Part shown: positions 1-64,000 of the stretch, piece after piece | Layout: each line of letters starts with the position of its first letter | Numbering within the stretch: position 1 is the stretch's first letter | Source: Erodium maritimum | Taxonomy: Eukaryota; Streptophyta; Magnoliopsida; Geraniales; Geraniaceae | DNA length: 64,000 bases | NCBI GenBank assembly: GCA_963921825.1 | Contig: OY997588.1 | Span: 12,600,001 to 12,664,000 of the forward strand | Direction of reading: 5' to 3' | Notes under the pieces: generated by a model | The model's database searches: none | What the model was told of the DNA's origin: nothing | Seen by the model: the letters and a program-made list of their open reading frames with translations, nothing else | Made by a program: the position numbers and the translations under genes

Positions 1-711
1 CATAAACATATTCTCCTACTCTTCACAGTACTAACAATTTCAAGGGAAAAGTGCAAGCGGGTTTGGCTAATAAGCTTCTAATTTGTCATCTTCATAGTAC
101 TTTATAACATCTCAACCCCACCTTCTAATGGACTTGGAAAGTAAGTCCACAAGTACAAACAAGTTGAAGGAAAAGATTCACTAGTGGGTTGGCAATTTGT
201 TACCTTCATGATACTTTACAAAAATTTAATCCCACCTTCTAATGGATTTTGAAAGTAAGTCCACGAGTATTAACATGTTGAAGGAAACGATTCAAGCAGG
301 CTTGCTGATAAGCTGCTAATCAGTTATCTTCATAGTACTTTACAAAGTTTAAAAGCAACTTAGTGCACAAGGTCAGCTGGATGGACTGGAAGTTCATTTT
401 TTAATCGAATTGGTGCTTGTCTACTTGATAACCATAACAAATCTCATCCCATAAAATTAAAGGCTAAAATGGCGATAAAGTCAAAGTAAGAGCCATGAAT
501 TATCTCAAAAAATCAAACTAGCCATCAGATTTCCCCAAATTGAACTTAAAAAAAAAACATGCAAGTTCTCCATATAATCTTCCTGAGCTCAATTTCTGCA
601 GATCACATGCTTTTGTTCCTGAGTTCATAGTTTCAACATTCTGATGACCACTCAATAGCATGCTAAGATACATTTCAAAATCATATGCAGTCACTGTTTC
701 AAAATCATTAC
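1..711 (-). other. Intron 1 of the MAP kinase gene (partial)
   Basis: The MAPK exon ends at 712 with a canonical donor (G at 711, T at 710 on the minus strand). No second kinase exon (HRDLKP, DFG or TEY-type motif) is visible in any frame from 1 to 711, so this stretch is read as intron continuing past the left edge. It is AT-rich and carries an imperfect tandem repeat at about 60-345. Confidence 0.75.
60..345. repeat. Imperfect tandem repeat, about 114-124 bp period
   Basis: The phrase TTCATAGTACTTTA recurs at 91, about 205 and about 329. The phrase CCACCTTCTAATGGA recurs twice, and the intervening text (AAGTAAGTCCAC, GTTGAAGGAAA) repeats in register. This gives roughly 2.5 diverged copies inside the MAPK intron. 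Confidence 0.7.
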
Positions 712-1134
712 CTGGAAAAGGAAGTACTTGCAATGGTCACCAGAGAGGGGCTGTGAGGACTTGATGATGTGATGCAAATCGGTATCCATGAGTTCATAAA
801 CCAAATAAACATCCTTGAAGCTGTTCCTGTGAACTGGCAGCATGACATCCTTCAAAGCAATGACATTTTCATGGCGGATATGGCGTAGAAGCTTGAGCTC
901 CCTGAGAGTCCTGAGAGCATCAATATGGTTCTCGAACACATTATTGATCTTCTTGATAGCAACCTTCTCGTTGGTCTCCCTGTTGATGGAAGAACACACA
1001 ATCCCATAAGCTCCTCTCCCTATGGGCTTGATGGGAACATACTTGGCGTCCACCTCGAACAGCGTCTGCCACATTGAGTAGTACTGCTTCGTCCCCGACC
1101 TCACCCCGTTCGGCGGCTCCACCAGAGTTGCCAT
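712..1134 (-). CDS. Group C mitogen-activated protein kinase, first coding exon (partial gene)
   Basis: This exon encodes the first 141 residues of a Ser/Thr MAP kinase that would act at the end of a MAPKKK-MAPKK-MAPK cascade. It begins [10 protein letters not shown], shows the glycine loop GRGAYGIV (about residues 39-46), the ATP lysine in VAIKK (about 61), the alpha-C region [10 protein letters not shown], and the hinge [15 protein letters not shown]. The wording is closest to plant group C MAPKs (Arabidopsis MPK1/2/7/14), in which the first coding exon also ends at YFLFQ. The frame is open upstream for seven codons (MILSGGE), but family members start at MAT, so 1134 was chosen. A canonical donor follows residue 141. 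The catalytic loop and TxY activation loop must lie beyond the left edge. The family assignment is strong; which paralogue it is cannot be decided. Confidence 0.93.
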
Positions 1135-1368
1135 CTCCCCGCCGCTCAAGATCAAATTTTGAACACAACCCTGATGAGAAATTCAAACCAAAATATGAAT
1201 TTCAACTCAGAACAGATCGGTATCAGACAAATCCTCAACTGGGTTCCTCCAAAAAACTCACCTTTACCAAGGATCGAGCACGAGCTGATTGTGCCTAAAC
1301 TGACCCAAAACTCTGAATCTCGAAGAACAAATCAGAACCCAGAAATTACCCGAGTCCTGTTCTACTGC

Positions 1369-1406
<38 letters not shown>

Positions 1407-1740
1407 GGTATGGATTAGAGGGAGAGAGAGAGATATAGAGGGTTAGGTTGAAGAAGAAGGAGAGGAATGGGTAAAGGAGAAGGCACCGTCCACACGGCAA
1501 GGGGTTTAGAAACGACACCTATCAAAGGCTCAAGGAAGGATCTGTTTAGGAAACATCACCACTTCTACACTCTTTCCTCTCCTCCATGAATCTTGCACTA
1601 AAAAACAACCCCACTTCGCCACCATCCTCGGCTCAAGCTCCAGCTCCAGCTCTCAATCTGGCTCAGCTCTCTCTCTCTCTCTGCTCGAGTGTCTTCTCCC
1701 AAGTTTGGGCAGTCACATGATGAGCAATAAGTCAAATTTA
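1135..1740 (-). promoter_or_regulatory. MAPK 5' leader and promoter region
   Basis: This stretch lies directly upstream of the MAPK start. It carries pyrimidine-rich tracts on the coding strand, including a (TC)n microsatellite and further CT stretches near 1421-1431 and 1670-1683, which are common in plant 5' leaders. No TATA box could be assigned with confidence, and a 5'UTR intron cannot be excluded. Confidence 0.5.
1371..1402. repeat. (GA)n microsatellite, 16 units
   Basis: An uninterrupted GA dinucleotide run, (TC)n on the MAPK coding strand, lies about 240 bp upstream of the MAPK start codon. It is probably in the 5' leader and is a likely length polymorphism. Confidence 0.95.
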
Positions 1741-2935
1741 GCAAGTAAACCATGTATAGGCCTAATTCTCACTGATTTGTGCATGTGACCAATGTATGTA
1801 TATCTCACAATCGACACTGACATGTTATAGACATGCCATTAATATTTGGTGACTGATTAGAAATCCCATTTCATCCAAGTCCATCTTATCTCTCATTTCA
1901 ATCCATTCTCCCAAACATAATTTCCATTTACTCAATGTTTCAAAACAAAACATTCTATTAATGAATAATTAAGTTAAATAGAAATGTTGAATTCTTCCAT
2001 CTCAAGCAAACGCAGCTGCAGGGAGGCTCCCCCTCCCTTTTCTTCATTCGCTGAATTCCTATCCTCTCGTGGGTCCCACACAAACCTTACCATCTTTCCA
2101 TGACTTTTTAAGTTTTCCGCGACACTTGATTCCAGGTTGAAATTTATTTTTATGTTAAAGGTTGTTACCGTTAGATATTAGATGGAGAACATAAAAAATA
2201 AAAAATAAAAAAAATTCTTTACTCAATATTTTTTTAGGAGATAAATATTACTGTTAAGAGCAGCCACAACAGATTGTCTTTTTCGTCGATTTTGTCCGTC
2301 AAAACTGTCTGAATCTGTGAAAAAGCGTGTCGAATCCCCGAAAACGAGTCAGATTGTTGTCGAATTTGCAAGCCTTAAAATCGGCGTAGAGGAATGTGTT
2401 GACACTGACGTTCTGCAGATTCAACGAATACGAGCCCTTTGAATCGTTGATTGCTGAATCGCAGTGTGCCACGGAGCGTCGAAAAGTTGTTGTCATTAAA
2501 GACGAAATTTAATTTAAACCTTTAAAAACCTTTCAATCGTTTCTCTTTCGTCTTCATCGTCTTCCTAATTCTACAACTCTGTCTTTCTTCATATTCATTG
2601 TCGAAGATTCTCCGGTGTTGCAGTCCTCGAACTCCAGTGTTGCAGCTCTGAACTCCACCGTTGTGGTCCTCAAACTCCAACGTTACAACTCTGAATCTCC
2701 GGTGGTCCCCTTTTGACATAGGCATCAGATTCTCCGGTGTTGCCCAACTTAAGCTCCGACTTTACAGTTCTGAATCCTCGGTGGCTCCCCTTTGACAAAG
2801 GCAACAAATTCCCTGGTGTTGCTCGACCTCGTCTCCGATATTACAATACAACTTCTTCGTCTTTGCGTACTCGTCATCGCCCCTTTTTCTCAATCTCAAT
2901 CATTTTCTCGGCATTTTTTCTCTACATTCATGGCC
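1741..2935. other. Intergenic, no gene recognised
   Basis: AT-rich to 2270, then more balanced sequence in which the phrase 'CTCCGGTGTTGC...CTCCGAC/CTCCAGT' recurs (about 2600-2760). The text GAGCAGCCACAACAGATTG near 2255 resembles PIF/Harbinger terminal sequences, so this may be the 5' flank of the transposon relic that follows. That link is inference. Confidence 0.4.
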
Positions 2936-4018
2936 TACTCCAACAATCCAAACTTTCCACTCGGGTTCATATACGATTGTGATTACGTTCTTGATTCGCA
3001 TCGTTATTCGTGTGAAATGGATGAACGATTTTGGTAGCATGAGGAGTACGTGCCCTTGTCTGTGCAACAGTCGGTCCCGACCTCCCCCGTGTACAACAAA
3101 TTCAACCTCTATCCGGACGCATCAACTTTCACAATGGGCATGACCTTCGAGGGTGCATCAACTTACCCGGGTTCCAGCTCGAGGAAGGGCTATACTCAGA
3201 TGCTCGTATCGGGAATCTAGAGCCAACCTAGGGTCATACGCGTCCGTGTCCCACCTCCTCCATCAAGGTAATCGCAAGGAAAATAAACTGGATGTCCCTG
3301 TATGTATCGGAAGTGGACTCGGTCTGAAGAGAAAACCTTGGTTTGTGCATGGCTTAACCACTAAAAGCACGGGGCTGACCAGACAGGCCATGCATTATGG
3401 ACAACATCCAAAAGGAGCTCGTCCACGTGACTAGTCAAACACAGGCGATTGAGCGGATAACGCAGAAATGCAAACATTACTAGAGTGTCACCAAAAGGAA
3501 GGGGGATATGTTTCAGGGGTTGTGGTCAAAGTTAAAGCACATTTATCAATCTGGTAGATATGATGATCATATCACAGTGGATGCAGAGTACGCCAAGAAG
3601 TATGAACACGTCTTCGCATAAAAGCGTTGGTGGACACTCGTACGTGACAAGCCTTGTTGGATGGATCGTTTCGAGAACGAGTTCACCGCGACAACCGATG
3701 AATGTCTGAGATGGACATTCTCGCAGTCGCCGTTGAAGAGGCCGAAGGGGTCGCCTTGGACCAATCCGAGACCTCCGCCTAGAGAGCCAGTAGGCCACGA
3801 AGGCGATGAGGGGGAAGAGCAAGGAAAGGGGACCGACCGAAGGGCCACTCGACCTTAAGTTAGCCAAAAACTTGGCCAACATCGTGAAGCCCCATTTAGA
3901 GCAGGTTGGTGCATCAGAGTCACTAGTGCGAGAGTTCCACTTACTCGAATCGATGAATACCTCCAAGATGGAGCCCGGGGATTTGGCCACCCACATAGGT
4001 TCTTTCTCTAGGGAATGA
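2936..4018 (+). pseudogene. Decayed PIF/Harbinger-type ORF1 (Myb/SANT-like) relic
   Basis: Read across frames, the segment gives an N-terminal serine/proline-rich part, then a SANT-like start (KTLVCAWLNH), then QKELVHVTSQTQ, then AEYAKKYEHVFA followed by KRWWTLVRDKPCW. This order matches the Myb/SANT plus NAM-associated-type ORF1 protein of plant PIF/Harbinger elements, which are often annotated as host proteins. Several stops and at least two frameshifts break it. No transposase (DDE) ORF is visible nearby. The family call is by pattern recognition and moderately sure; it is clearly not a working gene. Confidence 0.5.
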
Positions 4019-5138
4019 CGAAGAGGATTTTTAGGTTGGTGTGATCTGTTGTTACTTGTTTTTATCTGCCCCTCATATCATAAGCGTGTAATCCCCGTTT
4101 TTTGTTGTTAATCAAGTTTGTTTCGATGTTTCACGATGTTGTCTAGATTTATCATTTTATCGCACAGTGCTAACAACATTGCACTTGAGATTATCGACAA
4201 ACCAGCACTAAATTAGACAAACGAAAGATGAAAAAGTCGAGTAATTAATTTTATCTGTTCATAATTAGTAACTTTAAATTAAATAAAAAAAATTATCTTA
4301 TGTAATGGTACTTTTGTAATTTAAACAATTTTAGATACACATTAGACCGAATCGGTTTATTTTCGCTGTGAAAACCAAAAAAATAAGTTATTTAATTATA
4401 AATTGTTTGGTTCAATTTAACTGGATCATATCTTATATATATTATTAGAGGAAAGTGATGATGTGTTTAATGAGTTTTGAGTTTGAAAATGAAGTAATAG
4501 GGTATAAATATAATATGAATAATTTTAATGATGAGCAGTATTTCTTTGCTTGGGGATGATCTCCTGAAGTCAGTAATGGACCACATAGCCGCATTATTGG
4601 GATCAAAAGCAAAAGCATAACACTTTGCTTATGGATTGGATGTGTTCTCTCAACTCAAGTCTTATGGTTATTGAGTAACAATGAGGTCACCCACCCCTAA
4701 CAGTAACACATTCAACTTTATTATATCTTTCATTTTCAAACCATCACTTCCTTATTAGTTATTGCCCTAAAAACAGGTTTATACGTAATACCATAAAAGT
4801 TTGCATTGAAACATCTCATTACCACTCTTTTAAACCTTGACCAAAACTCTATCCAATATGTTTTACTGTATGTGATTTTCATGGATCCTATTTTGATTAA
4901 GGTAAGATGGACAAATTTGATTCCTTGTTTGAGTGGATACCTCGTGGGGTTTCAAAATAGTGTCGATAAATCCACTGTAATGCTTTTTGATCTGTATGGA
5001 CTTATCCATTTTCTTTTGAGCTGTATTTTAGGAGACAGATAAGATATGGGAACTTTTATCGCCACCCTATTGCTTGTGGCTGCAAAAGTTTTGCCCTATA
5101 TCACTAGTAATTCTTTTACAATAATATGATGGTGAAAC
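4019..5138. other. Intergenic, AT-rich, nothing recognised
   Basis: No coding frame with family resemblance, no RNA gene and no repeat structure could be supported. Confidence 0.6.
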
Positions 5139-5154
5139 AAAGTTGTTTCGTGGG

Positions 5155-5951
5155 GTTATCTTAACTAGGTTCTTTAATAGCCTATTAGGACCTCTCGTCT
5201 CAAAAAAGAAGAAGAGGGAAAAACCCTGTTTCTTAAAGGTAAAGACCCTAGTCGTTTTCTTCTTTTTATATCGTCGTTGACCACTACTAGTTATCATGGT
5301 TGTTCTCGTCGTCGTTTTTGTTGATCCACCTCTATCGGGCCAACATCCTCTCGAGCGAAGAGGCTTCCCCTCTGTCCCTCATATGCTCCCCTTTTACGGT
5401 GAATATCAGGTACAAACCTCGTCAAATCCTATAGCTTGCGTCTCCCATGCGGCGGCCATCAGTGGACAACGATTGAAAAACGATCGGAAGATAACTGGCA
5501 GGTGGTTAGGGATCGGGGGGAGACGGTAAGGGGTGCATTTTTCCACGACATCCTAGCACAGGGAGGAAGAAAGGAGGGTACCACTGCAGGATCTTCTGGG
5601 TTGACGTTTTCTGTTTCAATAAGAACCTTTTATGGTTCGTTATTTTGGTTATTAGTTTGGTTTCGTTTGATGTATTGTTTTATGATTTGGATTTTAGGTC
5701 GCTTGTGTTTCCTTTTCTGCTTTCTTTTAGGGGTTTGGACGTTTAATTTTCTGTTTTGTTTGTTTGAAATGTCGGTAATGGGATGTCTTGAGGTTGTGCC
5801 TACGAATGAAAATAGGCTTTTTCTACGGGTCTAAGAGAGTCGGGTTAGCTACGATCAGCCCGGGCAATATTCTGGAGCCCAGGGCTTTTTAACCCTATTA
5901 TGTATGGTTTACTTTTTGCAGTAATACATTCCCCCAATTACTCGTTTAAAA
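5155..5951 (+). mobile_element. Short non-autonomous LINE-type retroelement with 16-bp TSD
   Basis: The element is flanked by AAAGTTGTTTCGTGGG (5139-5154) and AAAGTTGTTTCATGGG (5952-5967), a 16-bp TSD with one mismatch, and ends in a short A-run before the downstream copy. This is the signature of target-primed reverse transcription. The 5' part is GC-richer with a 'TAAAGACCCTAGTCG' leader and a frame containing AAAISGQRLKN. The 3' part is a T-rich non-coding tail. No DUF4283, endonuclease or RT is present, so it is an internally shortened LINE derivative. Assignment to the ORF1 LINEs elsewhere in the window is inferred from layout, not from aligned sequence. Confidence 0.7.
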
Positions 5952-5967
5952 AAAGTTGTTTCATGGG

Positions 5968-6404
5968 AATAAATTGGTTGTTTTATATTTGTGAATTGGA
6001 TTTACACGCGTTTTGGTCTCGAAATAGATATAAATTTGAGTTTGAATTTTGGTACAAGAATTTATCTCATAAAAATGTACATATAAGGGTTTCAAATTGT
6101 AAAATATGTATACTCGAGGTTTACAAATAATGAAACACATAGAATAAAAAAGAAAAATTTATATCATACAACTAATTTCTATTCAAAATAACGGACTACA
6201 AAAAAAAAAATTCACGGTAAACTTTTACAAAAGAAAATAGCTCATCATAAATTTTACAATTATTTTTAATAATAATAATTTCATCACACAAGATACTGTT
6301 GGATTCTTTTTCATGAAGTTCTATGTTAGGATTTTGTTTGTATCTTTGGTTATCCGCTCCTAAAAGAGGATTTAAAAATATTAGTTTAAATGCTGAAAAT
6401 AAAA
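5968..6404. other. Intergenic, AT-rich, nothing recognised
   Basis: Low-complexity AT-rich sequence between two LINE-type insertions. No coding or RNA feature is supported. Confidence 0.6.
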
Positions 6405-6416
6405 TAATATTAATTT

Positions 6417-7642
6417 TTTTAGAAGGAATAATAATATTATTATGGAAAATAAAATAGAACGATGATCACATTGTTGTTCTCATCATACAACCAAGAAACC
6501 AGAAAGCTAATGTAATACAATAACAGAAAAGTAAACGTTGCTCTGGACATAGGGGCGGTCGAAGGGGGAAATCTGCGGTAGCATCCGAAGACACCGATAC
6601 AGCATGCTCCAACCAAATGGCACTGATCAAGCCGACCAAGTGATAAGGTAATAGTGGTGGACCGACATCTCCCCCGGCAAGTCAGCGTGCGTCGTCCTCC
6701 CTTGAGTGATACGTGTAGGGCTCCTGAACGCGGGATTGCTGACCCCGGACTAGTAGGGAAGAATCTTATCTACTGTTGATGGAACCAACGCCATCGATCA
6801 GCCAGGGAGATGGTACAACGACCAACCCCTCCCTGGGATTCCAGAGACTCATTCCTGGAGGCGGGGTGCTTGTGGCCCCACGCCGCTGTTGTGTATGACG
6901 TCCCATCGTATGCAATGGGCTGAACTTGTCGACTCGGCCTCATTCCTGCCCGGGGCAGCCAGTCCAGCCCATCTTGCCAGACACGATGGGCATCCGCGAA
7001 CAGGCCCCGGTCCAAGCCCTTGTCTCCACCACCTCGGCCCAGCCCATCACCCGAAACCCTAGCCGAGTCTGGCGCCACCTCCTTCCTGTTGCTTCTCCTC
7101 CACGGAAGAGCCACCGACGACTCCGCCGGCGATGCGTCCTTATCCGGCGACACCACAAACGGCAGGAGACCATCCCCCTTCCTGCCGGACTCCTCTGTGC
7201 CGACCATCTCCGGTCCCGGTAGCAACGTCCAACCAAACTTACCCCCGGTCTCCTTTGATCTCTCCACTGAACCACCACCCACCTTTCTCGGCCGCGACCC
7301 CTTCGTCGGGGTTCTCCGCCTGCCCCACGCCGCTGTGTGGTACCCACCCCCACGTCCCGACCCTCCTCCCCGACCTCTGGGTCGAGAAGGTTATCGGGGC
7401 GACACTCATCCCGCACGACGGCAACGGCTCTGCCGATGTGAGCGTTCCCCCCTCCATGGACACCGTCGGAGTAGCCGATCTTGCATCCTCGCATACTTCC
7501 CACTCCTACACCGCACCTATAGACACCATGATCACTGCAGAAGGAGGTTGTATCTCGCAAAACCCCTAAACCCTAGATCTCGCGTGAAAGAAGGGAGGGG
7601 TTGTGCGCCACAACTTTTGTTTTAGGGTATTAGTTAGTTCAC
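6417..7642 (-). mobile_element. Internally deleted LINE (ORF1 head plus 3' tail) with 12-bp TSD
   Basis: Exact 12-bp TSD TAATATTAATTT at 6405-6416 and 7643-7654. The T-run just inside the left end is the poly-A of a minus-strand insertion. The leader contains the plant-typical AAACCCTA. The coding part (about 7560 down to 6905) reads like the N-terminus of the ORF1 at 57526 (SPAESSVALPWRR against APPESPEAMAWRL). The last 330 bp (about 6545-6870) is the reverse complement of the 59160-59500 tail (CTGTATCGGTRTCY, GGATGCTACCGCAG, ACAGTMGATAAGAT). The DUF4283 and CCHC part is missing, so the deletion happened before this copy inserted. Confidence 0.78.
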
Positions 7643-7654
7643 TAATATTAATTT

Positions 7655-7790
7655 ATCAAAAACTTGAATAAAAGTCTTCACATTATATTTTTCATTTAAT
7701 TTTTGACAAAAAAAATCATTTTTTATCTAATACATGGAGTGTTCATAGATTTAAAACGTTATTATGTCTCTCATCTTCTCTCAATGCAGT
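7655..7790. other. Short AT-rich spacer
   Basis: Nothing recognised between the LINE insertion and the next LINE relic. Confidence 0.5.
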
Positions 7791-9480
7791 GTAGTTTTTG
7801 GGGTTTCGAAAGGAAACCAATGCGCTGTTGTTGTGACCTTATCACATCGGGACGAGGGCATCTCTCCCGCTTCCTTTCCCGTCGGAAATATCCCTTTCGC
7901 GTTCTCGTTCAACCAATGACTCTTTTGTTGAGGCCAACCCAACGGTGGAACCACCATTATTTTTGATCTGATGCTGGCGGCGCGACTATGCATCCAAGGT
8001 AGGATGAACGAGGTGTCACTCGAGGGAGACAAAGGGGTCATCATGGTCCTAGTAGGGGACTCTCACTATCGGTTTTCTCTCGCCGGTCGGCTTCTCTCCG
8101 AGAGATGTTTCAATATACTGGCCCTCTACGGTATCATGGCAACGACATGGGACATAAAAGGGGTTGGCGGTCCAACCCATGACGGACTTGGTCTTCAGAT
8201 TTTGCTTATCATCCCGAGAGGCGATGGAAGGATTCGCAACCGGGAACCATGGAATTTCCTTGAGTCCATCCTCATCCTCAAGCCCTTTCCTCATCACGTG
8301 CATCTGAATGCCTTGGTTTTCCAGTACATGCGAATAGGGATCCATGCATTTAATATTTCGGTGGAAGCTTGAACGTCCCAAGTGAGACCCATCATCAGAA
8401 ATGCACCAAGAAGAGAGGCACCATTAGGGGACCGACCTCCTCACCGCCGAGGATGGGAGGAGTATATATGGATTTTGGTGGAGATTGACGCCACCTGGCC
8501 GTTACCCTATCAAGTCTGGTTGAGTCTGATCACGTTCCGACTTCAGTACGAGAAACTTCCATATTTTTTTCTTCACTGTGTCGTCTGTGCCACACGAGCC
8601 AAGGCTACTTGGAGGTCTCTCAAGTGTGGAAAGGGTGGCTATCTGGTACAATATATCCACTAAATCCTCTATGGGGCTGTCAATTGAAGCCTTTCTCTAG
8701 ACTATTTAGGAGGCGAGGCCGACGAACAATCCGACGAGGGAGCCTCTATATACCTTTCCATATCTAACCCCACTTCCTCTCCCTCCACGACTACCAAGAA
8801 TTCCACCGTGTTTCAAGACCATCGGAATCCTTCCTCCAACACTATTGGTCTCGCTGGCCAGCACTTATATGGACCTGATTGTTCCTCGGGCCAATATCAT
8901 TCCTAAAATCCCAGCTCTAATGGGAGACCTTTTCGGCTCGACCGGGATCATGAATCACTTAGTATGAGAATGGTAAGAGTGGAGGTGACCTAGAGGATCA
9001 CCCCGATCAATGTATTGTCTAACTTGGGTCAGGATACTAGGCATACGCCTCTACCTCCAAACCCTCTAGCTCTGCCACCACTCTTAGCATCCATGTTGTC
9101 TCCACTACCAGCGCCCTCACCATCCCGAGGAGTGGGGTTGGGTGGGTCCTGAAGAAATTCTGTTTTTCGCCATTCTCAAACGACCGCGAATAAAGGACCT
9201 GAAAAGGGAAATAGTTAAGCGTTCCCATGCGGTCAAGGCCTAGTTGAAGAAATGAGATTTTGGTTTCCTGGACCTCGACCTGGGTCGGCTGTTCCAATAG
9301 GGAAAGGAAGATTAAGAGTCTTCGGCGAGGTCTGCCAATCAACCTCGCTGAGGGCCATGAAGACTGGTAGTTAGGGTTTGATGGGGGATAGAAGTCCATC
9401 GAGCCTACAAAAGGACCGACTTATCCAAATTGTCTTTCTTAGGTTAGGGCCGTTCGTTGTGCCCTAAACAACTCAAGACA
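7790..9480 (+). pseudogene. LINE ORF1 relic (DUF4283 and degenerate CCHC)
   Basis: Broken frames read as a DUF4283-type RNA-binding protein: VGDSHYRFSLAGRLLSERCFN, then LGLQILLIIPRGDGRIRN, FPHHVHLNALVFQYMRIGIHAFNI, IDATWPLPYQVWLSLITFRLQYEKLPYF, and HCVVC where the zinc knuckle should be. It aligns by eye with the 41380-41990 relic (LEAIVFQCMQMGVWAFNV). Stops and frameshifts occur throughout. No endonuclease or RT domain follows; after about 9440 the sequence becomes AT-rich. Plant ORF1 proteins of this type are nucleic-acid chaperones of L1-like elements. Confidence 0.7.
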
Positions 9481-10000
9481 ACAATCTAATATGGTCTATA
9501 TCTTATTATGTTTTGCTTAATCGTGTCTGACACTACTACATCTCATGTTGTCTAATAAAATTTTGTTGCTCAAAACACCATACACATATATCTGATAGTA
9601 TATTTTATGTCTAAGAGAATTACCTCGTATGATTGTAATTGGCTAATTTATATACTATATTCTTGATACCTTTGAGAATTTTTTTTTGTTAACATATGTT
9701 TTTGTTAAATCAATAAATATATTTTAAAATTATTATTATGATTTCAATATAGTTAGTTTTGTCGGATAGGAAAAATAAAAGGTATATTCGATTATTCTTG
9801 AGGGAGAGAATATTGAACTTAGAAATCTACGTATTGAGTTTTGGAATAAAGTGAGGCCCAAGTGCCCAACGTATCCTTTTTCTTCATACTCTGCGTTTTC
9901 TTATCCATCGATAAATAAGCCTTTAAACTCATGAAGACAGATTTTTGATAAAAATAAGTAATAAAGACCCAAAAGAAAGAAACTGAAAACATTTTTGTGA
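9481..10000. other. Intergenic, AT-rich, nothing recognised
   Basis: No coding or RNA feature is supported between the LINE relic and tRNA-His. Confidence 0.6.
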
Positions 10001-10072
10001 TGTGGCTGCTGGGATTCGAGCCCAGGTCTCCACGGCCACAACGTGGAATTCTCACCACTAAACTACAGCCAC
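10001..10072 (-). tRNA. tRNA-His (GUG)
   Basis: On the minus strand the 72-nt cloverleaf has acceptor GTGGCTG/CAGCCAC with discriminator A, D arm TTTAGTGGTGAGAA, anticodon stem CCACG/CGTGG around loop TTGTGGC (anticodon GTG), and T arm CTGGG-CTCGAAT-CCCAG. Box B GGCTCGAATCC is intact. It has no intron and no encoded CCA. The extra G at position -1 of histidine tRNA would be added after transcription. Confidence 0.97.
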
Positions 10073-10554
10073 AATGTTGTTACTCGTGTGCTAATTACCA
10101 ATAAATACATTTTATTATGAGATCCAAATAAATGGTGATATGAAAGAGTTCAGACCCTGATAATATGGTGTTGGCATACAAAGCAAGCTCATAGTATTAC
10201 CACAGCATGAAAATATATTACAAACTAGCCCTTGGACACACCACTTGCAGAGTAGTAATTTGAAGAAAATATATGATCCCAGGAACAGGAAGGTTCATAT
10301 TTCAAAGACTGGTTGCTTGAATGGATACAAAAGCTTGTAAAATGCAAAACCTGTTTATGAGAATGAAGATCAATGCTAATAGGCCAATGAGATGTCAAGC
10401 TTTATTCAACACAACAATGTCAATAATTGTACAGTGAGATTTCAAGCCTTATTTGACATGACTAAATTCGTTTTACAGACTCATCTGACCAAAACTTGCA
10501 GTACACGGGGAATAATCGTAAGTATTCATCCCATGGCATCTACTGGTCATTACT
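10073..10554 (-). other. 3' UTR and downstream region of the SFH gene
   Basis: Lies just after the SFH stop codon at 10555-10557. AT-rich, with no other feature recognised. The 3' end of the transcript was not located. Confidence 0.5.
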
Positions 10555-13500
10555 TTACCAGCCAAACTTCTTCTTCTTTTTCTTCTTCTTGTCTACATAA
10601 GCTACAAGCTCCTCTTGTTTGGACACTGCCTCCTCCAAAGCCTGCATAAACAAAACTACAGTAATCAACCACTACTATGCACACACAATCACAAGTTTCC
10701 ATTTCCTGTCATTATCTTAGGGGAGTACTTGAGATCAGACACATAACAATGATAGTGGTTCAGAACAAGGAAAGTTATTGAAGCAGGACGATGCATGATG
10801 ATACCTTCTTGGTTGCATTAAGTTCTTGCTCCAAGCTTTCGGCCCTGGATACAGCAGTATTTAGCATCTCCTCCTTCTCAGGTGGCATAGTTTGAGGCTT
10901 GGAGCTGTATACATTCACTTTCTCTTCTAATTCAGCCATTCGTTTCAAGACAGCAAAGTAGTCTGCACTTGAGATGACAGGCTCAGGCAGGCGGTTCCTG
11001 GGTTCCTGTTCTTTCGCCCCTGTGTCAAGGTAAACAGGATTGTTGGAGTAGATGCTAGCATCTGTGAGCTTCCCGGGCATGTTGCGCGTTACTTTGATCA
11101 TGGTCACAATGCCCATAACAAAGGCCATAACTCCAGTGAATATCTGGTTGCTAAACCCATCAGGTATGATGTCCTTGCCAGCATTCATCTGCTGACCTGC
11201 CGCTGCAAGTCATACACAACTCATCATAAGAGAGACCGCTACAAAATTCTACCCAAGTATAATCACATGCATAGAATCATATTCTATTGCTCAATAGTCC
11301 TTACGGGGAAGTTTCCATTGTTACAAAGATCCTTATATGTAGGGATTAGGAACAACGAAAATAGATTGCCTTGAAGGCATTATGAAGAGCGATCTCAACA
11401 TGACATCCATTCTCCCTGACCAATAAAAGCATGATTAAGATATGAAAAATCGGTATATCCAGACACATTTAAAGCACTTTTGGATCCTATTTCACTCACA
11501 AAGCTCAGAATCAGTGTATTTCCATCTCACATGTTGCAATAAACTAATGTAGCAACCTATTAAACTACTAAAATGACATCCAACAGATGTGCCAATAAAT
11601 TGTAAGTTTTGCAGTCACTTGTCAAATGTACATATTATAATTTCAACTATATTCTTCACAATCACATGAAAACAATAACTTCATCTGGTCAGAAGTAAAT
11701 ATGAGAATGCAAACATATACAAGCTTTGCACCTTTAGTAATGGCAAGACTTTGACCCTCTGCCATTTTTTGCCAGTCCATAGGTTTATTATTAGCCACAG
11801 GAACGCTCTGTTTTGGGACAGGTGGCTTGCTATTCGAATTTAAGGGAGCCTGCAGGTTTATTTTTAATAAACAGAATTAAAGAGTGGCAATAAGAGCCCG
11901 ACTTACAACGTGACAAAAGAAAGGGAAATAAAGAAAACCAAAGGGGAAGACTGCACAGAAAATGAAAATCTAAGTGTACTTCCATCTTTTCCGGATTTTT
12001 TAGCATTTAAGTACACAAGTTCATGAAAGCCAACACAAGAATTTCATACTTGGGTCCATTTACATATTAATGATGTATAAAGTTGTAACGTCCTATGAGT
12101 CATCCATCATAACATCATTTATTATATACTTCAAAGAATGTACTGAAGTGAGAACAGAAAAGCTATTAAGTCATAATTTTTCCTCAAGTTAGCTGTCTTA
12201 CTTGGAAGCAGTGTATTACAACAAATTGGTTCCTTAATCTGCTTTTAGCCTCACCAGAATTACCAAGCAAATTTGTTAGTAATGTGAATTGTCATCCTGC
12301 TGACATAAGCTACTTAGCCTAGCTTAAGACCTCCCGATTGAAGAGTCTGCATACTTACATCAGCCTCAGCAAGGACCTCTGGGAATGATGGATGGTGAGA
12401 TTGCGCATCATCTGTTTTATGAGCCGCCTCCACATTGGGAGAGTCATTTCCCTGAGCAGAGTAAGTAGGCAGTTATTCTATGATCAAGAAACACAAAAAC
12501 CAAGGTAAGGAAACCTAACATCACAAAGAAAAAGAATGAAAACCTCTACAATTGTCTTCTCTTCAGAGACTGGAGTAGCCCCAACTTGCTTACATTTATG
12601 TTCTCCGTTTTGAACCATCTGCAAGTCCATGGATAATGAACAAATCAAAAGGCAATATGGAAAAAAGAAAGCAAAAACAGTAGGAAACCTTTAGTATCTC
12701 TGGATCTTTCCATGGGCCTTTATCAGAGAGCATGCAGCCTCCTTGATCAGCACAAGTACAAGTACCGCCCAGGAAATCTGGCAACTCACTGGTATCAAAG
12801 TCAACCACACACAGAGCAGACGTGAACAATTGATTAGCGTGCAAACTTAAAATATAAGATTGTAAGGTAAAATAAGAATCAAATTGAGAAAGATGCACTT
12901 GACAAAATCACTCAGTTGGGAAATGTACTTGGGATCAATTATCTCAAGCAGCTTGCTCTCGTACTTGTTACCTAGAACCTGAGAAATGGTACCTTTTGCA
13001 CGTCAATTACATAACTCACAATAAAAACTAAAAGATTCATCACTAGTGTCTTCATACATGAATCTTGGCTGTGGTCTTAGGGTCAAGAAAAGATTTGACA
13101 GTGTTCCACAGCATTCTAAATCCAGAGCCTGCATTGATGATGAACATGGTACTCAAGGTCTGCAGTGAAGATAACAAATTAGACATCTTCTTCTGCCATC
13201 TACAATAAAATGTCAAAAGATATAGTCTATTTAACATAACAAGGACAAGCTAGCACCTCTGGATAATAGTCACCATCAATTTTCTGAATGCGAGTGATAA
13301 GGTCCCTTGCAATTTTGTTAAAGTTTTTAAGTCCCTGTAGCACAAATTCAGAAGGAAGGTAAACTTTTGGAAATATTTGTCTTCTTATTCTATTGCTTTG
13401 AAATGGAAATGATGCACCCCTAAATCAAAGTCATGGAGAAACTTTCTAGACTATCACATGCAGTAATTTCTGCCTACTCAATAGATCCATAAATCCAACA

Positions 13501-14854
13501 ACTTAAAAACACTAAACAAAAAATAGAGCTTATATGTAATTTTCATCAAGCGGTTTTATTGTTTGACGTACCACTCCTTGAACATCCAGGATTGTTGTAC
13601 TTTGATCTATTTGCCTCTTTGCTGCAAGGGAGCACGCTGGAAACTTAACATCAAAGGTCCGTTCGAACTCCTTAACATGATTTTTTACATAGCGGTCAAG
13701 GTCTGTGACTTGCATCAACTTGGTAGGATCTACTTTGCCAAGTTTCTCAATGTATACAGGCCGTCCGTCCTTATCAACTCCATGATGCCCTTGGGGATAG
13801 TATTCCAGGACTTCGTTGAGTTCGGTATATACAAATTCCTTTAACAAAAAGAAGAATAAACATGGGTAAAACTTGATAACATGAACATAACTTATGGTTC
13901 AAAGACGATATTAGAATGAACAAAAGAAATTACTAAATGCTAGAGCCTCAATCACCCATTTCTATGATGGAGTACCTCAACAATAGTGTCAGTACCAAAT
14001 TCCTTCCGCCACTGAAGCATTTCAGTCCACATTTGCTTTGTTTTTTCAAGATCAAACTTCCTGGCCTTCAAAAATCTATATCATAGAAGGAAAAGTTTAC
14101 AGGTTAGTGAAGTAAGAATCATTAACCTAGCAACTAACAATTCTAAACAAATCATGTGATCATGATCCTTGTGTTCAGAATCTATTCTGTATATATGTGT
14201 ATTATGAGTTTCACTGAGTGCAGCAAACATTTGAGTTATGACATAGAGTTGTAACTAAACATAGTGCACAGGTTTAACACCTAAGCAGTCTACATTATCC
14301 TCAAGAAATTTCAGAATACCGCATCCAAGTAGTAGATTTAAAACATTGATTTTTCTAGAGATGATGATTGAATTAGAGAAGTAACCTGAGCAGCATATGA
14401 TAATCATCATGTCTTGGAGGTAGCTGATCCTCTGCAATAAGTTGCTGACGGAAAGCAGCAACAGCCTTCACTTCCTCCTCATCATGCACATCATCAATTA
14501 TCAAAGACGTAACTCTACTGCTTCTCCTACTTCTTTTTGTTAAAGAATGACGGAAACTTTTGGCTTTTTTCCTGAAAGATCCCATGCGACTGTCACTATC
14601 CAGTCCTGTAAATAACAATTAATTAGATGCCATTGTCATGTTCTATTGCTCCTGTAATGTCAAATTCATTTGTACCATTGGATCTCATTATAATATGTAC
14701 TAACTAGCAAGGGACCTTGAACATTCTAAAACATTCCCTTCTTACTGAAGGTTTGGAATTCTGGTAAATTGATGAAATTTAATTAGACCCGTGTGATGAA
14801 ACACGAAACTTGATAGATTTGTTCACCTGGCTTTGGAGAATGAGGACTCGCCAT
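10555..14854 (-). CDS. SEC14-like phosphatidylinositol transfer protein with nodulin-type tail (SFH family), 13 exons
   Basis: Coding exons (minus strand): 14854-14827, 14605-14386, 14075-13976, 13838-13572, 13334-13257, 13159-13058, 12978-12929, 12788-12689, 12618-12544, 12451-12359, 11849-11732, 11202-10805, 10641-10555. All introns are GT-AG and phases agree, giving 571 aa. It begins [26 protein letters not shown] segment (about 55-100, with [17 protein letters not shown]) precedes the SEC14 lipid-binding domain (about 120-300), with [19 protein letters not shown] and [13 protein letters not shown] hydrophobic stretch at about 430-447 and a coiled coil ending in a lysine run ([11 protein letters not shown]) match plant SFH proteins. 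These move phosphatidylinositol and phosphatidylcholine and support phosphoinositide signalling at membranes. The lysine tail probably binds anionic lipids. The exact SFH paralogue is not assigned. Confidence 0.93.
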
Positions 14855-15300
14855 TTCGTCAGTGTAAAATGGTTATGAGGCCAAAGGGCAGAGGATTCAC
14901 GCGCCCGAACCAGAGCCCTGCACACACATCACAGCGGCATTTCCACAAACACATTACAGGCATGAAATGAATGTAGCAGAGAAACAATCAAATCAGTACC
15001 AATCCACCTGCCAAAACGAAAATCAACAAAAACCCAGAAAATAAAATTCATGAAAATCATCGACATGCCTTTGAATGAGAGAGATCGAGGAAAGGGGAAG
15101 TGGGTATGAGCGAGCGAGAGAGAGAGAGAGTTGTGAGATGGGAAATGAGGAACAGAATTGGCGAAGGAAAAGCGCGAGGGAAGGAAGGCTTGAGAGATAA
15201 ATGGGTATTCTCTGGAAACAAATGGAGGACCATTCGGAAATGGCGGAAGGACGGAGTGGTGCACACGTGGCGGCAATTGATGAACACGCCAAGAGTTTAA
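14855..15300 (-). promoter_or_regulatory. SFH 5' leader with probable 5'UTR intron, and promoter
   Basis: A strong acceptor (TGTGTGTGCAG, exon resuming GGCTCTGG) lies at about 14918, and a possible donor (GGCAG/GTGGAT) at about 15007, suggesting a roughly 90-bp intron in the 5'UTR. Further upstream is a CT-rich stretch (about 15090-15130) typical of leaders. No TATA box was assigned. Confidence 0.5.
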
Positions 15301-15604
15301 ATTGATTGTTCGTTCGGAGAAGAGGGCTGGGCTCTGGCTCTGAGTAGTATCGTCATCGCAACTCCTTTTTGTGGGTGAAGCGAGTTGACTCGTTCTCGAC
15401 GCCATGGATCCAACTCGGCTCCTCAAATTCAATCGTTGTTGAAGAGCGAGGCTTTTGCGTGTGGTGCACACTGCCTCCTCTCGAATGGCAAACAAGTTGT
15501 TGACCTAAAACGTACCGTCATTCCCAATTTTCCCGCTTTATGTATTGCCTACGCTCCAGTTTATCCCAAGTCTAGAGAAGATTCAAATTACCACTATAAT
15601 CTTG
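15301..15604. other. Intergenic between the SFH promoter and a fold-back element
   Basis: A short open frame on the plus strand (15385-15636) runs into the repeat and resembles nothing known. No gene is called. Confidence 0.5.
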
Positions 15605-16046
15605 TTTATATCCTAAATCTTTCAAATTCTATTTAGGGTACTCTAATTTTTTTTGGTCACTTAATACCTTAAATTTTCATTAATTCATTTAAAGTACTCT
15701 AAATCTTTTTTGTGTCACCTCGATACCCTAAACTTTCATTAATTCCATTTTAGTACCCACCGTTAACTTTACACATGATTTTCCATCCAAAACAGGTAAA
15801 ATGACCATACTACCCCTCACCAACAACCAAAATTATGGTAAAGTTAACGGTGGGTACTAAAATAAAATTAATGAAAGTTTAGGGTACTAAAATGGAATTA
15901 ATACAAGTTTAGGGTACTGAAGTGACAAAAAAAATTAGGGTACTCTAAATGAAATATGAAAGAATTAAGATACTGAGATGACACAAAAAAGATTTAGGGT
16001 ACTCTAAATAAAATATAAAAGATTTAGGGTACTGAGATGGAATTAA
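15605..16046. mobile_element. Fold-back (long-TIR) element, family A
   Basis: The left half (CCTAAATCTTT, TTAGGGTACTCTAA, ACCCACCGTTAACTTTAC) is the approximate reverse complement of the right half (GTAAAGTTAACGGTGGGTAC, TTAGGGTACTCTAAAT, AAAGATTTAGGG). It forms arms of about 190 bp around a centre at about 15775-15840. Each arm is built of short sub-repeats of TTTAGGGTACT. It is non-coding. The ends are diffuse here, but a related element at 61571-62007 has a clean 9-bp TSD, suggesting Mutator-like mobilisation. Confidence 0.7.
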
Positions 16047-16354
16047 CCATATAGTTTAATACAAAAATATAAAGTTTTTATTATTATTATTTGTATATAA
16101 GAACGATCTAATCATGGACGTTAAATTTTTATTAGATTCCGAACATTTTGTCATCTTTATTTATAACTTATAAGTAAATTTTGAGTTATGATTCATGATT
16201 GATTAATTCAAACAAAAACGTCCATTTATTTGGACTTATATGTTTTGGAACAGTAGGACACAAGAGGATACATCATTTGGAACAAAAAAAGAAGAAAAAA
16301 AAATCATTTTTACAAAAAAAAAATTAATGAATAAAAAGACTTCTTGTAGTTGCT
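16047..16354 (-). other. AT-rich 3' flank of the ZAR1-like gene
   Basis: Follows the NLR stop codon and probably includes its 3'UTR. Several A-runs near 16290-16330. No other feature. Confidence 0.5.
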
Positions 16355-18919
16355 TTAATTTTGGGTGAATTTGTCTTCCTTATTCCACACACCCCCTCTG
16401 AACCCAATATCTTGTATTGGGAAAGAATCCAGCTCAGGACACCAACTAGCTCTTACAGTTGTTAGCAATGGCAATGCCAGCTGAAACTTTCCCCATTCCT
16501 CTTCCAGCTCCGACAGACACTCTAGTGACAGTCCCTCTATTTTCCACACACCCCCATTCTCTCCCCAAAACCCCTCTGCCATCTTCACCAGATCGCCCGA
16601 AGAGATGGACAGAAATCTCAGCATGGGCAGTGAAGAAGGATTGAGCCAGCTCGGACTCATCTTCCCCGGATAAAACTTGAGGCACAGCTCATGTAGCTGT
16701 GGAGGAGGAGAGAGCTTATCGAGTTTGGCTACGAGCTCACCACCTTGACTATCAAAGCAACTCAGTGACAGAAACTGCAGTTCTTGGAGGTTCACCAATG
16801 CATTCACCTCATGATCTTCAATCTCATCTTCTCGAGACACCAGTAACCCGAGCATCCTCAGCCTAGTCAAGCTCTTAAGTTCACCAATCCTGCACCCTTC
16901 ATGGAATTGCCTTGATCTACCTGGTCTGAACCCCATTAACACCTCCAGGTTTGATAGATTTCCCAACCCTTTAGGCACAAACTGGAGTGAGCCACAATGG
17001 CTTATGTCCAAGACCCTGAGCTTTTTGAATTTGACAATGTAATAGGGGAGCTCCTTTAGGTTCTGACAGTAACTTACATCTAGAATTTGGAGGTTCTCAA
17101 GCTTCTGTAGCGAAGGCGGGAGTTGAACCAGTGGATGAGTATTGCTCAAGCTCAGGTGGGTTAAGTGTTGAAGGCAGCCAATTTGGCTTAACAAACCCGT
17201 AAGAGGCTTTTCAAAGATAGTTTTGGAAAGATCCAATACCCTCATGTATCTGCACTCACAGAACTTCTTTGCAATGCTTGCTCCAATCTTGTTCACTTCA
17301 CTAGGCTTGGTTGTAGACAAAAGTGCTCTCAGCTTATGATTTGACACTAGATGTTTCTCATCTATACTGCAAGTGATCCCAAAATGCCTGCAGTTTATTC
17401 CATCTACTTGAAAGAACGCCTCATCTTCAGCCATTTTTATTACCAAATCACGAACCATATCATGAACTTTGCAAGTGTAGATCATCCCATTGTAACCCCT
17501 CTCAACCACCTCTATCAAACACCTATTTGCCAACCCAGAGAAGCAATTCTCCCCAGCTTGAACTGATGATGCACCGCTTCTGAGTGGGACAAAACCTTCT
17601 CCAATCCACCAGTGAACCAATTGTTCTTTGGTTATGACACAATCCTCTGGATAAAGAGAGAAAGAGAGGAAGCATGATTTTAAGTAAGAAGGAAGCTCAT
17701 CATAGCTCAATTGTAGGGTAGCCATCACAGAACTATCATTTTCAGCCAATTCGTCTCGAAAATGATTTGAGATCCTCCTCCATTCATGATACTGTTTTGG
17801 CTTACAAAGCATCATTCCGGCAGCTGCTTTGATTGCTAACGGCAAACCCTTGCACTTCTCCACAATTTCTCTCCCAACACTCTCAAGCTCCGGGTATACA
17901 CACGCACCTCCACTTGCAGCAAAAGCTATCTTGTGGAAAAGCAACAAACTTTCTTCTTCACTGAGAAGCTTGGGCCAATGGAGTTTTGCTTCCTTCACTC
18001 CCATCTTTTGTGACACTTCTTCAATTCTTGTCGTAATGATGATACAGCTCCCATTTCCTTTAGGCAACCCCTCATGGATTCTAAGCCACCAAGAAACATC
18101 CCGGCTCCATACATCATCCATCACAATCAAATACCTCTTCCCTGTTAGATACTGGTTGATTTTTTTCAGTAACTCACCTTTATCATTTTCAACACTCGCA
18201 TCTCCTAGGTTCCTCAACATGCTTCTCATTATCTGTTCTTCTGAAAATGTTTGAGAAACAGATACCCAAATTCTCCTATCAAAATGACCCTCTATCTCCC
18301 TATCATTGAACACCTTCTGAGCAAGAGTGGTCTTGCCCACTCCTCCCATCCCTACAACTCCTATTGCCAAGATCCCAACATCTGCAGCAAATAACCAATC
18401 TTTCATCTTCTTCGTGTCTTCTTCCAATCCTACAACCAAGGTATGGTCATAGACTGGAGAGCTCCATCTGGGCACTTGGTCATTGATTGCATCTCCCATT
18501 TCTGGTCGGACTAAAATGGGAACTCCAAGGTAAGATGATATGTTCTGTTTGATACTCGTGATTTTTTCATTGATTTCTTGGAGGCGCTTTCCAATTTGAT
18601 ATTGAAATGGAAGCTTTGAGGGAGGCATGCACATTAACCAGCTACTAGAAAACTGAGGGTTGTCGTCCTCTGATTGAACTTGACAGTCTGCTAAAATATC
18701 TTCAGCTTCATATATTAACTCTCTCAGACCACACATGATAGTGCGAAGAACCTCATTTTTCCTCTTCAGCCTCTCTGCGTCTTTGAGGAAGCTTTGCATC
18801 AATTGAAGCTCACTTTTTAATTTCTGGAACTGCTCAGCGCATTCACTCAAAATATGGCTCTCCTCTGCAAGAGCCTTATGTAGTTGTTCCAATAAAACAC
18901 TCACCACAGCATCCACCAT
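16355..18919 (-). CDS. ZAR1: ZAR1-like CC-NLR immune receptor, intact
   Basis: A single open frame of 854 aa, close to the 852 aa of Arabidopsis ZAR1. It starts MVDAVVSVLLEQ at 18919; the 12 codons upstream belong to an intron acceptor region. Domains: Rx-type coiled coil (1-about 130) with Glu11, P-loop GMGGVGKTT (190-198), kinase-2 LIVMDDVW (264-271), SCIIITTR (291-298), GLPLAI (358-363), VHD in place of MHD (485-487), LRRs from about 550, and ZAR1-like blocks SPVYDHT, GEGFV, SWCPEL and FRGGVW at the C-terminus. In Arabidopsis, ZAR1 pairs with RLCK-XII pseudokinases, senses modified PBL kinases, and forms a pentameric calcium channel at the plasma membrane; Glu11 lines the pore. Those partners are not in this window. 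All nucleotide-binding motifs are intact, so it is likely functional. Orthology is very likely by motif-level resemblance but was not tested by a tree. Confidence 0.95.
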   Translation of the reverse strand: MVDAVVSVLLEQLHKALAEESHILSECAEQFQKLKSELQLMQSFLKDAERLKRKNEVLRTIMCGLRELIYEAEDILADCQVQSEDDNPQFSSSWLMCMPPSKLPFQYQIGKRLQEINEKITSIKQNISSYLGVPILVRPEMGDAINDQVPRWSSPVYDHTLVVGLEEDTKKMKDWLFAADVGILAIGVVGMGGVGKTTLAQKVFNDREIEGHFDRRIWVSVSQTFSEEQIMRSMLRNLGDASVENDKGELLKKINQYLTGKRYLIVMDDVWSRDVSWWLRIHEGLPKGNGSCIIITTRIEEVSQKMGVKEAKLHWPKLLSEEESLLLFHKIAFAASGGACVYPELESVGREIVEKCKGLPLAIKAAAGMMLCKPKQYHEWRRISNHFRDELAENDSSVMATLQLSYDELPSYLKSCFLSFSLYPEDCVITKEQLVHWWIGEGFVPLRSGASSVQAGENCFSGLANRCLIEVVERGYNGMIYTCKVHDMVRDLVIKMAEDEAFFQVDGINCRHFGITCSIDEKHLVSNHKLRALLSTTKPSEVNKIGASIAKKFCECRYMRVLDLSKTIFEKPLTGLLSQIGCLQHLTHLSLSNTHPLVQLPPSLQKLENLQILDVSYCQNLKELPYYIVKFKKLRVLDISHCGSLQFVPKGLGNLSNLEVLMGFRPGRSRQFHEGCRIGELKSLTRLRMLGLLVSREDEIEDHEVNALVNLQELQFLSLSCFDSQGGELVAKLDKLSPPPQLHELCLKFYPGKMSPSWLNPSSLPMLRFLSISSGDLVKMAEGFWGENGGVWKIEGLSLECLSELEEEWGKFQLALPLLTTVRASWCPELDSFPIQDIGFRGGVWNKEDKFTQN

Positions 18920-18927
18920 ATCTTCCT

Positions 18928-19521
18928 CTGCAGAAAATTTGAAAAGGGAGATCACAATCTTATAAACATCTAATTAATAACATTGTAGAAGAGGGAAAAC
19001 AACTAACTTGAATCATGGTGTGTTTAAAATGTACAAAATTTAGAAATATTTAAGAAAAACCCAAATGAAGCATGGCTCAAAAGGATTGAACAAGTAACAA
19101 CTATCTCATAGTTGACGAGATTCCACAAGCCATTAAGAAGCATGAGCAAATTTATGCCCAAACTCAAAAGGCCTTCCAGAGTTTAGACCATACCTTAACT
19201 AGATTAACCATTAACACATCCAACATTGTTTCTACTTATCTTTCATATTTACAACCCCAAAAAGGGAGAAACCCATATTAATCTGATAATTTGCCATTTT
19301 GGGATTCAGGAGCTTCCTAATTTTCTTGATTGAACCAAAACAAGCTTCAAATTAGAAATCAATTATCTAAACAAGTAGATTAAACAATCATTTTTTCCCA
19401 ATGATTTATCGGACAGCAAATTACATATTGACAGACTGCAATCTGAAAATAGAGCTAAATCAAGGGGAAGCAAAACACAATGAGATGAAGAAATTGGAAA
19501 GGCAAATTAAATTAAACTTAC
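18928..19521 (-). other. Probable 5'UTR intron of the ZAR1-like gene
   Basis: A consensus donor GTAAGT begins at 19521 and a strong acceptor TTTTCTGCAG ends at 18928, eight bases before the ZAR1 start codon. The 594 bp between are AT-rich with no conserved frame. Transcript data would confirm it. Confidence 0.65.
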
Positions 19522-19537
19522 ATAATTAGGTATTGAA

Positions 19538-19594
19538 TTATTCTGCAAGAGACTGCTTCCGGTGGACAGCAAGTTGAGCTGATTCAGATGCCAT
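19538..19594 (-). promoter_or_regulatory. uORF in the ZAR1-like 5' leader (18 codons)
   Basis: An ATG in strong context (CCATGG) at 19594 opens an 18-codon frame beginning MASESAQLAVHRKQ and closed by TAA at 19538-19540, just upstream of the putative 5'UTR intron. If it is in the mature leader it would limit translation of the receptor. Leader membership depends on the inferred intron. Confidence 0.45.
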
Positions 19595-19932
19595 GGATGA
19601 GTAAACAGTAAGCTCAATTGAAACAAAGAAGAAGAGATTCGAGAGAGAGAAGAAGGTATGAGAAGGAAAATTACTCCGAGACCCAATTGAGCTGAGCTCC
19701 TTCGATGAGGACGGTGATTGTTGGTTGATCCCAGAGAGGATTTGGTGTTGAACAGCGTAGATATATACGTTCTAAGACTTGCTTATTTACTAGAATACCC
19801 TTCGTATCCACTGCAGCTTTGGATCTGACAAAAAGTAGTCTTCTTCGTCTTTTCAACAAAGACGGTGTCTTTTAGTTGATTTCTATAGTCAACCACCGCA
19901 ATTAAAGTATTGAGTGAAATAAAGAAAAAAAG
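19595..19932 (-). promoter_or_regulatory. Upstream leader and promoter of the ZAR1-like gene
   Basis: Contains a GA/CT-rich stretch (about 19627-19655). The start site and TATA box were not fixed. The tRNA gene begins at 19933. Confidence 0.4.
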
Positions 19933-20006
19933 TAGTCCCGGCGGGGCTCGAACCCGCGACCTTCGGCTCATAAGACCAACGCTCTAACCAACTGAGCTAC
20001 GGGACT
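19933..20006 (-). tRNA. tRNA with anticodon UAU, tRNA-Ile (tentative)
   Basis: A 74-nt cloverleaf on the minus strand. Acceptor AGTCCCG/CGGGACT pairs perfectly, discriminator is A, and box A TAGCTCAGTTGG is intact. D arm is GCTC/GAGC. Anticodon stem TTGGT/GCCGA has two G-U pairs around loop CTTATGA. T arm is GCGGG-TTCGAGC-CCCGC, with box B GGTTCGAGCCC. The loop places UAU at 34-36, the isoleucine AUA reader. Position 37 is G, whereas tRNAs reading ANN codons usually have A37 for t6A, so the identity is tentative. Confidence 0.85.
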
Positions 20007-20640
20007 CGACTGATAATACGTGTTTACTTAATATATAATAACCATTATTTACTAGACTTGTACTCGAATGTTTAGATTTGTGACGATTATATACCAAACA
20101 AGTATGCTTACGAATCGTCCCATGTGTATACACATTCTATTTGGCTGGAGTGGAGCCTAAGTGCCTAACAAGATTCACAAAGGGGCTCTAGATTCTTAGA
20201 GCCTTAGAATTGGTGTCATTTCATTTAGAGTTGGGCAATCTAATTACATTTTTAGCCCACGTCTTTATGTTATTACTCCACCTTATGGTTCATACATAAA
20301 TAATGGGACAGTATCATATGCATAATGCATGTCACATCATCTTTCTATTATCGTTTTTATTGAACTTTATCTATAATTTAATAAGCTAATGGCCCACACA
20401 ACCTATCCTAGCTTGGGCACCAAACAAACTCATAATGGAATTGAGTTGTTGAACATTGCACTCAACGTCTAATGCAAAAAAATGGTTTTGGATTTGGTTA
20501 TGGAGGTAGTAAAGTAATGGGAGTAAGCAAAAACCATACCATAACCATTTCATTCATTCATGATATAAATAAGTTTTTTTTCTTATTTATCTTGATGTAC
20601 TGCTTTTAGAATGTGTGGAAACAAAAATAACATCCAAGTA
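20007..20640. other. Intergenic, with one copy of a dispersed 300-bp repeat
   Basis: About 20255-20570 resembles 23215-23505 (see that entry). No gene recognised. Confidence 0.5.
20255..20570. repeat. Dispersed repeat, copy 1
   Basis: Shares ordered phrases with 23215-23505 in the same orientation: TTATTACTCCAMCTTATGGTT, CACATCATCTT, GGGCACCAAACAAACTC against GGGCACTAAACAAACCTC, TTGCACTCAAC against TTGTACTCAAA, and the ending CATAACCATTTC against CCTAACCACTTG. It has no coding sense. It may be an old DNA transposon or MITE. Confidence 0.6.
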
Positions 20641-21560
20641 GATTGGAAAGTGCTCGCACTAAGTTCTCTCCGGATGGGTAGCGATGACTTTCCCTTCATC
20701 ATTTTTAGTTGGCGTCGATTGAATCAGTATCCAGTGAGTCGCCTCTCGTTGGTTTTCCTTTTTTCCTGTTGATGGGTTTGTCGTCGACGACGACTAGGTT
20801 GAGATTGATGTTTGTATAATGGGAAGGAGACACTATATCTTCTCCGGTGACGGATGGTCAGACTCTAGGACAGGGAGCCCTAATAGGACTACACAGAGGC
20901 TTAGTCCGACAGACCTTGACAAGGGAACCTCGCCCGAAGAAGATGAGGATGGACACATGAAGAGAACTTGCTCCCCTCCATCGAGTCCCTTTGGAGCACA
21001 CGAATGGCGAGGAAGCTCCACACCCAGCCTCGGTCATACAGGGGGGCGTTCGGGACAAGACATCGAGTTCGCAGCGGGGTACTGTTGAGGAGCACGACAA
21101 GACGGTGGTCGAGGAGGAGACAGTCCACGACTCGTAATCCTCTTACCCGATAGGGATGCTGCTCCGGGTAGGGGGAAGATAGATGACCCTCAACCCATGT
21201 TTGGGGGGGGGGGGGGGAGTTGTGGTGGTAGAGGTCAGTTCCAAGGACGGCCAGAGCGATTCCTGATCAAATGGATCTTAATAGAGTACAACAGGGTAGA
21301 GCACTAACGGGGCAGACTGGCTCCCGACCTGATCCTCAAGTTCTACGAAATCCCAGGCTGTCAGCGGTGGACAAGCTAGGATCCCACATGGGTGATCTAG
21401 CAATTCGGGAGGTGATTATCTCCCAGACAAAGTTGTGCGACGGGGGGCTCAACTTTTCTTATGTAGTAGCAACCCGGGTTCTAACCACCAAGAACTTCTA
21501 TTTGTTGGAGTGTAGGATGTGTTACATTAACATGGAGGAAAACAAAAAAAATTATAAACT
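20641..21560 (+). pseudogene. LINE ORF1 relic, N-terminal part
   Basis: The segment around 21390-21520 (SHMGDLAIREVIISQ, then VVATRVLTTKNFYLLE) lines up with the 57526 ORF1 (SQMGAMKIREVVVPV, then AMAAKVLTSNKIY), which is the run-up to the DUF4283 domain. The upstream part is Ser/Pro/Arg-rich and broken into several frames. The relic stops at about 21540, before DUF4283. A run of 17 G lies at about 21198-21214. Confidence 0.6.
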
Positions 21561-22212
21561 TTTTTCAATAACCTATACTTTTAGTCTATATCACACGTCT
21601 ATGTAATTACTAATTTATGCAAAATTGAGTTTTTTGATTACCTTAGCAAAGACTAACTTGAAATCAACTAGTTCGAGAAGGGGACCTTTAGAAGTGTTGT
21701 TGTAAGCGCCCAAGTGTTCTCCCTCTAACGGTATCCACATGAGAAAGCTTGATCCAAAACTAGACACACTAGATGTCATTGAACTAAAACTCTCAATTTG
21801 TCACTATGGGTGACCGAAAATTTCAGCTATGAAGCTCTTATTTTGGTCAACCCTTGCCCAAGTATTTATAGGTGTAGGTCTTCAATCCCAATCCAAGTAG
21901 GAATAAGAAACCTTGAATTAATCCAACTAACTTTCCTTGTTTTCTAGATTTTTTAGAAATAGGGTTTCTTCTTTTGATTCTATTGAAACAAGTTAAGGGC
22001 TTAAAATATATCTAATATAATGGATTGGGGCGAACCCCCTATTAGGCCATAGAGGTGTTCGGCCAAGCCTTATATATTTTATATATTTGTCTCTTTCATT
22101 CGTTTATTTAATTACTTTACTTATAATAATTAAATGCCGATTTAATTTTGTCTCGTGAATACTTAATTTAAATAAAGGTGTTACATCATATCAAAAACAA
22201 TTCATACACTAC
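21561..22212. other. Intergenic, AT-rich, nothing recognised
   Basis: No supported coding, RNA or repeat structure. Confidence 0.5.
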
Positions 22213-22221
22213 TTTATTTAA

Positions 22222-22701
22222 GGGTTAAATATCAACTTACTCTTAAATATTGGTCACGAACAACGGTATTCTACCCAACGTTTTAAAATCACAAATGCAC
22301 CCCTTTAAGTATTGGTCAAGCGATTATGTTAGTAAAAATGGACATAATCTTTTATTCCGTTAGTCATATGACCTCACGTGTCATTTATTGGATAGTAAAA
22401 CGGCGATTTGACCCTTTACTTATTTGACTTTTATACATTTTATAAGGAATATTACCATTGTACCCTTGTTACTGTTCCTTATAAAATGTATAGAGGTCAA
22501 ATAATTAAGGGCAAATTCATCATTTTATCATTCATTAACTGACAAATGAGGTCATATGACTAACGAAATGGTATATTCTATATATTTTTTATTAATAAAA
22601 TTGTGTGACCAATACTTAAGGTGATGCATTTGTGATTTTGAAATGTTGTGTGGTATAGTGTTCGTGACCAATACTTAAAAGTAAGTTCCGATATTTAACC
22701 C
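22222..22701. mobile_element. 480-bp fold-back (MULE-type) element, family C, with 9-bp TSD
   Basis: Starts GGGTTAAATATC and ends GATATTTAACCC, perfect inverted ends, flanked by exact 9-bp TSDs TTTATTTAA (22213-22221 and 22702-22710). The arms are long inverted repeats (ACCAATACTTAA against TTAAATATTGGT, TCACAAATGCACC against ATGCATTTGTGA, CATATGACCTCA against TGAGGTCATATG). A 9-bp TSD with long TIRs is typical of Mutator-like elements. No coding capacity. Confidence 0.85.
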
Positions 22702-22710
22702 TTTATTTAA

Positions 22711-23561
22711 TTAAAACCATTTAGTTCATTTCGTTGTGATATTTATTTATGTGTGTGACCCTTTAGGATTTGTATGATCGTTGGTAGTGAAATGAAACAA
22801 AATGTTTCATCCACAAGTCATGGGTAACTGTTATCAAAGCTCATGATCGTCCAAGCCATGCGAATTAATGACCAACACTTAGTCAAATCATGTTACTTTG
22901 TGTAGTCTTATCCTCTTGTCATTTAGTGATTGTCACAACTGAATAAAAGCATAGAACCTTCATCCTTTATAATTCAGTCTTAACATGTTTTCTTGATTAT
23001 GAGTGGGGAATGTATGTGACGAATCTCACGTATGACAATGCTTATGTTACAAACCTCCTACTAAAAAAGAACGACCGTTTTAATGACATCTGACTTATGT
23101 AACTACAAGTGACAAAGTCTCAATAATCATCACTCATATGCCTCATATGTATATATCCATATCTAAACATCGTCTTTATTTAATCATGAGTCTTTTTTAA
23201 GTAATCGTATTTTTGAATTATTACTCCAACTTATGGTTTATCCACATGTGCAATGAAATATTACTGTATGTGTCGCATCATCTTCCTGTCCTCTTTTTTA
23301 TTGAATCATACTATATTACGGATTTTGATGAATACCCATTACCTAAGATGATAGTGGCCCTCATAGGCTATCTTTGTATAGGGCACTAAACAAACCTCAT
23401 CAAGGAGTTCGGTTGAGCGTTGTACTCAAAATCTGAAGGCGCAAATTGGTAATGGAGGTATGAGTAAGAATAGTCAGCGAAAACTATCCTAACCACTTGG
23501 TCTATTACAGATACTAAATCTTGTATAATTCAACCCCTCAGATACTGAAGGCGCAAAGTAT
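22711..23561. other. Intergenic, with copy 2 of the dispersed repeat
   Basis: AT-rich. Contains the repeat at about 23215-23505 and is followed directly by the 3' end of the HIPP gene. Confidence 0.5.
23215..23505. repeat. Dispersed repeat, copy 2
   Basis: Direct-orientation relative of 20255-20570, diverged by many substitutions and small indels but colinear. Lies 3' of the HIPP gene. Confidence 0.6.
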
Positions 23562-24160
23562 TTACATGATTGAGCACATTGGACTGGGCTCGTGGTAACG
23601 GCCCAATTGGACGAAAGCAACCTCCCCCATCTGGTATGGGTATGAGCACGGGTACGGGAGGGGCTTCACTTCGGGCTTCTTCTCTTCCGGCTTTTTCGGG
23701 GGAGGCCCGATAGTCACCACCTCAGCATGCCGCCCCGCTTTTCTCGCTTTCACTATCACCTTGTAAGGGTCAACGCTTCCCGTTATCGTCAAAGTCCCTT
23801 TAGTAGCATCAACTTCAATCTTGTCCACTCCTGTAAAAAACACATACATCAAAATTACATATATAGTATTATCGGGATCGAGAGGACAGATCTTGTTAAC
23901 GTATGTTTCTTAACGACTATGCTTATGTAGATCAACAACTAACTTGGTTCTTCGGTTATGCAACACTAATACACTATGCAGATGTACCTTGTAAAGAAGA
24001 AATCGTCTTTAAGAGATTGATTATTAGTTTATGCAACACTTTTTGAAGGGTGTAAGATATAATATACGTATGTACCTTGTAAGGAAGAGATCGCCTTTAA
24101 GAGCTTCTTCTTGCATTTTTCGCATGGAATGGACACCTTGAGGACTGTTGTTTGAGACAT
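23562..24160 (-). CDS. Heavy-metal-associated isoprenylated plant protein (HIPP), two exons
   Basis: Exon 1 is 24160-24076 and exon 2 is 23830-23562; the 245-bp intron is GT-AG and the joined frame is 117 aa. It begins MSQTTVLKVSIPCEKC and continues through an HMA fold (about 4-70) with the metal-binding pair Cys13-x-x-Cys16, then a Lys/Pro/Glu-rich linker (PPPKKPEEKKPEVKP), and ends in the CaaX box CSIM, a farnesylation signal. HIPPs bind transition metals or act as membrane-anchored partners in stress and pathogen responses. The usual hydrophobic residues of the HMA fold are present. The intron holds a partial copy of the exon 1 end (see the next entry). Confidence 0.9.
23985..24020 (-). 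repeat. Intronic copy of the HIPP exon 1 end and donor site
   Basis: TGTACCTTGTAAAGAAGAAATCGTCTTTAAGAG-type text at about 23987-24019 copies the exon 1 end at about 24071-24103 with four or five substitutions, including the GTACAT donor. The flanking ATGCAACACT phrase is also duplicated, pointing to a local tandem duplication of about 85 bp. Confidence 0.75.
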
Positions 24161-24805
24161 GAGAGGAGTGCTTTTGTGTGATCTAAATCACATTGTTTAG
24201 CTACCTTCGTTGTTGATTTATACTATCTTGTAAATTTAAGGTGGGTGATGAGAGAGACAACCTTAAATCTTAAATGAATTATTATGGAGATATTATGTTT
24301 GTGTTTCATGGTCATGGAAGTGGAACCGGTCATGCATAAACTATAGTTTCTTGTTTTGACTTTAGTCGTTGATAGCATATGGCTTAACTAAGATACAACT
24401 TGATAGAGCAATCACAAATGGACGATCCCAACCATTGAATTTAGAGATTCTAGATGAAATCGTACTATTAGTTGGTGACTAATTGCGTTGCTTATCGGCC
24501 GAGTTGGGCTACAAATATATTGTTTTGGAATAGATTAATGCGAAAGATGGCTTATGTTGTGTGGAAGTTTATGGTGGTTGAGATGCAACCAAAGGTTCCT
24601 TTTATCTCTAAACTGAAAGGCTTATTTTGGATGTAATTGTCGTATGGGACGCAACAAAATATGTCCCATCTTGCCAACCGCAAGCGAGATTCGAGATTGA
24701 CTTGAAACTTAGCTTAGTCTTATTTTAATTAATCATGTATTGAAACTTGACAACTTAATCATTTGACCCTCTTAAGGTTAATTTTAGGTTTGTTATTTAA
24801 TTTTT
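24161..24805 (-). promoter_or_regulatory. Upstream region of the HIPP gene
   Basis: Directly 5' of the HIPP start codon. AT-rich, with no TATA box or element assigned with confidence. It ends at the A-tail of a LINE relic. Confidence 0.35.
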
Positions 24806-26802
24806 TGAGCGTAAAAAACTACGCTTTATTGGAAAAAAAAAAACATATAGATACAACAATGCAACGTAGTCCCTCAAGTAGGAGATTACCTAATTGTGAT
24901 ATGGGATGAACGACTCTTTCTGACAAATCAGCAAAAAGCCTTATTGTTGATCTTTTAACGAAAACGAGGAAAAAATCATCTACTATAACTAACAGAGCTT
25001 AGATATCATGTGTAATTGCGCTCAACGGGAGGGTATGCGGGTGTCTGAGTTAACCATGTGGACCACCATCTGGGTATGTGACCGAACTATTATCTAGTCA
25101 ATCCGTGGACTCTAGTATAAAATCCAGATTTGTGGCAATGGATTGGCTTCTATCATAGAGGTATCCGATACCCTATGAAGGACTTCGTTCCCAACTACTA
25201 AAATCGTTCTTGAAGATGACCGGGTTATGAAGCGTCAAGCAAACTATACGTATCCGTGAATGTCGCGTCGTCCACGTTGATAACTGTCCATATTGTTTGG
25301 GGTAAAGCTAATTTGTCTGGATGTGGTACGTCAAACATGCAGAGCTAGGATTTTGTATTGGCTTGAGCTTGTGTCTAGGTTGTAATATGGGATAAGGTTG
25401 TCGATTGTACTCCTATAGCTAAAAGGGTAGCATCTCACCAAACCTTTGCATTCCAGACCTTAAAAATCTCCCATAACCAACAAAGTATACGAGCTTGACG
25501 CTCCAACGGTGCTCATGTAGTGATAAAATTCCACCCTTCCACGAAATCTGGGAATTGCTCAAAGGACTCTAGATGTTGATTACAAATCGAGCATATGAGA
25601 GAAATAGGGACAGACCTTCTTTAGAGGTTATCTGCTACATGAAATGATCTCGTGAGCGCCCTTCACAAGAAGATACAAAGGCGAGATTGGATGGAGATCT
25701 ACCATACCGTCGGCCCCGTAGGTGAAAGGTCGGGGGTCCCCTGGGGACCCTATTCATACTCAGTAGTATATATCCCTCCTTCCTAGTGTCGATACCCTTA
25801 TGATCTTTCACCTAAACGAAGCATCCGAGGAGTAAGTAGCTGAAAGAGGGGTGGTGAGAATATTGTCTCGGTCCTTTGGTGGGAATAGTTGGCGAACCAG
25901 GGGTATTTCCAATTGTCGGGTCTCAGGTTTCATTAGTCCTGCAACAGAGTGCTGGAGTAGGTTTGGAGAGTCACTACGGATAGTAGGTATGTCCCCAATA
26001 GTCACAAATGTCCGATAATCTGAGTATCTCTCCCCGAACCAGGAGCTCGGTGGATGCCGGAGATTAGTAAGGATTTTGGAAGCATATACACTGGACCATG
26101 TGAAGCTTGGATTGCTAACTACATCTGCTAGAAGAAAGTCAGATCCCAGATAGTATCGTGCCTTCAAACCCTGAGCTACCATCGAGTCTAAACAATGTAG
26201 AAGGTTCCATGCTTGCTTACCAAGAAGTGCCATATTTACATCCCGTAATTGGTGAAAACCCATGCCCCCTCCTGTTCCGAACGATAGAGCTTCTCCTAGT
26301 ACTGACAGATGATCAGTCTCTCTTTAGGGGTAGATCCCTCCTACCAAAAAATTCCAACGCTATGTGTATTTGATCTATAATAATCTGTGGAAATTCAAAT
26401 ACAAACATAACATACACTGAAATAGATGTAAGCACTGACCTGGTCATCACCTTTCATCCTGCCGGAGACAATAGTTTACCATCTTAGAATTGGACCCTCC
26501 GGATAACTTTGTCTACTAGGAATTGCATACCACGGGCTCTATGTCGTCCAAACATGTTTAGGACTCCTAAATATAGCAAGGCCTTAGATATTTCCCCCAA
26601 GATCTAGGGCCATACAACATGTCGTCCGAGTATTCGGTTTGGTATTTGTGCTGAAGAAGGCCGAGTACTTTTGGTAGTTAAGAACTTTGCTTGATAGTGT
26701 ACCAAACATCGCAAGGAGGTTACTAACATTAGTGACCTCCTCCGAGGTGGCTCTGTAGAATAGATAGTAGTTATTTGCAAAAAAAATAGGTGCGATATAG
26801 TC

Positions 26803-26818
26803 TGGGGGGGGGGGGGGG
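26803..26818. repeat. Poly-G tract
   Basis: A run of about 16 G within the LINE ORF2 relic, similar to the one at about 21198. Possibly a true homopolymer or a consensus error. Confidence 0.8.
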
Positions 26819-27033
26819 CAGAGTCACTGAGATACCATGAATATGACCAGTCGTTTGTGCCACAATGAGGAGTCTTGAAAGACCTGACATACAAAAAAGA
26901 AATAGGTACGACGAGAGAGGATCGCCTCGAGGAATACCCCGAGTGGGGCGAATACCGGGGTCTCCTTGCCCCCGAACTGATCGAGTATTAGACCGGCCCC
27001 ATACAAGTTGTCATTAGAGCCACCCAATCCACC

Positions 27034-27649
27034 GAGAAACCATTGCGACGCAGAATAGCCAAAAGGAACGGTCATTCCACCTTATCATATACATTACTCA
27101 TATCTAGTTTCAATGCCATATACCATACAACCCTTATTATCTTTTGTCAAAGAAAATGAATAATTTTAAAAGAGATGAGAACAATGTCCTAAATGTTGCG
27201 TCCTAGGACAAACGCCCATTGCGTTGGTACGAAGAGGTTTTTCACTAGAAGCTTGAGTCTGTATGTCAACACTTTAGTAAGGATATGAAAGATATCACGT
27301 TGCATAGAGAAACCATTGCGACGCAGAATAGCCAAAAGGAACGGTCATTCCACCTTATCATATACATTACTCATATCTAGTTTCAATGCCATATACCATA
27401 CAACCCTTATTATCTTTTGTCAAAGAAAATGAATAATTTTAAAAGAGATGAGAACAATGTCCTAAATGTTGCGTCCTAGGACAAACGCCCATTGCGTTGG
27501 TACGAAGAGGTTTTTCACTAGAAGCTTGAGTCTGTATGTCAACACTTTAGTAAGGATATGAAAGATATCACGTTGCATAGAGAAACCATTGCGACGCAGA
27601 ATAGCCAAAAGGAACGGTCATTCCACCTTATCATATACATTACTCATAT
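27034..27649. repeat. 273-bp exact tandem duplication (2.25 copies)
   Basis: Units begin at 27034, 27307 and 27580 (GAGAAACCATTGCG). Units 1 and 2 look identical by eye across all 273 bp. The third is cut off after about 70 bp. The unit lies in the RT region of the LINE relic and is 91 codons long, so the coding phase is kept. Confidence 0.95.
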
Positions 27650-27660
27650 TTAAGTAAACG

Positions 27661-28945
27661 AATAAAGATTATCGGGGAGAAACTCGTAAAACATCTCCTT
27701 TGACCTATTGCACAGTGTGATACTCTCATTCAAGGTAATAATCACCTTTCAGACAATACTTGCAACAACATACAGTATGGACTAAAATTCGATTCCACTT
27801 TTTAAACAATACTTACTACAACAACACTTGCATGTGATACGATATTTATAACATACACAATTTTGTTTCACCTAGCTCATAAAGTTTTTCGGGCTGAACC
27901 ATTTGTCGAATCATGCAACAACAATAATAAAATCCCGTCTTTTGTTCGTCTAATTCTGGAGCAATCTTTGTCGTCTACGAACTCCGTCTTGTTGATTTTT
28001 AATTTTAATAAGCGTAGTTGCAAAAAAAACTACTGAACATAAATTTCTCGTTATTTGACTTTCCAATATATTCAACCCCAAAAACCGGCTTATAGGCATT
28101 GGACGTGTAGAACAACCGAAACATATATGTTTCTTGAATGTTACCAACATTCAGGACCGCGTGTAACATAAGAGAATTCTTTCATGTACTTTCCCATTCT
28201 TTTAGATCGGATATGTATTCCTTTTTGAGCGGTATGGCTGACTATGTCTGTTTATTCTTTTTCGTCATTTTTAGATCTTGTTGTTGGTTTAGTGGTTTGT
28301 GGTTTCCTTTACATAACATATACCATTTTTTAATACATTATTATTTTTTCTGATAACAAAAAACGTTTTTGTGAATAAGTAAAATTACGCCTTAGATAAG
28401 ACAGGTAGTATGTTCACTCTCTTTGTTTTCTTTTTTATTGGAAACTATGTAACATTTTATTTCACCTTAAATCTGCAAGAACATATCTTGACCGACCTTT
28501 TATGTTGCCAACTATTTTAAAATATTTACAAAATTTGTACAAAATGATCGGTTTAGTTAAATTAATATAATTTGAATGATAATTAGGAAATTTTAAATGA
28601 TTTTATAATGTTAATTAAGGTTAAAATTATTATTGATTAAAAAATGTTGTGTCTTCCTCCTCGTGAGTCCTTTAGTGGCACACGATCAGGCTAGAGATGA
28701 GGGTCTCAAAACCGATCATGATTGAGATGCGCCAAAGCTGGATGCATCTCTCTTCCTACAAAGCATCGAGCCTCACGCTGAAGTTAGACTTGAGATGGCT
28801 CGACGACAACTCTCACCCATGGTCGCTCCTCTACTTAGTGATTTTGATCGGCAGCAGACTCGACCACATTCTTGGTGATAAAAGAGATTTGTTGTCTCGT
28901 TGCGAGCCCGCGTTTTCCTTGTTATTTTCTGCTCGAGGAACTATT
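27661..28945. other. Intergenic, AT-rich; older mixed sequence at 28640-28945
   Basis: No supported gene. About 28640-28945 is less AT-rich and resembles degenerate coding DNA but matches nothing I recognise. Confidence 0.45.
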
Positions 28946-29160
28946 TTTTAACGAAGAAACTTCCATTAATTTCTCAACTGCAAAATACAGATAAAGGCGT
29001 TTGATAGTAGAACCCAAACCTGAGTAGTAAAAAATTTAAAACATAGAAACGATAAACAGACAAGTAAAACCATGCAAAGAAAAACATAATGGGAGAACAA
29101 CTCCTTGCACATCCAGGGTAGACTGTTAGGACCTGGTCTTCGATCATGGGGGTAGGCTAT

Positions 29161-30120
29161 TGTAGTAAATCTAGTACCCCCAAGCCGGAATAAAAGACTC
29201 ACTCCGAATAAATCAAACGGATCCGTGGAAAAAGAACCGATGCGATTCAATCCACAACGGACACCGACAACCTTGATTTTTCCAACCCCCGATCCCAAGA
29301 CTTAGTCGATAAATGCTAAATGTCTGATAAGCGAAATAACCGGAACAAATAATAATAAAGTTGCAAAAAATAAACAGAGAGCCAAGCAATTTTACGTGGT
29401 TCGGCAATGTGCCTACATCCACGGGACAACGACGAGCTCCTTGTATTATCCGAGAAATAATCCGAGAATTACAAACCCTAATTCTCTATATCTCAATACA
29501 AATCGACAAACCACAAAAGAAATTAACCTATCTTTTGTTATCGATAAATAGATCAAGAAATCACTTTGTAGTCTTCTTAATTTTGTTGCACAATAATATC
29601 AAGACTGACATCAAATAATTACCTTTGCTGCCACGTGATTACAAAAGGATAGTTATTCCTTTGTCTTGAAACTGTAGCACACCAGAGCATGTAGAAATTT
29701 AACCAAGCCTTATTCATTGCTTCAACCAAAGATTAAGGAGCATTAATGATCATAATCAATGACAAAAGAGCCTCCTTGATACTTGATCCACGCAACCACT
29801 CTTTAAGTATGAATAGAATAAAAAACCACTTTGGCTACTTTCTCCTGTACTGCACAGTCAAGAGCTCTTGATCTTTGCCCAAATGATTTTGCCTCCCACA
29901 AGATTCTCTTGCTTCCTCTCCGTCCGATCTATGGAGCCGCCTACCTAGACAAGGACCCAAAAGCCCTTTTTCTCTCTGTAAAAGACGCAGCTCGGCAAGC
30001 TCTCTTCGTGTGCCCTACTGTTCATGTGTATATAACACAATAGAAATGGGCTCAAGTGATGTCAGCATGGGCTTGACTAATGGGCCTTTGGGCCTTGGCC
30101 TTTTGAGCCAAAAAATAACA
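29161..30120 (-). repeat. 3' LTR of the copia element
   Basis: 960 bp. On the plus strand it starts TGTAGTAAATC and ends AAAAATAACA. A TATATA motif near 30028 on the minus strand is a promoter candidate. The purine-rich tract AAGGTGGAGAT abuts it at about 30121-30131. Confidence 0.95.
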
Positions 30121-30219
30121 ATCTCCACCTTGGCGACAAAGCCATAAGGCTCCACCTGCTCGTCGTCCTCCACCGGGTCATAAAGACCCCACCCCGAAGG
30201 GTCCCGCCCCCGTGGGGCG

Positions 30220-32079
30220 TCAACATCGAGAAATCTTGATCAAGTTGAGACAATGCTCTAACTTGATCACCGGTACCACCTTTGTCAACATATCAGCTGC
30301 GTTTTCCTTGGTATCGACTTTTTCCAACATTACCAGTTTATCTTCAATAATATCTCTGATAAAATGAAACCTCACATCTATGTGTTTGGTCCTAGAGTGA
30401 AATACCTGATTCTTTGCCAAATGGATGGCGCTCTGACTATCACAAAGAATAGTGACATCCCTTTGAGCAACACCCAAATCTCGAACCAATCCCCGAAGCC
30501 ATATAGCCTCTTTCACTGCCTCTGTCACTGCCATGTACTCTGCTTCTGTTGTAGACAAAGCAACCACTGACTGTAACATGGACCTCCAAGATATAGGACC
30601 CATTGCCAATGTAAAACAATAACCTGTAGTCGATCGACGCTTGTCCATATCTCCAGCATAGTCTGAGTCAACATACCCCAATACAGCTAAAACTGGCGAT
30701 CTCTCATAAACCAAACCGACATCCAGTGTACCCCGAAGATACCTCAAAATCCACTTCACTGCTTGCCAATGTTGCTTCCCCGGATTCGCCATGAACCGAC
30801 TAACAACACTAATTGGATAAGCAATATCTGGACGCGTGCAAACCATGGCATACATAAGACTACCAACTGCACTCGCATAAGGAACCTTAGCCATATATTC
30901 CCTCTCATCCTCAGTGACAGGAGATAACATACTCGAGAGTTTAAAGTGAGCAGCTAAAGGAGTACTAACCGGTTTTGCCGAATCCATGTCAAAACGGCTC
31001 ATAACCTTCTCCAAGTACTTTCGTTGTGACAATGTCAACCTGCCCCGCTTCCTATCCCGAATAATCTCCATCCCAAGAATCTTCTTCACCGGACCAAGAT
31101 CTTTCATCTCAAACTCTCTGCTAAGTTGTGACTTCAGCTTATCAATTCCTATCACGCTCCTTGCAGCAATGAGCATATCATCAACATAGAGTAAAAGAAA
31201 CACAAAAGATCCATCCTTGAGCTCCTTAATAAATACACAAGGATCATACTCGCTCCTCGCATATCCCTGCTCAATCATAAAAATATCAAACCTCTTGTAC
31301 CACTGCCTCGAGGCCTGTTTCAACCCATACAATGATTTCTTCAGTTTGCATACTTTTCCTTTCTCACCAACAACATAATAACCATCGGGCTGAGACATAT
31401 ATATGTCCTCCTCCAAATCTCCATGCAAGAATGCAGTTTTAACATCAAGTTATTCGAGCTCTAAATCAAACTGCGTAGCCAATGCTAATAGGACTCGGAT
31501 ACTAGTGTGCTTTACCACCGGAGAGAATACCTCATTATAGTCCACACCTTCTTGTTGTGCATATCCCTTAGCCACCAATCTTGCCTTGTACCTTATACCC
31601 GTACAATTATCCTTGGAACTTGGAATCCCGTCTTTTACTGTAAAGATCCACTTGCACCCAATCGACCTTTTTCCCTTAGGAAGTGTAACAAGTTCCCAAG
31701 TCTGATTTTTATAAAGAGATGACATCTCCTCATCCATGGCGTCCTTCCACTCCTTTTTGTGATCATCACACAAAGCTTGCTTGTATGTGTTAGGAACATC
31801 ATAATCAGTAACCGGGAAAGCACAAGCTACCCCATCCTCATAGCCGAATCTCCGAGGTGCACGTCTGACCCTAGGTTCTCTACCCGCTACCAAAGACGGT
31901 GTCTCAATCTGCTGAACCTGTTGTTGTGTAAGGGCCTCGTTCCCATCAATAGGAACATCATCATCAATAACAGTCTCATCAGGTACCATCTGTGAAGAAC
32001 TACCTGCTTGAGAAATAGAACTAGGAGCTCCAAGCTCCACCTGATGATTATCTTCTTTGTCTTCATCATAGATATCACC
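30220..32079 (-). pseudogene. Copia reverse transcriptase and RNase H region
   Basis: 32079-31450 covers the pre-RT linker and RT N-terminus (GCKWIFTVKDG, YKARLVAKGYAQ, FSPVVKHTSIR). 31446-30220 covers the rest, with LDVKTAFLHGDLEEDIYM, the catalytic YVDD in LLLYVDDMLIAA, and RNase H with SDYAGDMDKRRSTTGY and TKHIDVRFHFIRD. A TAA stop at about 31447-31449 (expected CAA) splits the RT, and a TAG at about 32080-32082 (expected CAG) separates it from integrase. Catalytic residues look intact apart from these stops. Confidence 0.92.
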
Positions 32080-32082
32080 TCT

Positions 32083-32971
32083 CTAAATAGGAGAACCGTC
32101 CTTGCATCTCTCACACTTTGCCTGTAGCAAAGCCTCCTCATGGAATGTAACATCCCGGCTAATCACAAACTTCTGAGTTTCTGGGCACCATAACTTGTAC
32201 CCCTTCACATTCTCAGGATAACCGAGAAATATAGCCTTCTTGGCCCTCACTCCAATCTTATCCTCTTTAACTTGATAGTAAGCCGGACAACCAAATGCTC
32301 TCAAGTTAGAATAATTAGAAGGATTACCGGACCATACTTCCATAGGAACCTTGGACTCAATAGCTGATGAAGGAGAGCGGTTAATCAAGTAGCACGCCGT
32401 ATTTACTGCCTCAGCCCACCATATTCTGCCCAAACCTGCATTGGACAACATGCACCGTGCTCTCTCTAATAGGGTACGATTCATCCGCTCTGCTACCCCA
32501 TTCTGTTGTGGTGTCTTTCTCACTGTGAAATGTCTCTTGATGCCATGTTCTGCACAGAACTCCTTAAGGGGATCCTCGGTGCACTCACCGCCATTGTCAG
32601 ATCTCAAAACCTTGATCACCCTACCTGTCTGCTTCTCAACCATAGCCCTCCACTTCTTGAAAATATCCCTGACTTCATCTTTATGCTTCATGGTATAGAT
32701 CCATACTCTCTGGCTGAAGTCGTCTATAAAAAGACACAAAATACCGGGACCCACCCTTCGATGCAACTCTCGAGGGTCCCCAAACATCATTGTGGATATA
32801 ATCCACAATACCCGCGGTGTTGTGAATACCGTCACCAAAAGTGACCCTGCACTGCTTCCCATACACACAATGCTCACAAAAATCAAGCTTCTCCATCTTG
32901 TCACCGCCAAGCAAGCCACGCCTGCTCAAAGTTTTAAGTCCACCCTCACCTACATGCCCTAGACGCATGTG
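32083..32971 (-). pseudogene. Copia integrase region, frameshifted
   Basis: Begins with the zinc-binding segment (MRLGHVGEGG, CEHCVYGKQ), then the catalytic core with FIDDFSQRVWIY, LRSDNGGE, PQQNGVAERMNRTLLERAR and the C-terminal AIFLGYPENVKGYKLW. A single extra T in a T-run (about 32725) shifts the frame between VSF and IDDFSQ. A TGA (32972-32974, expected TGG) cuts it from gag-protease. Confidence 0.92.
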
Positions 32972-34330
32972 TCATAACTGTGTGCGGACCAAGATCTTCT
33001 CATCAATAACCGTGGAGACCATAACTCCACCCTCAACAACATTACCCTGAAGAAAATAGAGATTGGCATGCCTAATTGCCGATAATAGCAACATGTCACC
33101 ATGATAAACGTTGCAATAACCATTCTCACCAACATACCTGTAACCCTGAGCCTCAAGTACCCCAAGAGAAATCAACCCTCTAGCAAGATCCGGAATATGG
33201 CGTACCTCGGTTAGCTGTCTACATGACCCGTCTGCTAGCTGGAATCTGACTGTGCCAACGCCTAACATCCTGCAGGGTCGAGAATCACCCATATACACTG
33301 AGCGACCCTCCACCTCACGATAGGTGGTGAACCAGTCCCGAACCGGACAGAAGTGATAAGAAGCCCCTGTATCCAACAACCAACCATCATACAAATGATT
33401 ACTAGAACCCGCTGTCAAGGCATGCGCTAGGTCACCATCGATATGAATATCCTCAACTATCTCTGGTTCCTTAACCACATTTGCCACGCCTTTGCCCGTA
33501 TCTTGTTTGGTGCGATTGTCCTTCAAATCCGGACAATCCTTCTTGTAATGGCCTTTACGCTTACACTTGTAACACTCAACTTTAGACAAATCTCTACCCC
33601 TCGACTGAGATCGACTTCTTCTATTGTTTTTGTACTTCTTGTTTGAATTTCTTCCCCTTGAAACCGAGAGACCGTGTGCTAGAACGTCCTCGCTCACAGC
33701 ACTCTTCCTAGAAGCCTTTGCCAATATAGAATGAACAATGTCACTATACACAAACTTCTCCTTGTTCATCATAGTCATCTGATCAACAAACGGCTCCCAT
33801 TCCGGCAACAAAGAAATCAACAAGAATAAAGCCTTCTGACTATCTTCAAACTTAGCTCCCAAGCTAACACAATCCGAGTACAAGCACTCAAACTCAGTAA
33901 TATGATCAGTCATAAGTTTACCTGACTGTAGCCTGAAAGTGAAGAGCTTCTTCTGCAGGTACATCACACTCATCTGATCATTTTGAAGATACATAGCCTG
34001 AAGCTTTTCCCAAATACCCTTGGCGGTCGTCTCATCTGCAAAATTGTAAGCCACATTCCGAGAAAGACACAAACGGATCGTACTACAAGCCTTCTGATCC
34101 ATCTTGTTCCACCTCTCAAGTTGATCACCCCCTGATGGTTTATCTCCCAACGCATCAAACTGATCCAAACTAACCAGAATATCCTTACAATCCATCTGCC
34201 AAGCTTTAAAATTGTTCCGTCCATTAGATCGAAGAATATCGAACCCATGGACCTTCACATAACCCGCATCCTGAGATGTGGACGCTCTATCAGACATATT
34301 TGCAAACACAGCAATAACAGCAATAACCAA
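32972..34330 (-). pseudogene. Copia gag and aspartic protease region
   Basis: The open frame starts upstream, but the likely first Met is in MSDRASTSQ. It encodes a UBN2-type gag (GFDILRSNGRNNFKAW, WEKLQAMYLQ), a basic Arg/Ser stretch, the CCHC knuckle CYKCKRKGHYKKDC, and protease with LLDTGASYHF. It ends at the TGA at 32972-32974, which replaces a Trp codon. Confidence 0.93.
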
Positions 34331-34378
34331 TCAACTAGCCAAATAACCAGAATGCTCTGACACTAGTAGCTCAACCGG

Positions 34379-34390
34379 GCTCTGATACCA
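34379..34390 (-). other. Copia primer-binding site (initiator tRNA-Met)
   Basis: On the minus strand reads TGGTATCAGAGC, complementary to the 3' end of plant initiator tRNA-Met, two bases from the 5' LTR. Confidence 0.93.
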
Positions 34391-34392
34391 CT

Positions 34393-35352
34393 TGTAGTAA
34401 ATCTAGTACCCCCAAGCCGGAATAAAAGACTCACTCCGAATAAATCAAACGGATCCGTGGAAAAAGAACCGATGCGATTCAATCCACAACGGACACCGAC
34501 AACCTTGATTTTTCCAACCCCCGATCCCAAGACTTAGTCGATAAATGCTAAATGTCTGATAAGCGAAATAACCGGAACAAATAATAATAAAGTTGCAGAA
34601 AATAAACAGAGAGCCAAGCAATTTTACGTGGTTCGGCAATGTGCTTACATCCACGGGACAACGACGAGCTCCTTGTATTATCCGAGAAATAATCCGAGAA
34701 TTACAAACCCTAATTCTCTATATCTCAATACAAATCGACAAACCACAAAAGAAATTAACCTATCTTTTGTTATCGATAAATAGATCAAGAAATCACTTTG
34801 TAGTCTTCTTAATTTTGTTGCACAATAATATCAAGACTGACATCAAATAATTACCTTTGCTGCCACGTGATTACAAAAGGATAGTTATTCCTTTGTCTTG
34901 AAACTGTAGCACACCAGAGCATGTAGAAATTTAACCAAGCCTTATTCATTGCTTCAACCAAAGATTAAGGAGCATTAATGACCATAATCAATGACAAAAG
35001 AGCCTCCTTGATACTTGATCCACGCAACCACTCTTTAAGTATGAATAGAATAAAAAACCACTTTGGCTACTTTCTCCTGTACTGCACAGTCAAGAACTCT
35101 TGATCTTTGCCCAAATGATTTTGCCTCCCACAAGATTCTCTTACTTCCTCTCCGTCCGATCTATGGAGCCGCCTACCTAGACAAGGACCCAAAAGCCCTT
35201 TTTCTCTCTGTAAAAGACGCAGCTCGGCAAGCTCTCTTCCTGTGCCCTACTGTTCATGTGTATATAACACAATAGAAATGGGCTCAAGTGATGTCAGCAT
35301 GGGCTTGACTAATGGGCCTTTGGGCCTTGGCCTTTTGAGCCAAAAAATAACA
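34393..35352 (-). repeat. 5' LTR of the copia element
   Basis: 960 bp, differing from the 3' LTR at about 6 positions by eye (for example GCAGAAAATA against GCAAAAAATA, GTGCTTACATCC against GTGCCTACATCC). Confidence 0.95.
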
Positions 35353-36511
35353 GCTATTAGTTACCTACCCCCTATTTGGGGCCAACTAAAGAATCACACG
35401 TTTGGAGGAAATCAGCGTCCCCGTCATCCATCAACTGGTGGGTTGTGGTGTTGATGATGATGTATAGGTCAAGCGCCCACTTCATCTTGCTCGTTCGAGT
35501 ATTAAACTGACCCGTCGTAGCTCGCCCCTTCAGCTTCAAACCATTGTTTTTATTTGGACCTAGACCGCTCGAGTGTTCACGAGGTTGTTTATGCTTCCCC
35601 GGTAGATTAGGGGCCTCTATCCCCAACACTACGTGCTCCAGGGTAGGTGACTATGATCGGGTAAGGATTTGTGAGAGCAACCTTTGATGTTGCCCTTCCA
35701 CGACCGACCTGACCTCCTAAATCATGTTAGCGAGATCACAAGTCTTTGTGATCCCGGCTGATCCCAAATCCAATCATGAAGGCGCCCATTGTACTCCTAG
35801 ATCCATCCCTGCGTCATGCTCTTTATTGTATCACAAGTATTCGAAACAAATTCCCTTTCCACCGGGGAAATAGTGTCGTAAAACCTGGTAGGGGCCAGAG
35901 TCCGACCGACCATTTCCCTGTACTCCTTGGTCTCTAACGTTAGGGTCGAGTTCATGTGCTAGTCTCGGGGAGCCTCCCATTTCGTATAGAGGTGCTTCTC
36001 CGTATCCATCCCATGCGGGGGTCGGAGCGAGTCATCAAATCGAACTTCAACCTGACTTACTCTCTGGATGTGTGCCCAAAATTTCCCGATACGGTGATTG
36101 AGCCTCCCGCATCTGACACAAAATCCTAGCAACCTTTCATACTGGAGACCGATGTATGTGGTCTCCATATGACCTGTGAATCTGAGACAGATTCTCCGAC
36201 AAAGGGGCCTATTAATGTCCAGGCTGAGCGTGAACTATAAGTAATCATCCCACCGTCGAGGGGCCGGTAATGGATCCCATAAGAACTTCTTATCCAAAAT
36301 GTTGGCCTGAGTTTCTAATACGCTCCTTATTAATACAATAGAAATCGGTAAAATAAATGGGACACGACCACCATTTGTCTAATAAAAACAAATCTTCAAG
36401 AGTTCCACCTTGGATGTATTAAACCTTTAACACATATAGAATAAAACACAACTCATACATCTAAATTTATATATATAAGGACCAACAAATAACAAGGTGG
36501 GTGGCAGGGAG

Positions 36512-36950
36512 TGATGCAGTCCTAATTGAGAACAGAAAAGGTATCGGTGTTTCGACAAAGTCTTAGTCTATTTTGGGTCGAAACGGGCTTCCAAGCAAAC
36601 CTCATGGCTATGCCATGAGCCCTCATGGTTTTCGGCCTTTCGAGGTCATCTGGAGGGTTAAACTCGTATTTTTAGAAGTCCAGATATTATTTCCAGTTTT
36701 TGTTTCCTGTTACTGATTTCCTTTATTTGAATTAGGGTTTTGGGGTTTAGTTTCCTTATTATATTAGGACTTTTGGGTAGTAGTTTTCTATTTAAGCACT
36801 TGTGATCTTTCATTGTAAGGAAAGACTTTTATGAAATAAACACAAAAACGAGTTTTCACTCAATCTATCTCTTTCGGTATTCTGTTGAATCAACGAATTA
36901 GATATCTATCTTGCTCGGTATTCTTCGTGAATCAACGAGATCGATAAAGA
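36512..36950 (+). repeat. First gypsy LTR copy, 3' incomplete
   Basis: Starts TGATGCAGTCC, carries TTTCGACAAAGTCTTAG and the AATCAACGAGATCGATAAAGA end, but lacks the terminal CTCTGCATCA. The next LTR copy begins at once. Confidence 0.85.
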
Positions 36951-36951
36951 A

Positions 36952-37374
36952 GATGCAGTCCTAATTGAGAACAGAAAATGTATCGGTGTCCGAATTCGAC
37001 AAAGTCTTAGCCTATTTTGGGTCGAAACGGGCTTCCAAGCAAAACTCATGGCTTTTCCATGAGCCCCGATGGTTTTCGGGCTTTCGATGTCATCTGGAGG
37101 GTTTAATTCGTATTTTTAGAAGTCCAGATATTATTTCCTGTTTTTTATATTTCCTTTATTTTCGAATTTGGGTTTTGGGTAGTAATTTCCTTATTGTATT
37201 AGGACTTTGGGTACTAGTTTCTCTATTTAAGCACTTGTTATTCTACATTGTAATGGATATTTGATGAAATAAACCAAAAACGAGTTCTACTCAATTTCTA
37301 TCTTATTCGGTATTCTCTTTGAATCAACGAATTCGGTAAAGAATTCTTCCTTTTCCGCTCTGCACTCTGCATCA
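36952..37374 (+). repeat. Second gypsy LTR copy (functional 5' LTR position)
   Basis: 423 bp from GATGCAGTCC to CTCTGCATCA, followed by the PBS. Differs from the first copy by many substitutions and is nearer to the 3' LTR. Confidence 0.9.
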
Positions 37375-37376
37375 GT

Positions 37377-37389
37377 TGGTATCAGAGCC
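37377..37389 (+). other. Gypsy primer-binding site (initiator tRNA-Met)
   Basis: TGGTATCAGAGCC, two bases after the LTR end. Confidence 0.92.
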
Positions 37390-37405
37390 TCACCGTTCCA
37401 GGAAG

Positions 37406-37637
37406 ATGCCGCCTTGCAGACAGAATTGCCAGGCCGCCACCTACGATGATGTTGTTGATTTTGCTGAGGAGATTGCAACAGTTCGTAGTGAAAACGATGA
37501 TCTAAGGCGTCAGGTCGAGTTATTATCCCAGCGAATGGATGATATGCTTCGTCGCGATGACGTGACTGTCACGGACGTTGACTATCCCTTCGCCCCGGAT
37601 ACCAACCTGTTCATCGAGGTTAGTAATCCTTAGTCTT
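37406..37637 (+). pseudogene. Gypsy gag N-terminal fragment, copy 1
   Basis: Frame begins MPPCRQNCQAATYDD and includes a short coiled coil (IATVRSENDDLRRQVELLSQ). It ends at about 37637, where the text turns into half of a family B fold-back element. Confidence 0.8.
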
Positions 37638-37817
37638 TTAAAAAAACTATTTTAAAAATCACTAAGGGCGTTTTCGTCATTTTAGAAAAAAGTTAACAGA
37701 GAAAAAGAGTCTATTTGTCATATAACTAAACATCTGGGTAGGTATCAGTTAAAAAAAAGTTATGGATAGATATCAGATAAACGTGATAAGTTAAAGGTAG
37801 ATATTTGTAATTTATCC
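37638..37817. repeat. Half of a family B fold-back element
   Basis: CACTAAGGGCGTTTTCGTCATTTTAG, read in 20-base parts, and TAGATATTTGTAATTTATCC match the right arm of the family B element at 59648-60091. The left arm is absent, so the break falls at the element's centre. Confidence 0.6.
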
Positions 37818-38009
37818 TTCTATAAGTATAAACAATGTAGCGCACATGAAAAAATTAACTTGCTATGAATAATTAGTTGACAATAGGTACTAGGTACGTT
37901 GATAACAAAAACTATTTAATTTAATTATATAAAGCTATTTAATTTAATTATATAAAGTTATAAATAATCAGTTAAATAGTGTATATATATTCTAAACATA
38001 CATATAACA

Positions 38010-38140
38010 TAAAAACTCAGTAGTTGAGTTGGTAAAAGGCACAACATACCTGCCATGAGGTCAGGGGTTCGAACCCCGTGGCGGGTCGGGTTGGGCAGTG
38101 ACGTGGCGGGTCGGGCGGTTCTTATTAGATACAATTTTTT
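38010..38140 (+). mobile_element. tRNA-derived SINE candidate
   Basis: Pol III box A (TAGTTGAGTTGGT at 38021-38033) and a perfect box B (GGTTCGAACCC at 38066-38076) are 32 bp apart, followed by a GC-rich unrelated body and a T-rich end near 38140. It cannot fold as a tRNA. The layout is that of plant tRNA-related SINEs. Confidence 0.65.
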
Positions 38141-38154
38141 TAATTAATCTATTA

Positions 38155-38434
38155 TTGCACTTGGGTGACGGATACACTTGGCTGACGGATTGGATCTGTG
38201 GCTAGAGTGAAAACCTTGGGTGACGGATACACTTGGCTGACGGATTGGATCCGTCACCTAAGTTTTTACCCTACCGACGGATGTACGCATCCGTCGGCCA
38301 AATACTTGGCCGACGAGACTTGGCCGACGGATCTTGGCCGACGGATGCATCCGTCACCTAAGAACTTGGGTGACGGATACGTCCTCTTAGGTGACGAATC
38401 CAATCCGTCTCCCAAGTACTTATTTGCAGTAGTG
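38155..38434 (-). mobile_element. CACTA transposon end with subterminal repeats
   Basis: On the minus strand it starts CACTACTGCAAATAAG and then shows many GACGGAT / ATCCGTC units in both orientations spaced 10-25 bp apart, the hallmark of CACTA subterminal repeats. The opposite terminus (about 38155) is degraded. No transposase is present. Confidence 0.7.
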
Positions 38435-38943
38435 GTTGCTGATTTTGTTGAGGAGATTGCAACAGTTCGTCGTGAAAACAATGATCTGAGGCGTCAGGTC
38501 GAGTTATTATCCCAGCGAATGGATGATATGCTTCGTCGCGATGACGTGACTGTTACGGACGTTGACTATCCCTTCGCCCCGGATACCAACCTGTTCATCG
38601 AGGTTAGTAATCCTGAGTCTTTTTTCCAAATTGACTCAGCTCCGGTTTATGATGAATATGGTAATGATTACGTGCTTTGCATCAAGAGCAAAGTATGCAA
38701 TCAATTCATCGATAGTGGCAGTTGTGAGAACGTGGTTGTAGAGATCGTGGTTGCATCAAGAGCAAAGTCTGCAAGCAACAAAGTTGCTGGTTACCTCATA
38801 TTTGGTCCTCATGTTGTTCATGTGGGTTGTGCTAACACATATTTCTTCTCATTCCGAGGTACAAACATTGTGTTTCTACCATCCAAGCCCAAGACTGACG
38901 TAGGTCCGGATTCGAGGACGAATCCTCTCTTCACCGGAGAGAA
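38435..38943 (+). pseudogene. Gypsy gag copy 2 fused to protease and pol-end fragments
   Basis: Repeats the gag coiled coil, then FFQIDSAPVYDEY, a protease-like FIDSGSCENVVVE, and the typical gypsy pol C-terminus DSRTNPLFTGENDV right before the 3' LTR. The open frame actually extends from 38198 (CACTA) to 39214 (LTR), making an accidental 338-codon chimaera. Confidence 0.8.
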
Positions 38944-39324
38944 TGATGTAGTCCTAATTGAGAACAGAAAAGGTATCGGTGTCCGAATTCGACAAAGTCG
39001 GCTTTGCCATGAGCCCCGATGGTTTTCGGGCTTTCGATGTCATCTGGAGGGTTTAATTCGTATTTTTAGAAGTCCAGATATTATTTCATGTTTTTCATAT
39101 TTCCTTTATTTTCGAATTTGGGTTTTGGGTAGTAATTTCCTTATTGTATTAGGACTTTGGGTACTAGTTTCTCTATTTAAGCACTTGTTATTCTACATTG
39201 TAATGGAGATTTGATGAAATAAACCAAAAACGAGTTCTACTCAATTTCTATCTTATTCGGTATTCTCTTTGAATCAACGAATTCGGTAAAGAATTCTTCC
39301 TTTTCCGCTCCGCACTCTGCATCA
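38944..39324 (+). repeat. Gypsy 3' LTR
   Basis: 381 bp from TGATGTAGTCC to CTCTGCATCA. Lacks about 43 bp (the TCTTAGCCTATTTTGGG block) present in the other two copies. Confidence 0.9.
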
Positions 39325-39329
39325 GGGAG

Positions 39330-40354
39330 CCAGGGACCAATCTAGTGTAACAGTGACTTTGTAACAGTATAATCAAAACAAAACTAAATATTTAAAGTAT
39401 TGAAATAGAAAAAAAAAATGTATAATACCATTCACAGTGAGAGTCGATGGAGGTCATTTTACTCCGTTGAATCGATGTGTTTAATCAGAGTCGTATTTGT
39501 AAAATTTGCAATAGAGGGCCAGATTCCGTGGGTCGAATCTGACCAAAATCAACATATGTAAGGAGGTTAAGGGAGGAGAGAGAAAGAAGAAAACGGCGAG
39601 AGAGGGGTGAGGGAGGAGAGAGACAGAGAGAATACAGAATCGACGTCGATGAATCTACAAACTCAAATAAGAGAGAATCGACAAGAAAGAGAGTCGACAA
39701 GAGAGAAAAAATCGGAACCAAAACATCAACAAATCTTTTTTGTCGCTTTCGATGTTTTTTCCGTCCTCCGCGATAGAACGTCTAAAGAAAGAAATCATAT
39801 TGTTATCCTTTTTGAGGCCCTTTGGATGCCTAAGCAACCAAACAACATGAAAGTGTTGAGATGGGCTGAAGAACACTTTACCGGATGCTCACCTCAGGTA
39901 GAAGTCCAGACTAAATGGGCTCTATCCACACTCCAACCCAAACCTTCGTCCAAACACTAGTCAAGGTAAGACATGAGCGTCCTTCTACGAACCCGACACG
40001 AGGGTATTTTTAAATCACGTTATTTATCGCAACTGAAAATCATTTTCAAAACATAAAGTAAGAAGGTAATGAAAACATTAACTACGAGGGTGACTTAAAA
40101 ACCGCAATACGTGTATTAATTAGTGGAGAAAATGAAATATGATCATGAAACCAGTAAAGCTAATGTCATTTAAGCTGTAGGTAACTAGGAGTCTAGGCCG
40201 GCCGGAATTTGCACCGATTAAAAGTAAAATAAATGAAACGATTAAAGCAAACACGCAAATATCGAGGCCAACTACTCCATATCCAAATCTAAAAGGCTAA
40301 AACCTTCTATTCATCTACGTAAATTCTGTCGTGCTTTTTTGGTAATGTTGTAAT
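39330..40354. other. Intergenic, no gene recognised
   Basis: Purine-rich stretches at 39570-39640 (GAGAGA) and small frames with no family resemblance. AT-rich from 40000. Confidence 0.5.
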
Positions 40355-40363
40355 TAAAATATA

Positions 40364-41028
40364 GGAAAAAACTACCAATACCTATGTATAACCATGTCCA
40401 TTTAACTGATGTTTATCCTGAATTGTAAAGTTAACTGATCCATACCCTAAAGTTAGGACTTGTAACTATAAATCCCAATGGGTATCTGATTTTGATCTGT
40501 TTCCATCCTTGTCTGCAATTGTTTGCTCTTGTCCTTTTTTTTCCCATTCATTAGACACATCAAAATTGTATGACCTATTTTTGGTCTCTTATTAGCTCTT
40601 CATCGAGCTTGTAATTTGGCTGCTCTGCAGCATCCTTCGTATCCAGTCTTTGGATCGAATGGATTTATGAAAAAACCTCGCTGATAAAAAAAAAACTATA
40701 AACCCCTTCTATCAGCTAAAATAACGAAAATACCCTCAGTGATAATTTTTAAATAATTGTTTTAGAATATAAATGAAGTGATTTTTTAAATAAAAATGAA
40801 GTCATTTAATAACTAAATATATATATATATATATATAACAAAAGTAATTTTTAAATATTTTTTAACATAATTATTGAAGTGTAGTTGAGAGTATTTTCGT
40901 CATTTTAGCTGACGGAGGGGTTTTGAGTTACATTTCGAAACTTAAGGGTATGTATTAGTTAACTATAAACTTCAGGGTAAACATCAGTTAAATGGGCATG
41001 GTTTTGTGTAGGTATTGGTATTTTTCCC
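40364..41028. mobile_element. Fold-back (MULE-type) element, family B, with 9-bp TSD
   Basis: TSD TAAAATATA at 40355-40363 and 41029-41037. Ends GGAAAAA...ACCAATACC and GGTATTGGT...TTTTTCCC are inverted. The arms contain TAACTGATGTTTA, CATACCCTAAAGT and their complements, around an AT-rich centre with a (TA)n run at about 40819-40836. A LINE tail is nested in the left arm. Confidence 0.85.
40477..40693 (+). mobile_element. 5'-truncated LINE 3' tail nested in the fold-back element
   Basis: Flanked by AACTATAAATCCC (40464-40476) and AACTATAAACCCC (40694-40706), a 13-bp TSD with one mismatch, and ends in an A-run. The body contains TTGTAATTTGGCTGCTCTGC and GAATGGATTTATGAAAAAAC, typical of LINE 3'UTRs. 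Confidence 0.75.
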
Positions 41029-41079
41029 TAAAATATATACAACGTTATGAAAAAAAAAACTAGATTTGTAACTCAACAC

Positions 41080-42235
41080 GTAGAATGAAAAAGCATCGGT
41101 GAAGACAAAACCGCATCGTATGTGTCTTTCTCTCGACCGTAAATTGGAGCACTGGAGATTTTGAACTGGAATTGGTACGTTATTGTCGGTGATGATGTTG
41201 GAAAAAGACCACTTCCCCACTCCCTCCACCTACTGGGACATCCCTTCTCGTCTCTTTCAACCATAGCCTCTCTCCTGAAGGTCGGGTCTCTAGTGAAGGC
41301 CCACTCCTCGTCCGTCGTAGTGTATGTAAATCTGCTCTCGATTCGATGAAGGATGGATGTAGTGTTGCTCGCGGGCGATGAGGATGAGGTCATCATGATC
41401 TAGTAGTGGCGGTTCCCGCCATGGACGATGGTCGGTACAGGTTTTCCCTAAGTTCAACCCGAAGTCGTTGTTTGGACTCATGACGGATACCTGTGACGTT
41501 TGAGACCTAATGATGCAACCGTTGACAGACAGAGTCTGTTCCTTCTTCTTCCCCTCAAGGGAGACTATGGAGGGTATCCGCAATCAGAACCATTGACTTT
41601 CCATGACTCTGTTCTACTGCAAACAACCACGTCCCCCTTCACGCATTTAGAGGCAATTGTGTTTCAGTGTATGCAGATGGGTGTCTGGGCTTTTAACGTA
41701 CTAGTGGAAGTACGAACATCTCAGATACGGGACATTATAAGGGAAATTCTGGGAAGAGAGGTGTCATCGAGAGAGAGACCGCGATGTTGAGGAAGAAAGG
41801 AGTATATGTGGCTCCAAGTGAAACTCGATGTCACGTGGCCACTTCGTCGTCAAATTCGTATGAAAACTGAGGGGTATTCAGATATGATCACGGTAAGGCT
41901 GCATTATGACAAGTTACCCCATCTTTTGTCTCTGTTGTGGTCTGTTGGGTCACTCGATGCAGGGCTGCATGATGGTCCTCCCTGGAAACGAAACCACCGG
42001 TACAAGGGAGGATGATGTCGACGTCACTGGTGCCATAGGAATATTGATGCTCGACACAGCAAGAGCATCTCAAGGATCTGACATGGAAGTGGTGCTCGAG
42101 GACAACCCACCTCGGTCCATCTCTCCACAACCGCAAACTCAACCTCGGGCTCTTCCTCCATCATTGAGGATCCCCCATGTAGAAGGCAGAGCTTTCACCA
42201 GGGACCCCTCCTGAACCTAGTCCCTGAAGTCATTG
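41080..42235 (+). pseudogene. LINE ORF1 relic with CCHC knuckle
   Basis: Broken frames contain LEAIVFQCMQMGVWAFNV, EYMWLQVKLDVTWPLRRQI, DMITVRLHYDKLPH and, one frame over, a complete knuckle CLCCGLLGHSMQGC. It is the same subfamily as 7790-9480. The C-terminal part is Ser/Pro-rich. It ends at about 42235 against an opposed LINE relic. Confidence 0.72.
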
Positions 42236-42299
42236 AAGCCGAACATTCCTCCTAGCGAGGCTACTTACCGGCCCTCGCCTGCTCATCCCGGGATACTCC

Positions 42300-43239
42300 A
42301 ACTGACCCCTTCTTCAAGCCACTCACACCAGCCGCGGGGCCTGAAACTTCAGTTTCTTGGCCATTAGAGGATTGGCCACATACCAAGTTTTTCTAACCGG
42401 GATCAACTTCTCCGGCTGGGGGGCATCCCCGACGTCCTTCCGGGGAGACCTCGGCGCCAAGAGCTTTCCCACCATACAAAATTGCTGGGGTGCGAGCACA
42501 TATGGGTTGACTGGGGAGTATGGAACCAAGACCTCCACCACCACCTCCTCCGCCTTCTCCTCAAGGGAGCAAGAGAGAAGGTTGTCTTTGAGACACGCCA
42601 TAGACGCCATCAAGACCTGCGAATCTGAAGCCGTGGGGGTTAGAGTTTCCTCTGGGATGAGCACCGCCTTTCGTCCACTAATCATGTTGGCAGGGACGGT
42701 GAGGAGGGATGGGATTACCGAAATCCTCTCCGCATTGGGGAGCGATAGACCCACCTTCAAAACCTTCGAATCCGACCTCGGATTATCGTCGATCGATGCT
42801 TTCCCACGAGCAGGGTCTCATTTCAACGAAGGTAGAAGATGAGGGTCGTCCTTTGAGGGCGGTAAAGGGCGAGAATCGATTCTAGGAGGAGGAAGGACGT
42901 CCGGTGGTGGGTTGCTTGTAGCTGAAGCAACGAGTTTGTGCGTCACCGGACGACCTCTTCTCGGTTTCCCCATTGGTGGTACCGGTGTGGAGAATCCTAG
43001 ATAGAAAAGGACGTTGGTCGTGGAGAGCGATGAGAGTGAGGGAGGCACAAGAGAGAGGCCGGCTAGGGTTTTCTTTGGCCTTCTCCAACGCCAAGTCTTT
43101 AAAGATAGCGTAGCTTCAGAAGAAGGACACTGCATCGGAGGAGAGAACGATAAGACAGGACCGGCATGAGCTGCAACAGTTGTGTCGGCGGCGATGTAAG
43201 CGACGATTGCATGAGTAGGGAGCTCCATAAGATAGGCTA
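42300..43239 (-). pseudogene. LINE ORF1 relic, N-terminal part, opposite orientation
   Basis: From high to low coordinates: leader, MELPTH, an AT-hook-like GKPRRGRPVTHK, a Pro-rich linker, then APQQFCMVGKLLAPRSPRKDV, the counterpart of QRFGMVGKLLALRPPQKDF at 48939. It breaks off before DUF4283. Its 5' end continues beyond the solo LTR at 45795-45830, where the minus strand reads AGAAACCCTACCCCTAGCC. Confidence 0.68.
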
Positions 43240-45789
43240 TGTCACGCCCCAAATCCGGTTCTTGCCTGGACCCGAGGCATGACTAGTGATAAATGAATAA
43301 AAGACGGTAATTCAAAGATTAGTTCCTGAAAATCTCCAATAATGACATTAAAATCGCAAAACTGAGTCCAAAACATAATAACCCTCCAAGGGTGTAATAA
43401 TAATCCTCCACAAGTTTGGTTCAAAACATAAAAGTGTAAAGCACGAAATCTCTATCATGCACCCACACCGAGAAGCTCCCGAGCTTCTACTCCTCAATCA
43501 AGCCTGTAGACACAGCGGTAAATCATAGGGGTGAGCTTACGCTCAGTAGGGAAAACGCATAACGAAGTGGACTTTAAACTCAATAAATTCAACAGTAAAG
43601 TTAACACATAACTCTTAACAATCACAAGCAAAAGATAAACCGATCAATGCCGTGGCACATGAAGTCACCACCCTCCGATCCACATCTTATGTGTCCTCTC
43701 GGATTTTCCCTCCAATCCAGAGGAGACGCATATCATTGAGACTATCGGAAACACCCTTCAGGGCACATATCGTCGGAAGTCTCAGAAACGTCTCCAAGGG
43801 AATTTAGATCCTCGGGAACCCAGGGCAATACTCCCATAGGAAGCGCACACTTGGGAAATTTAATAATAAGCAGTTAATAATTGAATAACGCACTCAACCG
43901 AAATACGAAGTAATACAAGCTCAACAACCACCAATCCAATTCCACACATGGCTCAACCATCACCAATTCACCACAACACATAGTACACGAATCACACAAC
44001 CATAGCACACCAAATACACAATCCCAACTTACCGTTCACTTACCAGTTTCGAACCACCGGGGCATCGATCACCTGATTGCACCGCTCGGTACAACCAGTC
44101 ATACTCGATGCTCCAAACAACCATTCAAGTAAATCAAGTAATCATTCGAATACAATCAACGAGCAAGTACGAGTGTAATCAACTAATCATAAAGCCTTCA
44201 AAAGAGCATTCATACATGCAATTCCACTAGTTTCATTAGACTCTTTAGCCTATCCACTAAGCAATCAACAACCAAGCATGTGATCCTAACACGCAACTAA
44301 TCCGAGGGCTTTGCCAAGGCTCCTCTACCAGACAATCAATTCCCAAGTATTGAAAGCGATTTACACTAGTGATTGGCATCCTAATCGGTCACCACTAGAC
44401 AATTCCGGTTATTAGCAATTGAAAGACGATTAAGCTAGTTATTCGCATCCTATAGGCATTTCTAGGACCTTTCCAATTTTATTAACCTAGCATGCATACT
44501 AAGCACCATAAACGAGAGGTTAAGGCTTTCCCTACCTCAAGGTCCTCCTCCTCAACACTTTGATGAAGCCCGGTGATCACCACTTCGCTCTTCCCTCGGG
44601 TCCCGGCGTGATCCTTGCTCTTCTATCTCGATCCCCAAGGTCTTGGACACAAAGAAACGCTAATTAGGTTCCACTTAAACAGCAAGAAAGACCCCCAAAA
44701 CCCTTCCAAAGTTCAGCTCAAAACCAAGGTACAAAACCCTCAAGAAACCCCCAAGAAAACTTCACCCTGGTCGGTCACGGACCTGGTCACGGATCCGTGA
44801 CGTTAACCCTCACGGTTACCGTCACGGAGCCGTGACGAGTGCCGTCACGGACTCCCTCACGGAGCCGTGACGTCGCCCGTCACGGGATCCGTCACGAATC
44901 CGTGGCGCACCAGGGCAGTTTCGCCCTTCTTCAACCTCCAGCTCCTTTTCTCCGAAAAACCACCTTCAAACCCAGAATTTTACCCCTTCCAACTCCCAAA
45001 ACAGTCCAAATCCTTCAATACTCCTCTACCCATGGTAGGAATCAACACACAAACAACTTTCCAATGATTCATCAAATCAAACCCACTTCAAAAGCTCCAA
45101 CAAACCAATGATTTCTCAACAAAAACTCAACAAAACTTCTCATTAACAACATCTCTCACCATTTCTACTCAAACCCAACAACATCTAGCAATTTTCACCC
45201 AAAACCCATGAAAATAGATGAAGAGAAATGAGGATTAGAGAGTTCCATTACCTCTAGAATGTTGAGATGAAGAAGATGGTAGTGATTTTGAGGAGGGATG
45301 GCTAGAGGAAGACTTCAAGTGGCCTCTTCTTCCTTGATTTTCCTTCAAACCTCCATGGGAGCTCTTCTCCTTTGCTCCTCCTCTCAATTTCGGCTACACT
45401 CAACAAAAATGAGTTGAAATTGCTTCTCCAATCCAATATAATACCTAGATGTAGCAAAGACCTAAAAGCCCCTGAGCTAGATTCCCTTGTAGTAGCTTTT
45501 GGGAGGGTAAAAGGGACTATGACTATCCCTTTTTCTCTCTTTCAACCAAAAGAAGACAAGTGTCCACCTAGGTCATTTAATTTTCCAAACTAATTTCCAG
45601 CACTAATAAATAATGCTTTAGTCGATATAAAGTCTCGTTTTGACCAAAATTGACTTTATCCAATATTATACTCAAACGAAAGGGATTTCTCCCCTGAATC
45701 CAACCGTGATAATGGCTAATTCGTTTGGGTTCCGGAAAAGTCCCGAGTGACCTCTTGAGTCATCGGTTCGACCGGAAGCGGGTCTTACA
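43240..45789 (-). mobile_element. Solo LTR, about 2.55 kb, probably Ty3/gypsy
   Basis: Begins TGTCACGCCCC and ends GGGTCTTACA on the plus strand, flanked by exact 5-bp TSDs GGCTA (43235-43239 and 45790-45794). No coding domain, PBS or second LTR lies inside, which fits a solo LTR left by LTR-LTR recombination. Length and termini fit chromoviral gypsy LTRs. A TATA-like GTATTATATT on the minus strand at about 45450 suggests minus orientation. Related to 54745-57485 at its ends and in the block GGGGTGAGCTT. Confidence 0.8.
44765..44910. repeat. Cluster of CACGG(N2)CCGTG palindromes
   Basis: At least four near-palindromes (TCACGGATCCGTGA, TCACGGAGCCGTGA twice, TCACGAATCCGTGG) and several half sites lie within 145 bp of the solo LTR. 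Confidence 0.85.
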
Positions 45790-45830
45790 GGCTAGGGGTA
45801 GGGTTTCTCAGAAAAGACTCTCAATAGAAA

Positions 45831-48236
45831 CGAGACAGTTTTTTCAATAGTTTATTGTTAGTGACAAATACTTTAAAGTATATTTTTCCAGTTATCTCTT
45901 AGAAATATTATAATTTTAATCGATCAAATTCAAGTACAAGTGTATCATCTAATCTTTCTTCAACCTCATTTCCTATTCAGCTCTGAACTGCATTGGAGAG
46001 ACAAGTAGTGTCATCAAATGACAGGCAAACATGAGCTATATATATACCCAAAATAGTCTATAAAAAGTGGAAAAGAAACCCTATATCCATTATTCAGTTG
46101 TACCACAATAATTGTGATATTCGCATGAGTTTGTATGAGATATGGGGTGTTGAGAGTGGCTTCTACTTGGCCATAAAAGGGTCCTTGTCTCATGTGAAGT
46201 TTGTTTGCAGGACATGTGGATCTAGCTACTTGTGTACTGCACCCTCGTTTTCAGTATAGCCACGTACCTACTCTCAACTTGTTCTTCCCAAATACTTACA
46301 ACAAAGAACAAAGTGCCAAAACTAGTGACCGATGCAACCATTTCGCGTGCATTTCACTAACATGGTTGATGGGAATAAGGCAATAGTTATGTCTCAATTT
46401 CAAGCTCCCATAAGGAAGATATATATGAGAGCTGTGACAAGTCTCTGACTCTCTCTGGTGATGAACATGAACATGGACATGGATTTTTCTTTCCTTCACC
46501 GCACATCTATATTTCCTAGCTTTCACTCTCTTATTGGCTCTTCTCTTGTACCTGTGTATGTACACTAGCACCTAGCTGGTCACCACTAGGACTTGTAATA
46601 GTGTATCATACCTCAACTGGAGACACATGCATGCAATATTAATGTACCTAAGTAATGGGGGTTCTAGAAAATCTACTTGGATCAGAATTTTGGACCCTTC
46701 ATATAAAAGATTAGCTTTTTTTTTGTTGATCAATGAAAAATACGAATTTTATTTCTGAGGAGTGCTACCCACTAAGAGGCAGAAGAGTTTACAGAAGGAG
46801 AGATAACAGTAAAGAACATGAGAGGGTTCTTCGACCAAAACAGAAAAGTTGAGGGCTCGATCGAAGGATACCCGGTCATCAGAAACAAAAAGCTTAAATG
46901 CCGAGATTTTGTTAAAATGGACGAAACAGGCTCTAACACTCTTGTGAAAACCGCTGTAATGTAGGTAAATAAGATTAGAAGATTTTTCAGTTTGTTATAA
47001 CAAATTTTTTAGCAGGCTGAAACAACGTAACTTAGTACGTACAGACAATACAACAAACGTGCACATTACACATGTAATGTACACAATTATATAAAAGATG
47101 AGACTTGAACTATTGGAATGTTCCATTAGAAACATTGAGAAGGAAATTGAGACTTGTGACCAAGCGAGGTCTTAATTTCCATAAGTTTTTTACATTTGAA
47201 TTATGTATACTGCATTTTAATTCAATCCGGATACTATAATTTATTACATGTAGCGAATGTTCTTAGGAATGAGAGCAAAAGAAAGAAGAATAAGTTAATG
47301 AAATAATGTACCATTAGTCCACAAAAGTTGATTAATCCAACATGAGTGGAGGTGACAATTCAAACTAAATTTCTCGATAAGCGGCGATGGTGCCGACTAC
47401 ACAAAATCAATACGCACATCCTTACAAATGACTCGATACTGTCTTTGGATCATTTCCTGATTTTATATTGTTTGTGGACAAAACATGTAAAATATAATAA
47501 TGAAAAAGGTGGGTTTGGAGAATAAAGAGTTTCATTTACTTTTCCAAATGGGGCCTTAATCATGTCCAATTATATAATCAGCAGAAAGAAGAAAGCAAGA
47601 GAAGCAAAAAAGCTTTGTAAATTCGAAAACAAAAACATATTGGAGTTTCTAAAGCAATATATTTACAAGTTTGTTAAGGTAGAAAAGGATTATCCAAATT
47701 GATAATTGATGGTGGATTTGGTCATGATTAGTAAGAGAGAAAAAGAAGGAAACACAAAGTAGAGGTCGGCCAAAAGAGACCAATCTCATCGGTCTCTTTG
47801 GAGGAAATTGGGAAAGTAGGGCTCGCTTTCTCCTCGTGAGAGAGTTGCACTATTAAGGTACATTTCTAGAATTATTATCAAATGATTTGTGAGATTTTAT
47901 GTTGATAATATCTTTTTGTTTACTTGATTTTTTTTTACATTGTTCTGTAAAGCGAAGAACGTGATTTAACCCCGGTGGGGACTAATTGTTGAAAGTTGAA
48001 TGGAGTGCTTGATGGTACTTGCAAGGATGGAGCCATTGTCATGTGACATTGAAAAGAAATTTGATGCAAATGCTAAATGATAAGTTTGAATTGATTGTTT
48101 AAGACTCTTTTGTTTGATCTTTATTTTGCCAATTTATAGTCTAGATTTGACCTTTTGAATTATGGTAAGGGGAATAGCTCTATAAATACAGGCAAGAAAA
48201 ATACACTTTGTAGTACTTAAAACAATAGGATTTTGT
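45831..48236. other. Intergenic, no gene recognised
   Basis: AT-rich throughout. Short frames near 46200-46570 and the TATAAATACA text at 48181 (just upstream of a LINE relic) lead to no recognisable product. Confidence 0.5.
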
Positions 48237-50235
48237 TTGCAATTGATTTTATTTCACGTTTTCGTGGGCCTTACTTCTTTAGAGAATCTTTTTAGCTATA
48301 GGCCTAGCCACCTGTTGATGTCGGTTGTTCTTGTCGCTTCTGTATCTATACCGCTGCCTACTCCACCAATAGTGATCACCACGCCTTCCTCTCCACTAAT
48401 GGTAGTCACCAACCCATCTGGCCACATCATGTCCCCGTATCCCTCTTTCGAAGTAGTCCGTCTAGTTAAAACTAGGAGGAAAAGGAACCCTAAGTCATCT
48501 CCTTATGCGTTAACTCCGACACTGGTCAATCCGATTGAGCAAACAACCATGGAAGAATATGCTCTGGCCTCTGGTAGTCTTCACCCCGGGTCTTACCTTG
48601 TATGCGTCTGTGCCAGTCAAACCAAAAAGGGGACGCAAATCTAGGGTTTCCTCTCAAACGCTACCGCAAGGGCTTGCGTAGCCATTACCTAAGGATGGTC
48701 CTGAAACCTTGGTGAAGGAGGCCTCTCGGGTCAAGGTCGAACTGCAGCGGCCCTTCGGGACTCCTCTCGACCCGATTAGGGTTTCCACCTCTTTATAAAT
48801 GTCGCCTCCACGGGTTGCGCCACCATTAATGGCAACCCTCCAAGATGGGTTCTCGGCATGCTCCATCACAGAGGACAAAGAGATGGATACCGTGGCCCCT
48901 TTCACTCCGTTAGACCCAACAGTCCTTGTCTGCCAGCGTTTTGGCATGGTGGGAAAGCTATTGGCACTGAGGCCTCCTCAAAAAGATTTCATACTGAAGA
49001 TCAAACAAGGAAATGAGGACAATCGACTTCAGGTCTGGTGGTTATAAAGACTTGAAATCGGGTGTCTATGCCTTCTATTTTGAATCTTAGAAAGCTAAGG
49101 TTTGGGTTCGCAAGAATGAACCTTGGTGTTTCAATGGTTACCCGTTGATGCTAAAGGATATTGTCAATCCAATGGAAAGGGATCTTCCCAACCTAGATCG
49201 CCTTCAGCTATTGGTACATGCAAAGGGCTTCCTACCGTTGGTTCGGATGAAAGTTATTGGGGAGGTTATTGGAGCAACTCTAGGGGAATGCATGGATGTC
49301 TCGTGTGACCAGTGGGGCTCTTACTGTGAAGGGATATTGAAGGTTCGATTTTGTATGGATCTCTACCGTCACTTGCGCCGGACAATTGTCATGCGTTTCC
49401 GAGAATTCCCGAAACCGATTTGTGTGACCCTTACTTACGACAAACTGCCCATGTTCTGCTACAACTATGGGCGAATTGGCCATGTGGCATGAGAATATGA
49501 TTGGGAGATGCCAGGGATACCCAGGTTTGATGAAAATCCCTTTTGGAATTCAAACCGGACAAGCTTGGCCAACATTATACCACTAATTGAGGTACAAAAG
49601 CAATTGGGGAGGTGAGTCCTCTAAGCTTTGCCCTGTTGATCTCGAACACTATACCTAAGGCCCCAACATCTTGAACAAGGGGAGAAATTGTAACCCCGAA
49701 CACTCTACTTAATATTCAGGTATGGGAGGCGGGGATTAAGAAGCATATGGTTCTTCCCCTAAAGGATGGCCATAGCTCGCCGATTGGGTCCACCATTCCT
49801 TCATGGGTTGTCCCATCTAAGACGATGGGAAATAAGAGAGGGTCTGCAAGACAACCCCGTGAAGATCAGGAAAGGGCTAATAAGCAGCCTCGCCAGTAGT
49901 AATGTCAGAAACTCGAGGCTTCAGGGACTTTTTTAGGGAAAGGTCTATTGTGGAAGCCCATCCTCCCAATACTATTGTTGAGTTAAAGTTTGATCGTGCT
50001 CCTTGCGACGAAAAAAGTCCTCCCCATGGGATCAAACAGATTTTAGGCACCATCTTCAGCGGTTCTTTCCAGTTTTGTTAGTTTTTCGGAGTTACATATT
50101 TTTCAAACACCATATATGGTTACAGTTAGTTTATCTCAAAGTATGTTGAATAGGTACCTTCTGGGGCAATGTTCTTTGTAATGACTCTTGTTTCCTATTA
50201 ACAAAATATCGCATCTTTCGTTCAAATAAAATTTA
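48237..50235 (+). mobile_element. LINE ORF1-only relic with 3' tail
   Basis: In order: Pro/Ser-rich N-terminus, QRFGMVGKLLALRPPQKDF, KVWVRKNEPWCFNGYPLML (DUF4283), then FREFPKPICVTLTYDKLPMFCYNYGRIGHVA, a CCHC site with its second and last Cys lost. A basic C-terminal region follows (about 49500-49900), then a T-rich 3'UTR with CTTTGTAATGACTC and CCTATTAACAAAATATCGC ending in an A-rich tail near 50230. Four or more stops interrupt it. No endonuclease or RT lies between knuckle and tail. Confidence 0.72.
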
Positions 50236-50875
50236 ATAGGATTGTTAATTGTTTTTTACAACACCGATTTGATTTTAACAAATCGGACGGCTCTAACTGG
50301 GTATATAATTTTAGCTAGTGTTATAAAAGTCAGGGATTAGAGATTTTTGTAACATCGACCTGATTTTTATCTTAATTTTTGTATATCTTAAATAATATAA
50401 ATTTTTATTTATAAAGTTAACTACAAATTGTCCCCGAAATACCGCAGTGGTCAAGACTCAACATTTTATATAAGAGATTTTGAGTTCGACCTAGAGATAT
50501 GTGTGCATTGTATATTTACTAATCTTTAAAAATATAAATATGATGAATTCCCGACCACTTTTCGTCAAACGCATAGGACCTTCAGCATCTGACTAACATC
50601 TAACGTTTTCTATAACCTTGACCAAAAGGCTTTCTTTAAATTTATCAGAAATGACAAGGTTTTTGTTTACAAAAAAAGGATGACGATCACTTTTTATTTT
50701 TAATTTTAATTTTTAAAGTATAAGTTTATCTTTCATTTTAAGGGTATTTTAGACATATTTTAACCATATAGAACAAAAACAAAAACAAAATTTTTAGGAA
50801 TGAATAAGTATTTTTTTAGCATATCGGAGAAATTGTATTGATTGTAAAACTTAAACAGTACATAGATAGATAAAA
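50236..50875. other. Intergenic, AT-rich, nothing recognised
   Basis: No feature supported. Confidence 0.6.
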
Positions 50876-51833
50876 CTAGAAAAGAAAAGAGTGAGACCTA
50901 AATCTATTCCGCAGACATCGAACGCTCTCTATAACAAAATGCCTGACTATACCAGGGATAATTGGTGGGAGGCCACTATCTCGATTGTAGTGGCAGCCTT
51001 GAGCGTCACGAGGTTCGTTTCTTGCCTCGATTTGAAAATGCTCAGGATATCTGATATGGGGCGGCTGACGGGATAGCGAGCATCTAGAGAAAACATCAGG
51101 AGACGGGGGATCCATAACTTCAGAGTTGCATAGACCTCGGTAGGGCGAGGTGCTCGTTCCCACACACATCTCAAGGGTGTTAGAGTCCCGATCCAACGGA
51201 TAGGGTTGGTGTACCGAGCTTGCACCGGTGGAAAGGTCCCGATCCAGCGGATGGGGAAGGTGTACCCACGAACATAATGGTGGAGGCGACGTAGGATGTA
51301 GAGTAGGCAGATACCAACGAGGTATTAGGCAAGCTCACGGGAGGCACTGTAGGAGGTGGAGGTAGTGCATGTAGTAGACGGGATCATGGCGGAGGTGCTG
51401 GTTGTAGAAGAAGAGATGGCGGCGACTCTGGTTGTAGAAGCAGAGATGGCGGCGACGCTGGTTGTAGAAGCAGAGATGGCGGCGGCTCTAGTAGTGGTGG
51501 AGGAGGTGACGATGGCGATGTTGGTAGCGGAGGAAATAACGGTGGCAACATTGGTAGTAGAGGATGAAGTGGAGGTGCAAGGTCGTGAGCGATAATGGGT
51601 GAAGGATGCAGCGACGTAGGAGAAAGTGGTGGGGCTTGATCGCTTGCAGTTGTGGGATAGTTGGAAAAGTGGGAGCAACAAAGATGACGAAGGGAATTGC
51701 TGTACTGGTAGAGGTGGTGGAAGGGACGAGTCCCAGAGAAAGAGGCCACACATGATGACCAAGTGAAACTCCATGGACTGGAGAAAGAGAGGACGACAGT
51801 ATGCTGCAAACCCTGAAAGAGCCATCTTGACAT
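50876..51833 (-). CDS. Unrecognised low-complexity open frames, doubtful gene
   Basis: Two overlapping minus-strand frames start near 51830: one (51825-51325) with a hydrophobic start (MALSGFAAYC) and a Ser/Thr-rich repeat, one (51833-51384) Pro-rich with ten-residue repeats of the SPPSLLLQPA type. A further frame (51196-50876, MDRDSNTLEMCVG) follows. The Ser/Thr and Pro richness comes from a 30-bp DNA repeat, and no family is recognised. It could be a lineage-specific wall-type protein or decayed transposon DNA; I cannot decide. Confidence 0.2.
51391..51488. repeat. 30-bp tandem repeat, 3 copies
   Basis: The unit CTGGTTGTAGAAGMAGAGAT followed by GGCGGCGAYG recurs with GTTGTAGAAG at 51401, 51431 and 51461. 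Confidence 0.9.
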
Positions 51834-52230
51834 AAAACGCTTTGTTTCTAGGTAAATATAAAGACTACAAATAAATAAGTGTAATTTAAAGCATATGTAA
51901 ATAAATTAGTTAAAATTTAAAATAGAAAGATAGAAAAGTTTATTTTTTAAAAACTTATTTACTTAATCTAAATATGAAAACCTATTTCTCTCTCATACTC
52001 GAATAAACAATAAAATAGTTGAGATTAATCGTCACAAGCAAAGGTCATTCAATTACATACGGCCTTCACACACTGTTGACTGTCCCGTTACATCCATAGA
52101 GCCCAGGGCAATTGCAGCGAAATTAGAACGACAAATTTTAATAATAAATACATAAAATTATCGAAAAACCCTCTCTAAAAACTTGGGATTTCACATGCTC
52201 ATTTATTGAAAATTCAGTGCGGTCCCAAAT
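51834..52230. other. Intergenic and 3' flank of the DUF4408/DUF761 gene
   Basis: AT-rich. Probably includes the 3'UTR of the downstream minus-strand gene. Confidence 0.5.
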
Positions 52231-52917
52231 TCAGCTACAGGTTTGAACAACACCGGCGAAGGACTCTAGCCGCCGGAACTTCAACTGCTTTGCGATGAAC
52301 TCCTCGATCGTTCGCTGAAACTCCTCGTTACTTATCTCCTCCTCCTGATTCAGACCCTCACCGCCGCTCACTACTTCCCGGCGATAAGTCTCCGATCTCC
52401 GGAGCACCGCACCCTTGCCGTCACTTTCCTCCGAACAATACTTAATCTCCGACTTTGTCCGCCGGAAATCCTTGGCGAAATCGAGATCAGTGCTCTGCTC
52501 AATTTCAGGCTGAGTCGGCGCTTCCGCTTTCGATACCATGTCCTTGTCCTGGAACAGAACCTCCTCCGTATGATCGGAAATGGAAGCGAAGGTTTGGGAA
52601 GCAGAGTTGTTGATGAGGTCGTCGTAGAGGTCGGTTTGGGCATTTGCGGCGGCGGGAGAGGAGGGCGATGATAGCCAGCAGGACTTGGCGAGGAGGGTGA
52701 GGATGATGGCATTGGAGACGATGAAAAAGAAGAGATGGCCAGCGAAGAAAGCGGAGATGGAGCGGAAAAAGCGGAGAGCGAGAGGGAGGGTGGAGGAGCA
52801 CCAGGAGATGATAACGACAGCGCCGCAGAGCTCGACGAGGCAGAGGAGCTTTCCGACGAGGCGGTTGTAACAGAACATGTCAAATTTATCACTATTGAGA
52901 ATCGAAATGGACTTCAT
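52231..52917 (-). CDS. DUF4408/DUF761 membrane protein, single exon
   Basis: 228 aa from MKSISILNSDKFDMF. Two hydrophobic segments near residues 24-46 and 52-76 (LCLVELCGAVVIISW, FFFIVSNAIILTLL) match the DUF4408 N-terminus. An acidic, Ser-rich middle follows, and the C-terminus (SNEEFQRTIEEFIAKQLKF, about 200-220) is the DUF761 motif of plant proteins with this pairing. The biochemical role of the family is not established; some DUF761 proteins affect stress and growth. Start chosen at the first Met, just ahead of the FDMFxYNRL block. Codon use is GC-rich at third positions in the middle of the gene. No frame defects. Confidence 0.88.
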   Translation of the reverse strand: MKSISILNSDKFDMFCYNRLVGKLLCLVELCGAVVIISWCSSTLPLALRFFRSISAFFAGHLFFFIVSNAIILTLLAKSCWLSSPSSPAAANAQTDLYDDLINNSASQTFASISDHTEEVLFQDKDMVSKAEAPTQPEIEQSTDLDFAKDFRRTKSEIKYCSEESDGKGAVLRRSETYRREVVSGGEGLNQEEEISNEEFQRTIEEFIAKQLKFRRLESFAGVVQTCS

Positions 52918-54415
52918 AGTGAGTTGTGGAGATAGAGTTTGATGATTGATTGTTCAAGGTAGAGAGAGGGGGAAGCAGAGGGAGGTTTATATGGAAGTGA
53001 AGAAGAGTGTGTGTTCCGAGGGTGGGCCCACCAATAATCCAATCGTTTTGTGACGGTGAGAGTTTGTACTTTGCTTTTTCTGTTTTTTTTTTAAAATTGA
53101 TTTTGGCAGTGTGACAGTGATGGACTCGGACTGGACCTGGTTATCAAGTAAACACTTTGATGGTGTTTTGTGCTCATATGCGCTTCCTCAACAAAGACTT
53201 AAAAGCGTTTGAGCTAAACATTATGCGTCGCCCCAAGTTTTCTTCCGCTTCAACATTGTTGTATACTTGTAGCTGGCTGGATTTGGAACCGCACATCCAA
53301 GTTGACCCACGTGACGGACCAGAAATAACAAACATACAAAATTTAACATTTAAAAAAAACTAAAGCAATAATCATAATCGAGTTGTTTTTTATCTGTCCC
53401 TCGATTTTGAGTCGACAGATTTGAGGATTTTTGTTTTGTAAGGTTTAGAGTCGATGCTCTATGGATCTATTTCTCTGGTGAGTTGCAGAGGTCAGAGGTG
53501 TTGTTGGATGGCCATGTAATGACTCGTATATAATTTGGTTTGGGAAGCAACATCAACGAAACAAAGTATGAAAGCGGCGAATATGGTTACTGAAGATCGC
53601 GTGACGTAGATAAGGAGGAACGTCCCACTCCTCCTTTTCCTGGACAACTCCTTGTCTACCTGGCGTTCTTCATCCCATGGAGTCTCCACCGCAGGGCCGA
53701 CGAGTATTTTAGATAACGCGGGTCCATTCGAGTACAACCAGAAGAAGTGAATCAAATGATAGATGCGCTTAATTACAAGTAAGAATAAATCCCCTAGTTT
53801 GTCACATAGATTAATTGAATATGTCCGTTATAGAGTAAGCGTTATGCGCCTATCCAAAACCATGTCTTGTGATTTTCTTTTATTATCTTAATAACAATTC
53901 CACGATGTATACTATAAAAAGTAACGCTTTAGGGTTTAGTATTGTAGGAGTTAAACAACAAACATAATTCAATTTCTTTCTCATGTGACATTGTGTTTTT
54001 CTCTTATGTATTACGAGAAAACGTTTTCTTGGATTATACTTGTTCTTATGTTGTTTCTTTTGTTATTCTTCTCATCAAGAACATGATATATGTATTATTC
54101 TTCATGATTCAAATAAAAAATTGGCCTATCCTAAAAGAACTAACATATCAATAAAAATATTCATACTCTAAATGTAAATTGATTCAAAGTGTGTGGAATA
54201 CATGACACTGCAAATTCGATTGGTCATGTGCAGGGTAATTTGATCATATTTTGTTCAAAATTGGATAGAAAAAATACAATGTAGACTAAAAAGAGTCGAA
54301 ATACCATTCAAGCAAATTTATCAGTTTTGTGTATTTATGTGGAAAAAAACTTCAATTCAAGTAAGAAAAACCGTTAAAGTGTAATCAAAAGGTATATACG
54401 AAGTTTGACGCAGCT
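52918..54415. other. Promoter of the DUF4408/DUF761 gene, then intergenic DNA
   Basis: 52918-53100 is the likely leader and promoter (TTTATATGG near 52988, GA-rich leader). 53100-54415 is AT-rich with no recognised gene. A 78-87 codon frame at 53492-53755 has no resemblance I know. Confidence 0.45.
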
Positions 54416-54744
54416 TTGCTAGGGTTTACTTCTAGAATAGGGTTTTGCGATTCCGGTCTTTCCATCTCTCACGATCATAAGTTCTGGTTCGTCTGAGGGG
54501 AGATCGACGTCTCTGATCTCAGCTGGTGCGGCAGCAAGTGAGGTCGGGGAGGAAGGGAGTCGGCCGAGGAGCCCGTGGCTGGAACAAGATGTGGAGGGGC
54601 AGGCCCGGGTCGAGCTGGAGTGGCCGGAGGGGATGGAGAGGGAGTCGATCACTCCGGTGATCTCCTCCCCGTCCGCCTGGTCCCCATGCAGAACGGAGGA
54701 GCGGTGCATGGTGTTCTCGGCGCAATAGGAGATGGGGCGTGGTC

Positions 54745-57485
54745 TGTCACGCCTCAAATTCGGTTTTGACCGGACTCGAGACGTGAACTAAAACAATAAT
54801 AATTTGAGTTGAAAATAAAGCCAACAAGTCTCCATCTCAAAATTTTAAAACTTTAAACACCGCACGAGTCACAGCTCGGTAAAAACCAACAGTAAAACAG
54901 TTGAAAATAAAACGGTACGTCTCTAGACTATCTAGCCTAGGACCCTCGTAAGCTCCCAAGCATCGAGCATCCCGCTAGTACACTTCCCGCTTAGAACCTG
55001 AAAAACAACAAAGTAAGGGGTGAGCTTTCGCTCAATAGGAAAAGTAGTTAAGGTTATAAGCAAGAGCTCACCACCACGGGTAACCGTCCAATTAGGGCAT
55101 ACTAGTACAACACACAACTAATTTCCAACGGAACCCGTAACCACACTCCTCAACTCAAGACCGAACCACACTTACGAACCAACTTAGCGAACAAACACAA
55201 ACAGCAACATCACACCAATTAAACCAATATCGAACATAAAGTAACTGTAAAAGCACAACTATTAACAGTCAAACTAACCAAGAGACGCTCTCAAATAGTC
55301 ATACCAGAATCTCTAACGGCCTATATCTCTTTCCCGGAACTCCTTCGGGCAAAGGATATATAAAACAGCCTTCCCGGAACTCCTTCGGGCAAGGCAAAGG
55401 TGAAACAACTTTCCCGGAACTCCTTCGGGCAAAGCAAAGGTGAGACAACTTCCCCGGAACTCCTTCGGGCGAAGCAAAGGATAGGTGAAACAGCTTTCCC
55501 GGAACTCCTTCGGGCAAAGCAAAAGTGAAACTACTTCCCCGGAACTCCTTCGGGCGAAGCATCAAGATAATAATACAAATGTCATAATTAAGCACGACTT
55601 ACCAAGCCTGACAATCTTACCACAACCAGTCACGTCGGTCTATCACTCACTCGACCATCATAAAACCAAGGGTTTCACATCAACACAACCACGGCACACT
55701 CGCCCACACATATCAACAACAAGCTCAACGGTTATACTAATCTTGTCTATTAACCCTAACGACAACGACTCACAAGGCAGGCATATCAAAAAACAATCAG
55801 GCAACCAAACAACACACAACCTACGGCTCGACACGGCCGATCTATCAGCACAACAATTCCCAAGATAGAAACGTAAATGTTCGCAGTTCAATCGGCTACG
55901 CTAGTTGTTCTCATCCTACATGTTACTACGACTCTTCCGGTTATTATCTGATATAAACATCTTTCCAGTTTTATTAATTCCTAATATGCATACTAGTAAC
56001 TTTCCGCAATTAAACCGGTATCCGCTACTTCCCTACCTCGACTGAAGTACAACCGCTACGACTCCTAGCTGCCGACGTCCTGGCTCGCTACCTCCGGTCT
56101 TCTCTTCGATCGAAGTCGGACTCTACTTTACACAGAAAGCTATAATTAAAACCGGTTTCACAATTTAAGTTCAAAAGTTGTCTTTTAGACTCGAGCGGGC
56201 TAAAAGTGGGACTACACGACAGATCGGGTTCGAGTACTCGAGCACAGAACCCGGTGCACGAAGTTCGAGGCACGGGTCCCAACATACGGATTTCGAGACA
56301 CGATTCCCGAAGTATAGGTTTCGAGGCACGATTTCCGAGGTACCCAATTCAGCGTTCCACTTTTATCCCGTTCTAGGTCTGAATTAACCGTCCAGTTTAA
56401 ACGTCCAGGGTTCCAACGTTCAACCGTTCAAAAACCGTTTAAAAACTAAACTGTTTTTAACCCTTCAATGATTTAAATCCAAAATTAACAAATCTCTTTT
56501 CTGTATTTCCAAATCTCTTGAATCAAGTCCAGATTTGTTCAAAGTCCAAATAAAACCGTTTTAAATCAGATCTGACTTCGTTTTCATTTTTTATTTAAAA
56601 CAGTTTTTTTTTCAAAAACTTATTTTCGTTTTATTAGTTTTCTTTTCATTTTCAAATTTTTTTGCTTCCAACCAGTTCAGATCCAAAAACGATCGGGCAA
56701 AACCAAGAAAAACAGGGAGGAAGATGTTCGTGAAAAGTCTCCGACCATCGGCGAAGACATCGCCGGCGGCCAAACCCCGTGGGTGAGAATCCCACCGTGG
56801 GGAAAGGGTGACAGTGGCAGACGGGTTGAGCACGGCGGAGATTCGCCTCAGATCCGAACGAAAACGGACTGTTCCGTCCCAGATGTGGGTGCGCACCGGC
56901 GAATCCGTCTCGGCTCGGGCCGTGCACGGCGACGGCGGGGCTCGCCGACGCTCTGGTGAAGCAGTGGAAGAAGGGTGAGAGCTCAGGAGAGAGAGCTCGG
57001 GTTTGAAGGGCGAGGTTCCGGCAATTCTCGAGCGAGGAGGGGAGGATGCCGGAGCTCGGTGCCGGCGTCTTGGGGCTGGACGGACGAGATTGAAGGCAGG
57101 AAGAGGGCCGGAGAGGACGGGCTCGGGCTCGGGACTGAGTGAGTGAGGTGGAGAGGGAGAAACGGAGAGGGAGAGGCGAGCGTGAAGTGAGAGGAAGGAA
57201 GGGGTTCGGCGCTGAGGGGAAATGAAGGGTCAAACCCAAAATTTCAGCTTTTATACCTGATGTCGTGACTGGGCTTGGGCCCAGAACCAAGTCGGGCTTC
57301 TGACGGGCCTCTGGCCGCACGGCCCAAACGAGGGAGAGGATACGGGTCTGGCCGGGTTTGCTCAGGTCTGGTCCGACCCGGTCCGAACTTTTTATCCTTT
57401 TTTTAAATAAACCGATTTTCGACCTCAACGTTCCGATCGAACGAAAATAAATAAAACAAGACTTTTTAACGAGACGGTCTTCACA
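54745..57485 (-). mobile_element. Solo LTR, about 2.74 kb, related to 43240-45789
   Basis: Begins TGTCACGCCTCAAATTCGG and ends ACGGTCTTCACA on the plus strand. The flanks are TGGTC (54740-54744) and TGGTA (57486-57490), a TSD with one mismatch. On the minus strand a clear GGTATAAAAGC TATA box (about 57249-57257) is followed by a GC-rich leader, so the LTR points left. No internal domain or PBS. A 337-codon open frame on the minus strand (57665-56652) runs in from the LINE and through LTR DNA and is not a gene. Confidence 0.78.
55331..55562. repeat. Minisatellite inside the solo LTR, 6 units of about 40 bp
   Basis: The core CCCGGAACTCCTTCGGGC recurs six times, starting at about 55334, 55374, 55413, 55453, 55497 and 55538. 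Each core is itself a hairpin (CCCGGAA...TTCGGGC). Confidence 0.93.
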
Positions 57486-57525
57486 TGGTAGGCCGGCAAG
57501 GGAGGAGGTTCGGTCGTCACGTTGT

Positions 57526-59157
57526 GTGCAGGCGGTAGGCCCGCGACTGAGAAAAAGGACGTCGCGACGTCCGGTGGTGCGAGCAGCGGAGAGGGAATTG
57601 CTGGGGTCGGAGGAAGGGTCGGGGGAGTCGCTCCGAGATGGGGAGGCTCTGATACCGATCGTCATGTCATCGGCAACGGAGTCAGCACCGCCGGAATCCC
57701 CAGAGGCGATGGCGTGGAGGTTACAGAAAGGTAAGGCGCCGGCGTCCGAGCAGCCTAGGGTTTCTGAAGGTGACGAAGGCAGGGTCGTGGGCCTGGGCTT
57801 GATGGAGGATGCTAGGCGAGCGGGCCAACCGGGGCGGTTTGGGCCGGATGGGCCTCACAAGTGGGGGCTGACGGTACAGGCGGGCTGGCAACCTCGACCC
57901 GGCTCAGGCCCGATGGGCCAAGTGCGAGGAAATAGACCGGGCTGGACAAGGGGAGGTCAGGAGGACGTGGCCCGCTGGGCAGCACGATACGGGCCGAGGT
58001 CGGGTCAGGATCAAGGAGCAGGGTCGGCTCGTGGGGCGCGTGTGGTTATGGGTCTGGATCAGGTAGACCCGGATCTGAAGCAATATCCGATCCGCGTTGG
58101 TCAGCCGGATGGGGACCCGAGCTATAACCCGTTTGCACTAAGAGGAAGAAATGAGCGTGAGACAGGGAGTCATGTAGTTGATCTCGATTCCCAGATGGGG
58201 GCGATGAAAATCAGGGAGGTGGTGGTGCCGGTCCAGGAAATCACAGGGCGGGGTAACTTAAATCGCTTTGCGATGGCAGCCAAAGTACTGACGTCTAATA
58301 AGATATACTGAAAGTCGGTGGCAGATAGGATGGAGGATGCCTGGGATATGAAGGTGGAGCCCAAACCTCTAGAGGGTGGCCTCATAGCTTTCTTCTTCAA
58401 GACAGCTAAGGACAGGGAGAGGGTCCTGCTGGGAGAACCTTGGTCGTTCTGGGACTCTCTGATTTTATTTACGGATCTGCGTGCCCATATGCAGGTCCAA
58501 GATTTTGAGTTCCACCACTTCTCTGTCTGGGCCCGTGTGTCGAATTTACATGTAAGGGCATGGACGAGGGATATGGGGTTTCGTGTGGGAAATGCTCTAG
58601 ATGTGTGTCAAGGTGTAGATGTGGATAAGGACGACCTGTGCTGGGGAGATTTCATGAAGGTCAGAATCAGGGCGGACATTAGAGTCCCTTTGCAGAGCCA
58701 GCTTTGGTTTCGGCTGTCCGTCTCTCATGTACGTACTCGTTTGGTGATTTCATACGAACATCTTCCTGAACACTGTTTTGGATGCTGCTGCGCGGGTCAT
58801 TTGTTCCCTGTATGCCCAGTGGTGGGAGGTAAAAGGGGCCCATCGCTGAAAGCACCGACGGATCCGAGATCTGGCTTGGAGAGGGCGAAGCATGAGAAGG
58901 CGATGCCGGGAACAAATTGGACGTATCTAAGAGGCTTAGGTAAGGGGGGATCTTCGTCGGGTGGGCCAAACACCCTCAGAGGTCCCAGGAGCCAAGGACG
59001 CAGGGGAGGCAACCGATCCACAGGGAGGAGGAGGCTCCGGTCGGATGGCTCCCGCGGGAAATGTCGCCATCACTTTCTGGGAAGAAACGCCTGGAGAGGG
59101 AGATGGAACCTGGGGAAGAGGAGGGATCGTCGGCGTCGGAGGGGGCGTCCAATATAG
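57526..59157 (+). pseudogene. LINE ORF1 protein: DUF4283 and CCHC zinc knuckle, one internal stop
   Basis: A long frame with a Gly/Pro/Arg-rich N-terminal half, then SQMGAMKIREVVVPV, the DUF4283 RNA-binding domain (from about 58261: WDMKVEPKPLEGGLIAFFF, VLLGEPWSFWDSLILF, HHFSVWARVSNLHVRA), LRLSVSH-type text before a complete knuckle CFGCCCAGHLFPVC (about 58779-58820), and a basic C-terminus. A TGA at 58309-58311 stands where Trp or Arg is expected (NKIY-stop-KSVADRM); otherwise the frame is open for about 540 codons. Its N-terminus is interrupted by the solo LTR upstream. ORF1 proteins bind LINE RNA and help reverse transcription. Confidence 0.82.
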
Positions 59158-59159
59158 TG

Positions 59160-59632
59160 GCGGGGGGCTGTAAGCACCCCCGCCTCCAGGATTGAGAGCC
59201 TGGAGCCCCAGGAAGGGTTTGGTCGACTGTATCCCCTTCCTGGCAGTTTGGTGGCAATGGTTCTGCCAACAGTCGATAAGATGCTTCCCTACCACTTTGG
59301 GGTCGGCAATCCCGCGTTCAGGAGCCCTACACCTATCATTTAAGGGAGGACGACGCACGCTGACTTACCGGGGGAGTTATCAGTCCACCAATGTTCAGTT
59401 GTCACCTGGTATGCTCGATTAGTGTTTTATGGTTGGCGCATACTGTATCGGTATCCAAGGATGCTACCGCAGTTCAGCCCCCGACCGCCTCTATGCATAT
59501 GAGCACAATTTATTTCTTAGCATTTATGTCTCAATTTATTTATCTTTAGCTTATTGGTTTGTAAGGGGTTTGTCGTCATACGAACACCTGTTTACTTTGC
59601 TTATTTAATAATATTGTCACTCCTCTAAAAAA
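59160..59632 (+). other. Conserved LINE 3' tail
   Basis: About 330 bp here (TAAGCACCCCCGCCTCCAGG, GATAAGATGCTTCCC, ACTGTATCGGTATCC, GGATGCTACCGCAG) matches the inverted copy at 6545-6870, followed by AT-rich 3'UTR and an A-tail. The reading frame is not kept between the two, so this looks like selected or recent non-coding sequence. Confidence 0.75.
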
Positions 59633-59647
59633 ATCTCTACAAAAAAA

Positions 59648-60091
59648 GGGTAAACTACAAATGACTACCCTTAAGTTGGGACGTTTAACTGATGCTTACC
59701 CTAAAGTTCAAAAACTACTGATGCATACCCTGTAGTTACAACGTGTAACTAGAAACCCATCTATCAACTAAAATGATGAAAATACCCTAAACTACACTTC
59801 AATAATTATTTTAAAAAAATGTTTGAAAAATCACTTTTGTTATATATATATATATATATATATATATTTACTTATTAAATGACTTTATTTTTATTTAAAA
59901 AATCACTTCATATTTATTTTAAAAAATCACTGAGGGTATTTTCTGAGGGTATTTTCGTCATTTTAGCTAACGGAAGGGGTTTCTAGTTACAAGTTATAAC
60001 TTTAGGGTATGCATCAATCGATAGTTTTTGAATTTCAGGGTAATCATCGGTTAAACGTGTCAACTTCAGAGTATGTATTTGTAGTTTACCC
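59648..60091. mobile_element. Fold-back element, family B, in the LINE A-tail
   Basis: Starts GGGTAAACTACAAATG and ends GTATTTGTAGTTTACCC. The arms are inverted (TAACTGATGCTTACCC against GGGTAATCATCGGTTA, AAATGATGAAAATACCC against GGGTATTTTCGTCATTTT). The centre holds a (TA)n run at about 59840-59867. A-runs on both sides prevent defining the TSD exactly. Related to 40364-41028. Confidence 0.82.
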
Positions 60092-61078
60092 AAAAAAAAT
60101 AAAAATATCACCCCAATATCAAGGAAACAAAAGTTATGACCAAAGTTATGAGTAATGAGAGAAGCCGTATGTAGTAAGTTACACCAAATCCCCAAGGCAA
60201 TAAGTGAAGTAGCCAATGATGTTAGTGTAAAACTGATTGAGAAAGTGTTGGTTACCTAGCAATAGTAGCCTCATCTCTTGTAAGATAAAACTACTAATTA
60301 AGTAGCATAACCTAAACCTAGGTTAATGTTATTGTTATGAACTAAGAACACATCAATGACAATGAGGTTTCTTCAATACCGATTGGACCATGCAGAGCCT
60401 CTCCTTCGGTCATGACTAAATCATGAGATTAGTAACTGTCACAAACTTTACCCTACATTTCAGGATTTAAATCCATCTCCACTACTTTATATTTAAACCC
60501 TCTAACCCTAATTACATAACCCAAGATTGGTCAAACCTTAAACAACCAATAAAAATATTATGTAGGAAATAATTAAACAAATACACAAACAAAATCAGGG
60601 CAACTACTTGTTCATTATCTATAGGATTTTGCTTATAAATTAACACCCACCTTTTATTTTCAGTTACAATTAAGAACATCAAGTACAAAAGTAGTAGAAA
60701 ATAAAATCTCAAACTCTCTTAAGTAAGGAAACCTAATGATATATATCTTCATTAGTGACGGGTCCAAAAGCTCTCGAAAGGAGAAGCAAATTTGTAAGTG
60801 TCCAGAAACGATCTCTTGGAACGTTGCTGAACGACGAACACATTTGAGGAGATTCTGAAAACAATCATGGTGCTTGTTGCAAAGCGGCATTATATTGATG
60901 CATCTATCAAGAGGCGGGAGTGGAGGAGAACAATTTAAGGGTGGTGGTGGTTGGACATTGTAAAACAAAAAAAATGGAAAAAGATAAGATGGGTGGTGAT
61001 TCATTGCCGTAGCATGAATTTGATAAATAAAAATATAAAAGAGAAAAAAAATGAAGGAACCACAGGTCAGGCTCTTGG
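60092..61078. other. No gene recognised; includes the internal remnant of a copia element
   Basis: About 60660-61078 should be the internal region of the minus-strand copia element whose LTR follows, but its frames (MNHHPSYLF, FQEIVSGHLQICFSF) match no gag I know. Confidence 0.4.
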
Positions 61079-61545
61079 ACTCTGATACCATGTTAGATAG
61101 TGAATTCCTTACATCAATAGGTGATATCATCACCTTATATATACATGATACATAAGTGGTTATGGAAGGTTACTGGAAGTTACATAATACAAATATAACT
61201 ACTAAATATAACTGCTAATAATATTGTTATGAATATTCTGATAAATTTGGATTTGAATGGAAATTATACCAAATCAAAGATAACGGATAGCTTTACAAAA
61301 TTATAGAACTTATGGAACAAAATGACTTGAGACCTAGAAATCTTGCTCCAATTTATAAGTTTGATGCTCCCAAGGGAAAACTTGGTCTTTTTCCAGATAT
61401 TTGGTGAGTATTGAGATTGGGAGGCTTAAAAGTAGGTCAAACTGGATCGGATATGTCCATTGTAACGCACCCATGTTATCGAGTGGCTCCAACTCAACAC
61501 CATATCCTCCCATTAATGTTGAACTTGAGTGCTTACTTCCCAACA
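61079..61545 (-). mobile_element. Orphan copia-type 5' LTR with PBS
   Basis: On the minus strand: LTR from TGTTGGGAAGTAAGC (61545) to CACTATCTAACA (61091), then the PBS TGGTATCAGAGTC (about 61090-61078). A TATATATAAGG box lies near the LTR 3' end. No partner LTR or polyprotein was found downstream, so the element is truncated. Confidence 0.65.
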
Positions 61546-61570
61546 CTTTCTAATAATATAAATTAAAAAC

Positions 61571-62007
61571 GCGATATTTTCATCTCACTGTCTTACTTAT
61601 GTGTTTTTTTTTCATCTCAGTATCTTAACTATTTTTATGACACCTCACTTTCCTAGAATGCTTTTTTTTTCTCACTTTCATACCCTAATTATTTTTTGTG
61701 GCACCTCACTACCTTAGAATGCATTTTTTGTGGCACCTCACTACCCTATAATGCATTTTTGTGACATTAAAAACTGATTTTTTAAAGAAATTTTGAAAAC
61801 CAATGACATGCTTTTAAAATTTTGTTTGTTAGTGAGGGGTATTATGGACTTTTTAAATGTTTTCATCCAAAAATGGATGGCAAATTAACGACGGGTATGA
61901 AAGTGAAAAAAATATACATTCTAGGGTAGTGATGTGCCATAAAAAATAGTTAGGGTAGTGAGATGAAAAAAATGCACGTAATTAGAACAGTGAGATGAAA
62001 ATACCCT
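61571..62007. mobile_element. Fold-back element, family A, with 9-bp TSD
   Basis: TSD ATTAAAAAC at 61562-61570 and 62008-62016. Inverted arms are ATTTTCATCTCACTGT against ACAGTGAGATGAAAAT, TAGGGTAGTGA against TCACTACCCTA, and CATTCTAGGGTAG against CTACCTTAGAATG. Non-coding. Confidence 0.83.
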
Positions 62008-62030
62008 ATTAAAAACAGATATATGGGTAC

Positions 62031-62252
62031 TGTTGTGTAATACGTGTAGCTTGGGTGGCCACCACCCATGCATGAGAGACATATGGTATATGACTCCTCA
62101 AATTTTACACTATATATACATGATGTATATGAATGAATGATATATGAAGTTTGTACACAGAAGAGTTGAAATAGAAGAGAAAAGTTACAAAATCATAATC
62201 AGTTCTTTTATATCGAGTTTCGGTTTCGATCGTTTAAGAAATAATCACAACA
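62031..62252 (+). repeat. 5' LTR of a second copia element
   Basis: 222 bp with inverted ends TGTTGTG and CACAACA, TATATATACA at about 62112-62121, followed at once by CGTTATCAGCACGA, the PBS-position text common after plant copia LTRs. Confidence 0.65.
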
Positions 62253-62663
62253 CGTTATCAGCACGACTCCGCTCCGTTGTAATCGTTAAATTTTCTCAAA
62301 TCGTTATTCCAGTACGAACACTCTGTTCTACTGCTCAGGTATCGGATTTTCAAATTATCGTTAATTTATTTATATCCGATTCATGCTCGTTTATATAAGT
62401 TTATTTACGGTTTTAATAAGTTTTCTTTGTGACTGCCAATGTATACTGGATCTTTCACATCAGAAATTTGATGTTTACTGCATACTCGTATTTTACCGTT
62501 AATACCTGAATTTTAAAAAATAAAAATAAAATCGTTAAAACCTAAACGTTTGGACCGGAAGGTCCAAATACATAATACTAGCGACCCGATATGTGTTGGA
62601 CGGAAGTTCCAAAATAAATGACATGAAGTCGAGTATTCTCCTGACATGCAATTATTTTGATCA

Positions 62664-63723
62664 ATGTTCAGGATGGATAACTTCACAAAGCTTAATTATG
62701 CTCCCCTTAGACTAGACGGGAAGAACTATTATGAATGGGCGCTAGACACGACTCTCCACTTGAGATCTCAGAATCTTGGAGACGTCATAAAAGAGGGCAA
62801 TAACGAGTCAGTCAAAAACAAAGTCACGGCCACAATATTAATCCGTCATCACATGTATAGAGACCTACGACTTGAGTATATAATTGACGAAGACCCCCTT
62901 ACTTTATGGGTTCAACTCAAGAAGAGGTTTGAGCATATGAAAGCAATAGCTCTCCCTCGTGCCCAATATGATTGGTCTAACCTCAGGTTTCAGGACTTTA
63001 AGTCCGTAAATGAGTACAATTCGGCAATGTTTAAAATTGTTTCCAAGCTTCGCAGTTGTGGTGAGAAAATAACTGACGAATCTATGCTTGAGAAAACATT
63101 CTCCACGTTCCATCCCTCGAATATGCTCCTGCAACAGCAATATCCACAAAAAGAGTTTAAGAAATTTACAGATCTGATTGCTTGTTTGCTTGTTGCAGAG
63201 CAAAACAATGAATTATTAATGAAAAACCATCAAACTTGTCCTGTAGGCAGTGCTCCATTCCCTGAAGTGAATGTGACAGGATATGGTGGTAACTCTGGAC
63301 CCAAACGAGGTCGAGGACCCTTTAGAGGTCGAGGACCCTTTAGAGGTCGAGGTCGAGGTCGTGGACGTGGTCGCAGTCAGGGATATGGGCATAATAGTTT
63401 CCAACCTTATAAAAGAGATGATAGGGTGTACCACCAGAAGTGGACCCGGTATGAGAAAAGAAAATACCCATAGAACCCGACTCCCGTAAATGCCGAAAAC
63501 TTATGTTACCGTTGTGGAGGGACCGATCATTGGTCACGTGTATGTCGTGTGCCAAGCCACTTGGTAAAGTTATACCAAGAGTCGATAAAGGGAAAAGAGA
63601 AGGTCACTGAGACAAATTTCATTGATCACGTGAGCCCTGAAGATGCTCCGATCAAGCTTACCGTCTCCGACTTCTTTAAAGATGATGACGGAAATGTGGA
63701 CCGTGATGAAAATGTAGATTGAA
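62664..63723 (+). pseudogene. Copia gag (UBN2 type) with CCHC knuckle, one stop
   Basis: MDNFTKLNYAPLRLDGKNYY opens a UBN2-type capsid with DPLTLWVQLKKRF, RAQYDWSNLRFQDFKSVNEY and LLVAEQNNELLMKNH. An Arg/Gly-rich stretch follows (RGRGPFRGRGPFRGRGRG, about residues 220-242), then the knuckle CYRCGGTDHWSRVC. A TAG at 63471-63473 falls between the RG stretch and the knuckle; the frame then runs open to a TGA at about 63721. Two in-frame Met codons (62664, 62673) are possible starts; 62673 fits the family better. Confidence 0.88.
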
Positions 63724-63863
63724 CTTGTGTGTTTATGTATTCCCCTACTTTAAGTCAATGTGAAATATATAAAATGTTTTTGTAATCCTTTCCTAAGTTT
63801 ATAAACTAACATAACACTTTTTATGAACGGATATGGACCTCAACTATGGGTCACGTATTTGCA

Positions 63864-64000
63864 GAAATGATGGCGACTTATGTATTGTTGATTGCGCGTC
63901 AACGCACACAATCTTAAGAGATAAAAAATATTTCTCTAATCTAACTTTGGTTGAAGCGAATGTTAGCACAATTACGGGTACTGAAAATTTAATAGAAGGC
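63864..64000 (+). pseudogene. Copia protease start (runs off the window)
   Basis: The frame DGDLCIVDCASTHTILRD, KKYFSNLTLVEANVSTI, TGTENLIEG is the N-terminus of the pol protease of this copia lineage. It follows about 140 bp of non-coding DNA after gag, so pol may be a separate frame. The active-site triplet reads DCA where DSG/DSA/DTG is usual. Confidence 0.75.

Follow-up and report, generated by a model that had tools for sequence, protein, structure and literature searches.

A copy of a probable ORF1-only, non-autonomous LINE family in the genome of Erodium maritimum

Non-LTR families that encode only ORF1 are known from mammals (HAL1; PMC5753468) and flies (HeT-A; PMC5537684). HAL1 (half-L1) is described as a non-autonomous LINE derivative providing ORF1p only, with several independent origins (PMC5753468), while HeT-A from Drosophila telomeres is described as encoding Gag/ORF1 and no RT; its Gag is reported to be under negative selection, and its RT is thought to be derived from a partner (PMC5537684). 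Among plant elements, the L1-clade LINE Celine from poplar combines a DUF4283 ORF1 with an ORF2 (EN, RT), a 189-bp 3′UTR, an A-tail, and TSDs of 10-30 bp (PMC11288735), and SINE-LINE pairs sharing their 3′-terminal sequence (stringent type) are reported in maize and sorghum (PMC3747384). Among the open-access papers listed in literature searches, no title or abstract opening mentions an ORF1-only non-LTR family in plants; no priority is claimed.

The window analyzed here, a stretch of 64,000 nt from Erodium maritimum (contig OY997588.1), contains an element, copy A, which very probably belongs, in decayed form, to a non-autonomous LINE family that encodes only ORF1 and is most likely moved in trans by a LINE ORF2p. 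As with HAL1, a unit with ORF1 only has spread as a family, and two such families occur in this one genome. An earlier note on this DNA called it a counterpart of HAL1, which suits the way the element appears to work and not its membership: the host is a plant, and the ORF1 is of the plant DUF4283-CCHC type, not derived from mammalian L1, whose ORF1 is of the coiled-coil type. Compared with HAL1 as described, the plant units also have a long conserved non-coding tail and an ORF1-less daughter form that spread. With HeT-A they share a selected ORF1 in a non-LTR unit without RT; however, HeT-A joins chromosome ends, whereas the units here insert internally, and in 10 of 15 copies the TSD score exceeds the 95th percentile of the controls. 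The DUF4283 ORF1, A-tail, and TSDs recall Celine, but the families here are without ORF2. Like the non-autonomous members of SINE-LINE pairs, the units carry a LINE-type 3′ end, yet they are protein-coding and have only about 28 nt in common with LINEs, weakly. The features of copy A are as follows.

54409-59633, plus strand: copy A of the ORF1-only LINE family; 5′ end from alignment with extended genome loci
54409-54744, plus strand: 5′ end (family 5′ end CGCAG..) and ORF1 N-terminus, aligning to the 5′ end of 14/20 extended loci
54745-57485, plus strand: insert foreign to the family, 2.74 kb, with TG..CA termini and flanked by the 5-bp repeat TGGTC/TGGTA; in all likelihood a solo LTR
57486-59195, plus strand: rest of ORF1 up to the family stop TGA at 59193-59195
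58342-58668, plus strand: DUF4283 (PF14111), Pfam E 8.1e-11, 42.2 bits against a cut-off of 27.2
58675-58818, plus strand: zinc knuckle zf-CCHC_4, Pfam E 1.3e-4, 22 bits against a cut-off of 27 (sub-threshold)
59196-59626, plus strand: non-coding 3′ tail, conserved in the copies (40/40 scored matches) and in copy B; no coding signal
59599-59626, plus strand: last 28 nt before the A-run, similar to autonomous LINE 3′ ends
59627-59633, plus strand: 3′ A-run, read from the sequence; an A-run is also present in loci L031-L050

With the insert subtracted, element A measures 2.48 kb. An extent of 54420..59632 had been proposed, which needs correction at the 5′ end (about 54409) and for the 2.74-kb insert splitting the copy; ends of the repeat to which this insert belongs are also found next to the matches in loci L035, L046, and L074. 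A MITE-like repeat (59648-60091) is located inside the A-tail of copy A, and no TSD was found for the copy itself. The Pfam domain matches, taken from 58315-59154, give DUF4283 followed by a CCHC zinc knuckle, the ORF1 arrangement of plant L1-clade LINEs. The majority frame of the family encodes 657 aa, begins at alignment column 73, and consists of a long N-terminus, DUF4283, CCHC, and a charged C-terminus. Translated in its three forward frames, the stretch between 58900 and the A-run has no Pfam match with an E of 1 or less, and thus EN, RT, and RNase H are absent 3′ of 58900. These domain matches and the empty scan bear out the earlier reading, in which a DUF4283/CCHC ORF1 leads into a tail and A-run with neither EN nor RT between. 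The same reading of the ORF1 as near-intact with a single stop was too favorable: A has two in-frame stops, comparison of frames reveals a C-terminal frameshift, and in the alignment, inspected by hand, position 54477 reads ATA where the family frame has ATG. The ORF1/tail junction assigned to 59157/59160 lies inside ORF1, since the family stop, at 59193-59195, belongs to a different frame from the one that had been read.

Genome matches of the A family were scored for the best 40 of 2,936 candidates, picked by tail similarity to A. All 40 possess the tail, 39 of them at 90-94% identity and the remaining one being A itself. A single alignment spans the ORF1 stop into the tail in 30/30 loci read, A included, although the shortest (L018) extends just 22 nt above 59158. 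Neither ORF2 nor any other insertion is present at the ORF1-tail join in these 30 loci; since the scored matches are the best 40 of 2,936 candidates, a rarer ORF2-bearing relative may exist. Full length with common 5′ and 3′ ends was observed in 14/20 extended loci, while three (L036, L037, and L047) are shortened on the 5′ side. Among 15 copies tested for TSDs, five scored above all 210 mismatched-flank pairs and ten above the control 95th percentile, with none above control in the other five; the five extended loci outside this test comprise three without a TSD and two with weak ones. The flanks of the 15 copies are unrelated, save for one weak similarity. Between 1 and 41 nt, differing among nine copies, separate the TSD from the element start. 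The 3′ A-run, variable TSDs, and 5′ truncations are the marks of LINE-type retroposition (TPRT). The family is not autonomous, having no ORF2 with EN and RT, and the A form, with its 657-aa frame under selection, is not a short, non-coding SINE. The A family has thus spread as a unit of ORF1 and tail without ORF2, through one common junction and not the differing ones that separate deletions from ORF2-bearing relatives would give, which agrees with the earlier proposal of non-autonomous units multiplying in this form.

Selection on ORF1 was assessed in 21 copies of the A family by comparing internal with terminal branches. The N/S counts are 351/398 on internal and 838/493 on terminal branches (OR 0.52, p 1e-12), and four stops map to internal branches as against 52 to terminal ones. 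Within DUF4283-CCHC, the internal counts are 90/162, whereas a ratio of 2.57 would be expected under neutrality; the wrong frames yield 3.6 and 4.0, and the result is unchanged without CpG sites. ORF1 was therefore under purifying selection while the family spread, as the earlier note had suggested checking. None of the 15 sampled copies spanning ORF1 is intact, each containing 1-8 in-frame stops, so the family may now be dead.

The tail of the A family comprises about 430 nt followed by a short A-run, and most of it is strongly conserved on internal branches. Its internal-branch rate is 0.158 per site, compared with 0.291 and 0.706 for ORF1 codon positions 2 and 3, and its terminal-branch rate is 0.634 versus 0.784 for ORF1, the tail values being biased downward by the choice of copies by tail similarity to A. 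The terminal 38 columns of the element, in which the LINE-like end falls, show no such slowing (internal rate 0.47). One majority frame of the tail stays open for 144 codons, but a small ORF there was considered and rejected: internal N/S counts of 42/25, 53/14, and 43/19 in the three frames indicate a non-coding sequence. Rfam returned three matches for the tail with E of 1.4-5.1, all below gathering, while the consensus fold is better than that of column shuffles (z -3.3).

Further elements in the window belong, or may belong, to the same or similar units.

6417-7642, minus strand: copy B, 1.2 kb, ORF1 N-terminus joined to the ORF1 end and tail
7643-7654, minus strand: 5′ TSD of B, 12 bp, AAATTAATATTA; 3′ copy at 6405-6416, p 0.033 against mismatched flanks
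6548-6887, minus strand: tail of B, homologous to the A tail (79.2% over 342 columns)
7932-8600, plus strand, opposite to B: copy C, a DUF4283-type ORF1 relic (tblastn of A ORF1, E 4e-7)
48255-50226, plus strand: copy D, representing a second ORF1-only family; ORF1 stop at 49897-49899, then the tail at 49900-50226
35358-36300, minus strand: copy E, a remnant of ORF1 that retains the zinc knuckle (zf-CCHC_4, 6.3e-7)
28951-29155, minus strand: 3′ tail of copy E, past an LTR-element insertion

Copy B contains no DUF4283/CCHC detectable by tblastn. Its internal junction is crossed by 15/40 genome matches, B included, and the TSD score is above the control 95th percentile in 6/10 copies of this form; a deletion form without recognizable DUF4283/CCHC has thus also spread. 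Most other copies of the form begin at about 7606, going downwards, so that about 36 nt at the 5′ end of B are extra. Splicing of a LINE RNA to a constant acceptor where the tail begins was dropped as an origin of A and B, because ORF1 actually ends 3′ of that point, the shared part starts within ORF1, and the B form is an inherited internal deletion. Copy D represents a second family of the same plan, whose tail is unrelated to that of A: only short A-rich or chance pieces align, at E 0.25 or worse. The ORF1 stop of D is crossed by at least 100 nt on each side in 36/40 genome matches, D included, and the same 5′ end is reached by 4/5 loci. The zinc-knuckle match of D is weak (Pfam, 0.0075), and no ORF2 domain was found in the two pieces scanned. 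Copy E is split by an LTR element (29161-35352, insertion TSD GCTAT) and shows no ORF2 domain in the single frame scanned. The earlier view that the relics of the window repeat the layout of A holds for D as a family in its own right, and reaches for E as far as its zinc knuckle and that one frame. Copy C gave no Pfam match at E 1.

RT-bearing LINEs are abundant in this genome (150 scored of 14,944 candidates), and an RT relic lies in the window itself (27653-26641, minus strand). Five autonomous LINEs were compared with A. None has the A-type tail; four of their ORF1s are 28-32% identical to that of A, the fifth gives no match, and no partner was found among the five. In their final 28 nt, A, B, and D are similar to autonomous LINE 3′ ends, including an AATAAA-like poly(A) signal (p 0.015 for A and 0.008 for L034, a member of its family, taking the mean of the best three against 129 control A-runs); for E, the resemblance is not significant (p 0.11 on mean scores).

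A scenario in which ordinary full-length LINEs each lost ORF2 on their own after inserting would be in keeping with the decay that LINE copies do undergo and with the abundance of RT-bearing LINEs. It is nonetheless hardly credible as a general account and is refuted for the sampled A and D copies: the junction is identical in 30/30 loci, the flanks of the 15 copies compared are unrelated apart from the one weak match, and TSDs enclose the ORF2-free unit. Moreover, autonomous LINEs here stop about 20 nt past ORF2, so a tail of 430 nt would not result from removing just ORF2. Lone DUF4283/CCHC genes are known in plants, and the copies might be processed pseudogenes of one or a few such host genes (domesticated ORF1), which LINEs copied as they do any mRNA, the selection being that on the host gene. 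TSDs, A-runs, and selected internal branches would fit this origin too. It is improbable, however, given the LINE-like 3′ ends of A, B, and D and the tree of the A family, which contains several coexisting lineages, many with support of 0.9 or more. The differing 5′ extras also speak against it, as they look as if transcription started slightly upstream at many source loci, as do the independent multiplication of deletion form B and the existence of family D, with the same plan and an unrelated tail.

Somewhat less unlikely, though still doubtful, is a composite of the SVA type, in which an ORF1 RNA gained an unrelated non-coding RNA (SINE-like or a host 3′UTR) that drives mobility while ORF1 rides along. 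Consistent with it, the tail changed more slowly than ORF1 along internal branches, lacks real similarity to the D tail, folds better than shuffles despite having no Rfam match at gathering score, and is retained in B, which drops most of ORF1. Purifying selection on ORF1, however, implies that it is not a passenger, and the composite origin concerns where the tail came from more than how the units spread.

Most likely, the A, B, and D units move in trans by means of LINE ORF2p, as is thought for HAL1 and HeT-A; the feature that bears on this step is the LINE-like last 28 nt. The unit RNA would be transcribed from many source copies and coated by ORF1p, and the ORF2p of RT-bearing LINEs would nick the target and reverse-transcribe this RNA in trans from its LINE-type 3′ end and A-run onward. 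As a cis element, the tail may aid the capture of ORF2p or ORF1p. The B form shows that ORF1 is dispensable in cis and implies that ORF1p can be supplied in trans as well.

As a tentative extension of movement in trans, a chain of parasites may be envisaged, leading from an autonomous LINE to an ORF1-only unit, with the conserved tail RNA as its ticket to ORF2p and with an ORF1p that benefits, in cis, the RNA encoding it, and on to an ORF1-less miniature that retains the 5′ end and the tail but takes both proteins from others. If the plan arose at least twice (A/B and D), separating ORF1 from ORF2 would be a strategy to which plant LINEs have turned repeatedly and under selection. Should the reading of A and D as ORF1-only families hold, many of the lone DUF4283/CCHC 'genes' annotated in plants may belong to mobile units, and the tail would offer a concrete RNA with which to probe recognition by plant LINE ORF2p and to ask why ORF1 pays without ORF2.

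The window, at 12.60-12.66 Mb on contig 1 of an assembly of 40 contigs and 763 Mb, carries copies of two ORF1-only LINE families, A and D, and of B, a 1.2-kb form related to A. With LINE ORF1 of the DUF4283 type, the genome is probably that of a plant. TSD denotes a target-site duplication.

6417-7642, minus strand: copy B, in which the N-terminal part of ORF1 runs directly into the end of ORF1 and the tail
26641-27653, minus strand: LINE reverse-transcriptase relic containing head-to-tail repeats of a 273-bp block (27034-27652, 99-100% identity)
29161-35352: LTR element of ~6.2 kb, 961-bp LTRs 99.4% identical, TSD GCTAT, inserted in LINE relic E
48255-50226: copy D, second ORF1-only family, from genome search
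~54409 to the A-run at 59627-59633: copy A, plant LINE ORF1 and non-coding tail
54745-57485: 2.74-kb insert splitting copy A, TG..CA ends, flanks TGGTC/TGGTA
59648-60091: MITE-like repeat within the A-tail of copy A; other copy at 40694-41033 (81% over 308 columns)

The LTR element is a young insertion. The ORF1 of copy A matches DUF4283 in Pfam (E 8.1e-11), with zf-CCHC_4 present under its cut-off. The family stop codon is the TGA at 59193-59195, so that the ORF1-tail junction placed at 59157 in the earlier note falls within ORF1. As the same repeat ends also adjoin matches in three other loci (L035, L046, and L074), the insert is probably a solo LTR of a repeat with several copies; it contains CCCGGAACTCCTTCGGGC tandem units. 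A TSD of copy A itself was looked for and not found.

A genome search with the A tail gave 2,936 first-look candidates, and the tail is present in all of the best 40 scored, of which one is A itself and the remaining 39 match at 90-94%. A single alignment crosses the ORF1 stop in all 30 loci read, A included (in L018, with only 22 nt upstream of 59158), and none of the 30 has an insertion at the ORF1-tail join. Among 20 extended loci, 14 are full length (2.43-2.50 kb), sharing the 3' end and a 5' end that reads CGCAGCTCTGCTAGGGTTT or nearly so; the other six (L032, L035, L036, L037, L046, and L047) are shortened, interrupted or rearranged. In L032, an inverted piece of ORF1 end and tail (L003 1-187) lies directly 5' of the shortened copy. 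In many copies (5' ends, L031-L050), the first 40 nt hold the telo-box-like motif TAGGGTTT once or twice.

Both ORF1-only families, A and D, spread by target-primed reverse transcription. TSD scores were compared with those of mismatched flank pairs: in 15 A-family copies (the 14 of full length and L037), the TSD exceeded the control 95th percentile in ten and all 210 control pairs in five (L034, L038, L044, L045, and L048). In the other five extended loci, inspected outside this comparison, TSDs were weak in L035 and L046, and none was seen in L032, L036, and L047. The 15 copies are separate insertions, since their flanks have nothing in common at 1e-10 save one 71% match. Each of nine copies examined (L038, L045, L048, and L050 among them) has its own stretch of 1-41 nt separating the TSD from the start of the element, and copy B likewise has ~36 nt extra just 5' of the element start. 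The A-family stretches suggest that transcription may have begun slightly upstream at many sources; these and the stretch in B are possibly small 5' transductions. For D, the best 40 of 761 candidates were scored, D included: in 22 an unbroken match begins at position 1-6 and reaches 719 or beyond, and in 36 the match spans the ORF1 stop together with 100 nt or more to either side. The 5' end is common to four of five loci, the fifth being cut or interrupted, and TSDs exceed all 20 control pairs in three of five copies. The majority frame of D is broken.

The A-family ORF1 has been under selection. Across 30 copies, the majority frame forms a single 657-aa ORF followed by 449 columns; each of the 15 sampled copies spanning ORF1 carries 1-8 in-frame stops, none being intact. 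Fitch counts on a tree of 21 copies reaching far enough 5' gave nonsynonymous/synonymous (N/S) changes of 351/398 on internal against 838/493 on terminal branches (OR 0.52, p 1e-12), and 4 stops on internal against 52 on terminal branches. Internal N/S is 210/159 in the N-terminus, 90/162 in the DUF4283-CCHC region (0.56 vs 2.57 expected from the mutation spectrum), and 51/77 in the C-terminus. Wrong-frame controls gave 3.6 and 4.0, and removal of CpG sites made little difference. As every sampled copy lacks ORF2, the internal branches most simply date after its loss, with ORF1 kept by selection without ORF2.

No coding signal was found in the A-family tail, and an Rfam search of it returned no family at gathering. 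Its first 424 columns evolve at an internal-branch rate of 0.158 per site, compared with rates at ORF1 codon positions 1, 2, and 3 of 0.329, 0.291, and 0.706; part of this slowness is sampling, the copies having been chosen by tail similarity, and the terminal rates (0.634 in the tail vs 0.784 in ORF1) suggest a share of about a fifth. The last 38 columns of the element are not slow (0.47). Independently, A and B share 79% of the tail over 342 columns, against 41% protein identity over 85 positions of the ORF1 N-termini. An RNAalifold consensus fold of 30 copies and B beats 60 column shuffles (z -3.3); single-sequence folds are close to those of mononucleotide shuffles (z -0.4 to -2.3).

B is a daughter form without recognisable DUF4283/CCHC, none being found in copy B by tblastn. 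Among the best 40 of 4,067 candidates, 15, B included, span its internal junction (ten matching almost throughout, one over 49-937, and four starting at 359 or 370), and 25 start at query 742-783, i.e., match the tail only. Both flanks were read in ten B-type copies: against 90 control pairs, the TSD score lies above the 95th percentile in six, among which L107 depends on a T-rich stretch, and above every pair in two (L103 and L111). These junction-sharing copies and TSD scores indicate that the form most likely moved without DUF4283/CCHC of its own. Three tail matches (G000 C7:4990899-4991723, C4:8144054-8144878, and C1:143321821-143322802) have an ORF1 N-terminal piece only ~170-270 nt upstream, and are perhaps further internally deleted forms.

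A reverse-transcriptase probe, matching RVT_1 at E 8e-36, gave 14,944 genome candidates, many of the best 150 scored having long open frames. Both ends were read in five autonomous LINEs, and the 3' side in 20 more. In the 23 of these 25 whose end was reached, the A-run or what remains of it begins ~20 nt after the ORF2 stop, which was located by translation for the five and by eye for the others. None of the five carries the A tail. The A ORF1 is 28-32% identical to four of their ORF1s and does not match the fifth; the closest autonomous kin of A did not emerge from these comparisons. The terminal 28 nt of A, B, and D are more similar to 14 autonomous ends (two nearly identical) than are all but a few of 129 control A-runs, which are not transcript ends (mean of best three: p 0.015 for A, 0.008 for B and D, 0.11 for E; single best: 0.023 for all four). 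The resemblance may in part be a poly(A) signal.

LINE ORF2p would reverse-transcribe the ORF1-only RNA in trans, the tail presumably serving as a cis signal. The background on plant LINEs comes from the retrieved text of PMC11288735 and PMC3747384. HeT-A, as described in the retrieved text of PMC5537684, is without its own reverse transcriptase; the families here are alike in this, yet are not members. They likewise work as HAL1 does in the retrieved text of PMC5753468, with ORF1p only and several origins, but are not members of it.
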